From positions 1 to 64,000 of the forward strand of contig NZ_JAGQDG010000007.1 in assembly GCF_018069865.1 (NCBI RefSeq): a stretch of 64,000 bases of DNA, read 5' to 3'. The DNA is from Ideonella paludis. GTDB taxonomy: Bacteria; Pseudomonadota; Gammaproteobacteria; Burkholderiales; Burkholderiaceae_C. Positions 1 to 64,000 of the stretch are shown here, in pieces (position 1 is the stretch's first letter; the number at the start of each line of letters is the position of its first letter). Made by a program: the position numbers and the translations under genes. The notes under the pieces are model-generated. The model was not told the DNA's origin, did not search any database, and was given only the letters and a program-made list of their open reading frames with translations.

Positions 1-1283
1 ACTGGGTGCGCTCGGAGCCGCTGGGGGCCGGGGCGCAAAGCGGCAGCTTTGCGGGCACGGTGGGGCTCTTCAATGCGGGAGTGGCGGACGTCAGCAACGC
101 CAGTTGGAGTGAGGTGGGTCGCATCTCACCCACGGTGCGCTTGGCCAGCGGCAGCTACTTGGGCAGCAGCCTGACCAGTGCGGGCAACCCGATTGGCGTC
201 ATGGGCTGGACGCATTGTGCGAGCGAGAGTGGTGGCAGTGCCAACGCCTGCGTGGTCCCGAGTGGCGTGACAGCGGCCGTCTTTTTTGGGGTGTCCGCCT
301 ATGGTGTGATGCGCACCGGGCAAACTGGCAGCGTGCCCTGCAGCATTGCCTACTTTGGCGACCCTGCGGTGGGCCAAAGCAAGGCCTGCTACTACACCGC
401 CCTGTCGGGGGCGGGCAGCGTGACCACCCACATCCAAGTCAGGCCGGCGCGCCTAGAGGTGGCGGCCGCTGCTGCCTGCGGCAGCTTCAGCTATGCCGGC
501 CAGCCCTTTGGGGCCACGGTGACAGCGAAGAACGCCCTGAATGCGGTCACCCAAAACTACGCGGGCGCGGTGGCGCGCAGCGTCAACTTCAGCGACAGCA
601 GTGGCAATGCCAATGGCAGCCTCAGCGGCAGCGTGCCCGCCAGCAGCTTCAGCGCCGGTGTGGCCACCCTGGCCAACACAGTGGCCACGGCCCCGGTGTT
701 CAGCTTCAGCAACAAGCTCACTGCGCCGCAGACCATCAGCCTCAGGGCGACGGATACCGACGGTGTCAACTCCAGCGGCTATGACGGCAGCCAAACCCTG
801 CGCAGCGGCCGACTGCAGATGAGCAATGCCTTTGGTGGCGACAAGAGCAGCCTGCAGATTCCCTTGCAACTGCAGTACTGGAGCGGCAAGAGCTGGGTCA
901 AGAACAGTGACGACAGCTGCACGGTGATCCCCACCGCCTCGGTGGTGCGGGCCCAGACCTTGAACCACAACAACAGCACCGCAACCTGGAGCAGTGCCAT
1001 CAGCAGCATCAGCCTGAGTGGGGGCAGCGGCTTCATCACCCTGGGCGCCCCCAGCCCCAGCGGCACGGGCACGGTGGACTTGTCCATCAACCTGGGCAGC
1101 AGCAGCACGGGCCAGAGCTGCTTGGCGGCCAACCCTGCCAGCACGGGCGCGGGCTTGCCCTGGCTGCGCTCGCGCCAGGGTAATTGCGCCAGCACGTTTG
1201 ACCGCGACCCGTCAGCCCGGGCGAGTTTTGGGGTCTATACGCCAGAGATTCAGAAGTCGGTGCATGTTCGGGATGTTTTCTGA
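1..1283 (+). CDS. MshQ-like DUF6701 protein, C-terminal part (5' end outside window)
   Basis: The reading frame is open from the first base and its start lies upstream of the window. About 426 residues are visible. They align throughout with the last ~430 residues of the two giant proteins at 3837 and 11624: shared landmarks are ASWSEVGR, a cysteine-flanked PAYFGDP-type segment, KLTAPQTISLRATDTDGV, LQYWSGKSWV and the terminal SVHVRDVF. This region is the DUF6701 domain of agglutinin biogenesis protein MshQ, an exported protein encoded with MSHA pilus genes. The C-terminal phenylalanine is shared by all three paralogs. What lies N-terminal (repeats, PA14 or LamG) cannot be told from here. It is the first of three tandem paralogs, separated from the next by an opposite-strand gene. 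Confidence 0.85.
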   Translation, partial: WVRSEPLGAGAQSGSFAGTVGLFNAGVADVSNASWSEVGRISPTVRLASGSYLGSSLTSAGNPIGVMGWTHCASESGGSANACVVPSGVTAAVFFGVSAYGVMRTGQTGSVPCSIAYFGDPAVGQSKACYYTALSGAGSVTTHIQVRPARLEVAAAAACGSFSYAGQPFGATVTAKNALNAVTQNYAGAVARSVNFSDSSGNANGSLSGSVPASSFSAGVATLANTVATAPVFSFSNKLTAPQTISLRATDTDGVNSSGYDGSQTLRSGRLQMSNAFGGDKSSLQIPLQLQYWSGKSWVKNSDDSCTVIPTASVVRAQTLNHNNSTATWSSAISSISLSGGSGFITLGAPSPSGTGTVDLSINLGSSSTGQSCLAANPASTGAGLPWLRSRQGNCASTFDRDPSARASFGVYTPEIQKSVHVRDVF

Positions 1284-1290
1284 GCTGCCA

Positions 1291-3636
1291 TCAACGAGCC
1301 CATGCCAGGTCGGCCTGAGCCATCTCGACCTCGTGCGCGGCGATGAGCCCAATGGGATGGGGCCGAGCATGCAAAAAGCCTTGCACCAGCTTGATGCCGG
1401 CCCGCTGCACGGCTGCCAGCTGCCGCACCGTGGCCACACCCTCTGCCACCAAGGACATATTGCGCTGTACCGCCATGCGGTGAATGGATTGCAGTGGCGC
1501 GTCGTCGCCCTGAGCTGCCGCTTGGATGACTGCAGCATCAATCTTCAGCACTGAAAAGGGCAGCTCTGAGAGCCGCTGCAAATTGGAGTAGCCGCTGCCG
1601 AAGTCGTCCATCGCCAGCCGGTAGCCTTGTTGTGCCAGCCAGGACATTGCGGCCCCAAGACTGGCGTCGTAGGTGACTTGCTTTTCCAGCACCTCCAGCG
1701 TGATGCGTTTGGCCTCCAGTCGGTTGGCCAAGACCTGGGTGTGCAGCCACTGCGCCGCCTCCACGCTGGTGAGCATGGCGGGGTCGATGTTGATGGACAG
1801 GTGCAGGCCCTTCAGCGCCTCGTGATGGGTGGCCAAGGTTTCCAAGATGCGGCGGCACAGCAGGCGGTGCAGGCCGTCGCTGTCGACCACGCCCAAGAAG
1901 GTGCCGGGCATCAGGCGCTGGCCGGGCGCTTCGGGGTGAGGCAGGCGCGCCAGGACTTCATAGGACTTGATCTCATGGGTCTCGGCGCAGACGATGGCTT
2001 GGAGGTCGAGCGGCAGCGGCATGCCGTCCAGCGCTTGGTGGGTCCATTGGCGAATTTGTTGCCGGTGCGGTGGGCGGTTCTCGGGCGGTGCACTGGTGGG
2101 AGGCTGGCTGGCCACCGGGCCGGTGTGGTTGCGCTTGGAGGCATACAAGGCCAAGTCGGCGCTGTGCAAAGCCGCTTGCCACTCTGAGGCAGGCTTGGTC
2201 TCGCAGCCCACGCTGGCTTTGCAAAAGACGGGATTGCCCAGGCCCAAATCCCACCACCGCGCCAAGCGGTGATAAAGCTCTTCCGCCATCTGCAGCATTT
2301 GCACCCGGCTCCAGGGGCCGGCGTGGCTGGTGATTAAGATCAAGAACTCATCGCCTCCTAAGCGAGCGAGCCGGTAATGGGCGGCTTGATGCTGGGTTTG
2401 CCATTCCTCCACTTGTCGGCGCAGGCTGTCTGCCACGGCGCGCAGCAGCCGGTCACCCGTGGGGTGGCCATACAGGTCATTGACAGACTTGAAGTCGTCC
2501 AGGTCAATGCAAAAGACCATCACATCAGAGGCCGGCTCCTCGGCGCTGGCTGGCGAAGGGGTGTCGATGGCATGGCGGTTGTCCAGCCCGGTGAGACTGT
2601 CTTGGAGCGCCAAACGCTGGTACTCCAGCTTCCAGCGCAAGGCCTCTTTGAGCAGAGGAATCAGCCGCATCGACAACACCGCCGTGCAGGCGGCCCCGCA
2701 AAACACCCACACCACCAAGGGGGTGCGTTCGGCCTGCTCGCCCAAGGCCAACCAAGTGGCCGGCAGTGCCAACACCAACAAGGTGGCGCCGACCAAGCTG
2801 GATGCTCCGAGGTGGTTGAGGGCTTGGCGGGGCTTGCTGGGCGGGGCGGGCATGCGCGTGTAGAGCATGACGATGGCGCCCGCAGCAGAGATGGCGATGT
2901 TGGACCACTGGCTGAGCGACAGCACGCTGTCTGGAGTGGCATAGCCCGCCAGCAAGCACAGGGCGAAATGGCTGAACAGAAGGACCGAGCCCACCATCAA
3001 GATCATCTCTGTGGGCTCCAGCTTCATCCGTGCCTTGCTGACCATCAGCCCGGTGCCGATCATCATGAACACCCCCGGCGTCAGGTAGCCCACCGTGATC
3101 AGCAGGCTGGGGCTGTGCATGAGCGTGGCGCCGTGTGCCGGACCCAGCAGCACCGGGAAGACGCAGGCCAGCAAGGCGGTGCTGATCATCAGGCTGTCAG
3201 CGCACATGCCGGGGGTGTTGAGCCTGTCTTCTAGCCGCCGCAGCTCGTGGATCGAGAAGCGACCGATGTAGAACGTGAAGCCCACCAAGCAAAGCACATC
3301 CACGACCAGATTGGCGCGGCCCATTGTTTCTGCGCCCAGCCAGCGGTTGAGTTCGATCAGCGGAAACACCACCAGCATCAGCACCAGCAAGTCGTGCCGA
3401 TGCGGCTCGATGGCGACCGAGGGTCGGTAGTGCTTCAGGTAAAGCGCCGCGTTGACCCAGCCGCTGATGACCCAGAAGAAGTTGGACTCAGCCAGTGTTT
3501 GAGCGCTGAGGTGCAGGCTTGTCGCAAAGACGAGATAGTCCAATGGCAAACGCCAGCACAGGGGCGGGGCGCTTGCGGGGGGCGGAGGGGTGGGCGTGCT
3601 GGACATGGTGGAGCGGCGGATGTCTGGCAGATCCAT
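1291..3636 (-). CDS. Membrane-bound GGDEF-EAL protein (cyclic-di-GMP turnover)
   Basis: 781 residues. The N-terminal ~300 residues form several hydrophobic segments, probably a 7-8 helix membrane sensor of no family I can name. The GGDEF domain follows with an intact GGDEF at about residue 427, so diguanylate cyclase activity is possible. The C-terminal domain is EAL-type: the signature reads EVL (about residue 559), with the downstream acidic DDFGSG, KID and AEG motifs kept, so phosphodiesterase activity is plausible. ATG at 3636 is chosen; a GTG lies one codon upstream and MSSTPT at 3606 is an alternative. The gene ends 7 bp from the MshQ-like gene it faces and is divergent from the giant gene at 3837. 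Lying inside an MSHA locus suggests control of pilus or adhesin function through c-di-GMP, which is inference. Confidence 0.88.
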   Translation of the reverse strand: MDLPDIRRSTMSSTPTPPPPASAPPLCWRLPLDYLVFATSLHLSAQTLAESNFFWVISGWVNAALYLKHYRPSVAIEPHRHDLLVLMLVVFPLIELNRWLGAETMGRANLVVDVLCLVGFTFYIGRFSIHELRRLEDRLNTPGMCADSLMISTALLACVFPVLLGPAHGATLMHSPSLLITVGYLTPGVFMMIGTGLMVSKARMKLEPTEMILMVGSVLLFSHFALCLLAGYATPDSVLSLSQWSNIAISAAGAIVMLYTRMPAPPSKPRQALNHLGASSLVGATLLVLALPATWLALGEQAERTPLVVWVFCGAACTAVLSMRLIPLLKEALRWKLEYQRLALQDSLTGLDNRHAIDTPSPASAEEPASDVMVFCIDLDDFKSVNDLYGHPTGDRLLRAVADSLRRQVEEWQTQHQAAHYRLARLGGDEFLILITSHAGPWSRVQMLQMAEELYHRLARWWDLGLGNPVFCKASVGCETKPASEWQAALHSADLALYASKRNHTGPVASQPPTSAPPENRPPHRQQIRQWTHQALDGMPLPLDLQAIVCAETHEIKSYEVLARLPHPEAPGQRLMPGTFLGVVDSDGLHRLLCRRILETLATHHEALKGLHLSINIDPAMLTSVEAAQWLHTQVLANRLEAKRITLEVLEKQVTYDASLGAAMSWLAQQGYRLAMDDFGSGYSNLQRLSELPFSVLKIDAAVIQAAAQGDDAPLQSIHRMAVQRNMSLVAEGVATVRQLAAVQRAGIKLVQGFLHARPHPIGLIAAHEVEMAQADLAWAR

Positions 3637-3639
3637 CAC

Positions 3640-3836
3640 TGCTCTCGCAGAGTGTGCAGCAGGGCGACGCGCTGAGAAACCTGACAGATGTCCCCGCAGA
3701 CGCAGGGGTTCTCCGCAGAGTTGGTGGGTGTTCGGGCCGCTGTTCGGCGCTTTGGATGCACGGTGGACCGAAACAATGGACGGTGGTGGCTTTGCGACCT
3801 CAGCACGCGTGATGAGGGGCAGGGCACCGGTACTGC
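3640..3836. other. Divergent intergenic region, GGDEF-EAL gene / giant mshQ-like gene
   Basis: 197 bp between two divergent starts. It must hold promoters for both genes, but I see no convincing -35/-10 pair and no strong inverted repeat. No small gene is supported. Confidence 0.4.
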
Positions 3837-6800
3837 ATGAGCCGAATGATTGATCTGGGAAGACACCGTTTTTGGCGTTGGCTCGGCCTGTGGCTGGCCT
3901 TGTGTGTGCTCGCGCCTGCCGCGCAGGCCGCGGCCTATGTGTTTCCGGGCAACTTACCGTCCACGTGCACGGGCTCAGGCCCCAGCTATACCTGCACGGG
4001 CCTCACCCTGTTGACGGGTGACACCGTCACCATCAACAGCCCCACGCCGGCCACCATCACGGTCAACGGTGCGCTCAATGCCACCGGAGCCAGCATCAAC
4101 AGTGCCGGCAACACCGCCGACCTGACCTTGAACGTCACCGGCGCGGTGACGCTGACGACCAGCAGCATCAAGGGCAATGTCAACTCGGTGGGGGCCACGC
4201 TGAACACCGGCTCGTCCATCACGGGCAACTTGGCGGCAGGCGCTGCCACCATCACGCTGGCAGCCAGCACCACGGTGTCGGGGAACGTGAGCTGCACCGG
4301 CACCTGCTACTTGGGCATGCAGGGCAATGACATCACCATTGGCGGCACCACCACGGTCGGCCACCTTTACAACTGGGGGGCCTACCGCGCGCGCTTTGGC
4401 GGCACCATCACGGCGCACGATGCCTACATCTACCTGGGCTATGACGCGGTCGTGAACGGCGATGTGAAGCTGCTGGCCACCTATGCCAACTATGGCTATT
4501 ACGTCTATCTGCAAGACCGTGCAGTGGTCAACGGCTCGGTGAGCAATGCGCAGTCCGGTGGCATCTATCTCTACAGCAGCAGTCGGGTGACGGGCGACGT
4601 CTCCATCGTTGGGGCCATGACCGGTGGCGTTTACATGTATACCAGTGCGACGGTGCAGGGCAATGTCACTTGCAGCGCCTGTCAACTCGATTTGCAGGGC
4701 AATAACACCGACATTGGTGGCACCACCAACGTGGCGCAGATCGGGAATACCGGCAACTACAGCAGCTACGCGGGTGCGAAGTTTGGTTCGCTGTTGGTGG
4801 CGCCCAGTGGCAACACCGTCATCGCCAGCAACGGACAAATCCTGCTGGGCAACACCACCACGGTCAAAGGTGGCATGAGTGCGACGCAGGCCATCACCAT
4901 TGGGTCCGGCCTGACGATCACGGGCAATGTGTCGTCGGGCGCCGCTGTCAGCGTCGGGGCTTCGAGCTTGGTGACGGGCAGCATGACCGCGACGGGCAGT
5001 GTCACCTTTGCCAACTCTGTGACTGTGACGGGCAACCTCACCACCTCCAGCAGCTTGACTGCGGGCGTGTCCACGGCCGTCCAAGGCAACGTGAATGCCT
5101 CCGGCTCTGTCAGCCTGGGCAATTCGTCGGCGGTCACAGGCTCGATCACCGCGGGCTCGGGGGTGTCGTTGGGCACGGGCAGCACCGTGGGCCAGTTTTT
5201 GAATGGTGGCAATGGCACCGTGACCTTGACGGCCAACAACAGCATTGCGGGCAATGTGAGCTGTACCGGAACCTGCTACCTGAGCATGCAGGGCAACGAC
5301 ATCAGCATCGGCGGCACCACCACGGTGGGACACCTCTACAACTGGGGCTCGTACCGGGCCCGATTCGGCGGCTCCATCACCGCCCACTATGCCTACATCT
5401 ACATTGGCTATGACGCCATCGTCAATGGCGATGTGAAGCTGCTGGCCACCTATGCCAACTACGGCTACTACGTCTACTTGCAAGACCGGACGGTCGTCAA
5501 CGGCACGGTCAGCAATACGCAAACGGGTGGCATCTACCTGTACGCGAGTACGCAGGTCGGTGGCGATGTGGCCATCACCAACACCGCAGCCGGTGGCACG
5601 GGTGTTTCGAGCAACAACATCTACATGTATGTGGGCGCCAAGGTGCTGGGTAATGTGGCGTGCAGCAACTGCCAACTGGACATCCAAGGCAACAACATCG
5701 ACATCGGTGGCACCACCAGCGTGGGCCTGATTGGCAACCCTCAGAACTACACCAGCTACAGCGGTGCCAAGTTTGCGAGCCTCCTGAGTGCGCCCAGCGG
5801 CAACACCGTCAATGCCAGCAATGGCCAGATCTTCCTGGGCAACACCACCACGGTCAAAGGCGGCATGTATGCCTCGCAGGCCATCACCGTGGCCAACAGC
5901 TTGAGCGTGACCGGCAGTGTCACGGCGGGCGGTGCCATCAGCCTGGGCTCCTCGGCCTTGGTCAGCGGCAGCTTGGTGTCAAGCGGCAGCATCACCACCA
6001 CCACCAGCACCACGGTGCAAGGCAGCATCACAGCGGCGGGGTCCGTCAGCTTGGGCAACTCTGCGGCGATCACCGGATCGATCACCGCAGGGTCGGGGGT
6101 GTCGCTGGGCACCGCCAGCACAGTGGGTCAGTTCTTGAGCGGCGGCAGTGGCACGGTGACCTTGACGGCCAACAACAGCATTGCCGGCAATGTGAGTTGC
6201 ACGGGAACCTGCTACCTGAGCATGCAGGGCAATGACATCAGCATCGGTGGCACCACCACGGTAGGCTACCTCTACAACTGGGGCTATTACCGCGCCCGCT
6301 TTGGCGGCACCATCACCGCCAGCTATGCCTACATCTACATTGGCTACAACGCGGTGGTCAATGGCGATGTGAACCTGTTGGCCACCTATGCCAACTATGG
6401 CTACTACATCTACATCCAAGACGGATCGGTGATCAATGGGTCCGTCAGCAATTCGCAGTCCGGAGGCACTTACCTCTACAGCAGCAGCCAGGTGACGGGC
6501 AATGTCTCCACCGTGGGCGCATTGGCCGGCAATATCTACATGTACGCCAATGCCAAGATCGATGGCAATGTGTCTTGCACCCACTGTCAACTCGACTTGC
6601 AAGGCAACAACACCGAGGTGGGTGGGACCACCAGCGTGGCGCTGATCGGCAATACCGGCAATTACAGCAGCTACACCGGCGCAAAGTTCGGCTCGCTGCT
6701 GGTGGCGCCCAGCGGCAACACGGTCAACGCCACCAATGGGCAGATCTTGCTGGGCAGTAACACCACGGTCAAAGGCGGCATGTATGCCTCGCAGGCCATC

Positions 6801-9800
6801 ACCGTGATCAACAGCTTGAACGTGACCGGCAGTGTCACGGCGGGCGGCGCCATCAGCCTGGGCTCCTCGGCCTTGGTCAGCGGCAGCTTGGTGTCAAGCA
6901 GCAGCATCACCACCACCACCAGCACCACGGTGCAAGGCAGCATCACGGCGGCGGGGGCCGTCAGCTTGGGCAACTCTGCGGCGATCACCGGATCGATCAC
7001 CGCAGGGTCGGGGGTGTCGCTGGGCACCGCCAGCACAGTGGGCCAGTTCTTGAGCGGCGGCAATGGCACGGTGACCTTGACGGCCAACAACAGCATTGCC
7101 GGCAATGTGAGTTGCACGGGAACCTGCTACCTGAACATGCAGGCCAATGACATCAGCATCGGCGGCACCACCACGGTAGGCTACCTCTACAACTGGGGCT
7201 ACTACCGCGCGCGCTTTGGCGGCACCATCACCGCCAGCTATGCCTACATCTACATTGGCTACAACGCGGTGGTCAATGGCGATGTGAACCTGTTGGCCAC
7301 CTATGCCAACTATGGCTACTACATCTACATCCAAGACGGATCGGTGGTCAATGGCACCGTCAGCAACGCCCAGAGTGGCGGTGTCTACCACTATGCCAAC
7401 AGCACCTCCCAATGCACCCGTACCCTGACGTCAGGGCCTATCACCCTGTACACGGGGGCCCGCCCTGGCGGTGTGTGCTGCGGCAGTGCTGCCTTCGGCT
7501 CCTCCTGCAGCAGCAGTTGCGTCAGCAACAGCTCCGGCCTGACCATGCCGGTGGGCTGCCAGCCGCCTTATGGCTTGAATGGCAGCTACTACAACACCAC
7601 CGACTTGACGGGCGCGGTGGCCTTGTCGCGCCGCGATGGCCCGGTGGACTTTGATTGGGGCGCAGGCAGCCCCGGCACGGGCGTGAATGCCGACTACTTC
7701 AGCGTGCGCTGGACGGGTAATGTGCTGGTGCCCTACACGGGCTGGTACACCTTCCAAACCCAAAGTGATGACGGCGTGCGTCTCTGGGTCAATGGGCAGC
7801 AGCTCATCAACAACTGGACGCTGCACGGGCCGACGGATGACACCTCGACGACGATTTACCTCAAAGCGGGCACGCGCTACCCCATTGAGATGAATATGTA
7901 CGAGTGGGGCGGTGGCGCCGTGGCCCGCTTGCGCTGGAAGCGGCCGCTGGATTCTGCGTTCGCCGCCATTCCTTATGGCAATGGCACGCAGGGCCTGTAT
8001 CCGGACACCGTGCCCGTCGTGCCTGATGCCGGGGTGTTCAGTGGTGCGGTGTGGTGGAGCCGGGCGAACAGCTTCTCAGGCAGCGATAGTGCTGCGATGA
8101 GCACCTGGGCCAATGAGGCAGACAGCTCGCGCAACTTGACGGGCAGCACGACCAAGCCGGTCTATCGCAACACCAATGCCTTGAACATCAACTTCAATCC
8201 GGTGGTCGAGTTCACCAGCATCAGCGGCACCGTTGCAGGGGCGCAGTTCTTCTCTGCACCGTCCTTCCTGGGAACCTCGACATGGCAGCAAGCCCACTAT
8301 GTGATGGTGGGCTATGTGACCAGCACGCCCCAAAACAACTGGGTGTACTTTGAAGATGCGGTGGACCCCGGTGTGGGCTTTGACGGCCGCCTGTCCTTCC
8401 ACATGGGCTGGACGCCGGGCATTGTGTACTGGGATGCGGGCGCCAGCGGCAATGGCAATCGCACCAACTACACAGACAGTACGTTGGTGAACAATCCGTC
8501 GGTCTGGATGTTCAATATGGACGCCGTGGCCACCACGCCCAATGGCGGCAAATTGGGCATTCGGCGGGACGGCGTGATCAAGGCCAACTCCGGCAGCCCT
8601 AATGCGTTCACGGGCAACAACTCCAATTTCCGTGTCGGCTGGCCTGGCATGGACAGCACCTTGCGTGGCGTGCTGGCAGAAGGGATGCTGTTCCTCGGCT
8701 CCTCGATGAGCAATGCGCAAGCGGCTCAGTTGGAGACGTATCTGGGTTTGAAGTACGGCAGCACGCTCGGGGGCAATGGCGCGACCACCTCCAGCTATCA
8801 AGACAGCGCCGCCACTACCACCTGGGCCGCAGCCTCGGGCTTCCACCACAACATCGCCGGCATCGGCCGTGATGACAAGCTGCTGCTCGACCAACGCATC
8901 TCGCGCTCGGTCAACACGGGGCAGCAGATCACCGCCACCAGCAAAGCCACCATGCCGGACGGCAGCAGCACGGTATCGGCCCAAGACGGTGCGCAACTGG
9001 CGGACCGATCCTTTGTGATCTGGGGTGATAACGGCCTGACCTCGACCAGCACCGTCAATATCGCAGCCGGAGGGCTGGCAGGCAGAAGCCGCAGCATGCG
9101 CTTGTGGCGCTTGCAGCAGACGGGCACGGCTGCCGCGCAATGGACGGTGTGTATCCCGGATGCCATGCTGCCCAGCAGCTTCTTGACGGGCAATTTGGCC
9201 GACCTGCAATTGAATGCATCCACGGCGTCGGACTTGAGTGCGAGCCCCGTGTCGGTGGTGATGAGTGCGGGCAACTGCCCAGGCTCGGGCGTGGGGGTGA
9301 CCACCAGCGTGCCGGGCCGCGTCGCCACCTTGTCTGCAGCTCAGCTGGCCTCGCTGGGTAGCGTCAGCTACTTCAGCGTGACACGCCGTTTGCTGGACCA
9401 TCTGGAGATCACGGCCAGCAGCGGCAATGGCGTGACCTGCGCCCCCACCACCTACACCATCAAGGCCTGCGCTGATGCGACCTGTACGTCGCTCTACACC
9501 GGCGGGGTCAGCGGCACGCTGACGCTCACGGGCAGCGGCCTGACGGTCAATTTCCCTGCAGGCGCAGGCTTCACCATCCCGAACGGCAGCTCGCAGGTCA
9601 CCGTCACGGCACAGGTCACCACACCTGGCACCGCCACGGTGGGCGCCACCGGCCTGTCCATCACCCCCGGCAACAGCCAGAGCGTGTTCTGCGGGCTCGG
9701 GGCCTCCGCAGCGGCGGCCAACAGCTGCGCGATGACGGTGGCCGATGCGGGCTTCTTGCTAAATGTGCCGCACAGCCGGGCGGGCTACAGCCAGACCGTC

Positions 9801-11561
9801 ACGCTCAGCGCGGTGAAGAAATCAGACAACAGCCTGGCCTGCGCGCCCGCCTTCACCGGCACCCAGACCGTGAATGTGGGCTGCAACTACCTCAACCCCA
9901 CCACCGGCACCAAGCCCTTGCTGGTGGCGGGCAGCGCCGCCACCAACACCAGCACCAACCCGTCGGGCACCTGCAACGGCAGCACGGGCACGCGCAGCCT
10001 GTTGTTTGACAGCAATGGCCAAACCACCCTGACGGTGCAGTACGACGATGTGGGCCAGCTCAGGCTGAACGCATCGGCCAGTGGCTCGGGCAGCAGCGCC
10101 GGGCTGAGCCTCAGCGGCTCCTCCAGCTTTGTGATCGCGCCGTTCAAGACCATGTCCATCACCGGCACACCCGTGGCCAGCGTGGCTGCGGGCAGCCCGT
10201 TTGCTTACACCGTCACTGCGCTCAATGCGGCCGGGCAGCCAACGCCCAACTTCGGCAAAGAGACGCCACCGGAAGGCTTTGTGACGAACTGGGTGAGAAA
10301 TCAACCCACCGGCGCCAGTGCCGTGGACGGCGTGTTCTCGACAGGCACGGCGGGCAGCGTCAGCAATGGGGCGGTGAGCTACAGCGCGGCCAGTTGGAGT
10401 GAGGTGGGCCGCCTGAGTGTCACGGCCCGCTTGGCCAGTGGCAACTACCTGGGCTCGGGCTTTACCTCGGTGGCCAGCACGGCCAGCGCATGGCAATGTG
10501 CGGTGGAGGGCGGCACCTGTACCGTACCCGCCGGCACCACGGCTGCGGTGTCCTTTGATGCAGGCGGCGCCAACCTGTTCTTCAAGCACGGCCAGTCCGG
10601 CAATGTGCCTTGCACAGCGGCCTACTTCGGCGACCCCAAGCCGGGCGCCAGCAAGAGCTGCTGGATCCAGATTGAGTCCGGCCACTATGCTTCGCAAACG
10701 GGAGCCTTGAGCTTCCAGCCCCACCACTTTGATGTGACGACGGCGGCCGCCTGTGGCAGCTTCAGCTATGCGGCCCAGCCCTTCACCACCACCGTGACGG
10801 CCCGCAATGCGCAGGGCGCGGTGACCCGCAACTACGATGGCAGCGCGGGCACCAGCCCCAACTTTGCCAAGACCGTGAACCTGAGCTTGGCCAGTGCCAA
10901 TGCCACCGGAAGCTTGACGGGCAGCGTGGCGGCGACCTCGTTCCTGGCGGGTGTAGGGGCAGACATGAGCACCTTCAGCTTCACCAACAAGCTGACGCCC
11001 GAGCAAACCATCAGCCTGCGGGCCACCGACACGGACGGCGTCAGCTCCAGCACTTTTGCCGAGGGCAGCATGGTGCTGCGCAGCGGCCGTTTGGTATTGA
11101 GCAATGCCTTTGGCAGCGAGAAGAGCCCGCTGCAGGTTCCGATACAGCTGCAGTACTGGAGCGGCAAGAGTTGGGTGCTGAACAACGCCGACACCTGCAC
11201 GGTGATCTCCCCCGCCTCGGTCGTGCGGGCGCAGACCCTGAACCACAACAACACCACGGCGACCTGGAGCAGCGCCATCAGCAGCGTGAGCCTGACGGGC
11301 GGCAGCGGCTTCATCACCCTGGGCGCACCCAGCCCAGCCGGCACCGGCAGTGTGGACTTGTCCATCAACTTGGGCAGCACCATCGCCGACCTGAGCTGCC
11401 ACGCCAGCCATCCGGCCAGCACGGGCGCGGGGCTGCCTTGGTTGCGTTCACGCCAGGGCAGTTGCGCCAGCAGCTTTGACCGCGACCCAGCCGCCCGCGC
11501 GACCTTTGGCGTCTATGCACCGGAAACCAAGCGCTCGGTGCACGTGCGCGAGGTTTTCTAG
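3837..11561 (+). CDS. Giant MshQ-like protein 1: beta-helix-like repeats, PA14 and DUF6701 domains
   Basis: 2574 residues, exported. A signal peptide ends at AQA (residue 31). Residues ~35-1150 are threonine/serine/glycine/valine-rich short turns of the type seen in bactofilins and right-handed beta-helices, organised into three long repeats plus a partial one beginning at residues 150, 473, 785 and 1090 (each starts NVSCTGTCYL). A cysteine-rich linker (VCCGSAAFGSSCSSSC) leads into a PA14 domain (~1242-1385, with QSDDGVRLWVNG and AVARLRWKRP). Residues ~1400-1840 match the giant 2 segment starting VWWSR, which may be a lectin-like domain. From ~1850 (LDHLEITAS) to the end is DUF6701, ending SVHVREVF. 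Paralogy, domain order and the pilin genes nearby support an MshQ-type surface protein; adhesin function is inferred. The next paralog starts 62 bp downstream, so the two are probably co-transcribed. Confidence 0.85.
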   Translation: MSRMIDLGRHRFWRWLGLWLALCVLAPAAQAAAYVFPGNLPSTCTGSGPSYTCTGLTLLTGDTVTINSPTPATITVNGALNATGASINSAGNTADLTLNVTGAVTLTTSSIKGNVNSVGATLNTGSSITGNLAAGAATITLAASTTVSGNVSCTGTCYLGMQGNDITIGGTTTVGHLYNWGAYRARFGGTITAHDAYIYLGYDAVVNGDVKLLATYANYGYYVYLQDRAVVNGSVSNAQSGGIYLYSSSRVTGDVSIVGAMTGGVYMYTSATVQGNVTCSACQLDLQGNNTDIGGTTNVAQIGNTGNYSSYAGAKFGSLLVAPSGNTVIASNGQILLGNTTTVKGGMSATQAITIGSGLTITGNVSSGAAVSVGASSLVTGSMTATGSVTFANSVTVTGNLTTSSSLTAGVSTAVQGNVNASGSVSLGNSSAVTGSITAGSGVSLGTGSTVGQFLNGGNGTVTLTANNSIAGNVSCTGTCYLSMQGNDISIGGTTTVGHLYNWGSYRARFGGSITAHYAYIYIGYDAIVNGDVKLLATYANYGYYVYLQDRTVVNGTVSNTQTGGIYLYASTQVGGDVAITNTAAGGTGVSSNNIYMYVGAKVLGNVACSNCQLDIQGNNIDIGGTTSVGLIGNPQNYTSYSGAKFASLLSAPSGNTVNASNGQIFLGNTTTVKGGMYASQAITVANSLSVTGSVTAGGAISLGSSALVSGSLVSSGSITTTTSTTVQGSITAAGSVSLGNSAAITGSITAGSGVSLGTASTVGQFLSGGSGTVTLTANNSIAGNVSCTGTCYLSMQGNDISIGGTTTVGYLYNWGYYRARFGGTITASYAYIYIGYNAVVNGDVNLLATYANYGYYIYIQDGSVINGSVSNSQSGGTYLYSSSQVTGNVSTVGALAGNIYMYANAKIDGNVSCTHCQLDLQGNNTEVGGTTSVALIGNTGNYSSYTGAKFGSLLVAPSGNTVNATNGQILLGSNTTVKGGMYASQAITVINSLNVTGSVTAGGAISLGSSALVSGSLVSSSSITTTTSTTVQGSITAAGAVSLGNSAAITGSITAGSGVSLGTASTVGQFLSGGNGTVTLTANNSIAGNVSCTGTCYLNMQANDISIGGTTTVGYLYNWGYYRARFGGTITASYAYIYIGYNAVVNGDVNLLATYANYGYYIYIQDGSVVNGTVSNAQSGGVYHYANSTSQCTRTLTSGPITLYTGARPGGVCCGSAAFGSSCSSSCVSNSSGLTMPVGCQPPYGLNGSYYNTTDLTGAVALSRRDGPVDFDWGAGSPGTGVNADYFSVRWTGNVLVPYTGWYTFQTQSDDGVRLWVNGQQLINNWTLHGPTDDTSTTIYLKAGTRYPIEMNMYEWGGGAVARLRWKRPLDSAFAAIPYGNGTQGLYPDTVPVVPDAGVFSGAVWWSRANSFSGSDSAAMSTWANEADSSRNLTGSTTKPVYRNTNALNINFNPVVEFTSISGTVAGAQFFSAPSFLGTSTWQQAHYVMVGYVTSTPQNNWVYFEDAVDPGVGFDGRLSFHMGWTPGIVYWDAGASGNGNRTNYTDSTLVNNPSVWMFNMDAVATTPNGGKLGIRRDGVIKANSGSPNAFTGNNSNFRVGWPGMDSTLRGVLAEGMLFLGSSMSNAQAAQLETYLGLKYGSTLGGNGATTSSYQDSAATTTWAAASGFHHNIAGIGRDDKLLLDQRISRSVNTGQQITATSKATMPDGSSTVSAQDGAQLADRSFVIWGDNGLTSTSTVNIAAGGLAGRSRSMRLWRLQQTGTAAAQWTVCIPDAMLPSSFLTGNLADLQLNASTASDLSASPVSVVMSAGNCPGSGVGVTTSVPGRVATLSAAQLASLGSVSYFSVTRRLLDHLEITASSGNGVTCAPTTYTIKACADATCTSLYTGGVSGTLTLTGSGLTVNFPAGAGFTIPNGSSQVTVTAQVTTPGTATVGATGLSITPGNSQSVFCGLGASAAAANSCAMTVADAGFLLNVPHSRAGYSQTVTLSAVKKSDNSLACAPAFTGTQTVNVGCNYLNPTTGTKPLLVAGSAATNTSTNPSGTCNGSTGTRSLLFDSNGQTTLTVQYDDVGQLRLNASASGSGSSAGLSLSGSSSFVIAPFKTMSITGTPVASVAAGSPFAYTVTALNAAGQPTPNFGKETPPEGFVTNWVRNQPTGASAVDGVFSTGTAGSVSNGAVSYSAASWSEVGRLSVTARLASGNYLGSGFTSVASTASAWQCAVEGGTCTVPAGTTAAVSFDAGGANLFFKHGQSGNVPCTAAYFGDPKPGASKSCWIQIESGHYASQTGALSFQPHHFDVTTAAACGSFSYAAQPFTTTVTARNAQGAVTRNYDGSAGTSPNFAKTVNLSLASANATGSLTGSVAATSFLAGVGADMSTFSFTNKLTPEQTISLRATDTDGVSSSTFAEGSMVLRSGRLVLSNAFGSEKSPLQVPIQLQYWSGKSWVLNNADTCTVISPASVVRAQTLNHNNTTATWSSAISSVSLTGGSGFITLGAPSPAGTGSVDLSINLGSTIADLSCHASHPASTGAGLPWLRSRQGSCASSFDRDPAARATFGVYAPETKRSVHVREVF
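4284..7400 (+). repeat. Three and a partial ~0.9 kb in-frame tandem repeats within giant gene 1
   Basis: Units begin at 4284, 5253, 6189 and 7104, giving periods of 969, 936 and 915 bp, all multiples of three; the fourth unit stops near 7400. Units 2 and 3 are almost identical at DNA level over long stretches (compare 5930-6440 with 6840-7350), implying recent duplication or gene conversion. Each unit encodes the same order: NVSCTGTCYL, YNWG.YRARFGG, YIY.GY, LLATYANYGYY, SNAQSGG, C..CQLD.QGNN, then a run of short beta-turn repeats. Confidence 0.9.
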
Positions 11562-11623
11562 GCGCCAAAGCAGGCACTTCACCGCTTTTCTTTCGAGATC
11601 AAGGCGGCCTCGGCCCCGCAAGA

Positions 11624-14600
11624 ATGGCAGGGGCTGGCACTCCGCTGGCTCTTGGCACGGTTTGCTCCTTCGAGACGCCCTTGACACACGCATTTGGCTC
11701 GGTTTTGCGATGGCTGACCTTTTGGGTGGCCTTGATCGCGTTTGCACCCTCGGTGCAGGCGGCCGCCTATGTGTTCCCGGGCAGTTTGCCGTCGACCTGC
11801 ACTGGCGCGGGGCCGAGCTACACCTGTACGGGCCTCACCCTGTTGAGTGGTGACACCGTCACCATCAACAGCCCCGTGCCGGCCACCATCACGGTCAACG
11901 GTGCGCTCAATGCCACCGGCGCCAGCATCAACAGCACCGGCAACACCGCCGACCTGACCTTGAACGTCACCGGCGCGGTGACACTGACGAGCAGCAGCAT
12001 CAAGGGCAACGTCAACTCGGTGGGGGCGACGCTGAACACCGGCTCGTCCATCTCGGGCAACTTGGCGGCAGGCGCTGGCACCATCACGATGGGAGCCAGC
12101 ACCACCATCAGCGGCAATGTGAGCTGCACCACCACCTGCTACTTGAACATGTCGGCCAACGACATCACCATCGGTGGCACCACCACGGTGGGTTACCTCT
12201 ACAACTGGGGCTATTACCGCGCCCGCTTTGGCGGCACCATCACCGCGAGCTATGCCTATGTCTATCTGGGCTATGACGCTGCGGTGACGGGCAATATCCA
12301 GCTCAATGCCACCCATGCTTCGACCTACGGGGTGTTCTTGGGTGACCGCAGCACGGTCAGCGGCAACATCAGTTCGGCCCAGAGCGGCGGCATTTATCTC
12401 TACGGCAGCAGCCAAGTCAGCGGCAACGTCAGCATCACCAATGCGACGGCGGGCGGCACCGGGGCCTCCAACAACATCTACATGTACGCCTCTGCCAAGG
12501 TGATTGGCAATGTGAGCTGCAGCAACTGCCAGCTTGACCTGCAGGGCAACAACACCGATGTCGGCGGAACCGCCAGCGTGGGCTCGATAGGCAACACCAG
12601 TAACTACAGCAGCTACACCGGCGCCAAGTTCGGCAGTCTGCTGGTGTCGCCCAGTGGCAATACGGTCAACGCCAGCAACGGCCAAATCTTGCTGAGCGGC
12701 AGCACGACGGTCAAAGGCGGGATGGCGGCTTCGCAGGCCATCACTGCGGGCACGAGCCTGAATGTGGCGGGCAACCTGACGGCGGGCAGCTCGATTTCCG
12801 TCGGTGCGTCAGCCCTCATCACTGGAGGGGTGAGCGCCGGATCTGGGGTGACCTTGGGCGCCAGCAGCAGCGTGGCTCAAGACCTCAATGGTGGCAATGG
12901 CACCATCACGCTCGGCGCCAGCACCACCATCAGTGGCAATGTGAGCTGTACCGGCACCTGCTACTTGAACATGTCGGCCAACGACATCACCATCGGTGGC
13001 ACCACCACGGTGGGTTACCTCTACAACTGGGGCTACTACCGGGCGCGCTTTGGCGGCACCATCACCGCGAGCTATGCCTATGTCTATCTGGGCTACGACG
13101 CCGCGGTGACAGGCAACATCCAGCTCAATGCCACCCATGCTTCGACCTACGGGGTGTTCCTGGGTGACCGCAGCACGGTCAGCGGCAACATCAGTTCGGC
13201 CCAGAGCGGCGGCATTTATCTCTACGGCAGCAGCCAAGTCAGCGGCAACGTCAGCATCACCAATGCGACAGCGGGCGGCACCGGGGCCTCCAACAACATC
13301 TACATGTACGCCTCTGCCAAGGTGCTGGGCAATGTGAGTTGCAGCAACTGCCAGCTGGACCTGCAGGGCAACAACACCGATGTGGGCGGCACCACCAGTG
13401 TGGGCTCGATAGGCAACACCAACACCTACAGCAGCTACACCGGCGCCAAGTTCGGCAGTCTGCTGGTGTCGCCCAGTGGCAATACGGTCAACGCCGGCAA
13501 CGGCCAAATCTTGCTGGGCGGCAGCACGACGGTCAAAGGCGGGATGGCGGCTTCGCAGGGCATCACTGCGGGTACGAGCCTGAATGTGGCGGGCAACCTG
13601 ACGGCGGGCAGCTCGATCTCCGTCGGTACGTCACTGAGCGTCACCGGCAATGTCTCTGCCGGCGGCAGCCTCACCACAGGCACCTCAGCCCTCATCACGG
13701 GGGGGGTGACCGCCGGATCTGGGGTGACCTTGGGCGCCAGCAGCAGCGTGACTCAAGACCTCAATGGTGGCAATGGCACCATCACGCTCGGCGCGAGCAC
13801 CACCATCAGCGGCAATGTGAGCTGCACCACCACTTGCTACTTGAACATGTCGGCCAACGACATCACCATCGGTGGCACCACCACGGTGGGCTACCTCTAC
13901 AACTGGGGCTATTACCGCGCCCGCTTTGGCGGCACCATCACCGCGAGCTATGCCTATGTCTATCTGGGCTATGACGCCGCGGTGACGGGCAACATCCAGC
14001 TCAATGCCACCCATGCTTCGACCTACGGGGTGTACCTGGGTGATCGCAGCACGGTCAGCGGCAACATCAGTTCGGCCCAGAGCGGCGGCATTTATCTCTA
14101 CGGCAGCAGCCAGGTCAGCGGCAACGTCAGCATCACCAATGCGACGGCGGGCGGCACCGGGGCCTCCAACAACATCTACATGCACGCCGCGGCCAAGGTG
14201 CTGGGCAATGTGAGTTGCAGCGCGTGCCAATTGGACCTACAGGGCAGTAACACCGATGTGGGGGGCACCACCAGTGTGGGCTCGATTGGCAACACCAACA
14301 CCTACAGCGGCTTCGTCGGGGCCAAGTTTGGCAGCTTGTTGGCCTCGCCCAGTGGCAACACCGTCAATGCGGTGAGTGGTCAGATTCTTCTGGGCGGAAG
14401 CACCACGGTCAAAGGCGGAGTTTATGCGTCGCAAAATGTCACCGTCCAAGCCGGCTTGAGTGTCACGGGCAGCGTGACGGCCGGTGCGGCGATCAACCTG
14501 GGGGCCACAGCCACGATCAATGGCGACCTCGTGTCTTCCAGTTCAATCACGACCGGCAACACCACCTCGGTGCTGGGCAGCGTGACGGCAGCCACCAGCG

Positions 14601-17600
14601 TGAACATGGGCACGACGGCTCTGATCACCGGTGGCATTTTGGCCGGCTCGGGCGTGACGCTGGGGGCCAGCAGCAGCGTGGGGCAGAGCCTGAGTGGCGG
14701 CAACGGCACCATCACGCTCAGTGCCAGCACGACCATCGGCGGCAATGTCAGTTGCAACAGCACCTGCTACTTGAACATGTCGGCCAACGACATCACCATC
14801 GGTGGCACCACCACGGTAGGCTACCTCTACAACTGGGCCTACTACCGGGCGAGGTTTGGTGGCACCATCACGGCGAGCTATGCCTACATCTACATCGGCT
14901 ATGACGCGGTGGTCAATGGGGATGTGAAGCTCAACGCGACCTACGCATCGAGCTATGGCGTCTATATCGGCGACCGCAGTGTCGTGACCGGTACCGTCAG
15001 CACGGCCCAGACCGGTGGCATTCAGATGTACACCAGCAGCACGGCGCAGTGTGCGCGAACGCTGACCACGGGCACCATTACCCTGTCCTCCAACGCGCGC
15101 CCCGCTGGCGTGTGCTGCAACAGCGCTGGCTTTGGTTCTTCGTGCAGCAGCAGTTGCGTCAGCAACAGCTCAGGCCTCACCATGCCCTCGGGCTGCCGAG
15201 CCCAAGAGGCGTTCTTGGGCGAGGTGGCCCGCTACCAGTTTGAAGAATCGTCCTGGAGCACGGGAGGCTCGGTCCTGGATAGCAGTGGCTACGAGCGCCA
15301 TGGCACCATCACCGGCAGCCCCACTCAGTCCAAGGTGGCGCCACCCACCTGCGGCAGCACCTATGGCGTGTTCGCTGCGGGTCAGCGCATCAAAGTGCCC
15401 TATGCCGCGGCCTTGAACCCGCAGAGCTTCAGCGTGGCGCACTGGGTCCGCGTAGATGGCGGGACGGGAACCTTTCGGGGCTCTCTGACCTCCCGAACCG
15501 GCGCAGGCACCGTCACCGGCTTTAACCTTTACGCCGCCAACAACAATATGTGGCAGTTCTGGACCGGCGCGGGCACATTCAGCCAGGTGCAGGGTTCGGC
15601 GGTGTCGCTCGGGACTTGGACCCATGTGGTGGCCACTTATCAAGTCACCAGCGGGCCGGATGCCAGCGGGGTCTATACCGGGACTGGCACGATCTACATC
15701 AACGGCGCAGCTGCGGGCTCTAACACCAGCATGCGCTACAAGCCCAACACCACCCAGCCCTTGGTCATCGGCAGCGGTGGCAATGAAGACGTGGACTTCT
15801 CGCAGTATCCCTTTGCGGGTGCCCTGGACGATGTGCGGGTGTTTGACTATGCGCTTCCGGCCTCGGAGGTCTTGGCCCTGAGTACCAGCACCACTTGCCC
15901 TGGGGGACTGCCGGGCAGTGTGTGGTGGTCCAGGTCAAACAGCCTGAGCCAAGCAGACGACACGGCCGTTGGCACGTGGGCCAATGAGTCCAATGCCGCG
16001 AAGCCGCTGACCGCCAGCTCGGTGGCCCCTAAATTCCGCAACAGCAATGCGCTGAACATCAACTTCAACCCCGTGGTGGAATTCACGTCCGCCACGGCCA
16101 GTGACGCCGCAGCGCAGTACTTCCGGGCCAATAGCTTGCTGGGCAGCAAGACGTGGGCGCGGGCGCACATGGTGTTTGTGGGCTATCCCAACAGCAACAG
16201 TCAGATGAACTTTCTCTACCGAGAAAGCACGGTTTTGCCTGCTGGATATGCCGACGCTCGCTTGTCTATCCACGTCCCTTGGCTCAGCAACCTGTATTGG
16301 GACTCGGGCAACTGCTGCACCACCAACCGCACTTCCGTCGCTGACACCACCATCGTGAACACGCCTTCGGTGTTCTTGTTCACCATGGACTCCACGGCTG
16401 CAACACCCGGCGGTGTCAAGCAGAGCATTCGCCGAGATGGGCGTGTTCTGACGTCTATCGCTTCCCCTATCGCCTTCACCGGCAATGCTTCGGAGTTTCG
16501 AGTCGGCTTTGGGGGCGGTGCGCAAACGACCTTTCAAGGGGTGATGTCCGAGGGCGTGCTGTTCTTGGGGCAAACGATGACCGATGGCTTGGCCACCCAA
16601 CTGGAGAGCTATTTGGGCCTGAAGTACGGTGTGACTTTGGGCGGCAATGGGGCTGCCAGCACGAGCTACACCCACAGTGGTGGAGGCACCACCTGGGCCG
16701 CGGGCACCGGCTACCACCACAATGTGGTGGGCCTGGGCCGCGACGACGCCACCAAGCTCAACCAGTTGATTTCACGCAGCAGCAATTCGGGTGGGCAGAT
16801 CACGCTCACCACGGGCGCCAGCATGCCTTCCAGCGCCACAGCCATTGCGCCCACCACCGGCGTGGCCTTCAGCGCCAACCGCTCCTTTGTGGTGGTGGGC
16901 GATAACGGCCAGACCGCCACCAGCACCACCACGATTGCCACGGGCCCGCAAGCCGGCCGCACGCGCAGCGCGCGGGTGTGGCGCGCGCAAGTCACCGGCA
17001 CGGTGCCGACCCAGGTGGCGGTGTGCATTCCGGAGAGCATGATCCCCGCCGAGTTCTTGGGTGGCAATGCGGCCACCGACCTCTGGCTCACCACGGCCAG
17101 CAGCGCTGATTTCGCCACCGGTGCGGCCTCCGTCACCATGAGCTCAGCCAGTTGCGTGGCCAGTGGTGTGGGCGTGAGCACCAGCGCGGCGGGTCGTTTG
17201 GCAGTGCTGCCCGCGGCCACTTTGCAGGCCTGGGGCGGCGTGGGCTACTTCACGGTCAGCCGTCGCTTGCTCGACCACCTGGAGATCACCGCCAGCTCCA
17301 GCAGCGGCGTGACCTGCTCGCCCACGAGCTACACCATCAAGGCCTGTGCTGACGCAGCCTGCACCTCGCTCTACACCGGTGGGGTCAGTGGCACGCTCAC
17401 GCTGTCAGGCAGTGGGCTGACAGTCAACTTCCCCGCCGGTGCGGGTTTCACCATTCCGAGTGGCAGCTCGCAAGTCACGGTCACTGCGCAGGTGACCACG
17501 CCGGGCACGGCCACGGTGGGCGTCACGGGCTTGTCCATCACGCCGGGCAATAGCCAGGGCGTGTTCTGTGGCTTCGCCACGCCGGCCGCAGCGGCCAACA

Positions 17601-19441
17601 GCTGCGCCATGACCGTGGCCGATGCGGGGCTGCTGTTTGATGTGCCTCACCACCGCAGCGGTGTGAGCCAAACCATCACGCTCAGCGCCGTCAAGAAGGC
17701 CGACAACAGCCTGGCCTGTAAGCCGGCGTTCACGGGGGCCAAGAGTGTTAACTTTAAATGTGAGTATTTGAACCCTGGCAGTGGCACGCGGCCGGTGCTG
17801 GTCAGTGGCGTGGGCTTGAACGCTGCGGCCGTGACGACCAGCGCCTGCGATGCAAGCGGCGCCAGCCGCACACTCACCTTTGATGCCAACGGCCAGGCCA
17901 CCACCACCGTGCAATACCTGGATGTTGGCCAGGTCAAGCTCAGTGCGAGCTGGGTGGGCAGCAGCGGCAGCGAGAGCGGGCTGAGCCTGCGTGGGGACGA
18001 CAACTTCATCGCAGCCCCCATGACCTTCACGGTTGTGCCGGCCTCCACGTCGCAAGTGGCCGGCACGGCCTTTGGTGTGACGGTGACCGCCCTCAATGCA
18101 GCCGGCGCGGCCGCGCCAAACTTTGGCTTGGAGTCCACGCCCGAGCGCCCAGCCTTGGTCTTGCACCGCGCCAAGCCTTCAGGCACGGCGGCGCAGGACG
18201 GTGTGTTCAACACAGGCACGGCCAGTGCGGCGAGCAATGGTGTGGTGAGCTTCTCGGGGCTGAGCTGGTCGGAGGTGGGGCGGGCAGAGGTCTTGGCCAA
18301 GCTCGACAGCGGCAGCTATCTGGGCAGCGGCTTCTCGGCCATGAAGACCACCGGCGGCTGGGCCTATTGCGCCAGCCAAGGCGGCACCTGCAACCTACCG
18401 GCTGGGGTGACGGCGACCGTGTCCTTTGACGCCGGCGGTGCGTCCATCAACTACAAGCATGGCGTGTCGGGCTCCATCAGCTGTGTGGCGGCGTCCTTCC
18501 CGGCCGACCCGGCCCCCAGCGCGGGCAAGACGTGCTGGTACACCGTGGAGACAGGGGCCCACACCAGCGACACCGGCACCTTGATCTTCAAGCCGCATCA
18601 CTTTGATGTCACCACCGCTGCGGCCTGCGGCAGCTTCAGCTACGCGGCCCAGCCCTTCACCACCACGGTGACGGCCCGCAACGCTCAGGGCGATGTCACC
18701 CGCAACTACGACGGCAGCAGCGGCACCAGCCCCAGCTTTGCCAAGACGGTAAACCTGAGCTTGGCCAGCGCCAATGCGACGGGCACGCTCAGCGGCAGCG
18801 TGGCGCCCGGCTCGTTTGTGGCCGGCGTCGGAGCGGACGCGGTGAGCTTCAGCTTCCTCAACAAGCTGACGCCCGAGCAGACCATCAGCCTGCGAGCCAC
18901 CGACACAGACGGCGTCAGCTCCAGCACTTTTGCCGAGGGCAGCATGGTGCTGCGCAGCGGCCGTTTGGTGTTGAGCAATGCCTTTGGCAGTGAAAAGGCC
19001 CCGCTGCAGATTCCCATGCAACTGCAGTACTGGAGCGGCAAGAGCTGGGTGCTCAATAGCGCCGACACCTGCACCGTGATCTCCCCCGCTTCGGTGGTGC
19101 GGGCCCGGACCCTGGCTCACAACAACGCACCTGCCACCTGGACCAGCACCATCAGCAGCGTCAGCCTCTTCGGCGGCAGCGGCTACATCACGCTGGGCGC
19201 ACCCAGCGGCGGCGGCACTGGCAGTGTGGATCTCGCCGTGAACCTGGGCGTGGGGGTGAACACGGCTGATGAGAGCTGCCTTCCCGCCCACGGCAACGCC
19301 ACGGGCGCGGGCTTGCCCTGGCTGCGCTCACGCCAGGGCAGTTGCGCCAGCAGCTATGACCGCGACCCGTCGGCCCGAGGCACCTTTGGCGTCTATGCAC
19401 CGGAAACCAGACGCTCGGTGCATGTGCGCGAGGTCTTTTGA
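11624..19441 (+). CDS. Giant MshQ-like protein 2: beta-helix-like repeats, LamG and DUF6701 domains
   Basis: 2605 residues from the ATG at 11624. The hydrophobic signal segment ends at VQA around residue 47, and the mature protein begins AAYVFPG as in giant 1; a shorter start inside the leader is possible. Repeat units start at residues 165, 439, 731 and 1041 (NVSCTTTCYL or near). After the same cysteine-rich linker (VCCNSAGFGSSCSSSC) comes a LamG/concanavalin-like domain (~1200-1420, VARYQFEESS to DDVRVFDYALP) where giant 1 has PA14. The VWWSR segment (~1434) and DUF6701 (~1883 to end, SVHVREVF) follow. Same-strand spacing of 62 bp to giant 1 suggests an operon. Its role is likely an MSHA-associated surface or pilus-tip protein, by analogy with MshQ. 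Confidence 0.85.
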   Translation: MAGAGTPLALGTVCSFETPLTHAFGSVLRWLTFWVALIAFAPSVQAAAYVFPGSLPSTCTGAGPSYTCTGLTLLSGDTVTINSPVPATITVNGALNATGASINSTGNTADLTLNVTGAVTLTSSSIKGNVNSVGATLNTGSSISGNLAAGAGTITMGASTTISGNVSCTTTCYLNMSANDITIGGTTTVGYLYNWGYYRARFGGTITASYAYVYLGYDAAVTGNIQLNATHASTYGVFLGDRSTVSGNISSAQSGGIYLYGSSQVSGNVSITNATAGGTGASNNIYMYASAKVIGNVSCSNCQLDLQGNNTDVGGTASVGSIGNTSNYSSYTGAKFGSLLVSPSGNTVNASNGQILLSGSTTVKGGMAASQAITAGTSLNVAGNLTAGSSISVGASALITGGVSAGSGVTLGASSSVAQDLNGGNGTITLGASTTISGNVSCTGTCYLNMSANDITIGGTTTVGYLYNWGYYRARFGGTITASYAYVYLGYDAAVTGNIQLNATHASTYGVFLGDRSTVSGNISSAQSGGIYLYGSSQVSGNVSITNATAGGTGASNNIYMYASAKVLGNVSCSNCQLDLQGNNTDVGGTTSVGSIGNTNTYSSYTGAKFGSLLVSPSGNTVNAGNGQILLGGSTTVKGGMAASQGITAGTSLNVAGNLTAGSSISVGTSLSVTGNVSAGGSLTTGTSALITGGVTAGSGVTLGASSSVTQDLNGGNGTITLGASTTISGNVSCTTTCYLNMSANDITIGGTTTVGYLYNWGYYRARFGGTITASYAYVYLGYDAAVTGNIQLNATHASTYGVYLGDRSTVSGNISSAQSGGIYLYGSSQVSGNVSITNATAGGTGASNNIYMHAAAKVLGNVSCSACQLDLQGSNTDVGGTTSVGSIGNTNTYSGFVGAKFGSLLASPSGNTVNAVSGQILLGGSTTVKGGVYASQNVTVQAGLSVTGSVTAGAAINLGATATINGDLVSSSSITTGNTTSVLGSVTAATSVNMGTTALITGGILAGSGVTLGASSSVGQSLSGGNGTITLSASTTIGGNVSCNSTCYLNMSANDITIGGTTTVGYLYNWAYYRARFGGTITASYAYIYIGYDAVVNGDVKLNATYASSYGVYIGDRSVVTGTVSTAQTGGIQMYTSSTAQCARTLTTGTITLSSNARPAGVCCNSAGFGSSCSSSCVSNSSGLTMPSGCRAQEAFLGEVARYQFEESSWSTGGSVLDSSGYERHGTITGSPTQSKVAPPTCGSTYGVFAAGQRIKVPYAAALNPQSFSVAHWVRVDGGTGTFRGSLTSRTGAGTVTGFNLYAANNNMWQFWTGAGTFSQVQGSAVSLGTWTHVVATYQVTSGPDASGVYTGTGTIYINGAAAGSNTSMRYKPNTTQPLVIGSGGNEDVDFSQYPFAGALDDVRVFDYALPASEVLALSTSTTCPGGLPGSVWWSRSNSLSQADDTAVGTWANESNAAKPLTASSVAPKFRNSNALNINFNPVVEFTSATASDAAAQYFRANSLLGSKTWARAHMVFVGYPNSNSQMNFLYRESTVLPAGYADARLSIHVPWLSNLYWDSGNCCTTNRTSVADTTIVNTPSVFLFTMDSTAATPGGVKQSIRRDGRVLTSIASPIAFTGNASEFRVGFGGGAQTTFQGVMSEGVLFLGQTMTDGLATQLESYLGLKYGVTLGGNGAASTSYTHSGGGTTWAAGTGYHHNVVGLGRDDATKLNQLISRSSNSGGQITLTTGASMPSSATAIAPTTGVAFSANRSFVVVGDNGQTATSTTTIATGPQAGRTRSARVWRAQVTGTVPTQVAVCIPESMIPAEFLGGNAATDLWLTTASSADFATGAASVTMSSASCVASGVGVSTSAAGRLAVLPAATLQAWGGVGYFTVSRRLLDHLEITASSSSGVTCSPTSYTIKACADAACTSLYTGGVSGTLTLSGSGLTVNFPAGAGFTIPSGSSQVTVTAQVTTPGTATVGVTGLSITPGNSQGVFCGFATPAAAANSCAMTVADAGLLFDVPHHRSGVSQTITLSAVKKADNSLACKPAFTGAKSVNFKCEYLNPGSGTRPVLVSGVGLNAAAVTTSACDASGASRTLTFDANGQATTTVQYLDVGQVKLSASWVGSSGSESGLSLRGDDNFIAAPMTFTVVPASTSQVAGTAFGVTVTALNAAGAAAPNFGLESTPERPALVLHRAKPSGTAAQDGVFNTGTASAASNGVVSFSGLSWSEVGRAEVLAKLDSGSYLGSGFSAMKTTGGWAYCASQGGTCNLPAGVTATVSFDAGGASINYKHGVSGSISCVAASFPADPAPSAGKTCWYTVETGAHTSDTGTLIFKPHHFDVTTAAACGSFSYAAQPFTTTVTARNAQGDVTRNYDGSSGTSPSFAKTVNLSLASANATGTLSGSVAPGSFVAGVGADAVSFSFLNKLTPEQTISLRATDTDGVSSSTFAEGSMVLRSGRLVLSNAFGSEKAPLQIPMQLQYWSGKSWVLNSADTCTVISPASVVRARTLAHNNAPATWTSTISSVSLFGGSGYITLGAPSGGGTGSVDLAVNLGVGVNTADESCLPAHGNATGAGLPWLRSRQGSCASSYDRDPSARGTFGVYAPETRRSVHVREVF
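12116..15050 (+). repeat. Three and a partial ~0.8-0.9 kb in-frame tandem repeats within giant gene 2
   Basis: Units begin at 12116, 12938, 13814 and 14744 (periods 822, 876 and 930 bp, all multiples of three). The last unit is partial, ending near 15050. Segments such as 12240-12500, 13070-13320 and 13930-14180 are nearly identical. The period grows by 54 bp each time, from extra short beta-turn repeats in the unit's tail. Motifs correspond one to one with those of giant gene 1. Confidence 0.9.
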
Positions 19442-19445
19442 CCGC

Positions 19446-20615
19446 TCAACTCAAGGCGCAGTCGCTCAGCCAGAAGACAACGTGCGGCGGGTTCTCCGGC
19501 AGGGCGCGCAAGTGCTCGGCCGCGGCGGCGAAGATCCCCACCGCATCGTCCGCCAACTGAGCCTGGGTGTGCTCGGGCAGTGGCAGGCGTGCCAAGCGGC
19601 GATGGCGGTCGTCAACCGTGATGATGGCGTCGACCATGCCCGTCAGCGCGGTACTGCCCATCTGCGAGGTCACGCTGCCGTGCGCCGCTTCGCCGTCTTG
19701 CGGCCAGCGGCACAGCGTCGGCAAGGCTTTGAGCTGATGGCTGTCTTCTACCAGCACGGCTTGCACACAGTGCCCAAACACGCTCTTGAGGCCCCGAACC
19801 AAGGCCGCAGCGCCCAGGCAATTGCTGCTGGCCACAAACACCAACACCGGTTGGCGCAGCGTGGGCTGGATGTCGTGGCTGAAGAGCTGTTGCTTCAGTT
19901 CTAGCGCTGCGCAGGCATAGCCTTGGAACGCTGCAAAAGATTCGGCGGTGTCCAGCCACCATGTGCTGCTGTTGAAGCCGCCGGCTTGCCGCTTGAGCTG
20001 TGCCAGCGCGCTGCTCGAGAGCGGCTCGCTGACCTGGGTGCCGCTGTCTTGCAGGGCCTCCAGCAGCGCTTGGGGGGTGGCGCCCTGCAAGATCACTCGG
20101 CTGGGCAGACCCAGGGCTTGGCAGATGCGGGCTGCAGCCAGCGCGTCGCGGCCGGGGCCATGGATCACCAACTGGTGTTCGCTGAGCCAGGTGCGGGTGC
20201 CAGGCGTGTCCACGCCCATCAGCGGCTGGCCAACATGGGCCATGCCTTCGGCAATCATGGCATCGCTGATCAGGCTCAGCACGGCATAGCTCATGCCGCG
20301 GTCCGAGAGGCTTTGCGACAGGGGCAACTCGTCATCGCACTTCAGCCATGCGCGGGTCAGGCCGGCGGGCAGCAGCGCTTGCGCCGGGTGATGGTTCAGG
20401 CTGCGCAGCGGTGAGGCGAGGGGGCCGGGATAAGGCGCGGCATAGGGGAGCAGGAGGGCGCTGTCTTTGGCCAGAGCGCGCCAAGCCCGCACGGTGAGGC
20501 TCAGGTCGTCCACATGCAAGGCAAAGCGCGCCAAAGCGCTGGCTTGGGCATGGGTGGGCGGCAGAGGGAACCAGGTGGTGGGGGCATCAACCACCATTTC
20601 AGCAACGTCAATCAT
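19446..20615 (-). CDS. D-serine dehydratase (DsdA)-like protein lacking the PLP lysine; probable pseudoenzyme
   Basis: 389 residues from ATG 20615; a GTG six codons upstream is less likely. From memory of E. coli DsdA, landmarks run collinearly: TTWF near the N-terminus; LKCDDELPLSQSLSDRG matching the LKKDSHLPISGSIKARG region; PVLVFV...GLKSVFG matching the phosphate-loop strand and helix; HVVFW at the C-terminus. The residues that make the enzyme are gone: the Schiff-base lysine of SIKARG is serine (about residue 104), the STGNLG substrate loop is HGPGRD, the GGGPGG phosphate loop is SSNCLGAA, and TGGG near the end is LSDC. It overlaps the upstream gene by 8 bp (ATGATTGA), so the two are translationally coupled. 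Function is unknown; a binding or structural role is more likely than catalysis. Confidence 0.72.
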   Translation of the reverse strand: MIDVAEMVVDAPTTWFPLPPTHAQASALARFALHVDDLSLTVRAWRALAKDSALLLPYAAPYPGPLASPLRSLNHHPAQALLPAGLTRAWLKCDDELPLSQSLSDRGMSYAVLSLISDAMIAEGMAHVGQPLMGVDTPGTRTWLSEHQLVIHGPGRDALAAARICQALGLPSRVILQGATPQALLEALQDSGTQVSEPLSSSALAQLKRQAGGFNSSTWWLDTAESFAAFQGYACAALELKQQLFSHDIQPTLRQPVLVFVASSNCLGAAALVRGLKSVFGHCVQAVLVEDSHQLKALPTLCRWPQDGEAAHGSVTSQMGSTALTGMVDAIITVDDRHRRLARLPLPEHTQAQLADDAVGIFAAAAEHLRALPENPPHVVFWLSDCALS

Positions 20616-21897
20616 GGTGAGAACCTTGTGCACTGGTCGCCAGCGAGGCGGCTTGCGGCGACCAGGGAGTGGAGGTGGCGGTGGCCCGGCGGGCGCTGGC
20701 GCGGGTGTCCATCAGCGTGCGCAGCAGCAGCGTCGCGCCAAAGGCCAGATGGGGCGTGGCGCTGTGGTGGCCGAGGTTGAGCAATAGGTTACGGGTCGAG
20801 GTGCGGCTCACCAGCGGCAGGCCATCCGGTGCCACCCAGCTGGTTTGCACCAGAGCCTGGTCGGCCACCAGAGACCAGGCCGGACCAAAGTAGCGCGTGA
20901 CGGCAGCACTCAGGTGCGCCACCTCTTGGGTCAGAGGGCCCTCGGGCTCTCCGAGCCAGAGCGGCCCCTGGGCCCACAAACGCTGGCCTTGGCGCATGAG
21001 GCGCACACCGCTGGGCTGGTCATGGAGGCAGAGCGGTGGCCCGGCGGTCTCGGGCAATTGGATGTGCAAGCCGACCTGGGTCATCGGCGCCAGGTCAGGC
21101 TTCAGGCCCAAGGCCTTCAGCAGCGGCTGGGCGGCGGGCCAAGAGGTGGCAATGACCCAGTCGCAGTCGATCTCATCGGCTTGGTTCAAGGTGCCGCGCA
21201 AGGTCACGCTATGGAGGTGCTGGCCCGTGTGGACCGCACCATCGACCGTTTGGTCGTAAACAAAGCGCACGCCTTCCAAGGCGAGTTGTTGCCGCAGGTC
21301 AGCCAGCACAGCGGCGCTGTCGGCCAGCATCAGGCCTTCCGACTTCAGCGCGCAAGCAGTCTGGCCCCAAGCGGCGTCGTGAGCCGGCAAGGTGGCGGCT
21401 TCTGCGCTCAGCGGGGCCAATGTGGGCCGCGTGCCCAGGTGCCACATGGGGCCGCGGTGCTGGTGTTGTTGGGCGGGGCCTGCATGGCGGTGGACGCTGA
21501 GCATGGCCAGGGCTTGCGGCGTGGGCAGTCCGTGTTCACGGCCTTGCAACTCGTCCAGCGCCAGTTTGCTGCGGCGGGCCATGGCCAGCGCGCGCAAGGC
21601 CTGGCTGCGCGCGCCGCTGCCGCAGCGTTGGCCCAAGCAGCGCAGCAACCAGCCGAGGTGGCCCAGGCCATCAGGCCCGAGGCGCAAGTCGCCTTGGTCC
21701 CGCAACAGGGCACTCAGGGTGGCAAGCGCCCCTTGTGGCGCGCCCCAAGGGCCGGGGTCCGTGAAGACCATGGGCGGTGCGGCCTGGTGGGTGGCTTCAG
21801 TGCCATGCACCAACACGCACACCTCATGCCCTTGTCGGCGCATCTGCTGGGCGCTGAGCAAGCCCGCCAGGTTGGCGCCTAAGATGAGGATTCGCAT
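20608..21897 (-). CDS. DadA-like FAD-dependent oxidoreductase with degenerate FAD-binding motif
   Basis: 429 residues. It begins MRILILGANLAGLLSA, where D-amino acid dehydrogenases have GxGxxG; the middle glycine is asparagine, and the acidic residue expected at the end of the second strand is histidine (VCVLVHG). The C-terminus APDGLPLVSRTSTRNLLLN aligns with the conserved DadA PDG.P.VG...NL.LN.GHG segment, but the glycine-rich GHGTLGW is replaced by GHHSATP. Family assignment to the DadA/DAO group is therefore fairly secure and activity doubtful. It is the first gene of a minus-strand pair with the DsdA-like pseudoenzyme, between the giant surface proteins and the pilin genes. The association of two eroded D-amino-acid enzymes is unusual. 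Confidence 0.7.
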   Translation of the reverse strand: MRILILGANLAGLLSAQQMRRQGHEVCVLVHGTEATHQAAPPMVFTDPGPWGAPQGALATLSALLRDQGDLRLGPDGLGHLGWLLRCLGQRCGSGARSQALRALAMARRSKLALDELQGREHGLPTPQALAMLSVHRHAGPAQQHQHRGPMWHLGTRPTLAPLSAEAATLPAHDAAWGQTACALKSEGLMLADSAAVLADLRQQLALEGVRFVYDQTVDGAVHTGQHLHSVTLRGTLNQADEIDCDWVIATSWPAAQPLLKALGLKPDLAPMTQVGLHIQLPETAGPPLCLHDQPSGVRLMRQGQRLWAQGPLWLGEPEGPLTQEVAHLSAAVTRYFGPAWSLVADQALVQTSWVAPDGLPLVSRTSTRNLLLNLGHHSATPHLAFGATLLLRTLMDTRASARRATATSTPWSPQAASLATSAQGSHHD

Positions 21898-22405
21898 ACT
21901 TCCGTATCCTGTGTTTTATCGATGACGTCAGCCTCAGAGAAGCCGAGCCATCACTTATGTGGCTGAATGAGATCGGCCGCCAACGCTCAAGCCGGGCGTA
22001 TCGGCAGCAGTAAAGCGGGAGGGGGTGTGGCGCTAGCGCCCGCGAGGGGGGCGCTGGAGGACTTTGTCCTGCTGGCAGGGGGGGCGCTCAGTGCGGTGGG
22101 CAGTGCTCATGGTGGGTGTGACAAAACAAGGATGCCCCTGATGGCCGTTCATGCCGCAGACCATCAGCAGAGGTGAGCTGCCTTCGGCCTGCGGTGTGGC
22201 GCTGTTCTGAGTGTCATCTTGGCATATAACGTTGCGCATAAGCAACCTTAAATCTCAAAAATGCGCGTTTATTTGGGGCTGCAGACATCAGGGCTTTCAC
22301 GGGCTTGTCAGGGATCAAAGGGGCGTAGACCCGCCTTTTTGCGGTTTAGCTCTGCAGGCCGCGCGGCAACATGTGCTGTGCGCAGTCTTGGAGGACTGCG
22401 CCTTA
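21898..22405. other. 508-bp divergent intergenic region upstream of the pilin operon
   Basis: The stretch separates the minus-strand DadA-like gene from the pilin operon. It contains a 12-bp perfect palindrome GGCGCTAGCGCC (22029-22040), a TATAAC that could be a -10 (22225-22230), and a small hairpin GTTGC-N6-GCAAC just after it. About 175 bp of probable leader precede the first pilin start. Short open frames in both directions have no recognisable product. No riboswitch class was matched with confidence. Confidence 0.45.
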
Positions 22406-22936
22406 ATGAATACCATGCCGCTTGCCCCCACCTCTTCTTCAAGGCGCTGCCCCACCCCGGGGCGGGTGCGAGGCTTTACGCTGATGGAGATGATCGTGGT
22501 GATCGTGATCTCCGGCGCTTTGGCGGCGGTGGTGTTGCCCAAGTTCGATGTGGCCCTTCAGGCAGGCGACCGGGCCTATGCGGACACCGTCAAGGCGGGT
22601 CTGCGCTACGCCCGATCGATCGCAGTCGGGCATCGCCGATTGGTGTGTGCCGAGTTCGACGCCAGCTCGCGGCTGATCATCAAGATCGCAGCGACCAACC
22701 CGGCGACGGTCTGCACCGTGGGGATTGATGGCAATGAGGTGTTTGCCGCCCCGCCCGCCGGGGTGACAGTCAGCTGGTCCTCGGGCGGGACTGGCATGGT
22801 GTTCTTCCAGCCCAACGGTCGAGTCACCAGTGACGGGGCTGGCGCGACAGGCATCAACAGAACCCTCACCATCTCCGGTAAGTCGGTCCCTGCGGAAGCT
22901 CCCATCAACCTGGAATGGTTCGGGAGGGTGGAATGA
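22406..22936 (+). CDS. mshC: MshC-like (GspH-type) prepilin
   Basis: 176 residues from ATG 22406, preceded by GGAGG at 22390-22394; the frame is open further upstream but that part does not look like protein. A leader of about 26 residues ends GRVRG, then FTLMEMIVVIVISGALAAVVLPKF, a type III signal sequence cleaved by prepilin peptidase before Phe with Glu at +5. The remainder has two cysteines and a GspH-like ending. It is the first gene of a four-gene operon (stop overlaps the next start by 4 bp) in the order of the Vibrio mshCDOP genes. Likely a minor pilin of an MSHA-type pilus; the exact orthology is less certain than for MshO. Confidence 0.75.
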   Translation: MNTMPLAPTSSSRRCPTPGRVRGFTLMEMIVVIVISGALAAVVLPKFDVALQAGDRAYADTVKAGLRYARSIAVGHRRLVCAEFDASSRLIIKIAATNPATVCTVGIDGNEVFAAPPAGVTVSWSSGGTGMVFFQPNGRVTSDGAGATGINRTLTISGKSVPAEAPINLEWFGRVE

Positions 22937-23397
22937 GGCACGGACTGCGCCGATCCGCCCTGGGCATGACCATGATTGAGTTGGTCGTCGCCATTGTGAT
23001 CTTGGGCGTGGGCATCTCCGGGATGATGCTGGCCTTCTCGACCGTGATGGGGGCCTCGTCCAACCCCATCGTGATGCGGCAAATGCAGGCCATTGCCGAT
23101 GAAATGGTGGCAGAGATTGCGCTCAAGCCCTATGTGCCTGTGGCAAACAGCCCGGCGGTGGGATGTGCACGGGTCAACTTCAATGACGTCACCGATTACA
23201 ACGGCTACACCACCACCGACCAAATCTGCACCATTGACGGCAACCCTATCCCGTCGCTGAATGGTTATTCGGTCAACGTCGCTATCCAAGAAGGCCCCTG
23301 GTATTCGGTGCCCGAGAACAAGCGCATCATGGTGACGGTCAGCAATGCTTCCCAATCCTATGTGCTGTATCGGCGCCGTACGGGGTACGCGCAATGA
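22933..23397 (+). CDS. mshD: MshD-like minor prepilin
   Basis: 154 residues from the ATG at 22933, which overlaps the upstream stop (ATGA). The leader RHGLRRSALG precedes MTMIELVVAIVILGVGISGM, a type IV prepilin signal with Glu at +5. The following stretch SSNPIVMRQMQAIADEMVAEIALKPY matches the MshD pattern of a helix that includes ADPM..QA..IAE.ML.EI. The C-terminal part ends in a basic YRRRTGYAQ. Translationally coupled to the genes on both sides. Confidence 0.78.
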   Translation: MRHGLRRSALGMTMIELVVAIVILGVGISGMMLAFSTVMGASSNPIVMRQMQAIADEMVAEIALKPYVPVANSPAVGCARVNFNDVTDYNGYTTTDQICTIDGNPIPSLNGYSVNVAIQEGPWYSVPENKRIMVTVSNASQSYVLYRRRTGYAQ

Positions 23398-24275
23398 AGC
23401 CCAGCAGGCGCTATCGTCAACGAACGGCTGGCTTCACCTTGATCGAGCTGATTGTGGTGATGGTGATCACCGTGATCATGTCGGTGTCCTTGGTCGTGTT
23501 TTTTCGCCCGGCGATTGATGGCTACTTTCTGTCGCAGACGCGTGATGATTTGATGCAGGCGGCTGACAACGCCATCATGCACATGGCCAACGATGTGCGC
23601 GCGGCCGTTCCCAATTCGGTGCGAACCCCTAACAACCAGTGCTTCGAGTTAGTGCCGACGGTGGCCGGTGGCCGCTATCGGGCGGGGCCTGACACCGTGA
23701 ATGACGCCGCGTGCACGGGCGCAGGGTGCTCTGCCTGGGTGGATACCAGCGCGGCCACCACCACCTTCGATGTCCTGCAACACAGCGGTCGGGACGCCCA
23801 GGTAGGGGATTGGGTGGTGATCAACAACCAGAATGCCAATGATGTTCATGCGGGCAGCAACCGCAGCCAGATCACGGCGGTCAGCACACCCGCAGCGGCC
23901 TTGGGGGTGAAGCGCTTCACCATCAACAGCCTTCAGGTGTCGCCCGGCTATGACGGCGCTCGCTACCAAGTGGTGAGCAACAACGAGCAATCGGTGACCT
24001 ACAGTTGCTTGGGCGCAGATGGCACCCTGGATGCCAAGGGCAATGGCAAAGGGGAGCTGCGGCGCAAGATCAACACTTTTGCCACTGCGGTGCCCACGAG
24101 TTGCCCCTTGGACGGCTACATCGTGACTCGCAACGTGCTGCGCTGTAACTTCGTTTATGACCCCAACCAAGGCGCGACCCAACAAAGCGGCTTTGTGTGG
24201 ATGGAGATTGAAGTTGCCCGCGCAGGGGAAAAGGCCAACCTCAGCATGGGGGCGCATGTCTCCAACGTACCATGA
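23394..24275 (+). CDS. mshO: MshO-like minor prepilin
   Basis: 293 residues, ATG overlapping the mshD-like stop by 4 bp. Short basic leader, then G/FTLIELIVVMVITVIMS. The segment DGYFLSQTRDDLMQAADNAIMHMANDVRAAVPNSVR has the spacing typical of MshO (GYF, alternating D/A, R.A.PNSVR). The rest of the protein is a long periplasmic domain with paired cysteines (CFEL, ACTGAGC, SCLG, TSCPL, LRCNF). It likely belongs to the minor pilin complex priming MSHA-type pilus assembly. Confidence 0.85.
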   Translation: MKPSRRYRQRTAGFTLIELIVVMVITVIMSVSLVVFFRPAIDGYFLSQTRDDLMQAADNAIMHMANDVRAAVPNSVRTPNNQCFELVPTVAGGRYRAGPDTVNDAACTGAGCSAWVDTSAATTTFDVLQHSGRDAQVGDWVVINNQNANDVHAGSNRSQITAVSTPAAALGVKRFTINSLQVSPGYDGARYQVVSNNEQSVTYSCLGADGTLDAKGNGKGELRRKINTFATAVPTSCPLDGYIVTRNVLRCNFVYDPNQGATQQSGFVWMEIEVARAGEKANLSMGAHVSNVP

Positions 24276-24739
24276 CTGACCGTCTCGTTCGTGCAGCCCG
24301 GCGACGCCCGCGACGCGGCTTTGGTGTGATTGCCGCCATGGTGGTGTTGGTGATGATGGCGGTGCTGTCGGCCGCCATCATTCGCATCGGCATGAGCCAG
24401 CAAGTCACCTCAGCCCAAGCCATCAATGGCTCCAAGCTCTCAGCGGCAGCGGCGTCTGGCGTGGAGTATGGCCTGTACCTTGCGCTCAAGGGCTCATGGA
24501 CGACCTGCGTGAATCAAACTTTCTCTACCCAAATGAGCCTCTTCAACGGCTGGGTCACCACCACCTGCAATTCGGTGGTCTACAACGAAGGTGAAACCGC
24601 GCCCGGTGTGCCCCGCACAGTGCGGGTCTTCACCATCACGGCGACGGCTTGCACCTCGTCGGTGAGCTGCCCCGACCCAGCGGCGGCCACCCAAAGCGGC
24701 TATGTCGAGCGCGTGCGCCAGGCTGTGGTGGTGAACTGA
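24272..24739 (+). CDS. mshP: MshP-like pilus biogenesis protein
   Basis: 155 residues, ATG overlapping the mshO-like stop (ATGA). A basic N-terminus is followed by GFGVIAAMVVLVMMAVLSAAIIRIG, a prepilin-like helix lacking the usual Glu at +5 as in MshP/PilX-type proteins. Then SAAAASGVEYGLYLAL resembles the MshP helix motif A..A.R.G.EWG. Four cysteines are present in the C-terminal half. Last gene of the pilin operon; in Vibrio mshQ would follow, whereas here the mshQ-like genes lie upstream. Confidence 0.75.
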   Translation: MTDRLVRAARRRPRRGFGVIAAMVVLVMMAVLSAAIIRIGMSQQVTSAQAINGSKLSAAAASGVEYGLYLALKGSWTTCVNQTFSTQMSLFNGWVTTTCNSVVYNEGETAPGVPRTVRVFTITATACTSSVSCPDPAAATQSGYVERVRQAVVVN

Positions 24740-24747
24740 GGGCGCTT

Positions 24748-24773
24748 GGCGGCAGTGGCAAGCCAGTGCCGCC
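24748..24773. other. GC-rich hairpin between the pilin operon and dcd
   Basis: GGCGGCA and TGCCGCC enclose TGGC-AA-GCCA, forming an 11-bp stem interrupted by one G-G mismatch. There is no downstream T-run, so it is not a classical terminator; it may protect the mRNA 3' end or reduce read-through into dcd. Confidence 0.5.
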
Positions 24774-24801
24774 CTAGAATCAGGCTCCAAGGAGCCCCGC
24801 A

Positions 24802-25371
24802 ATGAGCATCAAGAGCGATAAATGGATTCGGCGCATGGCCGAGCAGCACGGCATGATTGAGCCGTTTGAGCCCGGCCAGGTGCGGCAGTCGGCCGACGGC
24901 CAGCGCATCGTCAGCTATGGCACCTCCAGCTACGGCTACGACATCCGCTGCGCGCGCGAGTTCAAGGTCTTCACCAACATCCACTCCACGGTGGTGGACC
25001 CGAAGAACTTTGACGAAAAGAGCTTTGTGGACATCGAGGGCGATGTCTGCATCATCCCGCCCAACAGCTTTGTGTTGGCCCGCACGGTGGAGTACTTCCG
25101 CATCCCGCGCAGCGTGCTGACCGTCTGCTTGGGCAAGAGCACCTATGCCCGCTGCGGCATCATCGTCAATGTCACCCCCTTCGAGCCCGAATGGGAAGGT
25201 TATGTGACGCTGGAGTTCTCCAACACCACCCCGCTGCCGGCCAAGATTTATGCCGGCGAGGGCTGCGCCCAGGTGCTGTTCTTTGAGAGCGATGAGGTCT
25301 GCGAGACCAGCTACAAAGACCGGGGCGGCAAGTACCAGGGCCAACGCGGCGTGACCTTGCCCAAGACCTGA
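24802..25371 (+). CDS. dcd: dCTP deaminase
   Basis: 189 residues, the usual length for Dcd. It deaminates dCTP to dUTP in pyrimidine nucleotide synthesis. Characteristic segments: [14 protein letters not shown] near residue 40, [32 protein letters not shown] (substrate-binding region with the catalytic glutamate), and [13 protein letters not shown] at the C-terminus. AAGGAG lies just upstream of ATG 24802. It appears to be a stand-alone gene. Confidence 0.97.
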
Positions 25372-25502
25372 ATCCGGCGCGCTAGGGGCGTGCGCAGGCC
25401 AAGACTAAGCGGCTTTTGCCTTGTTCTTGTGCGCTTTGCCGCCCTTAAGTCCGGGCGACCATGCAAGCCATACGGCAACTCTTCTGCGCCCAGGAGATCC
25501 TC

Positions 25503-25811
25503 ATGGCACTGCACTCCTTCACATCCGCCCCGCAAAAGCGCCCCCTCAAGCACCGCCCGCTGCCGGTGGGTGTGTTGCAGGCCTTTGCGGCCGACGAGCT
25601 GGGCATGGGCGCCTTGCTGCGCTTTCGCTCGCTGATGGTCCAGCAGGGCCACAGCGTGCAGGTGGCGCGCATGTGTTTTGACAAGCTTTACGCCTACGAG
25701 CGCATTGCCAGTGCGCATGCCACCGAGTCTGAGCCCCTGCGTCGTCTTGCGCTGGAGTTGTTCCAGGCGTACCACCGGCGCGACGAAATGCGGCAGACCT
25801 TGGCGTCCTGA
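25503..25811 (+). CDS. Conserved hypothetical small protein
   Basis: 102 residues from ATG 25503, preceded by CAGGAGATC at good spacing; an earlier in-frame ATG at 25461 lacks a site. Mostly helical, soluble and basic near the N-terminus (QKRPLKHRPLP), with no signal peptide and one cysteine. I do not recognise a family. It sits between dcd and the metallopeptidase gene on the same strand. Codon use matches its neighbours, so it is likely a real gene. Confidence 0.6.
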   Translation: MALHSFTSAPQKRPLKHRPLPVGVLQAFAADELGMGALLRFRSLMVQQGHSVQVARMCFDKLYAYERIASAHATESEPLRRLALELFQAYHRRDEMRQTLAS

Positions 25812-25915
25812 GCGGCCCCCCGGGGAAGCGCCCTCACGCAGCAGCGCCCTGCGCCCTCACAATCCCGCCCCAGTGGCCACAGTGTTGAGGCCCGTGGGCT
25901 GCGAGGGAGGCTGAG

Positions 25916-26785
25916 ATGCGCTGGGAAAACCAACGTCAAAGTGACAACGTGGAAGACCGCCGAGGGGGCGGCAGCCGTGGCGGTGGCTTGGGAGGGCGCT
26001 CGCTAGGCTTGGGCAGCATCGTCATTGCATTGCTGGCGAGTTGGATCTTTGGGATCAACCCGATGACGGTGCTCGGATTGCTGGACGGCGCCGGCGTCCA
26101 AGCGCCAATTTCTGCACCTTCGGGCCAGAAACCACCGGCCAATGACCGCATGGCCGCTTTTGTTTCCACGGTTTTGGCCGATACAGAGGATGTCTGGACG
26201 GCGCAGTTCCGCCTCATGGGCAAGACCTACGCCAAGCCGACGCTGGTGCTCTTCAGTGGCCGCACGCCGACCGCTTGCGGCGCTGGTGAAGCGGCCATGG
26301 GGCCGTTTTACTGCCCGGGCGACCAGCAGGTGTATATCGATTTGAGTTTTTACGACACGCTGCAAAAGCGGCTGGGGGCGCCGGGCGACTTTGCCCAGGC
26401 CTATGTGATTGCCCATGAGGTGGGGCATCACGTGCAGCACTTGTTGGGCGTGTCGGACAAGGTAGACCGCATGCGGCGCCAGGTCTCGCAGGTTCAGGGC
26501 AATGCCTTGAGTGTGAAGCTGGAGTTGCAGGCAGATTGCTTGGCGGGGGTTTGGGCACACCATGCCCAGGCCGCGCGCCAGGTGTTGGAAGCCGGAGATA
26601 TCGAGGAAGCCATGAATGCCGCCTCACGCATTGGTGACGACGCCCTGCAGCAGCAGGCGGGTGGCACCGTGCGCCCGGACAGTTTTACCCACGGGAGCAG
26701 CGCGCAGAGGGTGCGCTGGTTCCGCAAGGGGTTGGAGCAGGGCCAAATGGCCGGCTGCAACACCTTCGATAACAAAGCACTTTGA
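25916..26785 (+). CDS. YpfJ-family neutral zinc metallopeptidase
   Basis: 289 residues. It begins MRWENQRQSDNVEDRRG, the conserved YpfJ N-terminus, followed by a glycine-rich stretch and one transmembrane helix (~27-47). The zinc motif HEVGHH (about residue 166) is intact, with FYCPGDQQVYIDLSFY upstream and a later ELQADCLAGVWAH segment providing the third ligand region. C-terminal SFTHGSSAQRVRWFRKGLEQG is also typical. Probably anchored in the inner membrane with a periplasmic catalytic domain. Substrate unknown. A GGAGG lies just before the start. Confidence 0.92.
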   Translation: MRWENQRQSDNVEDRRGGGSRGGGLGGRSLGLGSIVIALLASWIFGINPMTVLGLLDGAGVQAPISAPSGQKPPANDRMAAFVSTVLADTEDVWTAQFRLMGKTYAKPTLVLFSGRTPTACGAGEAAMGPFYCPGDQQVYIDLSFYDTLQKRLGAPGDFAQAYVIAHEVGHHVQHLLGVSDKVDRMRRQVSQVQGNALSVKLELQADCLAGVWAHHAQAARQVLEAGDIEEAMNAASRIGDDALQQQAGGTVRPDSFTHGSSAQRVRWFRKGLEQGQMAGCNTFDNKAL

Positions 26786-26804
26786 TTGATCGGAGTCTCC
26801 CGTC

Positions 26805-27209
26805 ATGCGTCGAACCATTCGCCCTAAAGCCTTGGCCGCAGCCTGGTTCGACTTTCTCACGCCTGAGCAGCGCAAGACTGCGCAAGAGTTGCAGGCGGTG
26901 GTGATGCGGGTCGAACCTGAGTTGGTCGAGATGGTGCAGTGGGGCCAGATCGTCTATCACCTGGACCGCGTCCCCACACTGGCCTTGGCCGCGCACAAGT
27001 CGCACGTCAGCCTGCAGTGTCTGCCGCGCATTGCCTTGCCGGCCGCCTTAGGCCCTCTGGAGATGGGCGGCCGCTCCGCCCGCAGCCTGAAGTTCCGCCT
27101 GCACTTGCCCGCCGACCCCGTGTTGGCCGAGATGCTGGCCTCTGCCGCCGTGGCCGCTGCCCGCCGCCAACTCGAAGAAGGCGCCCCGACGGGGGAAGCG
27201 GGCTTGTAG
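26805..27209 (+). CDS. DUF1801 domain protein
   Basis: 134 residues. The core (residues ~18-105) has the DUF1801/YdhG-like fold signature: LTPEQRKTAQELQAVV, EMVQWGQIVYHLD, and an alpha-beta end. No catalytic motif is known for the family and its function is unclear. It starts 20 bp after the metallopeptidase gene and may be co-transcribed. It is the last + strand gene before a convergent repeat-bearing intergenic region. Confidence 0.78.
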   Translation: MRRTIRPKALAAAWFDFLTPEQRKTAQELQAVVMRVEPELVEMVQWGQIVYHLDRVPTLALAAHKSHVSLQCLPRIALPAALGPLEMGGRSARSLKFRLHLPADPVLAEMLASAAVAAARRQLEEGAPTGEAGL

Positions 27210-27319
27210 GCTTTGCTTGCGAGGGCGCGAGAGCGCTAGGGCGACGTTGCGCGAAAGGCTGTCGCTACCGCTTTTGCTTGGGGTTTGTGTTTTGAAGGCC
27301 TTGCCACCGTTGGCGCGCT

Positions 27320-27423
27320 GCCAAGGCGCTTGGCCGAGGGGCTCCGTTCATGTCCCCCGCCAACGCCTAGCGGCGTTGTCTCCTCCTAATACTTCACTTC
27401 GCCCCTCGGCCAACCCCCTTGGC
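27320..27423 (+). repeat. REP-like palindromic unit, copy A
   Basis: Outer arms of 23 bp (27320-27342 and 27401-27423) match at 21 of 23 positions as an inverted repeat, with core TTGGCCGAGGGGC. Inside lies TGTCCCCCGC, then hairpin CAACGCC-TAGC-GGCGTTG (27361-27378), then CTCCTCCTAATACTTCACTTCGC. The inner order is shared with copy B on the other strand. Confidence 0.7.
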
Positions 27424-27557
27424 GTCGGTGCGTCGGTGCATCACCACGAAGCGTTCGCTAGCGCGCGCGTTGAGCGTTTGGGAGAGCGATCTGGCTTTGC
27501 CTCGGTTCGCAGTCTATGAACGATCCGCCAGCCCTGGTGGGATGGTGAGTTGCTATA

Positions 27558-27605
27558 GCGAGGTAAAGGAGGAGCACTCAGCCAGTGGCTGAGTGCGGGG
27601 GACAC
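27558..27605 (-). repeat. REP-like palindromic unit, copy B
   Basis: Read on the minus strand: GTGTCCCCCG, then a hairpin with perfect 9-bp arms (CACTCAGCC / GGCTGAGTG, 27575-27595), then CTCCTCCTTTACCTCGC. Flanks match copy A while the hairpin sequence differs but stays self-complementary, the pattern expected for a mobile palindromic repeat family. Confidence 0.65.
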
Positions 27606-27731
27606 GAGCGGTAGCGACTCACCGTGGCGCCAGGGCCGCTCCAAACCTCGAGCAGTGTCTGGCAGTTCCTCCCCCACTAGCCTGGATGCGCTACAGCCAT
27701 CAACAGGCTTTCCTGTAACGGCCGATCCGAA

Positions 27732-28883
27732 TCAAGCCGGATACGTCCCCGGCACAAAGATATGCGGCCCCACCTGCTCAATCCGTGTGTGGCCGCAGAA
27801 GGCCATGGTCAGGTCCAGCTCTTTGTGGATGATCTCCAGCGCCTTGGTCACGCCAGCCTCGCCCATGGCACCGAGGCCATAGAGGAAAGAGCGGCCGATG
27901 AGCGTGCCTCGCGCGCCCAAGGCCCAAGCCTTCAGCACATCTTGGCCGGAGCGAATGCCGCCATCCATCCAGACCTCAATGTCCTTGCCGACTTCTTGGG
28001 CCATGGCGGGCAGGGCTTCAATCGAGCTGAGCGCGCCGTCCAACTGGCGGCCACCGTGGTTGGAGACGATCATCGCGTCAGCACCGCTGTCGCGGGCCAA
28101 GCGGGCGTCCTCCACGTCCATGATGCCCTTGATGATCAGCTTGCCGCCCCAGCGCTTTTTGATCCACTCCACATCGGCCCAAGAGAGCGCGGGGTCAAAC
28201 TGCTCGGCGGTCCAGGAGCTGAGCGAGGACAAATCGCCCACGCCCTTGGCATGGCCCACGATATTGCCAAACGAGTGACGCTTGGTGCCCAGCATGCCTA
28301 GGCACCAGCGCGGCTTGGTCATCAGGTTGAGGATGTTGGCGAGCGTGGGCTTGGGCGGGGCCGAGAGGCCGTTTTTGATGTCCTTGTGGCGCTGGCCCAG
28401 GATCTGCAAATCCAGCGTCAACATCAAGGCAGAGCAGTTGGCGGCTTTGGCCCGGTCAATCAGGCGCTCGATGAAGTCTCGGTCCTTCATCACATAGAGC
28501 TGGAACCAGAACGGGGCTTTGGAGTGGGCAGCGATGTCTTCGATGGAGCAAATGCTCATGGTCGACAGCGTGAAGGGGATGCCGAACTTTTCAGCGGCCC
28601 GCGCGGCCAAGATTTCGCCATCGGCATGCTGCATGCCGGTCAGGCCCGTGGGCGCAATCGCCACCGGCATCTTGGCGGCTTGCCCCACCATCTGGCAGGC
28701 CGTGCTGCGGTTTTCCATATTCACGGCCACGCGCTGGCGCAGCTTGATTTTCTGGAAGTCGGCTTCGTTGGCGCGGTAGGTGCTCTCCGTCCACGAGCCC
28801 GAATCGGCGTAGTCATAAAACATGCGCGGCACCCGTTTTTGGGCCAGAACACGCAGGTCTTCAATGCAGGTGATGGTGGGCAT
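27732..28883 (-). CDS. lldD: FMN-dependent L-lactate dehydrogenase / alpha-hydroxy-acid oxidase
   Basis: 383 residues, full length for the family. It oxidises L-lactate or a related 2-hydroxy acid using FMN and passes electrons to the respiratory chain. Features: PTGLTGMQHADGE near residue 80; the FMN-binding QLYVMKDR; LTLDLQILGQRHKD; the FMN-phosphate region IIKGIMDVEDA; catalytic histidine and substrate arginine in SNHGGRQLDG; DGGIRSGQDVLKAWALGA. GAGGAG precedes the ATG. No lactate permease or lactate regulator is adjacent, so lactate is the most likely but not proven substrate. Confidence 0.88.
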   Translation of the reverse strand: MPTITCIEDLRVLAQKRVPRMFYDYADSGSWTESTYRANEADFQKIKLRQRVAVNMENRSTACQMVGQAAKMPVAIAPTGLTGMQHADGEILAARAAEKFGIPFTLSTMSICSIEDIAAHSKAPFWFQLYVMKDRDFIERLIDRAKAANCSALMLTLDLQILGQRHKDIKNGLSAPPKPTLANILNLMTKPRWCLGMLGTKRHSFGNIVGHAKGVGDLSSLSSWTAEQFDPALSWADVEWIKKRWGGKLIIKGIMDVEDARLARDSGADAMIVSNHGGRQLDGALSSIEALPAMAQEVGKDIEVWMDGGIRSGQDVLKAWALGARGTLIGRSFLYGLGAMGEAGVTKALEIIHKELDLTMAFCGHTRIEQVGPHIFVPGTYPA

Positions 28884-29031
28884 GGGCTTGTCTCCTCTGG
28901 GTGGTGGCCGATGCTAATCGCCCCACCAGAAACATCGCCGGAAAAAAATTCTGTTGAGGACGGAAACTCTGTCAACCGCACCCAACCCGCAGGTCGCGGT
29001 GAGTGCCTGCCGCAGCTAAGGCTTTGTCATA

Positions 29032-29550
29032 TCAACAACCGGTCGTGACGGTTGTAACGGTGATCACTCGGCCGCCGAAAAACGCGTCCCGGTAATCTAC
29101 CAAGCAAGTCCCCGGGTCTCTGGCACCTGCCAATGCGAACCTCGTTGTGCTGGCGCTGACCAAGATGACGTTCCAGCCGTCTGTGTTCACAAGCGTGTCT
29201 ATCAGCCTGTCTCCAAGCATGTCACCGGCATCCGGATAGCCATAGTTGACCCTGATAGTCTGGCCCCAAAGCACTAGTTGCAGATTAGCTGTGCTCAGGC
29301 ACTCTGGGTACCGAACGATGCATGCAGCCCGAACGGATTCAGCCACTGACTTCAATTCTCCAGCCATTGCTTGCACCCGAGCCGTGCGTGCATCAGACCG
29401 TAGGTCCATAAATCTAGGCAACGCGGTGGCTGCCAAGACGCCGAGAATGACCGTCACCACGATGAGCTCAATCAAGGTGAAGCCATGCTGATGCAATAGC
29501 CGCTGTTTGAGTCTCAGTGCAGGTGAATCAGCAGTCACTGGGTCGTTCAT
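29032..29550 (-). CDS. MshA-like major pilin (prepilin)
   Basis: 172 residues from ATG 29550 (a TTG six codons upstream is possible). A 23-residue leader ends LLHQHG, then FTLIELIVVTVILGVLAATALPRFMDL, a canonical type IVa prepilin signal with Glu+5. The segment LRSDARTARVQAMAGELKSVAESVRAACIVRYPEC resembles MshA, including a closely spaced cysteine pair. The protein ends TTVTTGC. It lies 4.3 kb beyond the mshCDOP-like operon and on the opposite strand, alone. Probably the pilus subunit for the MSHA system or a second variant pilin. The start codon has only a weak ribosome-binding site. Confidence 0.78.
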   Translation of the reverse strand: MNDPVTADSPALRLKQRLLHQHGFTLIELIVVTVILGVLAATALPRFMDLRSDARTARVQAMAGELKSVAESVRAACIVRYPECLSTANLQLVLWGQTIRVNYGYPDAGDMLGDRLIDTLVNTDGWNVILVSASTTRFALAGARDPGTCLVDYRDAFFGGRVITVTTVTTGC

Positions 29551-29628
29551 GGGCGAGCCATAGGCCAAATCTCGATGCCTGTGATTTCGGACGACTCTTG
29601 CTTCCCTTGAGGGTGCTTGCCCGGCTTC

Positions 29629-30567
29629 TTACCCCCCACCCGACACCAGGGCCAAGCCCAGCGCTGCAGCCCCTTCAGCCGCCTGCTTGAGCGCCAAGGC
29701 CAGGGCTACCACGCCCTCGGTGGGCTCATCTCTGCCGCTGTCGGGCAGGTGCAGGGTGTAGGCGGTGGCGGCCGGCGCGGTGGGCGTGGCACCAGCCCCC
29801 AACACGGGGGCCAGCAAGCCGGCGCGCAGGGCGCCCAGGGCCAGCGAGGGGCGGGCCAGGGCCACGCCTTGGCCCAGGATGGCAGCCTCCAGCACTAGGC
29901 CTAAATCCACCAAGCGCGGGCCTTCGTCGGGCTCGGGCAGGTCCAGTCCGGTGGCCGCAGCCCAAGGTGCCCACGGGTCGACCGGGGTGCGCAGCAGGGG
30001 CAGGCGGGCCAAATCGGCCAAGCTGCGAGGCTGGGCCTGGGCCAGCAGGCTGGGGGCGGCCAGGGGCAGCATGTGGTCGACCATCAGCAAGGCTGTGCCG
30101 GCCTGGGCCAGGGGGCTGAGGCGCACATGCAGGTCGGCCTCGGGTGCCGCGGCGTCCATGAAGGGCACGCTGAGCACCAGCTCCAGCTCGATCTGCGGGC
30201 AGGCTTGGTGGAGTTGTGGCAGCGCCGGCACCAAGATTTGCCGCGCAAAGGTGGGCGGGGCGGTCAGGCGCAGGCGCTGGCGACGTTGGTGGGCGCGACG
30301 GTGCTGGGGCAGGGCGGCGAGCTGGGCCAGCAGCGGGGCGATGCGGGCCAAGTACTCTTTGCCCTCGGCCGTCAGGGCCAAGGGCTTGCTGGCGCGCTGG
30401 AAGAGCGGGCCGCCCAGCAAGTCTTCCAGGGTGCCCACGCGCTTGGCCACGGCGCTGGCGGTGATGGCCAGCTCGTCGGCGGCACGCTCGTACTGGCCCA
30501 GGCGGGCGGCGGCCTCAAAGGCCCGCAGCGCGTCCAGCGAGGGCAGGCGCAGGGCGGGGTCGGCCAT
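29629..30567 (-). CDS. LysR-family transcriptional regulator (GcvA-like)
   Basis: 312 residues. N-terminal winged helix-turn-helix: LPSLDALRAFEAAARLGQYERAADELAITASAVAKRVGTLE, with SAVAKRV in place of the usual SAVS.QI. The C-terminal part is an alpha/beta effector-binding domain rich in alanine and proline. It starts 24 bp after the hemerythrin gene on the same strand, so the two probably form an operon. Target genes are not evident; there is no divergent partner. Both ends of the protein are low complexity. Confidence 0.88.
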   Translation of the reverse strand: MADPALRLPSLDALRAFEAAARLGQYERAADELAITASAVAKRVGTLEDLLGGPLFQRASKPLALTAEGKEYLARIAPLLAQLAALPQHRRAHQRRQRLRLTAPPTFARQILVPALPQLHQACPQIELELVLSVPFMDAAAPEADLHVRLSPLAQAGTALLMVDHMLPLAAPSLLAQAQPRSLADLARLPLLRTPVDPWAPWAAATGLDLPEPDEGPRLVDLGLVLEAAILGQGVALARPSLALGALRAGLLAPVLGAGATPTAPAATAYTLHLPDSGRDEPTEGVVALALALKQAAEGAAALGLALVSGGG

Positions 30568-30591
30568 GGTGAGCTTGCCGTGGGCGAGGCG

Positions 30592-31101
30592 TCAGGCGTG
30601 GCTGCTGCAGGCCTTGCCCACGCCGTCGCCGCAGTGGCTCACGCCCGGCTCGGGCTCGGCGGCGGGCTGCGGCGGGCGGGTCATGGTTTCGGTGGCGAAA
30701 TCAAAACCCACGGCGTCCAGGTGCGAGGCCAGGATGGCGTCCATGGTCTGCGCGTGGTTGGCAAACCAGGGGCCGAGTTCAGGCAGCACGCGGGTCAGCG
30801 GGCCATAGTCGCCTTTGTCTTTGGCATAGACGATCACTTCCTTGAGCAGCGACAGCACTTGGTGGTGCTGGCCGTTGTGGCAGTTCTCGGGGGCAAATCC
30901 CGTCTTGGCCATCCAGCGGTCTTCTTGGCCGAAATGGCCGACGGTGTGTTCGACCAAGGCTTCATAGGCGACCAGGCCTTCTTCGACGGAGCGTGCCACC
31001 GCCTCTTCAGCGGCCGTGAGCAGGGCCACGAATTCTTGGTGCGTGGCGTCGATTTGGGCGTGGTTGAGGGCCAGTTCGTCTGACCAGACAAGAGAGGGCA
31101 T
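30592..31101 (-). CDS. Bacteriohemerythrin-like protein
   Basis: 169 residues from ATG 31101 (MPSLVWSDEL), which fits the family N-terminus better than the longer frame. Iron ligands in hemerythrin order are visible: H in LALNHAQID, H in DATHQEF, E near residue 60, H in VEHTVGHFGQED and H...H in CHNGQHHQV, with D/H in the last helix. It binds a non-haem di-iron site and oxygen in the cytoplasm, for O2 delivery or sensing. A C-terminal tail of about 35 residues (FATETMTRPP..., with two cysteines) is an addition. Possible link to the oxygen-tolerant hydrogenase is speculation. Confidence 0.88.
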   Translation of the reverse strand: MPSLVWSDELALNHAQIDATHQEFVALLTAAEEAVARSVEEGLVAYEALVEHTVGHFGQEDRWMAKTGFAPENCHNGQHHQVLSLLKEVIVYAKDKGDYGPLTRVLPELGPWFANHAQTMDAILASHLDAVGFDFATETMTRPPQPAAEPEPGVSHCGDGVGKACSSHA

Positions 31102-31199
31102 GGAGGGCTCGTGCTGTGGTGGGCTTGGGGGAGATTGTCTCAGCATGTGGCTGGCCGGCTTTGGGGGGTATTTCTGGCTTTAAGCCAGATCAATCCTGC

Positions 31200-31643
31200 A
31201 TGCACAATCGGCCCATGTCGGAATCTGCCCCGCTTGGCCATGCCCTGCAGCCCAAGGCTTGCCCGTCCGTGACGGCGCGCCACCCGCTGCTGCGCGCCCT
31301 GTGGCTGCTGGGCGGCTGGCTCAGCTTGGTGCTGGGTTTCATCGGCATTTTCTTGCCCTTGCTGCCCACCACGCCTTTTGTGCTGCTGGCCGCGTTTTGC
31401 TTCTCGCGGGGCAGTGCGCGCTGGGAGCATTGGCTGGTGAACCACCCGCGCTTAGGGCCGATGGTGCGCGACTGGCGGGCCACCCGGGCCGTGCCCTTGC
31501 GGGCCAAGCAACTGGCCACGCTGATGATGACGGTGAGTAGCGTGTGGGCGTTTTTCGTCATCCCCTCGATGTGGCGGTTGATGCCGGCGTTGTGCTGCAC
31601 GGCAGTGGCCATTTGGCTCTGGCGCTTGCCGACGCGGCGTTGA
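31200..31643 (+). CDS. YbaN-family (DUF454) inner membrane protein
   Basis: 147 residues from ATG 31200 (alternative 31215). The core LLGGWLSLVLGFIGIFLPLLPTTPFVLLAAFCFSRGS is the DUF454 signature: a hydrophobic hairpin with PLLPTTPF, followed by HPRLGP and two further transmembrane segments near the C-terminus. Function unknown for the family. Divergent from the hemerythrin gene and convergent with dinB, from which it is 6 bp away at the stop. Confidence 0.85.
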   Translation: MHNRPMSESAPLGHALQPKACPSVTARHPLLRALWLLGGWLSLVLGFIGIFLPLLPTTPFVLLAAFCFSRGSARWEHWLVNHPRLGPMVRDWRATRAVPLRAKQLATLMMTVSSVWAFFVIPSMWRLMPALCCTAVAIWLWRLPTRR

Positions 31644-31649
31644 TCACGC

Positions 31650-32996
31650 CTACTCCAGCGCCCTTGGACACTCCTGCGCGGGCAGGATTGATGTGTCAAC
31701 AGACCCTAAACCACTGAACAAATCGGGCGTGGGTTCTTGCGCCAGCAGCGGGGTGTGCGACGCTGGAGGTAAAGCTTTGATTGCGCGTTCGGGCTTGCTG
31801 CCACGCCGCACCGTGCCGGGCCTGACCTTGGTGCTGTCGGTGCTGGTCTTGCCGCCCTCGGTGCGGGCCAAGCTGGCCACCCGCACCCCCAGCAAGCGCA
31901 GGCGACGGCTCAGGTCGGCGCGCTTGAGGCATTGGCCGGCAGCGCGGCGGATGGCGGTGGCGTCTGCGGTGGCTTGCGGCAGCGTGATGTCGCGGGTCTG
32001 GGCTTTGAAGTCATCAAAGCGCAGCTTGATGCCCACGGTGCGGCCTTGGTAGCCCTTGCGCTGAAGGTCGGCGGCGACTTGCTCGCACAGCTCGGTGAAG
32101 ATGCGGCTCAAGGTGCTGCGGTCGCGTACGGCGTGCAGGTCGCGGTCAAAGGTGGTTTCGCGGCTCATGGAGACGGGCTCGCTTTCGGTCACCACCGGGC
32201 GGTCGTCGCGGCCGTGGGCGGCCTCGTGCAGCCAGGCACCGTAGCTGCGGCCAAAGCGCTCCATCAGCAGCAGGCGGTCAGCGGCGGCCAACTGGCCAAT
32301 CGTTTCAATGCCCAGCGTGGCCAGCTTGGCCCCGGCCTTGGGGCCAATGCCATTGATGCGGCGCACCGGCAGGGGCCACAGCCGGGTGGGGATCTCATCG
32401 GCCATCAGCACCGTCAGGCCATTGGGTTTGTCCAGCTCTGAGGCGATTTTCGACAGCAGCTTGTTGGGCGTGATGCCGATAGAGCAGGTCAGGCCGGTGT
32501 GGGCAAAGACATTGTTTTTGATGTCGCGAGCCAGGGCACGCACGCCGCCCAGCGGGTCGTGCCCTACAGCTTCTTGGGCACCGGGCACCTGGGTCAGGTC
32601 GATGTAGATCTCGTCGATGCCGCGGTCTTCGATCACCGGGGCCAGCTCGGCCACTGCGGCCTTGAAGCGGCGGGAGTAGTGCCGGTAGCTGTCGAAATCC
32701 ACTGGCAACAACACGGCATCGGGCGCCTTGGCGGCGGCTTTCATCATGCCCATGGCCGAGTGCACGCCCAGGGCCCGCGCCTCATAGGTCGAGGTGGTGA
32801 TCACGCCACGGCCCACATAGTCGCCCAGGCGGGCGTAGCGCCGGGTGCCATCGGCCTGCAGCACGGGTTGGTGGTCTCGGCTGCCCCCAATCACCACTGC
32901 GCGGCCCCGCAGATCGGGGTAGCGCAGCAGCTCCACCGAGGCATAGAACGCGTCCATGTCCAGGTGAGCAATGAGCCTGCGGGGTGGGGTGGGCAT
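31650..32996 (-). CDS. dinB: DNA polymerase IV (Y-family)
   Basis: 448 residues. Error-prone translesion polymerase. N-terminus IAHLDMDAFYASVE carries the first catalytic aspartates; DRGIDEIYIDLT holds the second acidic pair; SIGITPNKLLSKIASELDKPNG and the helix-hairpin-helix RINGIGPKAGAKL follow. Between residues ~35 and 60 there is an insertion (SRDHQPVLQADGTRRY) relative to E. coli DinB. The C-terminal ~80 residues form a little-finger domain plus a low-complexity tail with TPDLF, possibly the beta-clamp contact. I see no LexA box upstream with confidence. Confidence 0.93.
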   Translation of the reverse strand: MPTPPRRLIAHLDMDAFYASVELLRYPDLRGRAVVIGGSRDHQPVLQADGTRRYARLGDYVGRGVITTSTYEARALGVHSAMGMMKAAAKAPDAVLLPVDFDSYRHYSRRFKAAVAELAPVIEDRGIDEIYIDLTQVPGAQEAVGHDPLGGVRALARDIKNNVFAHTGLTCSIGITPNKLLSKIASELDKPNGLTVLMADEIPTRLWPLPVRRINGIGPKAGAKLATLGIETIGQLAAADRLLLMERFGRSYGAWLHEAAHGRDDRPVVTESEPVSMSRETTFDRDLHAVRDRSTLSRIFTELCEQVAADLQRKGYQGRTVGIKLRFDDFKAQTRDITLPQATADATAIRRAAGQCLKRADLSRRLRLLGVRVASLARTEGGKTSTDSTKVRPGTVRRGSKPERAIKALPPASHTPLLAQEPTPDLFSGLGSVDTSILPAQECPRALE

Positions 32997-33071
32997 GAGC
33001 GAAAAGGCGGTCGCGGCACAGGATACTGGATGAATTATCAGCCCTGTGGATTCATTTCCAAAGGTAAATCA

Positions 33072-33100
33072 CTTGAAATGTGCAAAAAACACATTTAAAC
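33072..33100 (+). promoter_or_regulatory. Probable sigma-70 promoter for the DUF5666 cassette
   Basis: TTGAAA (33072-33077) and TAAACT (33095-33100) are separated by 17 bp in an A/T-rich stretch unusual for this genome, about 50 bp before the lipoprotein start at 33152. Confidence 0.5.
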
Positions 33101-33151
33101 TGGCGCCGCTGCTTGCAACAGACCCTTGCTCACTGCTTCAGGAGAATGCTC

Positions 33152-34366
33152 ATGTCCTCAACCTCTCGGCCTTCCTGTTCTTCGTCCCGCCTGTGGGCGG
33201 CTGCTCTCGGCGTGGTCTTCGCGGCGGCCTTGGTGGCCTGCGGCGGTGGCGGCGGCGCAGAGCCCGCTGGCGGCAGCACCCCCCCGGTCACCGCCACCGG
33301 CTCCTTCACCAGCGGTGCCATCAGCGGCTTTGGCTCCATCATCGTCAACGGGGTGCGCTTTGATGACAGCGGCGCCCAGGTCTATGACGACGACGGCAAC
33401 CGCCGCGGCAGCGATGACCTGAAGCTCGGCGCCCATGTGGAAATCGAGGCCTCGCGCATCGATCGCACGGGGGGCAGCGGCACCGCCACGGTGATCCGCT
33501 ATGGCAGCGAGATCGTCGGCCCGGTCACGGCCGTCAACAGCGCCGCCTCCACCTTCACCCTGCTGGGCCAGACCGTGGAAACCACCAGCACCACCGTGTT
33601 TGATGACAGCCTGGCCGGCGGCCTCAGCGCCTTGACGGCTGGCTTGGTGGTCGAGATCCATGCGCAATGGGATGCGGCACGCGGCGTCTATGTGGCCAGC
33701 CGCATTGAAGACAAGCTCAATGCCACCAGCTACAAGCTGCGCGGCACCGTGGCCAACCTGGACACCACCGCACGCACTTTCAGCATCGGCGGCGCGGTGT
33801 TGAACTACGGCACCGCCACCTCGGTGCCCACCACCTTGGCCAATGGCGCTTGGGTGCGGGTCAACCTGCAGACCACGCCCAGCAACGGCCAATGGGTGGT
33901 CAGCAACTTTGGCAATGAAAGCCGCAGCCGAGGTGACCACAGCGAAGCGGAGATCAAGGGCATCATCACCGCATGGACCAGCGCGACGCAGTTCAGCGTC
34001 GATGGCCTGGCCGTGGACGCCAGCAGCGCCACCTTCCGTGAAGGCACGGCCGGTGTGGTGCTGGGCGCTCGCGTGGAAGTCGAAGGCGCCATCGTCAATG
34101 GGGTGATGGTGGCCACCAAGGTGCACCTGGAAGACCACAGCAGCCGTGGACGCGGTGAGGACTACGAGCTGCACGGCACCGTCAGCGCCTTGAACACCAC
34201 GGCCAAGACCTTCAGCCTGCGTGGCTTGACGGTCAGCTACAGCGCCAACACCACCTGGAAAGATGGCTCTGAGAGCCAACTGGCCAACGGCTCACGCGTC
34301 GAAGTCAAGGGTGATCTGTCCAGCGACGGAGCGACATTGACCGCCTCACGCATCGAGTTCGAGTAA
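33152..34366 (+). CDS. DUF5666 lipoprotein 1
   Basis: 404 residues from ATG 33152, which sits 6 bp after AGGAGA; the ATG at 33146 is too close to that site. The signal ends in lipobox LVAC followed by a glycine run (CGGGGGAEP), so it is a predicted lipoprotein. The mature part consists of several DUF5666 beta-barrel-like repeats, with recurring G.ISGFGSIIVNGV, VEIHAQWD, LRGTV..L and VEVKGD motifs. Paralogous to the gene at 35320. The two flank a DUF6502 gene. Function unknown. Confidence 0.85.
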   Translation: MSSTSRPSCSSSRLWAAALGVVFAAALVACGGGGGAEPAGGSTPPVTATGSFTSGAISGFGSIIVNGVRFDDSGAQVYDDDGNRRGSDDLKLGAHVEIEASRIDRTGGSGTATVIRYGSEIVGPVTAVNSAASTFTLLGQTVETTSTTVFDDSLAGGLSALTAGLVVEIHAQWDAARGVYVASRIEDKLNATSYKLRGTVANLDTTARTFSIGGAVLNYGTATSVPTTLANGAWVRVNLQTTPSNGQWVVSNFGNESRSRGDHSEAEIKGIITAWTSATQFSVDGLAVDASSATFREGTAGVVLGARVEVEGAIVNGVMVATKVHLEDHSSRGRGEDYELHGTVSALNTTAKTFSLRGLTVSYSANTTWKDGSESQLANGSRVEVKGDLSSDGATLTASRIEFE

Positions 34367-34373
34367 TCCACAC

Positions 34374-34387
34374 GGCCCTCCGGGGCC
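34374..34387 (+). other. Small GC hairpin after DUF5666 gene 1
   Basis: GGCCC-TCCG-GGGCC, followed by AATTTG. It may attenuate transcription between the lipoprotein and DUF6502 genes; no proper T-run, so not called a terminator. Confidence 0.35.
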
Positions 34388-34444
34388 AATTTGATGGGCG
34401 AATCACACATTTGAGCCAAAGAGGCTTACCATCCTGACCCATCC

Positions 34445-35305
34445 ATGACGACCACTGCCCCTGATTCGCCCATGAGTGCTGAGCAGCAAGCCTTGCTGCA
34501 GGCACTCACCCACATCCTGCAGCCCTTGGCGACCCTGGCGGTGGCCAAGGGCCTCCACTACAGCGAAGTGGAAGAGCAGTTGAAGCAAGCGTTTGTCACG
34601 GCGGCGCGGGATGCCATTCTGCAGGCTTCGCCTGAGGCTTTAGAACATCGGCTGGTGTCGCGCATTTCGGCCGCGACCGGGATCAACCGGCGTGAGGTGA
34701 CGAGGCTGAGCAGGCCCAGCGCAGGTGACGGTGCGCCACGCCGCTCCTACGCGACGGAAGCCTTTTTCCGCTGGCGCGGCATGCCAAGCTATCAGGATGG
34801 GAAAGGGCAGCCGGTGGTCCTCCCTCGGCTCGGGCCTGCGCCCAGCTTTGAGGCCTTGGCTCAAAGCGTGACAAAAGACCTTCACTTCAGAAGCATGTTG
34901 GATGACATGGTTCGGCTGGGCTTGGTCGTGCACAACACAGAGACAGACAACGTTGAGTTGATGGCCAAAACCTATGTGCCAGACCAAGACCTCGTCAAGA
35001 TGCTCTCGTATCTGGGGTGGAACTGTGGCGACCACCTCCGTGCCGCCGTCGACAATGTCACTGGGCAAGAGCCCACGCATTTTGAGCAGGCGCTGAACGC
35101 CACCGAGATTGACGTGAGCCATGTCCCGGCCATCCGCGACCAAGTGCGGGAGGAGTGGCGGACCTTTCAGAAGTCCATCATTCCAGCGCTGCAAGATGGC
35201 GTAGACGCCGGTGAATTGGCTCAGGTCAAGGGCCGAGTCCGCCTAGGCATGTATATGTATACCGTCACGGAAGACAAGGCCGGACAGGCTCGTGGCGATC
35301 TCTAA
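34445..35305 (+). CDS. DUF6502 family protein
   Basis: 286 residues, no signal peptide. The N-terminal part (LTHILQPLATLAVAKGLHYSEVEEQLKQAF) and ISAATGINRREVTRL look like a winged-helix DNA-binding segment, as reported for DUF6502-like proteins; TGINRREVTRLSRP would be its recognition helix. The C-terminal half is helical with no catalytic motif. It is 15 bp upstream of the second DUF5666 lipoprotein, so the two are likely co-expressed. A regulatory role for the lipoproteins is inference. Confidence 0.75.
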   Translation: MTTTAPDSPMSAEQQALLQALTHILQPLATLAVAKGLHYSEVEEQLKQAFVTAARDAILQASPEALEHRLVSRISAATGINRREVTRLSRPSAGDGAPRRSYATEAFFRWRGMPSYQDGKGQPVVLPRLGPAPSFEALAQSVTKDLHFRSMLDDMVRLGLVVHNTETDNVELMAKTYVPDQDLVKMLSYLGWNCGDHLRAAVDNVTGQEPTHFEQALNATEIDVSHVPAIRDQVREEWRTFQKSIIPALQDGVDAGELAQVKGRVRLGMYMYTVTEDKAGQARGDL

Positions 35306-35319
35306 GGAAAAAAGGGGAA

Positions 35320-36552
35320 ATGGACATGATCTACCGCTTCAAGACTTCGACGCCCACCACCGTTGGCATCGCCGTGCTGACTGCACTGGCGATGCAGGCC
35401 TGCGGAGGGGGCGGGGTTGATGGTGGCGGCACTGGCGGCACCGAGCCTCCTGCCTACGCCAACGGCCCCATCAGCGGCTTTGGCTCCATCATCGTGGGCG
35501 GTGTGCGTTACGACGACAGCGCAGCCACGGTGCGTAACGACGATAACCAGAGCCTGAGCAGCAGTGATTTGCGCTTGGGCATGGTGGTGGCCATCGATGG
35601 CAAGAACCTGGATCGCAGCTTGGGCACGGGCGTGGCCAACAGCGTGGTGGTGAGCAGCGAGTTGGTCGGGCCCGTCACGGCCAGTGTGGTGGCGACCGGT
35701 GATTTGACGGTCTTGGGTCAGCCCGTCAAGGTCACCACTTCCACCGTGTTCGATGACCGTTTGGTGGGCGGCCATAGCGCCATCACCATCGGCTCGGTGG
35801 TCGAGGTCTATGCCGTCTATGACCCCACCACGGGCACCTACACGGCCAGCCGTGTCGAGCCCAAGAGCAGCGCCAGCACTTACAAAGTGCGCGGCGTCGT
35901 CAGTGCCAACAACACGACGCAGCGAACCTTCCGCATCGGCGCCGCCACCTTCACCTATGCGGCGGGCGCGGCGCCTGCGGGCCTGGCCGATGGGCTGCTG
36001 ATCCGCGTCAAGGTGGGCACCAGCCCGGACAGCAATGGCTACTGGGTCATCGCCAGCAGCGACACCAGCCGGCCCAAGCCCAGTGATGGGGTGGAGGTCG
36101 AGGTCGAAGGGGTGATCGCCAACTACAGCAGCGCCGCCAGCTTCACGGTCAATGGCATCCCGGTGAACGCCAGCAGCGCCAGCCTCAGCCCCTCGGGCTC
36201 GGCGCTGGCCGCGGGCTTGCGGGTAGAGGCCGAAGGCAAAATGACTGCCGGCGTGTTGGTGGCCACCAAGGTCGAGGTCAAGAAGCCTGAGTCTTCGGGG
36301 GGCGACGACGATGACGGCGGCAGCGACGACTCCAGCAAAGAGTACGAGATCAAGAGCACCGTGCAGAGTGTGGACACCGCCGCCAAGACTTTTGTGGTCA
36401 AGGCGGGCGCGCAGAAGGTCAACTATGCTGGCGCCACCTTCAAAGACGGCACTGTGGCTGACCTGAAAGTGGGCGCCAAGGTGGAGGTCAAGGGCCGCAT
36501 CTCCAGCGACGGCACGGTGGTCAACGCCACCGAGGTCAAGTTCGACGATTGA
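35320..36552 (+). CDS. DUF5666 lipoprotein 2
   Basis: 410 residues, ATG 35320 (MDMIYRF; MIYRF at 35326 possible). The signal ends MQAC, a lipobox-like site followed by GGGG. It aligns along its length with the lipoprotein at 33152: NGPISGFGSIIVGGVRYDDS, VGPVTA, VFDDRLVGG, VEVYAVYDPTTGTYTASRVE, and the final VEVKGRISSDG. Low-complexity acidic linker GGDDDDGGSDDSS near residue 328. Tandem duplication of an ancestral gene with a DUF6502 gene between the copies is likely. Confidence 0.85.
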   Translation: MDMIYRFKTSTPTTVGIAVLTALAMQACGGGGVDGGGTGGTEPPAYANGPISGFGSIIVGGVRYDDSAATVRNDDNQSLSSSDLRLGMVVAIDGKNLDRSLGTGVANSVVVSSELVGPVTASVVATGDLTVLGQPVKVTTSTVFDDRLVGGHSAITIGSVVEVYAVYDPTTGTYTASRVEPKSSASTYKVRGVVSANNTTQRTFRIGAATFTYAAGAAPAGLADGLLIRVKVGTSPDSNGYWVIASSDTSRPKPSDGVEVEVEGVIANYSSAASFTVNGIPVNASSASLSPSGSALAAGLRVEAEGKMTAGVLVATKVEVKKPESSGGDDDDGGSDDSSKEYEIKSTVQSVDTAAKTFVVKAGAQKVNYAGATFKDGTVADLKVGAKVEVKGRISSDGTVVNATEVKFDD

Positions 36553-36593
36553 TGAGGCACACCCCCTCTGCGGCAAAGCGGAGGGCGGTCACC

Positions 36594-36625
36594 AAAAAGG
36601 CGCTCACGAGGAGCGCCTTTTCTTT
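36594..36625. terminator. Bidirectional intrinsic terminator
   Basis: AAAAA - GGCGCTC (36599-36605) - ACGAG - GAGCGCC (36611-36617) - TTTTCTTT. It has A and T tracts on both sides, so it suits the two converging genes (DUF5666 lipoprotein 2 and argH). Confidence 0.85.
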
Positions 36626-36638
36626 GCTGAATCGAGCC

Positions 36639-38069
<1,431 letters not shown>

Positions 38070-38232
38070 GGGGAGGCGATCTGGAAGCGCAGGGCCGTGC
38101 GCCTGCAAAGAAGGGGCGAGCCACCACGGGGCCCGCGCCACTAGAGGGAAAGCCGTCATTGTAGGGGGGGACCTTGCCGGGGCTTGACGCGCACCGGCCG
38201 CAGCCCCCGGCCCTTTCCCTGAGAATGCAGGC

Positions 38233-39306
38233 ATGAGCCAGCGCCCTGACTTTCAACACAGCACCTTGTTTGAAGACCTGCAACAGGTCTTGCAGGCGGC
38301 CGGTGCCAAAGGCGCAGGCCGCCATGCCGTGGTGCTGCCGCTGTGTGGGACGGGGCCGTTGATCCGCGCCTTGATGCTGGTGCTCAGCACGGTCTATATC
38401 GCGCTGCTGTTTGTGCAGCCCAGCACCGCCGCGTGGCTGCTGGCGCTGCCCACAGCGGCCTTGGTGGCCATTCCGGCGGTCTTGCTGTGGCTGCTGTTGG
38501 CCTGCAGCGCGCGCCGCTGGCTGGCGGCTTGGACACCGCTGCTGCAGTGGTTGGCTGTGGCCTTGGCGGGCGCGTTCACCGCCAGTGCGGCCCTGGGCTT
38601 CACGGCGTGGCTGGGGCTGTGGCAGCCCACCGCCTTGCAGCCTCTGGCGGTGGCCTTGACGGGCGCTGCCATGGCGGCTGCGGTCTATCAAGTGGAGCGC
38701 CTGCGCGAGCGGGCTCGCCTGCCCATGGTGGCCACAGCCCGCCTGGCTGATTTGCAAACCCGCATCCGCCCGCACTTTCTCTTCAATACCCTCAACACCG
38801 CCATTGCGCTGGTGCAGCTCGACCCGCAGCGCGCCGAAGAAGTGCTGGAGGACTTGGCCGAGCTCTTCCGCGCTGCCTTGGGCGCCCTGGACCAGGCCAC
38901 CACGCTGGGCGCTGAGGTCAGCCTGACCCAGCGCTACATCGCGATTGAGCAACTGCGCTTTGGCAGCCGTTTGGAGGTGGACTGGCAGCTCGACCCGCAG
39001 GCTGCCGCCGCGCGCTTGCCGCCGCTGACCCTGCAGCCCTTGATCGAGAACGCGGTGCGCCATGGCGTGGAGCCCAGCGACAAAGGCGGGGTGATTGAAG
39101 TGCGCACCCTGCGCCGCCGCGACCGGGTGCTGATCTCCATCACCAACACCCGGCCGACGAATCCATCACGGCCCGGCCACGGCATTGGCCTGGCCAGCGT
39201 CAAAGAGCGGCTGCGCCTGATGCATGATCTGGACGCCGACTTTCGCAGCGGCGTGATTGAAGACGGCCGCTGGCGGGTCAGCATCAGCGTACCGGCCGCC
39301 GGCTGA
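38233..39306 (+). CDS. AlgZ/LytS-type sensor histidine kinase
   Basis: 357 residues. Four to five transmembrane helices (~45-155), then a short linker and a HisKA_7TM/LytS-type kinase core: [12 protein letters not shown] with the phospho-accepting histidine near residue 179, N-box [11 protein letters not shown], and glycine-box [11 protein letters not shown]. It lacks an obvious sensory domain beyond the membrane part, as in AlgZ (FimS). Paired with the LytTR response regulator 24 bp downstream. In Pseudomonas aeruginosa this pair controls type IV pili and alginate. Confidence 0.88.
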
Positions 39307-39329
39307 GCGTGAAAGAAGGATGAGCAAGC

Positions 39330-40139
39330 GTGAGTGTTGAGCCCAAGCCCACCCGACTTCGGGTCCTGATCGTGGACGACGAGCCCTTGGCGCGCATGCG
39401 ATTGCGCAGCCTCTTGGCCGACTGCGGCGTGGTGGGTGTGGAGGTGGTGGGCGAGGCCGGCAGCGCGCCGGAGGCGCTGCACGTGCTGAGCATCACCGGC
39501 GTGGACCTCTTGCTGCTGGACATCCACATGCCCGGCCTGAACGGGCTGGAAGTGGCCCGGCGGCTGCGCGAACAAGCGCAACGTGAGGGCAACCCCGCCG
39601 CACCGGCCGTGGTGTTTGTCACGGCCCATGCCGAGCACGCCTTGGACGCCTTCGAGCTGAACGCCTGCGACTACCTCACCAAGCCTGTACGCCGCCAGCG
39701 CTTGCAAGAAGCCTTGCAGCGCGTTGCGCAGCGCCTGGGCCACACCTTCATGGCGCCCCCAACCACGGCGGCCCCGCCTGACAAGGTCTTGGTGGTCAGC
39801 GACCGGGGCCGCATCCTGCGCATTCCCTTCTCGGAATTGGTCTCCCTGAAAGCCGAGATGAAGTATGTGACCCTGCGTACGCTGACGCACACCTATGTGC
39901 TGGACGACGCCCTGGTGGACCTGGAGCAGCGCTTGGGTGACGCGGCCGTGCGCATCCACCGCAGCGCGGTGGTCGCCAAGGCGGCCATCCGTGCCCTTGA
40001 GAAGCGCGCCCTGCCAGGCGCCGAAGACGGCGATGCCAACGAATCCTGGGCGGTCCATCTGGCACCCACCGACGAATGGCTGCCCGTGTCGCGCAGGCAA
40101 TTGGCAGCGGTGCGGGAGGCCCTGGTGGCGCCGGCATGA
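39330..40139 (+). CDS. AlgR-type LytTR response regulator
   Basis: 269 residues, GTG start at 39330 with GAAGGA upstream; the ATG at 39320 is out of frame. Receiver domain: VDDEPLARMRLR with acidic pocket at residues 16-18, phospho-acceptor aspartate 64 in LLLDIHMPG, and lysine in YLTKPV. The LytTR DNA-binding domain covers ~150-265 (LRIPFSELVSLKAEMKYVTL, RIHRSAVVAKAAIR). Cognate of the upstream kinase. Its stop overlaps the next ATG by 4 bp, so the following membrane protein is in the same operon. Confidence 0.9.
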   Translation: MSVEPKPTRLRVLIVDDEPLARMRLRSLLADCGVVGVEVVGEAGSAPEALHVLSITGVDLLLLDIHMPGLNGLEVARRLREQAQREGNPAAPAVVFVTAHAEHALDAFELNACDYLTKPVRRQRLQEALQRVAQRLGHTFMAPPTTAAPPDKVLVVSDRGRILRIPFSELVSLKAEMKYVTLRTLTHTYVLDDALVDLEQRLGDAAVRIHRSAVVAKAAIRALEKRALPGAEDGDANESWAVHLAPTDEWLPVSRRQLAAVREALVAPA

Positions 40140-41404
40140 GGCCTTGGCGGCGCCGGCCGGCGGCTTGGGCTGGTGGGGCGTGTGCCCTCCTGGTCGCACT
40201 GTGGGCGTGGGATCAATGGCGCCCGGGCACCGAGAGTCCGGCTGTGCTGGGCACCCGCACCGAACCTGCCACAGCAGCCTCGTCCTCAGTGCCTGCGACG
40301 CTCACCTGGTTTGAGCTCACGCCGGCTGCAGCCAGTGGCCCTGCGGCGTCTGCGCCGCAGGCCCTGCAGCCCACCGCTGCGGAGCCGGCTTTGTCGGCCG
40401 CAGCGCCACACTGGCTGCTGGAGGCCAGCCGCAAGCCGCCTTGTTCCGCGGCGCCTGAGCCACCGATGCTGAGCGGCTCTGCCGCTGAGGCGGCCGAGCA
40501 GGCGAGTTGGGAGCTTGTCGTGGCGCGTTTGTTGGGCAGCCCAAACACCGACATGCGGGCGGCCGGCCTGTATGTGACGGATCAGGCCGAGGCGCTGGTG
40601 CGGGAGGCCCAAGGCAGCCAATCGCCGCTGGTGATGGAGTGGGCGTGGTTGGCCTGCCAAAAGCACTCGACCTTGGCCCAGCCCGCCGCCTGCGCGAGCT
40701 TGACGGCACAGCAGTTGCTCGACGCAGGAGCCGGAGACCCGCACAGCCTGCTGATGGCGCTGTTGGACGAGGCGGTGGCGGCCCGCCAGGCTGATCGAGT
40801 GGATGAGCTCTTGTTGCGACTGGCCGCTGTTCAGCCCAAAGCGCAGGCGGTGGATCGCATCCCGGCCATGACGGTGGCCTTGTGGTCTGAGCCCTTGTCG
40901 AACACGACGAGGGCCGCCGTGATGGGGCATGCCACCGGGGTATGGGCAGCTGCTGTCCTGCCGCCCTACCAGCGCCTCTCCTTGGTGTGTCACCCGGAGG
41001 TGCTGGCGACCAGGCCTTCACGACGCCAAGCTTGCGAGGGCTTGGCCCGAACGATGTCGGAGAGGGGGCAACACCTCCTGCAGGTGTCTTTGGGCCTGCG
41101 CTTGGGTGAGACGCTGGGTTGGCCGCTGGAAGAGATTCGTGCCAAACGCTTGGCGGCGGATGCTGGCGTGCAGTCCTGGAGTCGCGCCCAGTTGGGCCAC
41201 TTCAAGCGTGGAGGGGCTGAGTTCGATGCTTGCGGCTTTGTGAAAGAACAGGTGCAGCACGCCATGGCCTTGGCCGAACGGGGCGAACGCTGGTTTCTCG
41301 CCCAGCAGCTGCTGGCCTCCGGGCGCGACGTGGCTGCGTGGTCGGCAGAGATCAAGCCCTACGAGCCCAGACCTGTGCCGCCCGCGCCCAGCGACCCTTT
41401 GTGA
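40136..41404 (+). CDS. Membrane-anchored protein of unknown function, paralog A
   Basis: 422 residues from ATG 40136, coupled to the response regulator by an ATGA overlap. A basic N-terminus and one helix (~10-27) anchor it, with the rest likely periplasmic. A proline/alanine linker is followed by mainly helical repeats. Cysteines occur as KPPCSA, LACQ, AACASL, LVCHP, QACEGL and FDACGF. The same pattern is found in the next gene, suggesting disulphides. No family recognised. Possible output or sensor-modulating protein of the two-component pair. Confidence 0.65.
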   Translation: MRPWRRRPAAWAGGACALLVALWAWDQWRPGTESPAVLGTRTEPATAASSSVPATLTWFELTPAAASGPAASAPQALQPTAAEPALSAAAPHWLLEASRKPPCSAAPEPPMLSGSAAEAAEQASWELVVARLLGSPNTDMRAAGLYVTDQAEALVREAQGSQSPLVMEWAWLACQKHSTLAQPAACASLTAQQLLDAGAGDPHSLLMALLDEAVAARQADRVDELLLRLAAVQPKAQAVDRIPAMTVALWSEPLSNTTRAAVMGHATGVWAAAVLPPYQRLSLVCHPEVLATRPSRRQACEGLARTMSERGQHLLQVSLGLRLGETLGWPLEEIRAKRLAADAGVQSWSRAQLGHFKRGGAEFDACGFVKEQVQHAMALAERGERWFLAQQLLASGRDVAAWSAEIKPYEPRPVPPAPSDPL

Positions 41405-42717
41405 TGCCCACCTTCAGCTCCTTCACGGTTCCTTCGCGCAGCGCGCTGGCGGTTGGCCTTGTGGCACTTGTAGTCGTGTTGGGCTTTGTCTTTGGACCGG
41501 CATGGGACCCCGAACCAGCCATCAGCTCGCCGCAGTCCGCGAGTGCGCCGACTCTCCTGTCGGATGCGCCGAGTGCGGCACTCACGGCGGGCTCAGCGGC
41601 CTCGGGCCGGGCTGCTGACCCGGTGGCCGCCAAAGCGCTGTCGTCGCAGCCGCTGGAGCTGCCCGCCGGCACGCCCTTGTGGCTGCAGCAACTGGCCCGG
41701 CAGCCGGTGTGCACCACCCTTGAGAGGCAGCGCAAAGCAGCGGGGGGCGGCAGCATGGTGAGCGGCGGGCCGGCCTGGGCGGGAGAGGGACGCAAACGGG
41801 TGCAGGAGCGCATTCAGCAAGTCGCAGACCGGCTGGCGGCCAGCCCTGATGCTGAGTTGCATGTGCTGGGCTTGATGTTGTTGCGCCAACACGAAGCGCT
41901 TTCCCAAGAGGCGCTGCAGCAGCACTCGGCGGTCGCGGGTGATGGCCTGCTGCGTCTGTGCGAGGCGTGGGAGCAAGGCTTCAGCGAGAAGCCACCTCCA
42001 AGGCCCGCGGTGTGCGCGCACCTGACGCCTGAGCAAGCATGGGCCTTGAACACGGTGGACAGGTTCGGCTTGGCCTTGCAGGGCCTCGCAGCAGCGCGGG
42101 ATGAAGCGGCAGCCGACCTTTGGCTAGAGCGCGCTACTCAAAACTCGCCGCGCATCACGCTGCTGGACCGGCTGGCCGCTGCCCTGCTGGCCCATGCGCC
42201 GCCAGAGTGGACGCCTGAAGACCGTGCTGATCTGGCGCTCCTGGGCGTGGCGCTCTGGTCCTCACAAGTGATGCCCAGCTTGCAAGGCTTGACGAGGGCC
42301 TGCCGTCCTGACAGTGCACCCGCCGGATCGCTGCGCCAACAGCGCTGTTTGGCCGTGGCCGAGGCGCTGGACCGCCCGCCCAACACCCATTTGGCCGCGA
42401 TGATCGCCCAGCGTCTGGGGGAGTGGCACGGCTGGAGCCTAGAGCGGCTGCAGCGGCGTCATGTAGAACTCACAGCAGGCACCGTCGCTTCCATTGGCCT
42501 GATCCCGACCCCCGCAGCTCACCAAGAAGCTCCCGATGTCTGTACCTGGCTGCCCCGGCTGCGCGACCACACCGTGCTGCTGGCCACCCAAGGTGAGGTG
42601 GTGGCGCTGGCGGACGGGGTGCGGCGGTCTGGCAAGACCCTGCATCAATGGGCCCAGGAGCTGCCGCCCTTTCAAGCTCGGCCCTGGCAAGCGCCGGCCT
42701 CCAGCCCGTCTCAGTGA
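41404..42717 (+). CDS. Membrane-anchored protein of unknown function, paralog B
   Basis: 437 residues from ATG 41404, overlapping the previous stop (TGATG). One N-terminal transmembrane helix (SALAVGLVALVVVLGFVFG), then a long variable linker. Shared features with paralog A: an early QPVC/KPPC, LLRLCEAW, PAVCAHL (AACASL), ALWSSQVMPSLQGLTRACRP (ALWSEPL...LSLVCHP) and a QRLGEWHGW / LRLGETLGW segment. The end QELPPF differs. Tandem duplicate; unknown function. Ends 6 bp before the converging deaminase gene. Confidence 0.62.
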   Translation: MPTFSSFTVPSRSALAVGLVALVVVLGFVFGPAWDPEPAISSPQSASAPTLLSDAPSAALTAGSAASGRAADPVAAKALSSQPLELPAGTPLWLQQLARQPVCTTLERQRKAAGGGSMVSGGPAWAGEGRKRVQERIQQVADRLAASPDAELHVLGLMLLRQHEALSQEALQQHSAVAGDGLLRLCEAWEQGFSEKPPPRPAVCAHLTPEQAWALNTVDRFGLALQGLAAARDEAAADLWLERATQNSPRITLLDRLAAALLAHAPPEWTPEDRADLALLGVALWSSQVMPSLQGLTRACRPDSAPAGSLRQQRCLAVAEALDRPPNTHLAAMIAQRLGEWHGWSLERLQRRHVELTAGTVASIGLIPTPAAHQEAPDVCTWLPRLRDHTVLLATQGEVVALADGVRRSGKTLHQWAQELPPFQARPWQAPASSPSQ

Positions 42718-42723
42718 CCCGCC

Positions 42724-43998
42724 CTAGAACAAGGTGCTGATCGCATCCACCACATTCAGCCCCTCATCCACCACCGGCATCCAGCGCCATTTGTCAAAGG
42801 TGGTGCAAGGGTGGGAGATGCCCAGGGCCACGCGGTCGCCAACCTGCAGCGTGGGGGCGCCGTCGGCCAAGCGCAAGTAGGCGTGTTGGTCGTTCATTGC
42901 GCTCAGGCTCCAGCCGGCGGGGGCCGCTTGGGCCACACGCGCACCCGCAGGCGCCCAGGCCACAGGCGTGGGCAGGCCCATGTCGGTGGAGGCGTCGCGT
43001 TTGCCCGCATTCAAGATCACGAGGCCGGGCTCGGGGCAGGACTGCACCAGGGTCCAAACGCGCAGCGCGGCGCGCAGGCCATCACCGTCGCTGCAGCCCA
43101 TACGGCGGTTGGCCATATGCACCAAGCGCTGATAGTGGCCGTCGTCATGCGTCAGATAGCAACCAGAGCGCAGCAGGCCCAACACGGGGCGCGAGAGGGC
43201 GGGCTTGAGGGCGCCAGAGACTTGGTCGAACAGGGCCGAGCCCCCGGCGGTGATGATCACTTGCGCGTGCTCAAACAAGCCTTCGTCGTCGCAGCGCTGG
43301 GCCAAGCGGCGCACGGCATCGGTCAGCCCCTGGACCAGGGCTTGGTCGGCCGCAGAGTCGCCGCTGCCCCACAAGCCTTCGTAGGTGGACAAACCCACCA
43401 AGCTGACCGCCGGGCTGGCCCGGGCAGCGCGGGCCAGGGCCAGGGCTTCAACTTCGCTGCGGCAACCGGTGCGGCCCTGGGCCAAGCCCCATTCCAGCAG
43501 CACCTCAAACGGGGCGCTCAAGGCATGTGCGCTGAAGGTGGCCTCAATGGCTTGGAGCTGCGCCAGTGAGTCCAGCAAGAAGGGCGCGCGCAAGCCCGGG
43601 TGGGCGGCCTTCAGGCCGTGCAACTGCAGCAAGTCCGCCGCTTGCAGCACCTGGTTGGCAATCAAGGCCCTCGGCACGCCATGCAGCAGGCCCAGCGCCA
43701 ACTGATGCACCGAGGCAAAGGTGATGCCCCAAGCACCCGCCTGCAGCTGCGCTTGAAACAGCTCGGGCGACAGCGTGGTCTTGCCGTGCGGGGCCAAGCC
43801 AATGCCAGCGTCGTCGACGTGCTTTTGCATCCAGCTCAGGTTGTGCTGTAGAGACTGGCGGTGCAGCACCGCCACGGGCAGCGGCAGGTCGCCGGCCAGC
43901 ACATTCCAGCCTTGGGCGCCGACTTGGGCGCGGCTCAAGCCAGGGGCGGTCCAGGGGTAGCCCTTGAGGCCGGGGGCAAAGGAGGGTGTGGTGCTCAT
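42724..43998 (-). CDS. DSD1-type (D-serine dehydratase-like) amino acid deaminase
   Basis: 424 residues. Alanine racemase-like N-terminal barrel with the PLP lysine in LAPHGKTTLSPELF (~73), and a C-terminal domain with ISHPCTTFDKWRW, the His/Cys pair that binds zinc in eukaryotic-type D-serine dehydratase. PLP phosphate-loop residues around ITAGGSALFDQ. Enzymes of this group in Burkholderiales are called amino acid deaminases and remove ammonia from D-serine or hydroxy-D-amino acids. Unlike the DsdA-like protein at 19446, its catalytic residues look intact. Start ATG 43998. Confidence 0.82.
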   Translation of the reverse strand: MSTTPSFAPGLKGYPWTAPGLSRAQVGAQGWNVLAGDLPLPVAVLHRQSLQHNLSWMQKHVDDAGIGLAPHGKTTLSPELFQAQLQAGAWGITFASVHQLALGLLHGVPRALIANQVLQAADLLQLHGLKAAHPGLRAPFLLDSLAQLQAIEATFSAHALSAPFEVLLEWGLAQGRTGCRSEVEALALARAARASPAVSLVGLSTYEGLWGSGDSAADQALVQGLTDAVRRLAQRCDDEGLFEHAQVIITAGGSALFDQVSGALKPALSRPVLGLLRSGCYLTHDDGHYQRLVHMANRRMGCSDGDGLRAALRVWTLVQSCPEPGLVILNAGKRDASTDMGLPTPVAWAPAGARVAQAAPAGWSLSAMNDQHAYLRLADGAPTLQVGDRVALGISHPCTTFDKWRWMPVVDEGLNVVDAISTLF

Positions 43999-44050
43999 GG
44001 CTGAATTGCACCACAGCCCTGCTGGCCGAGGTCAGAGGGCTGGCGCTGCT

Positions 44051-46915
44051 TCAGCCTGTGTTGCGCAAGCCCGCGGCAATGCCGTTGATCGAGAGGTGAA
44101 TGCCGCGCTGCACCCGCTCCAGCGTCGGGTCCAGTGCGGTGTCGTCGGCGCTGGCCTTGGGGCGCTTGCGGTAGCGGCGCATCAGCTCCACTTGCAGGTG
44201 GTTGATCGGGTCCAGGTAGGGGAAGCGGTGCTCGATGGAGCGTGCCAGACTGGGGTTGGACTGCAGGCGATCCGCCTCGCCGGTGATCAGGCTCAAGGCG
44301 GCCTGGGTGCGCTCCCACTCGTCCTTGATGGCGGTGAAGATCTTCTTGCCCAGGCGCTTGTCTTCGACCAACTCCACATAGCGCTGGGCAATGCGCAAAT
44401 CGCTCTTGGCCAGCACCATGTCCAGGTTGGAGAGCAGGGTGCGGAAGAAGGGCCACTGCTTGAACATGCGCTGCAGCAACTCCAGGCGCTGAGCCCGCTG
44501 CTTTTTGTCGTCGCCCAAATAGGACTCGACCGCGGAGCCAAAACCGCACCAGCCCGGCAGTGCCACGCGGCACTGGCCCCAGGAGAAGCCCCAGGGGATG
44601 GCGCGCAGGTCTTCAATGCGGCGCGTGGCCTTGCGCGAGGCGGGGCGCGAGCCAATGTTCAGCTCGGCAATCTCGCGGATGGGCGTGGCCGCAAAGAAGT
44701 AATCGGTGAAGCCCGGGGTCTCGTAGACGATGTGGCGGTAGGCCGCCATGCTGGCCACGCTCAGTGCCTCAGCGGCCTCCAAGAAAGCCTTGGGGGCCTG
44801 CTTGGTGGGGTGCAGCAAGGTCGCTTCCAGCGTCGCGGCGACCAAGGTTTCCAGGTTGCGTCGGCCGATCTCTGGGTGGGCATATTTGGAGGCGATGACT
44901 TCGCCTTGCTCGGTCAGGCGGATCTGGCCCTTCACCGTGCCCGGGGGTTGGGCCAAGATAGCCTGATAGCTGGGGCCGCCGCCCCGGCCCACCGTGCCGC
45001 CGCGGCCATGGAAGAGACGCAGGCGGATGCCGTGGGCGGCTTCCAGCTCGTCGAACAAAGCCACCAGGGCGATCTCGGCGCGGTACAGCTCCCAGTTGCT
45101 GGTAAAGAAGCCGCCGTCCTTATTGCTGTCCGAATAACCCAGCATCACGTCCTGCTCGCCACCGCTGCGGGCCAGCAGGCCGGCGATGCCAGGCAGGGCG
45201 TAGAACTCGCGCATGATGCGGCCGGCTTGGCGCAGGTCTTCAATCGTCTCAAACAAAGGCGAGACGATCAGCGCGGCCACCGCCGCCTCGTCCAAGGTGC
45301 CCACCAGCAGGCCACTTTCCTTTTGCAGCAGCAGCACTTCCAGCAGGTCAGAGACCTCTTCGGTGTGCGAGATGATGGTGTGGCGGATCGCCTCTCGGCC
45401 AAAGCGCTTCAGGCTCTGCGCTGCCGTCTCAAAAATGGCCAGCTCGCCCACGGTCAGCGCCGAGTAGGCGGCCCCAGGCACGCGCAAGGGCCGGGCGTCG
45501 CAGAGCTGGCGCAGCAGCACCTCGCGCTTGGCGGCTTCATCCAGCCGCACATAGTCCGCTTCCAAGCGGGCATGGCGCAGCAACTCGGCCACCACCAGCT
45601 CGTGCTGGTCCGAGCTTTGGCGCAAATCCACGGTGGCCAGATGGAAGCCAAAGACTTGAACCCCGCGCATCAAGGGTGCCAAGCGCGGGGCCACCAGCGC
45701 CTGGGCGTGATGGCTCTTCAGCGAGGCCTCCACGGTGCGCAGGTCAGCCAAGAACTCTTCAGGGCTGGCGTAAGGGTCTTGCGGGGCGACCGCATGGCGC
45801 AGGGCTTCGGTGCCAGTCAGCGCCTGCAAGGTGGCGGCCAAGCGGGCATAAACGCCAATCAAAGCGCGGCGGTAGGGCTCGTCCTCACGGTGCGGGTTGG
45901 TGTCCGGCGAGCGCTCGGCCAAGGCTTGCATGGCGGGGGTGACGGGCGCCAGCATGGCCGACATGGACAGCTCGGCACCCAGGGCGTGGACTTCGGTGAG
46001 GTAGTGGCGCAGGGCCACTTCGCTCTGCCGGGTCAGGGCAATCTTCAGGGTGTCGGCGGTGACATTCGGGTTGCCGTCGCGGTCGCCGCCAATCCAGTGG
46101 CCCATGCGGAAGAACGAGGGCACGGCATGGCCGGGCAGGGCGCGTTCAATCTCTTGGTACATGCGCGGGATCTGGCGCAGGAAAGTGGCCGGGTAGTAGG
46201 TCAGCGCGTTGTCGATCTCGTCGGGCACCGTCAGCTTGGTGTAGCGCAGCATGCGCGTCTGCCAGAGCTGGGTGACCCGGGCGCGGATCAAGGCCTCGTT
46301 CTCGTGCAGGTCGCGCTCGGTGCGCAGCTCGTCGCGCTGGCCCACCAGTTCGGCCACGGCACGCTCGGCGTCCAAGATGCTTTTGCGCTGCACTTCGGTG
46401 GGGTGGGCCGTCAGCACCGGGCTGATGTAGGCCTGTTGCAGGGCTGCAGCAATGTCGGTGGCGCGGTGGTCGGCGCGGGCCAGCTTCTCAAAGCACATGG
46501 CCAGTGAGCCCTCGGCCAAAGTGCCTGCCGCCTCGTGGTGGGCGCGGCGCCGCACATGGTGGCGGTCTTCGGCAATATTGGCCAGATGAGAGAAGTAGCT
46601 GAAGGCCCGGATCACGCTGACCGTTTGCTCGGCCGAGAGGTTCTTCAGCAGCCGGTCCAGCACGCGCCCGGCGCTCGCGTCTTTCTTGATGCGGTACGCC
46701 ACCGAGAGCTGGCGCACCCGCTCGATCAGCTCAAAAGCCTCTTTGCCCTCTTGCTCACGAATCACGTCACCCAGGATCCGACCGAGTAACCGAATATCCT
46801 CAACAAGTGGCTTGTTCTTGCTGGTGTCATCTTGGCGAGCCAAAGATTTATCAGCAGATTTGCTCGCTTTCGCGCTGGAGGGTCGGGCGGCGGGCTTGGC
46901 TTGAGCGCTGGGCAT
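44051..46915 (-). CDS. ppc: Phosphoenolpyruvate carboxylase
   Basis: 954 residues from ATG 46915. Anaplerotic enzyme: PEP plus bicarbonate to oxaloacetate. Visible active-site segments: [13 protein letters not shown] near residue 150, [30 protein letters not shown], and the C-terminal ...AAGLRNTG ending (catalytic NTG). Residues 1-40 are a basic, low-complexity extension ([15 protein letters not shown]). Starts divergently from hemC; 134 bp separate the starts, containing an A/T-rich stretch near 46921-46965. Confidence 0.97.
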
Positions 46916-47049
46916 GAAAGGCTCCAAAAATTAGTAACCGAATTACCAATCGCAAATACTAACCGATCCGGGGCCGCTTGGCACCATGGCGCAGGCCTGC
47001 CTTGCGCTGGTGCAGACTGGCCTGTGGCCCAGACGCGATAATCCGTGGC

Positions 47050-48000
47050 ATGAATGCAGCACCTTCCATCTCTGTGCCGGTGGTCATTGCCACCCGCGAA
47101 AGTCGCTTGGCGCTTTGGCAAGCGGAACATGTCCGTGACCGCTTGCGCGACGAATTGGGCCTGTCGGCCAGCCTTTTGGGTATGACGACCAAGGGCGATC
47201 AAATCCTTGACCGGGCGCTGTCCAAGGTGGGCGGCAAGGGCTTGTTCGTCAAAGAGTTGGAGACCGCCTTGGAGTCTGGCCAGGCCCACATGGCCGTGCA
47301 TTCGCTCAAGGATGTGCCCATGGAGCTGCCCGAGGGCTTTGTGCTGGCTGCCGTGCTGGAGCGCGAGGACCCGCGCGACGCCTTTGTCTCGCCCCACTAT
47401 GCGGACGTGGCCAGCTTGCCCCAGGGCGCCTGTGTGGGCACCTCCAGCCTGCGCCGTGTGGTGCAGTTACTGGCCTTGCGCCCGGACCTGCGCATTGAGC
47501 CGCTGCGCGGCAACTTGGACACCCGCTTGCGCAAGCTGGATGAAGGCCAGTTTGATGCCATCGTGCTGGCGGCTGCCGGCCTGAAGCGCCTGGGCCTGGG
47601 TGAACGCATTCGCAGTGTGTTCACACCCGAGCAAATGATCCCGGCGGCCGGGCAGGGCGCCTTGGGCCTGGAGGTGCGCAGCAGCAGTGCGGGCTTGCTG
47701 GCTGCCTTGCAGCGTCTGGCGCATCTGCCTTCTGCCCTGGCCACCCAGGCCGAGCGTGAGGTCTCCCGCCGCCTGGGCGGCAGTTGCAGCATGCCGCTGG
47801 CCGCGCACGCGGTGTGGCACAACGGGCAGATGACCCTGAATGCGGCGCTGGGCCATGCCACCCAGCCGCAGCAGCCCTTGGTCAAAGTGGCTTTGCAGGC
47901 CGCGGTGGCCGACGCCGATGCCGCGCTGGCCTTGGGGCGCCAGGCGGCGGAAGCGCTGTTGGCCCAAGGCGGCCAGGCTTATTTGCCCTGCAGCGCGTGA
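47050..48000 (+). CDS. hemC: Porphobilinogen deaminase (hydroxymethylbilane synthase)
   Basis: 316 residues from ATG 47050. Polymerises four porphobilinogens in haem biosynthesis. Motifs: [47 protein letters not shown] (catalytic Asp region), [16 protein letters not shown], and [14 protein letters not shown] with the cysteine carrying the dipyrromethane cofactor. First gene of hemC-hemD-hemX-hemY; its stop overlaps the hemD GTG by 4 bp. Confidence 0.97.
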
Positions 48001-48770
48001 AGCATCGCTTAGCGCTCATCACCCGGCCGCAGCCGCAGGCCACCCAGTGGGTCGGCAAGCTGGCGGCCTTGGGCCTGCATGCGGTGGCGCTGCCTTTGCT
48101 GGAGATTGCGCCGGCGCCGCAGCCTGAGATGGTGAGGGCGGCTGCAGCGCAGTGGGTGGCGGGTGACTTGGTGATGTTTGTGAGCCCCAATGCGGCGGCG
48201 CAATGCATGGCCTGTTTAGGGGGCAACTGGCCCTGGCCTTCAGGGGTGCAGGCTGCGGCCACCGGGCCAGGCACGGTGGCGGTGCTGAAGGCGGCCGGTG
48301 TGCCGGCGGAGTGCATCGTGGCCCCTGATGCGGACGCCGCTCAGTTCGATTCTGAGCATCTGTGGCTCAAGCTCCAGGCGCAGGGCTGGCAAGGTCGTCG
48401 CGCTTGGGTGGTGCGGGGCGACGGCGGGCGAGACTGGTTGGCGCAGACGCTGCAGTCTGCCGGCGCTGAGGTGCAGTTTGTGCAGGCCTACAGCCGCGGC
48501 CGCCCTCAGTGGAGCCCGGCCCAGTTGGCCGTGCTGGCCCAGGCGGTGGCCAAGCCTGAAGCCCATGTCTGGCTGCTCAGCAGCAGCGAGGCGCTGGACC
48601 ATTTGCTGGCGCTGGCCCCCGAGGTGGCCTGGTCGCGCAGCGTGGCCTTGGCTTCGCACCCGCGCATTGCCCAGCGCGCCCGAGACCTGGGTTTTGGCCG
48701 AGTGGATGAGATTCAACCCACCCCCGAGGCCGTAGCACAGTGGTTCCATCACGCCAGTGTGGCGCCATAG
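47997..48770 (+). CDS. hemD: Uroporphyrinogen-III synthase
   Basis: 257 residues with a GTG start at 47997 overlapping the hemC stop (GTGA). Cyclises hydroxymethylbilane to uroporphyrinogen III. Sequence is divergent, as usual for Hem[53 protein letters not shown], and YSRGRP; two Rossmann-like lobes. Position after hemC makes the call secure. Confidence 0.92.
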
Positions 48771-48818
48771 CTGCGCTGCGTCAGAGGCGTCATCACCGCT
48801 CTATACAATGGTTCGCAC

Positions 48819-49964
48819 ATGGTCAGCATGAACGAACCTACCGCACCAAGTCCTGTGGCCGCCCCGGAGCCGGCGGTGGCCAGCCCTGCTGTTCCAGCGC
48901 CTGCGCCGGGCCCTGTGCCAGCCGGCCCGAACTGGCGATGGGTGGGAGGCGTCGGCTTGCTCGTTTTGGTGGTGGGGTGCTTGGTCCTCGTCTGGAGCAC
49001 CCAGCAGCGAGTGCGCAGCCTGGAGCAAGAGCTGGTGCGCCGCCAGCAAAGCAGCCAAGAACAATCCACCGAAGCGCGTTTGCTGGCCAAGCAGTCGCAT
49101 GACTCCTCCACCCAGCTCGCGGCCAAGATGGCCTTGCTGGAAGCCCGTGTGGCGGAGACGGCTTTGCAGCGCAGCCAGGTCGAGGAGTTGATCCAAAGCC
49201 TGTCGCGTTCGCGCGATGAAAATGTCGTCGCCGATGTCGAGGCCGCCTTGCGCGTGGCCCAGCAGCAGTCAGCCATCACCGGCAGTTTGGAGCCCATGGT
49301 GGCGGTGTTGCGCCAGGCCGATGAGCGGCTGGCGCGCTATGAGCAGCCCCGCTTGGAGCGGGTGCGCCGCGCTGTGGCCAAAGACCTCGACAAGGTCCGT
49401 GCGGCCAATGTCGCGGACCTGCCTTCGCTGTCAGTCCGCCTTGATGAACTGATTCGCACTGTGGATGAGTTGCCCTTGCTCTCCGAGCCTATGCGCCGTG
49501 CGGCGCCTGAGCCAGCACGAGCGGCAGCCTCAGCCCCAGCGGTGGCCAAGGCCGCCAGCCCCGGTCCGGCCCCCGATCTGTCTTGGTGGGGAACGCTGGC
49601 CCTGGGCAGCCAACGTGTGATGGCCGACATCTGGCAAGAAGCCCGCTCGCTGGTGCGGGTGACGCGCATCGATCACCCCGAAGCCATGCTGCTGACGCCT
49701 GAGCAATCCTTTTTTGTTCGAGAGAACTTGAAGCTGCGCCTGCTCAATGCACGCTTGGCGCTCTTGTCGCGCCAGTTTGATGTGGTGCAGTCGGACTTGG
49801 CGCAGGCCAGAGCCTCACTGGACCGTTACTTTGACCGCAACACGCGGCGGGTGGCGGCAGCCTCTGAGCAGATGGCAGCGATTGCGGCACAGAGCCGCCA
49901 AGTGCCGCTGCCCCGCGCCGACGAGTCTCTGGCCGCCTTGGCCGCTGCGGCAGCGGGCCGCTGA
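48819..49964 (+). CDS. hemX: HemX-like membrane protein
   Basis: 381 residues from ATG 48819 (MNEP at 48828 is an alternative). A proline/alanine-rich cytoplasmic tail (~1-37), one transmembrane helix (~40-60), then a long coiled coil (QRVRSLEQELVRRQ...) and a helical periplasmic domain including DIWQEARSLVRVTRIDHPEAMLLTPEQ, the conserved HemX segment. Often misannotated as uroporphyrinogen C-methyltransferase; no methyltransferase motif is present. Third gene in the hem operon. Confidence 0.88.
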   Translation: MVSMNEPTAPSPVAAPEPAVASPAVPAPAPGPVPAGPNWRWVGGVGLLVLVVGCLVLVWSTQQRVRSLEQELVRRQQSSQEQSTEARLLAKQSHDSSTQLAAKMALLEARVAETALQRSQVEELIQSLSRSRDENVVADVEAALRVAQQQSAITGSLEPMVAVLRQADERLARYEQPRLERVRRAVAKDLDKVRAANVADLPSLSVRLDELIRTVDELPLLSEPMRRAAPEPARAAASAPAVAKAASPGPAPDLSWWGTLALGSQRVMADIWQEARSLVRVTRIDHPEAMLLTPEQSFFVRENLKLRLLNARLALLSRQFDVVQSDLAQARASLDRYFDRNTRRVAAASEQMAAIAAQSRQVPLPRADESLAALAAAAAGR

Positions 49965-49978
49965 GCGACGGAGCAGCC

Positions 49979-51220
49979 ATGCGCGGCGTGATCTGGCTGA
50001 TCTTGTTGTTCACGGTGGCCGTGGTGTCGGCGTCGGTGCTGGGGCCCAACGACGGCTTGGTGTCCATCTATCAAGGCGCGTGGCGGGTGGATCTCTCGCT
50101 CAACCTCTTCTTGCTCTTGCTGGTGGCGGCCGTGGTGCTGACCTTTGTCGCCTTCCAGGCCATCAGCGGTTTGCTGGCTCTGCCCACGCGCGCACAAGCG
50201 TGGCGCGAGCAAAAGCGCGAGCGTGCTGCCCACGCAGCACTGCGCGAGGCCTTAACGGAGTTGTTCGCAGCGCGCTATGCCCGTGCCCAGCGCGCCGCCG
50301 ACCAAGCCCTGCTGCTGCAATCCCATGTGCCCGAACTGGCGCGTGAGCCGCAGTTCACGACCCTGGCGCAGCTGATTGCGGCCAGCAGCCTGCATCAATT
50401 GCAAGACCGGCTGGGCCGCGAGAGCCGCTTGGCCAGCGCCTTGGCCTCAGGACGCCAGGCTGGCGGCTCCAGTGCCGATGGCGCCCAGCTATTGGCCGCA
50501 CAGTGGGCGCTGGACGACCGCGATGCCGAGCGCAGCCTGGCCCTGCTGAGTGCTCTGCCACCTGGTGTGGCTCGTCGCACCCAGGCCTTGCGGCTCAAGC
50601 TCAGTGCCACGCGCCAGCAGCGCAAGCCGCTGGACGCATTGCAGACGGCCCGTCTCTTGGCCAAGCACCAGGGCTTCTCCGCCTTGGCGGCCAAGGCTTT
50701 GTTGCGCTCTTTGGCCATTGAGGCCTTGGAGCAATCCTTGGATGAAGAGCAGTTGCGCCGCACCTGGGCGGCGCTGGATGCCGCCAATCGCAAAGATGCT
50801 TTTGTGGTGGCTCGTGCGGCACGGCGCGCCAAGGCCCTGGGCCAGGTGAGTTTGGGCCGGGACTGGCTGCAGCCGCTGTGGGAGCAGATGCCGCGCCAAG
50901 ATGCCGAGTCGCGACACGAGCTGGCGCTGGCCTTGGTGGACTGCGCCCAGGGCCTGGGCAGCGATTGGCTGCCACGTGTCGAAGCGGCCTTGTCAGCGCA
51001 TGGCCATGACGCTGCCTTGCTGGCGGCGGCGGGGGCCGCTTTTGAGCAGCGCCAACTTTGGGGCAAAGCCAAGCGCCCGCTGGAGCAAACCGCTGCCAGC
51101 GATGCCCTGCCCAAGTCTGTTCGCCGCCAAGCCTTGCGCAGCTTGGCCAGCATTGCCCGCAGCGAGGGCGATGAGGACAAGGCCGTCGCCCTGGAGCGCC
51201 GCGCGGCGTTTCTTGAATAA
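49979..51220 (+). CDS. hemY: HemY-like protein of the haem biosynthesis operon
   Basis: 413 residues. Two N-terminal transmembrane helices (VIWLILLFTVAVVSASVLG and LNLFLLLLVAAVVLTFVAF) with the conserved VSIYQGAWRVDLS between, then a TPR-like helical domain. Proteobacterial HemY of this type is unrelated to protoporphyrinogen oxidase. It is 14 bp after hemX. Ends the operon shortly before the tRNA promoter. Confidence 0.9.
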   Translation: MRGVIWLILLFTVAVVSASVLGPNDGLVSIYQGAWRVDLSLNLFLLLLVAAVVLTFVAFQAISGLLALPTRAQAWREQKRERAAHAALREALTELFAARYARAQRAADQALLLQSHVPELAREPQFTTLAQLIAASSLHQLQDRLGRESRLASALASGRQAGGSSADGAQLLAAQWALDDRDAERSLALLSALPPGVARRTQALRLKLSATRQQRKPLDALQTARLLAKHQGFSALAAKALLRSLAIEALEQSLDEEQLRRTWAALDAANRKDAFVVARAARRAKALGQVSLGRDWLQPLWEQMPRQDAESRHELALALVDCAQGLGSDWLPRVEAALSAHGHDAALLAAAGAAFEQRQLWGKAKRPLEQTAASDALPKSVRRQALRSLASIARSEGDEDKAVALERRAAFLE

Positions 51221-51235
51221 TTTTTCAAAGAAAAC

Positions 51236-51264
51236 TAGCCACATGAAAATAGCTGTGCTATAGT
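51236..51264 (+). promoter_or_regulatory. Probable promoter for tRNA-Arg
   Basis: TAGCCA (51236-51241) and TATAGT (51259-51264), 17 bp apart, 11 bp before the tRNA. The -35 is weak, the -10 good. Confidence 0.5.
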
Positions 51265-51275
51265 TCTATCTTTCA

Positions 51276-51352
51276 GCGGCTGTAGCTCAGTTGGATAGAG
51301 TACTTGGCTACGAACCAAGGGGTCGTGGGTTCGAATCCTGCCAGCCGCACCA
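51276..51352 (+). tRNA. tRNA-Arg (anticodon ACG), CCA encoded
   Basis: Complete cloverleaf, 77 nt: acceptor GCGGCTG / CAGCCGC, D-arm TAGCTCAGTTGGATAGAGTA, anticodon stem CTTGG / CCAAG around loop CTACGAA, variable GGGTC, T-arm GTGGGTTCGAATCCTGC, and A-CCA 3' end. The ACG anticodon (inosine-34) reads CGN arginine codons. Confidence 0.97.
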
Positions 51353-51358
51353 TACGAG

Positions 51359-51391
51359 AAAGCCAGCATGTGAAAGCATGCTGGCTTTTTT
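51359..51391 (+). terminator. Intrinsic terminator after tRNA-Arg
   Basis: AGCCAGCATG - TGAAAG - CATGCTGGCT perfect 10-bp stem followed by five T, seven bases after the CCA end. Confidence 0.9.
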
Positions 51392-51428
51392 CTTGCCCGC
51401 TTCACAGTCAGCCCCAGCCGCTCTGCGC

Positions 51429-51746
51429 ATGGACGATCAATCCGCCTTCATCCCCGACAGCTTTCTCAAGCTCTACGCGGGCCTGCGTGGGCGCCTCTTG
51501 CGGCCCTTGCCTGAGGTGCGGGCTCGCTATGAGCTCTGTGAGGACTTGGCGCATCACCTCATGGCCAGCGCCCAAGCCTTGCACCACGACCAAGGTCTGA
51601 GCGAGGACATGGTCTTAGCGCGGTGCCTGCGCGGCTTGCAGACGCCGGACGCCGGTATGAGCGAAGGCGAGCCCTGGTGGGTGGTGAGGCGCTTGGCGGA
51701 ACTCTTGAATTGGCCTTGCGAGGGCCTCGCATCCGCAGACCAGTAA
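51429..51746 (+). CDS. Small conserved hypothetical protein
   Basis: 105 residues from ATG 51429; the frame upstream runs through the tRNA and cannot be coding. Motifs IPDSFLKLY and [13 protein letters not shown], then [35 protein letters not shown], recall a short protein conserved in Burkholderiales that is sometimes labelled 'ATPase with chaperone activity', although no ATP-binding motif is present. Cytoplasmic, helical. Function unknown. Confidence 0.72.
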
Positions 51747-51796
51747 CTGCAAACAGAGCTTCCGCTTCGAGGGATCAAGTGGAAGCTCAGTGATCA

Positions 51797-51812
51797 GCGC
51801 CTGCGCAGGCGC
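51797..51812. other. 16-bp perfect palindrome
   Basis: GCGCCTGCGCAGGCGC in the 223-bp region between the small gene at 51429 and hoxK. No T-run follows; it could be an RNA stem at the end of the upstream transcript. Confidence 0.4.
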
Positions 51813-51842
51813 GCCCAGCGCGCGGCCAAGCTCCGCCAAAAA

Positions 51843-51856
51843 TGTCAGTGCTGACA
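51843..51856. promoter_or_regulatory. Palindrome upstream of the hox promoter, candidate activator site
   Basis: TGTCAG-TG-CTGACA, a perfect 6-bp inverted repeat, centred about 55 bp upstream of the -24 element. The position suits an NtrC-type activator (HoxA/HupR family) acting with sigma-54. Which regulator binds is inference; its gene is not in the window. Confidence 0.45.
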
Positions 51857-51902
51857 GTCACTTGTTTTCGGCGCTAGGTGCTTTCACCAGGGGGGCTGTT
51901 TC

Positions 51903-51918
51903 TGGCACGTCTCTTGAG
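51903..51918 (+). promoter_or_regulatory. Sigma-54 promoter for the hydrogenase operon
   Basis: TGGCACG-N4-TTGAG: GG at 51904-51905 and G at 51916 have the required 10-bp gap; consensus is TGGCACG-N4-TTGCW, so the -24 box is perfect and the -12 box differs at one key base (GA for GC). It lies about 55 bp before the hoxK ATG. Confidence 0.75.
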
Positions 51919-51969
51919 ACAAGACAAGTCACCGCGTGTCGCGGGCTTGATGTCTGGAGGAGACCCCAC

Positions 51970-53049
51970 ATGGAAACCTTTTACGAGGTGATGCGCCGGC
52001 AGGGCATTTCCCGCCGCAGCTTGATGAAGTACTGTTCGCTGACCGCCACCTCTTTGGGTTTGGGGCCGGCCTTTGTGCCGCAGATTGCGCACGCGATGGA
52101 GACCAAGCCGCGCACGCCGGTGCTCTGGCTGCATGGCTTGGAGTGCACGTGCTGCTCCGAGAGCTTCATCCGCTCAGCCCATCCGCTGGCCAAGGATGTG
52201 GTGCTCTCCATGATCTCGCTGGACTATGACGACACCTTGATGGCCGCCGCCGGCCATCAGGCCGAGGCCATCCTCGAAGAGATCATGACCAAGTACAAGG
52301 GCCAGTACATCTTGGCGGTGGAGGGCAACCCGCCACTGAATGAAGACGGGATGTTCTGCATCCAGTCAGGCAAGCCCTTCATCGAGAAACTTAAGCATGT
52401 GGCCAAAGACGCCAAGGCCGTGATCGCCTGGGGCTCCTGCGCTTCTTGGGGCTGTGTGCAAGCGGCCAAGCCCAACCCGACCCAGGCCACGCCCATCCAC
52501 AAGGTCATCACCGACAAACCCATCATCAAGGTGCCGGGCTGCCCCCCGATCGCCGAGGTGATGACCGGCGTGATCACCTACATGCTGACCTTTGACAAGA
52601 TCCCTGAGTTGGATCGCCAAGGTCGGCCCAAGATGTTCTATAGCCAGCGCATTCACGACAAGTGCTACCGCCGTCCCCACTTTGACGCGGGCCAGTTTGT
52701 CGAGGCTTGGGACGATGAGTCGGCCAAAAAGGGCTACTGCCTCTACAAAGTGGGTTGCAAGGGCCCGACCACCTACAACGCCTGCTCCACGGTGCAGTGG
52801 AACGAGGGCACCAGCTTCCCCATCAAGGCGGGCCACGGCTGCATTGGCTGCTCCGAAGATGGCTTCTGGGACAAGGGCTCCTTCTACGACCGCCTGACCA
52901 CCATTCATCAGTTCGGCATTGAAGGCACGGCCGACCAGATCGGTGGCGCGGCCGCCGGCGTGGTGGGTGCGGCAGTGGTGGCGCATGCCGCCGCGTCGGC
53001 CATCAAGCGCGCAGGCGTCAAACCGGACACCACCCACACCAGCGGCTGA
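51970..53049 (+). CDS. hoxK: O2-tolerant [NiFe] hydrogenase small subunit
   Basis: 359 residues from ATG 51970, preceded by GGAGGAG. Twin-arginine signal with SRRSLMK, cleaved after AHA (residue 42). In mature numbering Cys 17, 19, 20, 115, 120 and 149 are all present ([18 protein letters not shown]), the six-cysteine set that binds the proximal [4Fe-3S] cluster of oxygen-tolerant group 1d enzymes. Further cluster ligands lie in [26 protein letters not shown] and [13 protein letters not shown]-terminal helix (~[21 protein letters not shown]) anchors it in the membrane. It transfers electrons from the active site to cytochrome b. First gene of the operon. Confidence 0.97.
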
Positions 53050-53073
53050 GCGCGCTCCCGCGGCGCCGCAAGC

Positions 53074-53090
53074 ACCGTGCTTGGCACGGT
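53074..53090. other. Intercistronic hairpin hoxK-hoxG
   Basis: ACCGTGC-TTG-GCACGGT in the 71-bp gap between the structural genes. It has no T-run, so it is more likely an mRNA processing or stability element than a terminator. Confidence 0.45.
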
Positions 53091-53120
53091 CTCACCACCG
53101 ATTCAGAAGGACCTCACATC

Positions 53121-54980
53121 ATGGGTGTGATTGAAACTCAAGGCTTCAAGCTCGACAACACGGGCAAGCGCATCGTCGTTGACCCGGTGACCCGCATCGA
53201 GGGTCATATGCGATGCGAAGTCAACGTCGATAAAGACAACATCATCCGCAACGCCGTCTCCACCGGCACCATGTGGCGCGGGCTGGAGGTCATCCTCAAG
53301 GGCCGCGATCCGCGCGACGCCTGGGCCTTTGTGGAGCGCATCTGCGGTGTCTGCACCGGCTGCCATGCGCTGACCAGCGTGCGGGCGGTGGAAGATGCGC
53401 TGGGCATCAAGATCCCGCTCAACGCCCACCTGATCCGCGAGATGATGGCCAAGACCTTGCAGGTCCACGACCATGCGGTGCACTTCTACCACCTGCATGC
53501 GCTGGACTGGGTGGATGTGGTCTCAGCCCTCAAGGCCGACCCCAAAAAGACCTCGGAGCTGCAGCAACTGGTCTCGCCCAGCCATCCGCTGTCTTCGCCG
53601 GGCTATTTCCGCGATGTGCAGAACCGGCTCAAGAAGTTCGTTGAATCCGGTCAGCTCGGCCCCTTCATGAACGGCTACTGGGGCTCCAAGGCCTATGTGC
53701 TGCCCCCCGAGGCCAACTTGATGGCCGTGACCCACTATCTGGAGGCGCTGGACCTGCAGAAGGAATGGGTCAAGGTGCACACCATCTTTGGCGGCAAGAA
53801 CCCCCACCCCAACTACCTGGTGGGTGGCGTGCCCTGCGCCATCAACATCGATGGCAATGGGGCCGCCGGTGCGCCCATCAATATGGAGCGTCTGAACTTT
53901 GTTGAGGCGCGCATCAAGGAGATGATCGAGTTCAACAACAACGTCTACATCCCGGACGTGTTGGCCATCGGCACCATCTACAAACAAGCCGGCTGGCTCT
54001 ATGGCGGTGGGCTGTCTGCCACCAATGTGGCCGACTACGGCACCTATGAGAAAGTGCCTTACGACCACAGCACCCACCAACTGCCGGGCGGTGTGATCCT
54101 GAACGGCAATTGGGACGAGATCCTGCCCATTGACCCGCGCGACCCTGAGCAGGTGCAGGAGTTCGTCTCGCACAGTTGGTACAAGTACGCCGACGAGACC
54201 AAGGGCTTGCACCCCTGGGACGGCGAGACCGTGCCCAACTTCAACCCCACCGGCCCCAACTTCAAGGGCAGCAAGACCAAGATCGACCAGTTGGATGAGT
54301 CGGCCAAGTACTCTTGGATCAAGTCGCCGCGCTGGCGTGGCCATGCGGTTGAGGTAGGCCCCTTGTCGCGCTACATCTTGGCCTATGCCCATGCCAGCAA
54401 AGGCAACAAACATTGTCAGCGCGTCAAAGAGCAGGTCGACAGTGCCGCGCAGGCCATCAACAGCGCGATTCCTAAGGCCCTGGGCCTGCCCGAGACCCAG
54501 TACACGCTGAAGCAGATGCTGCCCAGCACCATCGGCCGCACCCTGGCGCGGGCGTTGGAAGGCCAGTACTGCGGCGAGATGATGATGGACGACTTCAAGC
54601 AGCTCGTCGCCAACATCAAAGCCGGCGACACCAGCACGGCCAATGTCGAGAAGTGGGACCCGGCCACTTGGCCCAAGGAGGCCAAGGGCGTGGGCACGGT
54701 GGCCGCGCCGCGCGGCATGCTGGGCCACTGGATCAAGATCAAAGACGGCAAGATCGAGAACTACCAGTGCGTGGTGCCCACCACCTGGAACGGCTCGCCG
54801 CGCGACCACAAGGGCCAGATCGGCGCCTTCGAGGCCTCGCTGATGAACACGCCCATGGTCAACCCCGAGCAGCCCGTCGAGATCCTGCGCACCCTGCACA
54901 GCTTCGACCCCTGCTTGGCTTGCTCCACCCATGTGATGAGCGAAGACGGTGCTGAGCTCAGCACCGTCAAGGTGCGCTGA
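53121..54980 (+). CDS. hoxG: [NiFe] hydrogenase large subunit
   Basis: 619 residues, about the length of Ralstonia HoxG. Holds the Ni-Fe(CN)2CO active site that splits H2. N-terminal nickel motif [10 protein letters not shown] (about residue 73) and C-terminal DPCLACSTH, giving the four cysteines. The last 15 residues after that histidine ([15 protein letters not shown]) form the peptide removed by the maturation protease. Exported with HoxK as a folded pair through Tat. ATG 53121 with AAGGA upstream. Confidence 0.98.
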
Positions 54981-55017
54981 GGCGCGCTTCCTCACCCCCG
55001 CTGTAAGGAGAACATTC

Positions 55018-55593
55018 ATGATGAACAAACGAATCCTGCTGGCCTTGGCACTGGGTGCCAGCACCACCGTGGCCTCTGCTCACACTGGCCATGACACCAG
55101 CACCCTGATGCAGGGCCTCGTCCACCCCTTTGGCGCTGACCACCTGCTGGCCATGGTGGCGGTGGGCCTGTGGTCCGCCTCGGTCTTGAAGGGCGCCCAG
55201 CGGGCCTGGGGGCCGGTGGCCTTTTTGCTGGGCATGACGGCGGGCGCCTTGGCTGGCATCGGTGGCCTGGCGTGGGCCGGCACTGAGCTGGGCATTGCCC
55301 TGTCGGTGCTGATGTTCGGCCTGATGCTGCTGGCGGGGTCGAAGCTGTCGGCGCGCTGGGGTTTGGCCTTTGTCGCGGCGGCAGCCAGCCTGCATGGTTT
55401 GGCCCATGGCGCGGAGATGCCGGTGGGTGCCAGTGTGCTGGCCTATGCCGCAGGCTTCTTGGCCAGCACGGCGGCCTTGCACGTCGCCGGTCTGGGGCTG
55501 GGCCAGGCCTTGCGCCAAGCCCGGGCGGGCGTGTGGCGTTTGCTGGCTTTGAGCCTCAGCGGCGCAGGTGTGCTGCTGGTCAGCCGCCTCTGA
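55018..55593 (+). CDS. hupE: HupE/UreJ-family putative nickel transporter
   Basis: 191 residues from ATG 55018 (or 55021). Signal-like N-terminus ending SAHTGHD, then six transmembrane segments. HPFGADHLLAMVAVG carries the HP.G.DH motif implicated in nickel binding, and a second histidine motif HGLAHGAEMP lies near residue 125. Likely supplies nickel for the hydrogenase. Located between the large subunit and cytochrome b genes, a place usually without it in Ralstonia eutropha. Confidence 0.88.
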   Translation: MMNKRILLALALGASTTVASAHTGHDTSTLMQGLVHPFGADHLLAMVAVGLWSASVLKGAQRAWGPVAFLLGMTAGALAGIGGLAWAGTELGIALSVLMFGLMLLAGSKLSARWGLAFVAAAASLHGLAHGAEMPVGASVLAYAAGFLASTAALHVAGLGLGQALRQARAGVWRLLALSLSGAGVLLVSRL

Positions 55594-55628
55594 GCCCCAC
55601 CACCACCACGTTGACGAGGAGGCAGCGC

Positions 55629-56360
55629 ATGACCGCCGCAAACGCAGACAAGCTGGCCGATGTCACCGGCATCGACCCAGGTGCCATCGAGCAAGGCGCG
55701 ACCATCAAGTCGGTCTATGTGTATGAGGCGCCAGTGCGTCTCTGGCACTGGATCAATGCCTTGTCCATCACCGTGCTGGCCATCACGGGCTACTTCATCG
55801 GCTCGCCCCTGCCCACCATGCCGGGCGAGGCCAGCGACCACTATCTGATGGGCTATATCCGCTTCGCGCACTTTGCCGCGGGCTATGTGTTTGCGGTGGG
55901 CTTGCTGGGCCGTATCTACTGGGCCTTTGTTGGCAACCATCATGCGCGGGAGCTGTTCACCCTGCCCATTTTCCAGAGGGCCTATTGGGCGGAGGTGCTG
56001 ACCATGCTCAAGTGGTATGCCTTTCTCATCCCCGCGCCCAGCCGCTATGTGGGCCACAACCCGCTGGCCCGGGCCGCCATGTTCTTTGGCTTCTTCTTCC
56101 TCTCGGTGTTCATGCTGGTGACAGGCTTTGCCTTGTATGGCGAAGGCACTCAGGCGGGCTCCTGGGCCGAGCGCTGCTTTGGCTGGGTCATTCCCTTGAT
56201 GGGCCAATCGCAAGACGTGCACACCTGGCACCACATGGGCCTGTGGGGCATGGTGATGTTCGTGATGCTGCATGTCTATGCCGCCATCCGTGAAGACATC
56301 ATGGGCCGCCAAAGCATTGTCAGCACCATGATTTCCGGCTATCGGACCTTCAAAAAATGA
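55629..56360 (+). CDS. hoxZ: Hydrogenase cytochrome b subunit
   Basis: 243 residues from ATG 55629. Four transmembrane helices with haem ligand histidines in RLWHWINAL, IRFAHFAAGY and VHTWHHMGLW...MLHVYAAIREDIM. It anchors the hydrogenase dimer and passes electrons to quinone. The stop overlaps the next ATG (ATGA). Confidence 0.96.
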   Translation: MTAANADKLADVTGIDPGAIEQGATIKSVYVYEAPVRLWHWINALSITVLAITGYFIGSPLPTMPGEASDHYLMGYIRFAHFAAGYVFAVGLLGRIYWAFVGNHHARELFTLPIFQRAYWAEVLTMLKWYAFLIPAPSRYVGHNPLARAAMFFGFFFLSVFMLVTGFALYGEGTQAGSWAERCFGWVIPLMGQSQDVHTWHHMGLWGMVMFVMLHVYAAIREDIMGRQSIVSTMISGYRTFKK

Positions 56361-56797
56361 GCGCTTTGGCCTGGGATTCTGGAGGGGCGTCGCCCGTGCA
56401 CCCTGCGGGTCGCCCCGAGGGCGTGCCCTTGCGTGCGCCCATTCACCCAGGCCGTTTTCTGGAGCGGCAGTATCTGCAGCCCTTGGCCCTGTCGCAAACC
56501 AAAGCCGCTGAGCTGCTGGGCGTATCGCGCCGCCGGGTCAATGAGCTGATCATGGGCCACCGCGCCATGTCCGCCGACACCGCCGTGCGCTGCGCCATGG
56601 TGTTTGGCACCTCCGCCACCTTCTGGCTGGGCTTGCAGGCCCGCTGGGACGCTTGGCAGGCTTGGCGCGACCTGCGCCTGCAAATGGCCACCCAGCCTGA
56701 TGGCGTGCAGCACGCCAGCCGCCCCCCGCAGGCGCCGGCCTTGTCGCCGCGCTGCCCGCCCGCCACGCCGGCACAGCCTTCGGCGGCCTGGGCCTGA
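56357..56797 (+). CDS. HigA-like helix-turn-helix protein within the hydrogenase operon
   Basis: 146 residues. The core (~33-110) is the HigA/VapI antitoxin type: HPGRFLERQYLQPLALSQTKAAELLGVSRRRVNELIMGHRAMSADTAVRCAMVFGTSATFWLGLQARWDAW. N-terminal 30 and C-terminal 40 residues are proline/alanine-rich additions. No HigB toxin is next to it: hoxZ overlaps its start and hoxM follows after 41 bp. Either an orphan antitoxin captured by the operon or a transcriptional regulator of hydrogenase genes. Confidence 0.82.
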   Translation: MSALAWDSGGASPVHPAGRPEGVPLRAPIHPGRFLERQYLQPLALSQTKAAELLGVSRRRVNELIMGHRAMSADTAVRCAMVFGTSATFWLGLQARWDAWQAWRDLRLQMATQPDGVQHASRPPQAPALSPRCPPATPAQPSAAWA

Positions 56798-56838
56798 GCC
56801 CGGCCCAACGCCCCCCCTTGAACGAAGAGGATCACTGC

Positions 56839-57498
56839 ATGAGCCCCACCACCGCCCCAAGTGCCTGTAACGCCCCTGGTGACAGCGCCGACCAGACCAT
56901 CGTGGTGCTCGGCATCGGCAATGTGCTCTGGGCCGATGAAGGCTTTGGCGTGCGCTGCATCGAGGCCCTGGACCGCGACTGGCAGTTCGCGCCGCATGTC
57001 CGACTGATCGACGGCGGCACACAAGGCCTTTATCTCATCCAGCACGTGCAAGAGGCGCACAAGCTGCTCATCCTGGATGCCATTGACTATGGCCTCACGC
57101 CCGGCGCGCTCAAGGAAGTCGAAAACGAAGAGGTCCCGCGCTTCTTGGGCGCCAAGAAAATGAGCCTGCACCAGACCGGCTTTCAAGAGGTGCTGATGCT
57201 GGCGCTGCTGACCGAGCGCTACCCCTCTGAGGTGCTGCTCATTGGTTGCCAGCCTGAGGAGCTGGAAGACTACGGCGGCAGCCTGCGCCCTTGCGTCAAA
57301 GCCGCACTGGAAGACGCTGTGCACCGCGCCGTGGCCCGGCTGGCTGAGTGGGGCGCAGCACCCGTGCGCCGCGAGGCGCCACCGCCTGAGGCCGAGATGG
57401 TGACGGTGCCCACCTTGACCCTGAGCGCCTATGAAGCCGGCCGCCCCGATGCGCAGCTCGCCTGCCGGGTGGGCGACGAGCGCTTCTTGGTGCGTTGA
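56839..57498 (+). CDS. hoxM: Hydrogenase large subunit maturation endopeptidase
   Basis: 219 residues from ATG 56839, with GAAGAGGA upstream; a TTG 21 bp earlier is less likely. HycI/HyaD fold: VVLGIGNVLWADEGFGV with the nickel-binding Glu, an Asp in LDAIDYG, and His in SLHQTGFQEVL. It cuts the C-terminal peptide of HoxG once the metal centre is in place. The C-terminal ~40 residues are an extension, less conserved. Confidence 0.95.
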   Translation: MSPTTAPSACNAPGDSADQTIVVLGIGNVLWADEGFGVRCIEALDRDWQFAPHVRLIDGGTQGLYLIQHVQEAHKLLILDAIDYGLTPGALKEVENEEVPRFLGAKKMSLHQTGFQEVLMLALLTERYPSEVLLIGCQPEELEDYGGSLRPCVKAALEDAVHRAVARLAEWGAAPVRREAPPPEAEMVTVPTLTLSAYEAGRPDAQLACRVGDERFLVR

Positions 57499-57508
57499 GG
57501 GCCTCGCG

Positions 57509-57844
57509 ATGTGCATCGGTATTCCCATGCAAGTGCTGAGCCTGGAGCCCGGCCATGCCCAGGTCTGGGGGCGGGGCGAGCAGCGGCGCATCAACACGGC
57601 CTTGGTCGGAGCGCTGCAGCCGGGGGACTGGGTGCTGGTGTTCCTAGAGGCGGCCCGCGAACACATCAGCCCCGAGCGGGCCGCTGAGGTCAATGCGGTG
57701 CTGGACTTGGTGGCCCACGGCATGGTCGGGGTCGCGGTCTCCTCACAGGCCTTGGACGACCCTGGATTTTCTTTGCCCTCGGCCATGAGCGCTGAGCAAC
57801 TACGGGCGCTGGCAGGTGCCCCCAACGAGGTGAGACATGACTGA
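57509..57844 (+). CDS. hoxL: HypC-type chaperone HoxL
   Basis: 111 residues. Begins MCIGIPMQV; the N-terminal cysteine and a histidine (PGHAQV here) carry the Fe(CN)2CO cofactor in HypC proteins. The central region (QRRINTALVGALQPGDWVLVFLEAAREHIS) follows the HypC pattern. A second HypC homologue starts at 63785, as in Ralstonia where HoxL serves the membrane-bound enzyme. The stop overlaps hoxO by 8 bp. Confidence 0.92.
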   Translation: MCIGIPMQVLSLEPGHAQVWGRGEQRRINTALVGALQPGDWVLVFLEAAREHISPERAAEVNAVLDLVAHGMVGVAVSSQALDDPGFSLPSAMSAEQLRALAGAPNEVRHD

Positions 57845-58322
57845 ATTCGCAACGCGGGTCGCGCTGAGCGACAGCCCCGAAGCCTGGGCCCAAGAGCCTC
57901 CCTTGGTGCAGCGCCTGGTCAGCCAGCATGGCGCGCAATGGGTGGATGCCCAGAATGCGCTGGCCTTTGCCCAAGGCTCGGGCGAGCGTGTGCTGTTCTT
58001 CTGCGGTGACCCGGTGCGTTTCCCAGAGGGCGTGGACGTGGCCGTGGTGCTGCCTGAATTGCAGAAGGCCTTTGAGGGCCGCTTCCACATCGGCGTGGTC
58101 CTGCGCGGGGACGAAGATGCGGTGGCCCGCCGCTGGGGCGTGCAGCGCTGGCCTTCCTTGGTGTTCTTGCGCGATGGCGCTTATGTCACCACCCTGGCCG
58201 GCATGCTGGACTGGACCGACTACCTGGCCCGCGTCAAGGACGCCCTGGCCATGCCCACCTCCCGCGCGCCCAGCGTGGGCATTCCGCTGGTGAGTGCCAG
58301 CGCTGCGTCTTCTTGCCACTGA
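57837..58322 (+). CDS. hoxO: HoxO/HyaE hydrogenase small-subunit chaperone
   Basis: 161 residues, thioredoxin-like fold without CxxC. RWGVQRWPSLVFLRDGAYVTTLAGMLDW is the family core. HyaE-type proteins bind the Tat signal of the small subunit and hold it back until folded. A short Ser-Cys-His tail follows. Starts within the end of hoxL. Confidence 0.92.
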   Translation: MTEFATRVALSDSPEAWAQEPPLVQRLVSQHGAQWVDAQNALAFAQGSGERVLFFCGDPVRFPEGVDVAVVLPELQKAFEGRFHIGVVLRGDEDAVARRWGVQRWPSLVFLRDGAYVTTLAGMLDWTDYLARVKDALAMPTSRAPSVGIPLVSASAASSCH

Positions 58323-58334
58323 GGCCCCATCATC

Positions 58335-59246
58335 ATGAGCCAACCCTTTGCCGCCAAGCCCTTTCCCATCCCTGTGGTGGCCGCTGGCCCTGGTGCCCAC
58401 ACCGAGGATGAAACCCTGGACTACCTGCACATGCCGCAAGGCATGTCCACCTTCAGGGCGCCACCGCTGCCCGAGCCCGAGGAACTCGCGGGCCATGAGG
58501 GCGCGGTGGCCGTGCTGCAGCAAGTGCTCAGCGCGGCCCAAGCCCTGGTCCGCGGCGAGGCGGTGGCGCCGGTGGCCGTTCAAGGCTTGGATGCGGCCAA
58601 CCTCACGCTGCTCAATCAGTTGTTAGGTGAGGGCGAAGTCAGTGCACAGGTGCTCACCCAGCCGGGTGACCCGCGCGCCCTGCAGCCTGGCGAGGCCGCG
58701 CCGCGCGTGCGCGTCAGCGTGCAAGAGTCGGTGTTTGCCGGCATCTGGCGCGTCGTCACCACGGCCGATGATGGTGCGGTGAGCGACACCATTGAAGTCG
58801 CCACTGTGCCCGCTGTGCTCAAGCAGGCGACTCGGGAGGACCTGCCCTTTACGCCCGCCAAACTCCAGCCCCCGCCCAGCGTACAGAACGCCCCCATGGT
58901 GCTGGTGGAGCTGGCCGACCACCGCCAGCACTGGCGTCCGGGCGACAGGCCCCAAGTCGTCAACCTGACGCTCCTGCCGCTGACGGTGGAGGACATCTCC
59001 TTCATGGACGCCCAGCTCGGCACCGGCCGGGTGCTCATCCTCTCGCGCGGCTACGGCAATTGCCGCATCACCAACTGCTGCGTGGCCAACACCTGGCGGG
59101 TGGTCTATTACAACTCCCAAGACACGGTGATCTTGAACTCAGTGGAGGTCACTGACATGCCAGAAGTGGCCTGCGCGGCGCAGGAGGATCTGGTGGACTC
59201 CACCGAGCGCCTGGCCGAAGTGCTGGCCTGGGTGCGCCAAGGATGA
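58335..59246 (+). CDS. hoxQ: HoxQ/HyaF hydrogenase maturation protein
   Basis: 303 residues. HupH/HyaF family: ETLDYLHMPQGM near residue 28, repeated domain halves, and GRVLILSRGYGNCRITNC followed by NTWRVVYYNSQD near the C-terminus. Works with HoxO on small-subunit maturation. The next gene starts inside its stop codon (ATGA). Confidence 0.95.
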   Translation: MSQPFAAKPFPIPVVAAGPGAHTEDETLDYLHMPQGMSTFRAPPLPEPEELAGHEGAVAVLQQVLSAAQALVRGEAVAPVAVQGLDAANLTLLNQLLGEGEVSAQVLTQPGDPRALQPGEAAPRVRVSVQESVFAGIWRVVTTADDGAVSDTIEVATVPAVLKQATREDLPFTPAKLQPPPSVQNAPMVLVELADHRQHWRPGDRPQVVNLTLLPLTVEDISFMDAQLGTGRVLILSRGYGNCRITNCCVANTWRVVYYNSQDTVILNSVEVTDMPEVACAAQEDLVDSTERLAEVLAWVRQG

Positions 59247-59476
59247 GTGCCATGAGCGAGCTTCCCCGCGCTGGCTTCGAAGGCAGTTATCTGGGCGACC
59301 GTCACCGCTTGCCGGCCGACGCCCGGCTGGAGTGCAAGATCTGCTGGTGGGTCTATGACCCGGCCGAAGGTGACGCCCAGTGGCAGATTCCCCCGGGCGT
59401 GCCTTTTGTCGACCTGCCTGCGCACTGGCGCTGCCCGCAGTGCGACGGCGCGGCCGAGCAGTTCATGGTGCTCTGA
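59243..59476 (+). CDS. hoxR: HoxR rubredoxin-type protein
   Basis: 77 residues. Two CxxC pairs (LECKICWWVYDP and WRCPQCDGA) bind one iron. GDAQWQIPPGVPFVDLP between them is typical for HupI/HoxR. It supports oxygen-tolerant cluster assembly in the small subunit. ATG 59243 overlaps hoxQ; 59252 is an alternative. Confidence 0.95.
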   Translation: MSAMSELPRAGFEGSYLGDRHRLPADARLECKICWWVYDPAEGDAQWQIPPGVPFVDLPAHWRCPQCDGAAEQFMVL

Positions 59477-59491
59477 CTCCGTCCACGCATC

Positions 59492-60082
59492 ATGCGCCTC
59501 TCGCCCGCCGCCCAAGCTCGTGTTCATCTGCTGACCCAGGTGTTCGAGCACATTGCCCTCACGCGCTTTCAAGGCCTGGGGCTGCTTCACCCTGGTTTGC
59601 GGGTGCAGGCCGTGGGCTTTGCCGAGGTGCAAGAAGGCCCGCAGCAAGTCTGCCTGCAAGGCGTGCTGATCACGCCCTGGTTCATGAGCTTGCTGCGCTT
59701 GCCACTGGAGGCACGCCAGGGCGCAGGCCTGCGGCCTGGCGAGTCGGCCACCCGCAGTTTTGCGGCGCAGCGCTGCGACTTCATCGCCGCCCACGAGCCC
59801 TTGCTGGGCCACTTCGAGAGCTGCTCCTTGTTCTCGCCCATGGCGGACTTTGCCGACCAAACCGCTGCGGTGCTGACAGCGCATGAAGTGCTGCGTCAGA
59901 TGGCGGTCTCTGGCGCGGCGCCGTTGGCGCCGACTGCCGTGGCGCCAAGCCGCGCTCAGCCTGCGGTGCCGGCTCCAGCCGTCACGCTGAGCACGGGCAC
60001 GCCTTCGCCCCAGCTCAGCGAGCCCATGCCCGCACGGCGCGGCTTTTTGCTGGGGCTGAGGGCCAAAAGGGTCACACCATGA
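59492..60082 (+). CDS. hoxT: HoxT/HybE-type hydrogenase assembly chaperone
   Basis: 196 residues. Core QVCLQGVLITPWFMSLLRLP and FESCSLFSPMADF match the HybE/HupJ family. The last ~70 residues are a proline/alanine-rich tail, absent from E. coli HybE. Ends overlapping hoxV by 4 bp. Confidence 0.9.
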   Translation: MRLSPAAQARVHLLTQVFEHIALTRFQGLGLLHPGLRVQAVGFAEVQEGPQQVCLQGVLITPWFMSLLRLPLEARQGAGLRPGESATRSFAAQRCDFIAAHEPLLGHFESCSLFSPMADFADQTAAVLTAHEVLRQMAVSGAAPLAPTAVAPSRAQPAVPAPAVTLSTGTPSPQLSEPMPARRGFLLGLRAKRVTP

Positions 60083-61203
60083 GCGCTGATCTCGCCGGTC
60101 ATCTCTTTGTGCACCCCGGTGCTGCCGCAGGCGCCACGCTGCGCAGCACCCGGCCGCTCTTGGCCCAACGATTGCTGGAAGGGCGCCCTGTGCGCCAAGT
60201 GCCGGCCTTGGTGGCCGCCGTCTACAGCCTGTGCGCGCACGCGCAGCGCTGGACCGCCGAGCGGGCCGTCCAGGCCGCTTTGGGAAAGCCGGCCGTCATC
60301 ACCGAGGCCGAGCAACAAGCGCACCAAGCCGCCACTGCCCGCGAGCACCTGCTGCGCATCGCCCATGATTGGCCGCGCCTGTGGCCCGGCGTGGCCGCTG
60401 CGCCCCCCTTGCGCGGCTGCCCGCTGTGGCCCGCGCCCAGCGATGCGGCGCTTGGCCTATCGCGTTTGGCAGACTGGCTGGCTCGGCATTGGCTGGGTGA
60501 ACCCGCTGCGGCGTGGTGGGCGCGCTGCGCCAACGATGCGGAGGCGGGCCGGCAATGGGCCGCAGAGGCTCCGGGGGCGCTGGCCGCCATGCTGCACTCG
60601 CAGGCCGGTGCCGCGATGGCTTTGGCCACACCGGGCGCCAGCTTGGTGATGGGGCCGGCCGCGCAAGCCCAGCTCGCAACCTTGGCACAAGGCATGCTGG
60701 ACGAGCCCGGCTTTTGCGCCCAGCCAGATTGGGCCGGGCAGACCGCCGACACCGGCCCTTGGAGCCGCGCCCACGCCCACCCGGGCGAGCAGGCTTTGCA
60801 GCCTCAGTGCTTGACGGTGTGGGACCGTTGGTGGGCCCGTCTGCGCGAGCTGGTGCAACTGGCGCTGCCGCAAGGCCATCAGGTCTTGGCCCACGGTGCG
60901 CTGAGCCTTGGTTCATCCACGGGCCTGGCCTGGACGGAAACGGCCCGCGGGCTGCTGGTCCACGTGGCGCAGCTCAGTGATGACAGCTCGGGGGCGCGCG
61001 TGCAGCGCTACCGCGTGCTGGCGCCCACCGAGTGGAACTTTCACCCGCAGGGTGCATTGGGGCAGGCCCTGAGTGCCTTGCCCGTGCAAGGCAGCGAGGA
61101 TGAGGCCCATCGCCTGATCACGGCCTTCGACCCCTGCATCGGTATCGAGCTGGTCGGCGCCCCAACAGCTCGGCCTCCTGTGGAGACTTTGACCTATGCA
61201 TGA
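60079..61203 (+). CDS. hoxV: HoxV/HupK cofactor transfer protein
   Basis: 374 residues. A large-subunit relative: YSLCAHAQRW stands in for the first metal motif and FDPCIGIEL for the second; each keeps one cysteine. HoxV is thought to act as scaffold passing the iron centre to HoxG. Middle is alanine-rich. It overlaps hypA by 8 bp (ATGCATGA). Confidence 0.92.
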   Translation: MSADLAGHLFVHPGAAAGATLRSTRPLLAQRLLEGRPVRQVPALVAAVYSLCAHAQRWTAERAVQAALGKPAVITEAEQQAHQAATAREHLLRIAHDWPRLWPGVAAAPPLRGCPLWPAPSDAALGLSRLADWLARHWLGEPAAAWWARCANDAEAGRQWAAEAPGALAAMLHSQAGAAMALATPGASLVMGPAAQAQLATLAQGMLDEPGFCAQPDWAGQTADTGPWSRAHAHPGEQALQPQCLTVWDRWWARLRELVQLALPQGHQVLAHGALSLGSSTGLAWTETARGLLVHVAQLSDDSSGARVQRYRVLAPTEWNFHPQGALGQALSALPVQGSEDEAHRLITAFDPCIGIELVGAPTARPPVETLTYA

Positions 61204-61555
61204 ACTCAGCTTAGCGGGCGGCATCTTGCGCCTGGTGGAGGACGCCGCCCAGCGCGAGCGCTTCAGCCGTGTCTCGCACCTGCACCTGGAGGCGGGCGCC
61301 CTCAGCGGTGTCGAGGTGCGGGCCTTGCGCTTTGCCTTGGAGGCCTTGCAGCCCGGCACCTGCTTGGAAGGCGCCGAGATCCTGATCGATGAACCGGCGG
61401 GCAGCGCATGGTGCCTGCGCTGTGCCTGCAGCGTCACCATTCACAGCCGCGCCGATGCCTGCCCCCAATGCGGTGGGCACCAGATTCAAGCCACCGGCGG
61501 GACCGAGTTGAAAGTCCTCGACCTGCTGGTTCACGACGACGAACCCATTGCCTGA
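61196..61555 (+). CDS. hypA: Nickel chaperone HypA
   Basis: 119 residues. Begins [10 protein letters not shown], with His2 binding nickel. Zinc finger: CLRCAC (~76) and CPQCGG (~93). It hands nickel to the large-subunit precursor with HypB. Starts within hoxV. Confidence 0.96.
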
Positions 61556-61565
61556 AGGAAGCACC

Positions 61566-62594
61566 ATGTGTGTTGTTTGCGGTTGCGCCACAGGCCACGT
61601 GCCTGCTCACCCCCCCCATTCTCATGAGCATGCTCATGAGGGCCCTGACCATGATGCTGCCCATGCCCGCGCCCATGCGCTGGGCCTGCCCCATCATCAC
61701 GGCCCGGTGCAGGCCGCTGTGGTGGCCGTGCACCCTGAGACGGGGGATCTGCACTATGGCGCAGGCTCAGCCCGCGTCTCGGTGCCGGGCATGAGCCAGG
61801 CCCGAGCCATCAAGCTGGAGACCGATGTCCTGGGCGCCAACAATGCCTTGGCGGCCGACAACCGGGCGCACTTTGCCGCCCATGGCGTGACGGCCTACAA
61901 CCTGGTGTCCAGCCCAGGCTCGGGCAAAACGACGCTGCTGTGCGCCACCATCGAAGCGCTCAAGCAGCGGGTGCCTCACTTGCCCGTGGCGGTGATCGAG
62001 GGCGACCAGCAAACCTCCAACGACGCTGACCGCATCCGCGCCACCGGCGCTCCCGCCATCCAGGTCAACACCGGCAAGGGCTGCCACCTGGATGCGCAAA
62101 TGGTGGGCGATGCGTTCTCGCGCCTGAGCTTGCACGGGGCGGCGCACGCGCACACCCCCGCTGAACAGGGCGGCGCGGTGGACGCCCTGCTCTTCATCGA
62201 GAACGTCGGCAACCTCGTCTGCCCCGCGATGTGGGATTTGGGTGAGCAGGCCAAGGTCGCCATCCTCTCGGTCACAGAAGGCGAAGACAAGCCGATCAAA
62301 TACCCCGACATGTTTGCCGCCGCCACGCTGATGGTGCTCAACAAAGTGGACCTGCTGCCCCACCTCAATTTTGATGTGGCGCGCTGCATTGAGTACGCCC
62401 GCCGGGTCAACCCCGGCATCGAGGTGCTGTTGGTCTCCGCCACGCGCGGGGATGGCCTGGACGCTTGGCTGGATTGGCTTTTGCAGGCTCCGTCCGCTCA
62501 CGTCAGTGCCGCACCTGAAAGCACCGAAGCGCAACTGCGCCGTCGAGTGGCAGAGTTGGAAGCCAAGCTCCAGGCGCTGGAGGCGGCTCGGTGA
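61566..62594 (+). CDS. hypB: Nickel GTPase HypB with histidine-rich N-terminus
   Basis: 342 residues from ATG 61566. The N-terminal MCVVCGC binds nickel tightly; a stretch rich in His (~15-52) may store nickel. GTPase motifs: GSPGSGKTT (P-loop), the EGDQQT segment, ENVGNLVCP, and NKVDLL. The C-terminal 25 residues ([18 protein letters not shown]) form a short coiled coil, an addition to the usual HypB. Confidence 0.96.
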
Positions 62595-63781
62595 GCCTGA
62601 TGCTGCAGCCACGCCGCCTGCCGCGGCCCGCGCCCGCGCGGGTGTTGGCCCTGGGCGCTTACCTGAAGAACAGCGCCTGCTTGGTGCAGGGCGAGGCGCT
62701 GTGGTGCTCGCCCGTGCATGGTGACTTGGGCGAGCCTGCGGCCTGCGAGGCACTCTGGGCCTCTGCCCAAGCCCTGCGGCAAGCGGCCGATGGCCCCATT
62801 GAGGCGGTGGCTCACGACCTGCACCCTGATTTCGAATCGACCCGCCTGGCCCAGGCCTTGGCCGCAGAGTGGGGCGTGCCCGCGATCGCTGTGCAGCACC
62901 ATCAAGCCCACATCGCGGCGGTGCAAGCCGAGCATGGCTTGCGTGGCCCGCTGCTGGGCTTGGCCCTGGACGGTGTGGGCCTGGGCGATGACGGCACGGC
63001 TTGGGGAGGGGAACTCTTGCTGCTGCAAGACGGCGGCGCGGCTTGGCAACGCCTTGGCCATCTGCCCACACTCGCATTGCCCGGTGGCGATGTGGCTGCG
63101 CGTGAGCCTTGGCGCATGGCTGCGGCCGCGATGCAAGCCTCTGGCCGAAGCGCAGACATCATCTCGCTGCTGGCGCCTGCGGTGGGTGAGCCCGCTGTGC
63201 GGCTGCTGAGCCAGATGTTGGCACGCGGCCTGAACTGCCCGCCCACCACCGCGGCGGGCCGCTGGTTTGACGCGGCGGCGGGCCTGCTGGGCCTGAGCGT
63301 GCGCCAAAGCCAAGAGGCCGAGGCCGCCATGGCTTTGGAGGCGTTGGCCACGGCGTGGCGCGCGCAACATCCTGAAGCGCTGTGGCCCGATCTGCCAATG
63401 GCGAACGGCATGCCCGATTTGCGAGCCCTGGTGCCGATGTTGACCCAGGCCCGGCAGGCCGCGCAGACTGAGGCAAAGGCTGAAGCTGCCGCACACTTTC
63501 ATAGTGCCTTGGCCCAGGGCTTGGCCCGGGCCGCCCTCGCTGCGGCGCGGCAGACGGGGGCCACGCAACTGGCCCTGGCCGGGGGCTGCTTTTTCAATCG
63601 CCTGCTGTGTGCGGAGCTGCACACGGCTTTGGCGGGCCAGGGCTTGAAGGTATGGCAGCCCCAACAGTTTTCTTGCGGCGACGCTGGGCTGGCGCTGGGC
63701 CAAGCCTGGGCGGCCGCCCATGCGCTTCACCGGCCAGCCCCGGCTGCACCGCCTCCTTCTTTGCTTGAATTGGAAGTCTGA
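62591..63781 (+). CDS. hypF: Short HypF (C-terminal Kae1-like domain only)
   Basis: 396 residues, GTG start at 62591 overlapping the hypB stop. Full HypF has ~750 residues; here the acylphosphatase, zinc-finger and YrdC-like parts are missing. What remains is the Kae1/carbamoyltransferase domain: [11 protein letters not shown] (metal histidines), [28 protein letters not shown] and [11 protein letters not shown]. It resembles the short HypF1 of Ralstonia eutropha, so it may be functional. A full-length HypF elsewhere is possible. Confidence 0.9.
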
Positions 63782-63784
63782 CCC

Positions 63785-64000
63785 ATGTGTCTTGCTCTGC
63801 CCGCACGCATCGTCGCCTTGAGCGATGCCGATCACGCTGTTGTGGACCTGGGCGGCGTGCGCAAGTCCATCAACATCGCCCTGACCCCCGGCGTGGCGGT
63901 GGACGACTACGTCATCGTCCATGTGGGCCATGCCATTGGCCAGATTGACGCTGAAGAGGCGGCTCGCACCTTGGCCCTGTTTGCGCAACTCTCGGCGGTG
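63785..64000 (+). CDS. hypC: HypC chaperone, 5' part (runs off the window)
   Basis: 72 codons are visible. MCLALPARIV and the beta-barrel VVDLGGVRKSINIAL, then DYVIVHVGHAIGQIDAEEA, the conserved HypC core. Nearly complete; the end is outside. hypD would be expected next. Confidence 0.95.
   Translation, partial: MCLALPARIVALSDADHAVVDLGGVRKSINIALTPGVAVDDYVIVHVGHAIGQIDAEEAARTLALFAQLSAV

Follow-up and report, generated by a model that had tools for sequence, protein, structure and literature searches.

A DsdA-derived and a DadA-derived putative pseudoenzyme, side by side in a pilus-type gene cluster of Ideonella

Overlapping genes within a pilus-type gene cluster

The stretch of Ideonella paludis DNA analysed here (the window, 64,000 nt) carries two overlapping genes, pDsdA and pDadA, that lie antisense between a large DUF6701 gene and a run of pseudopilin-like genes (table 1). 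pDadA is the upstream gene of the two. The gene order is kept in the one other genome in which we found the pair, 'Ideonella sp. MAG2' (a MAG, PTEU01000001.1; hereafter G004), where the overlap is 4 nt and the pair is again antisense between a DUF6701 gene and FimT-/PilV-like genes. A tblastn search with proteins of the window identified these FimT- and PilV-like genes, for which Pfam gave nothing. The labels MshQ and FimT-, PilV-, PilW- and PilX-like are our own putative assignments, as is the naming of MSHA-type pilus clusters after MshQ and minor pseudopilins. The first-pass annotation had described pDsdA without its partner and without the pilus-type cluster that the pair interrupts.

Table 1. 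Features at the locus (window coordinates).
Feature	Position	Strand	Remarks	Evidence
MshQ-like protein, DUF6701 near the C-terminal end	11624..19441	+	2605 aa; convergent with pDsdA, stop codons 4 nt apart	
pDsdA, putative DsdA-derived pseudoenzyme	19446..20615	-	389 aa, stop included in coordinates	ORF, Pfam, NCBIfam, PDB search, alignment, ortholog, codon model
Codon 104, former Schiff-base Lys site, now Ser (SLSDRG)	20304..20306	-	counted from the ATG at 20615	
pDadA, DadA-derived flavoprotein relative with broken FAD motifs	20608..21897	-	429 aa; 8-nt overlap with the start of pDsdA	NCBIfam, Pfam, alignment, codon model
Divergent intergenic region, pDadA/FimT-like gene	21898..22405	.	FimT-like start predicted; partly alignable with L012 (G004)	
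24-nt element TTGGCATATAACGTTGYGCATAAG	22219..22242	+	in both genomes, one position (Y) differing	
FimT-like minor pseudopilin, N-methylation motif	22406..22936	+	ATG start predicted; the listed ORF starts at 22211	
Three ORFs, PilV-, PilW- and PilX-like	22915..24739	+	N_methyl motif in the first two; third without Pfam match	

DUF6701 was detected at E ≤ 1e-15 in 8 of the 16 genus genomes. Four other congeners (G011, G014, G002 and G015; loci L087-L090) have DUF6701 followed directly by a FimT-like gene with no pair between them. G003 and G005 have their pseudopilin genes ahead of DUF6701, which is followed there by a gene lacking any NCBIfam match. Outside the genus, the DUF6701-FimT order was seen in 6 of 30 loci (L116, L118, L124, L125, L126 and L131), which represent 30 genomes drawn from the 54 of 299 with a DUF6701 match; no DsdA- or DadA-like gene lay within the 1.5-kb flanks at any of the 30. 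Presence across genera, by which we would have recognised a component of MSHA-type pili, was not seen for the pair, found in 2 of 16 genus genomes and at none of the 30 other-genus loci (1.5-kb flanks). The simplest reading is that the pair was apparently gained by the common ancestor of the two sister species. Its GC contents (0.665 and 0.688) fall inside the span of 0.583-0.738 seen among the measured window genes. Mobile-element ends around the pair were considered and rejected, as the repeats there are only short or imperfect matches.

The 24-nt element in the divergent region occurred in 5 of 93 loci, all from the window's genome and G004, and its first 18 bases have no second copy in the window at up to three mismatches. 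Reading it as a sigma-54 site was dropped, its spacing being one base off what we take to be the consensus.

Several other features were observed in passing. Two giant DUF6701 ORFs stand in tandem in the window, at 3837-11561 and 11624-19441 (2574 and 2605 aa); the former has bactofilin and PA14 domains too. Positions 6-1283 hold another DUF6701 ORF, and a GGDEF-EAL gene occupies 1291-3639 (-). A NiFe hydrogenase large-subunit-like gene at 53121-54980 scored 840.6 bits, below the 1101-bit cut-off of its best family. At the G004 locus (L012, 6567-7038), the PilW-like match breaks off at 95 residues, and 7 nt further along the final 60 residues of the PilX-like protein appear in a different frame; the junction looks as if a deletion removed the parts between.

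That the pair is a passenger in this cluster, with a role unrelated to pili, is a serious possibility. Its antisense orientation is in keeping with this, and ordinary members of both families are also adjacent elsewhere in the genus: in G003 (L003, 1-2751) an ordinary FAD oxidoreductase gene and a canonical DsdA gene lie next to each other in the same orientation. Against it, both species have the pair at this position, next to fast-evolving pilus-type genes, an argument that carries little weight with two sister species. The G003 genes were rejected as the source of the pair. In comparisons with the G003 FAD protein, the best E-value of the window pDadA was 1.7, while that of G004 matched over only 27 residues (E 2e-4), making the G003 genes an analogue at most.

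Family membership and loss of cofactor motifs

The frame of pDsdA comprises 389 codons and a stop, with zero internal stops, as the first-pass annotation had stated in calling it intact. An alternative GTG start 18 nt upstream would give 395 aa; the alignment with the G004 ortholog begins at the ATG. A profile search against PLP families, which that annotation had proposed as a check, placed pDsdA in the superfamily: it scored 47.3 bits with Pfam PALP (PF00291; cut-off 35). D-serine ammonia-lyase was the best NCBIfam family by a wide margin, although pDsdA stayed below the cut-offs of both equivalog models (NF002823/TIGR02035), with 80.6 bits (E 1e-22) where 246 are required and 67.9 bits where 368.25 are, and by score does not belong with catalytic DsdA. 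The runner-up family reached only 16.9 bits, and no other family passed its cut-off in Pfam or NCBIfam. The top three PDB sequences were D-serine dehydratases of E. coli and Salmonella (3SS7 best; phmmer E 1.6e-7, about 1e-11 with a two-row profile). At 389 aa, pDsdA is shorter than the solved DsdA chains (442-448 aa). With hhalign, residues 11-338 aligned to six canonical DsdAs (27% identity, E 7.9e-21). The earlier claim of collinearity with DsdA from TTWF to the C-terminus holds for this part, while the last 50 residues could be aligned only in the multiple alignment, with deletions.

For pDadA, the NCBIfam D-amino acid dehydrogenase model (NF001933) matched along residues 1-405 with 86.7 bits, far below its cut-off of 383, so that pDadA cannot be counted as a catalytic DadA, whereas Pfam DAO scored above cut-off (42.9 versus 27.9 bits). 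Residues 1-402 aligned to four canonical DadAs with hhalign (E 2.6e-15), and no PDB entry matched the pDadA profile at E ≤ 0.01. A PADLOC search for defence genes gave no match for pDsdA and a single 16.1-bit match for pDadA.

AlphaFold2 produced poor models of both proteins: the mean pLDDT was 45.2 for pDsdA, modelled from two rows, and 42.0 for pDadA, modelled from three. Foldseek with the pDsdA model returned DsdA first (E 2.4e-12, but TM 0.32). With the pDadA model, the first match was a protein called Orf1 (E 7e-8, TM 0.32), and later matches were mostly amine and amino-acid oxidases (iminodiacetate, sarcosine, glycine and D-amino acid oxidase). Because Foldseek also scores sequence, these results support the folds weakly and are silent on the pockets. 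An unrelated fold as best structural match, which would have spoken against the first-pass reading of pDsdA, was not seen; even with the poor model DsdA came out best, in agreement with the sequence searches.

The cofactor motifs themselves are lost. Compared with 26 aligned canonical DsdAs, pDsdA has SLSDRG in place of SIKARG, so that the Lys present in all 26 rows is S104; STGNLG has become (H/Y)GPGRD, the glycine-rich GVGG(G/A)P a segment containing SNCL, and TGG has become SDC. We take the SIKARG Lys to be the Schiff-base residue, and these motifs to be PLP contacts, in DsdA and fold type II enzymes. The earlier statement that the Lys, STGNLG, the Gly-rich loop and TGG are all gone was therefore borne out, and the T-x-ADGLAV segment, which it had not listed, is deleted as well. 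By these five features neither ortholog can be placed among catalytic DsdAs. Around the Lys site, most of KxDxxLPxSxSxxxRG is retained, K92, D94, R106 and G107 included. Among 38 non-pseudo loci examined (two genes, of G013 and G025, being counted twice), the pattern S.K.RG was matched in 33; the other five are L004-L007, which read CIKARG, and L025, which is the same gene as L007, and the Lys is therefore kept in all 38.

pDadA is a second candidate pseudoenzyme. Its GxGxxG is broken in both species (GANLAG and GAPLAG, the middle Gly being replaced by Asn or Pro). Where strand 2 ends in D/E-R and the C-terminal motif is GHGTLGW in seven canonical rows, the pDadAs of both species have Val-His and G(H/Y)HSAT(P/A). 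We take these motifs to serve cofactor binding, as we do those of pDsdA. An ordinary DadA with intact GxGxxG is encoded elsewhere in the window's genome (C22).

It is quite improbable that pDsdA and pDadA retain an unconventional binding of their cofactors or of related nucleotides, such as PLP held with no Schiff base or FAD held by an altered Rossmann loop, and serve to sense D-amino acids or vitamin B6. Both families are still recognised, and besides the four residues around the old Lys site of pDsdA, the loop of pDadA retains G7 and G12; the Lys, the Gly-rich loop and TGG are, however, all gone from pDsdA, and pDadA has lost both the strand-2 acid and GHGTLGW.

The replacements follow a different pattern in the two proteins. 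The 26 canonical DsdAs have 99 invariant columns. Both orthologs keep 34 of these, and a further 8 are kept in one of the two; at 35 the orthologs carry an identical new residue, at 11 both have a deletion, and at the last 11 their replacements differ. Among 135 columns invariant in seven canonical DadAs, the pDadAs keep 39 in both and 15 in one, with 47 changed alike, 32 changed differently (the GxGxxG site included) and 2 deleted. The share of columns changed differently suggests that pDadA is less frozen than pDsdA.

Identical replacements could also mean that the emptied pockets were rebuilt for other chemistry, perhaps thiol- or metal-based, without PLP or FAD. The candidate residues, fixed in both species, would be S104, D105, R156, D157, N265, C266, D385 and C386. 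pDsdA has the same new residue at 35 of 46 gap-free lost invariant positions, Cys 93, 165, 235, 266, 302 and 386 are common to both orthologs, and two of these, C266 and C386, stand where the former PLP motifs had Gly. This identity at lost sites (76%) is, however, only slightly above that of other columns (196 of 301, 65%), pDsdA matches no other Pfam or NCBIfam family above cut-off, and the model described above is too poor to read a pocket geometry from. We regard new enzymes as improbable.

Ortholog, selection and age of the changes

The only pDsdA ortholog found is that of G004, with 68% identity and one gap column; the pDadA orthologs are 58% identical. Both pDsdAs carry SQSLSDRG, GPGRDALAAAR, SNCL and SDC. 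The ortholog thus has the same Ser and most of the other replacements, which answers, for these two sister species, the question raised in the first-pass annotation of whether the Lys-to-Ser change is fixed, and rules out a local mutation or sequencing error as the cause of the Lys loss.

The gene for pDsdA is present in 2 of the 16 genus genomes, the window's own and G004. Five congeners (G001, G003, G006, G009 and G013) encode canonical DsdAs with 26-29% identity to pDsdA, and nine of the 16 gave no match to the pDsdA query at E ≤ 0.001, an absence less sure in G002 and G012 because both are less than 90% complete. No canonical DsdA was found in the window's own genome by the query that did detect those of the five congeners. 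The pDadA profile matched better than E 1e-17 only in the window's genome and G004 within the genus. In wider genome contigs no further pDsdA ortholog was found with the single protein, and the alignment query, which also matched ordinary DsdAs in other genera, recovered only the G004 record; since the single-protein query had missed that record, this search is not exhaustive. Among 399 order-level genomes, pDsdA was found in none but the window's own at E ≤ 1e-32, and among 399 family-level genomes the same held for pDadA at E ≤ 1e-25; G004 lay outside both draws, and in these as in the other-genus searches up to four candidates were scored per genome. Viral contigs contained no DsdA and one distant DadA. 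In plasmids, 46 records matched; every one was below 60% identity, and no single place in them reached 80% query coverage; among the best 10 of the 46, identities were 22-29% and most were annotated as D-serine ammonia-lyase.

Two observations stand apart from the pair. The viral DadA-like gene (L093, 1480-2673, IMG/VR) lies between two ORFs that presumably encode ribonucleotide reductase subunits. The G004 PEP carboxylase (L108) matches only residues 2-723 of 958 and has a 776-codon open frame, a truncation or an assembly error.

Over those residues 2-723, PEP carboxylase identifies G004 as the nearest congener of the window's genome (95% identity versus 63-84% for the other 14). The changes shared by the two pDsdAs therefore most likely predate the split of the two sister species, as far as two tips can tell.

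A pairwise codon model gave an omega of 0.113 for pDsdA (dN 0.226, dS 2.0) and 0.148 for pDadA, with dS near 2 meaning that the comparison is saturated; omega = 1 was rejected for both (2dlnL 163.7 and 141.7). The dN/dS comparison proposed in the first-pass annotation thus shows purifying selection. Neighbouring genes of the same two loci had omegas of 0.226 (PilV-like) and 0.085 (FimT-like), and PEP carboxylase 0.027 (dS 0.91). As the omegas of the pair are 4-5 times the PEP carboxylase value, constraint is moderate: selection on pDsdA is similar in strength to that on its pilus-type neighbours and far weaker than that on a core enzyme. In the DsdA tree, the branch from the pair to the canonical proteins measures about 10 changes per column (6.21 + 3.79 across the midpoint root), with tips of 0.36 and 0.54. 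Such a very long stem with short tips is as expected from early change followed by constraint. The placement of the pair among DsdAs is unsettled in this tree, where long branches meet.

Slow decay of an obsolete D-amino-acid operon, still open by chance, would account for the fast evolution (68% and 58% identity for pDsdA and pDadA versus 95% for PEP carboxylase), for the deletions in pDsdA, for a pair found in only 2 of 16 congeners and for the many pDadA sites changed differently (32 of 135). The orthologs, however, differ by only 1 (pDsdA) and 6 (pDadA) gap columns, share replacements, and have kept open frames in which drift would be expected to produce stops: in neutral simulations, 4% of 300 runs were stop-free at 0.2 substitutions per site (about 66% amino-acid identity), and none of 300 at either 0.5 or 1.0. 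On these expectations and the omega values, decay was rejected as very unlikely. The frame is well preserved, as had been claimed; the protein, at its 68% identity, evolves faster than a core enzyme.

Loss of catalytic residues common to orthologs under purifying selection, by which we define a pseudoenzyme, was found for pDsdA in two species. The earlier conclusion that pDsdA is a conserved pseudoenzyme and not a decaying gene is accordingly supported at the level of sequence, with 'conserved' referring to two sister species; we infer that PLP binding and catalysis have been lost.

A possible role for the pair and its relation to known systems

Taken on the sequences, both genes probably encode selected pseudoenzymes with a non-canonical role, an estimate that leaves a link to pili aside. 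Such a pair could have arisen if D-amino-acid-type enzymes encoded in one operon had come into the pilus-type cluster ahead of the two-species split. Cofactor binding and catalysis would then have disappeared from both proteins at an early stage, with a new role afterwards fixing the new sequences. The retention of the overlapping genes together suggests that their products, probably translationally coupled, meet and may form a complex. This complex would bind a ligand or a partner without turning over a substrate, and would tune the expression, assembly or activity of the neighbouring pilus. We put this forward tentatively as the most likely mechanism. Service to the pilus is suggested by gene position only, with the pair antisense to the pilus genes. 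A wider reading, in which the whole D-amino-acid operon was converted, its two genes changing jointly, into a non-catalytic pilus module of two proteins that senses a ligand or controls assembly (paired neofunctionalisation of two unrelated cofactor enzymes), seems to us rather doubtful.

If true, the joint loss of cofactor sites by two unrelated cofactor enzymes of one operon would mean that re-use as a non-catalytic module can happen to a whole operon as well as to a single gene. Annotation by family name alone (D-serine ammonia-lyase, FAD-dependent oxidoreductase) would wrongly credit these bacteria with D-amino-acid catabolism from this locus. The literature searched, which covered few subscription papers and included PMC6522883 and PMC12727527, contained no DsdA/DadA pseudoenzyme pair, and no paper was found there on DUF6701, on Ideonella sp. 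MAG2 or on D-serine dehydratase and D-amino acid dehydrogenase with type IV pili.

In position, the pair resembles parts of MSHA-type pilus clusters, being flanked by DUF6701 and FimT-like genes; at the G004 locus, T2SSF and secretin genes lie upstream of DUF6701 on its strand, as in such clusters. The MSHA-type loci of other genera differ from the window in having no DsdA- or DadA-like gene at the 30 DUF6701 loci (1.5-kb flanks). TrpB and DsdA share fold type II. The closest precedent found for the pair is TSB-like, a noncatalytic TrpB paralog (a tryptophan synthase beta pseudoenzyme) that activates the alpha subunit TrpA (PMC12727527). It is a plant protein with two essential residues changed, a known partner and assays (PMC12727527), whereas pDsdA belongs to another family, has lost its motifs wholesale and is known here from its sequence. 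What TSB-like has in common with pDsdA is its nature as a pseudoenzyme of a PLP enzyme, and it keeps a partner-binding role; because of this analogy, a partner- or ligand-binding complex appears the most likely function of the pair.
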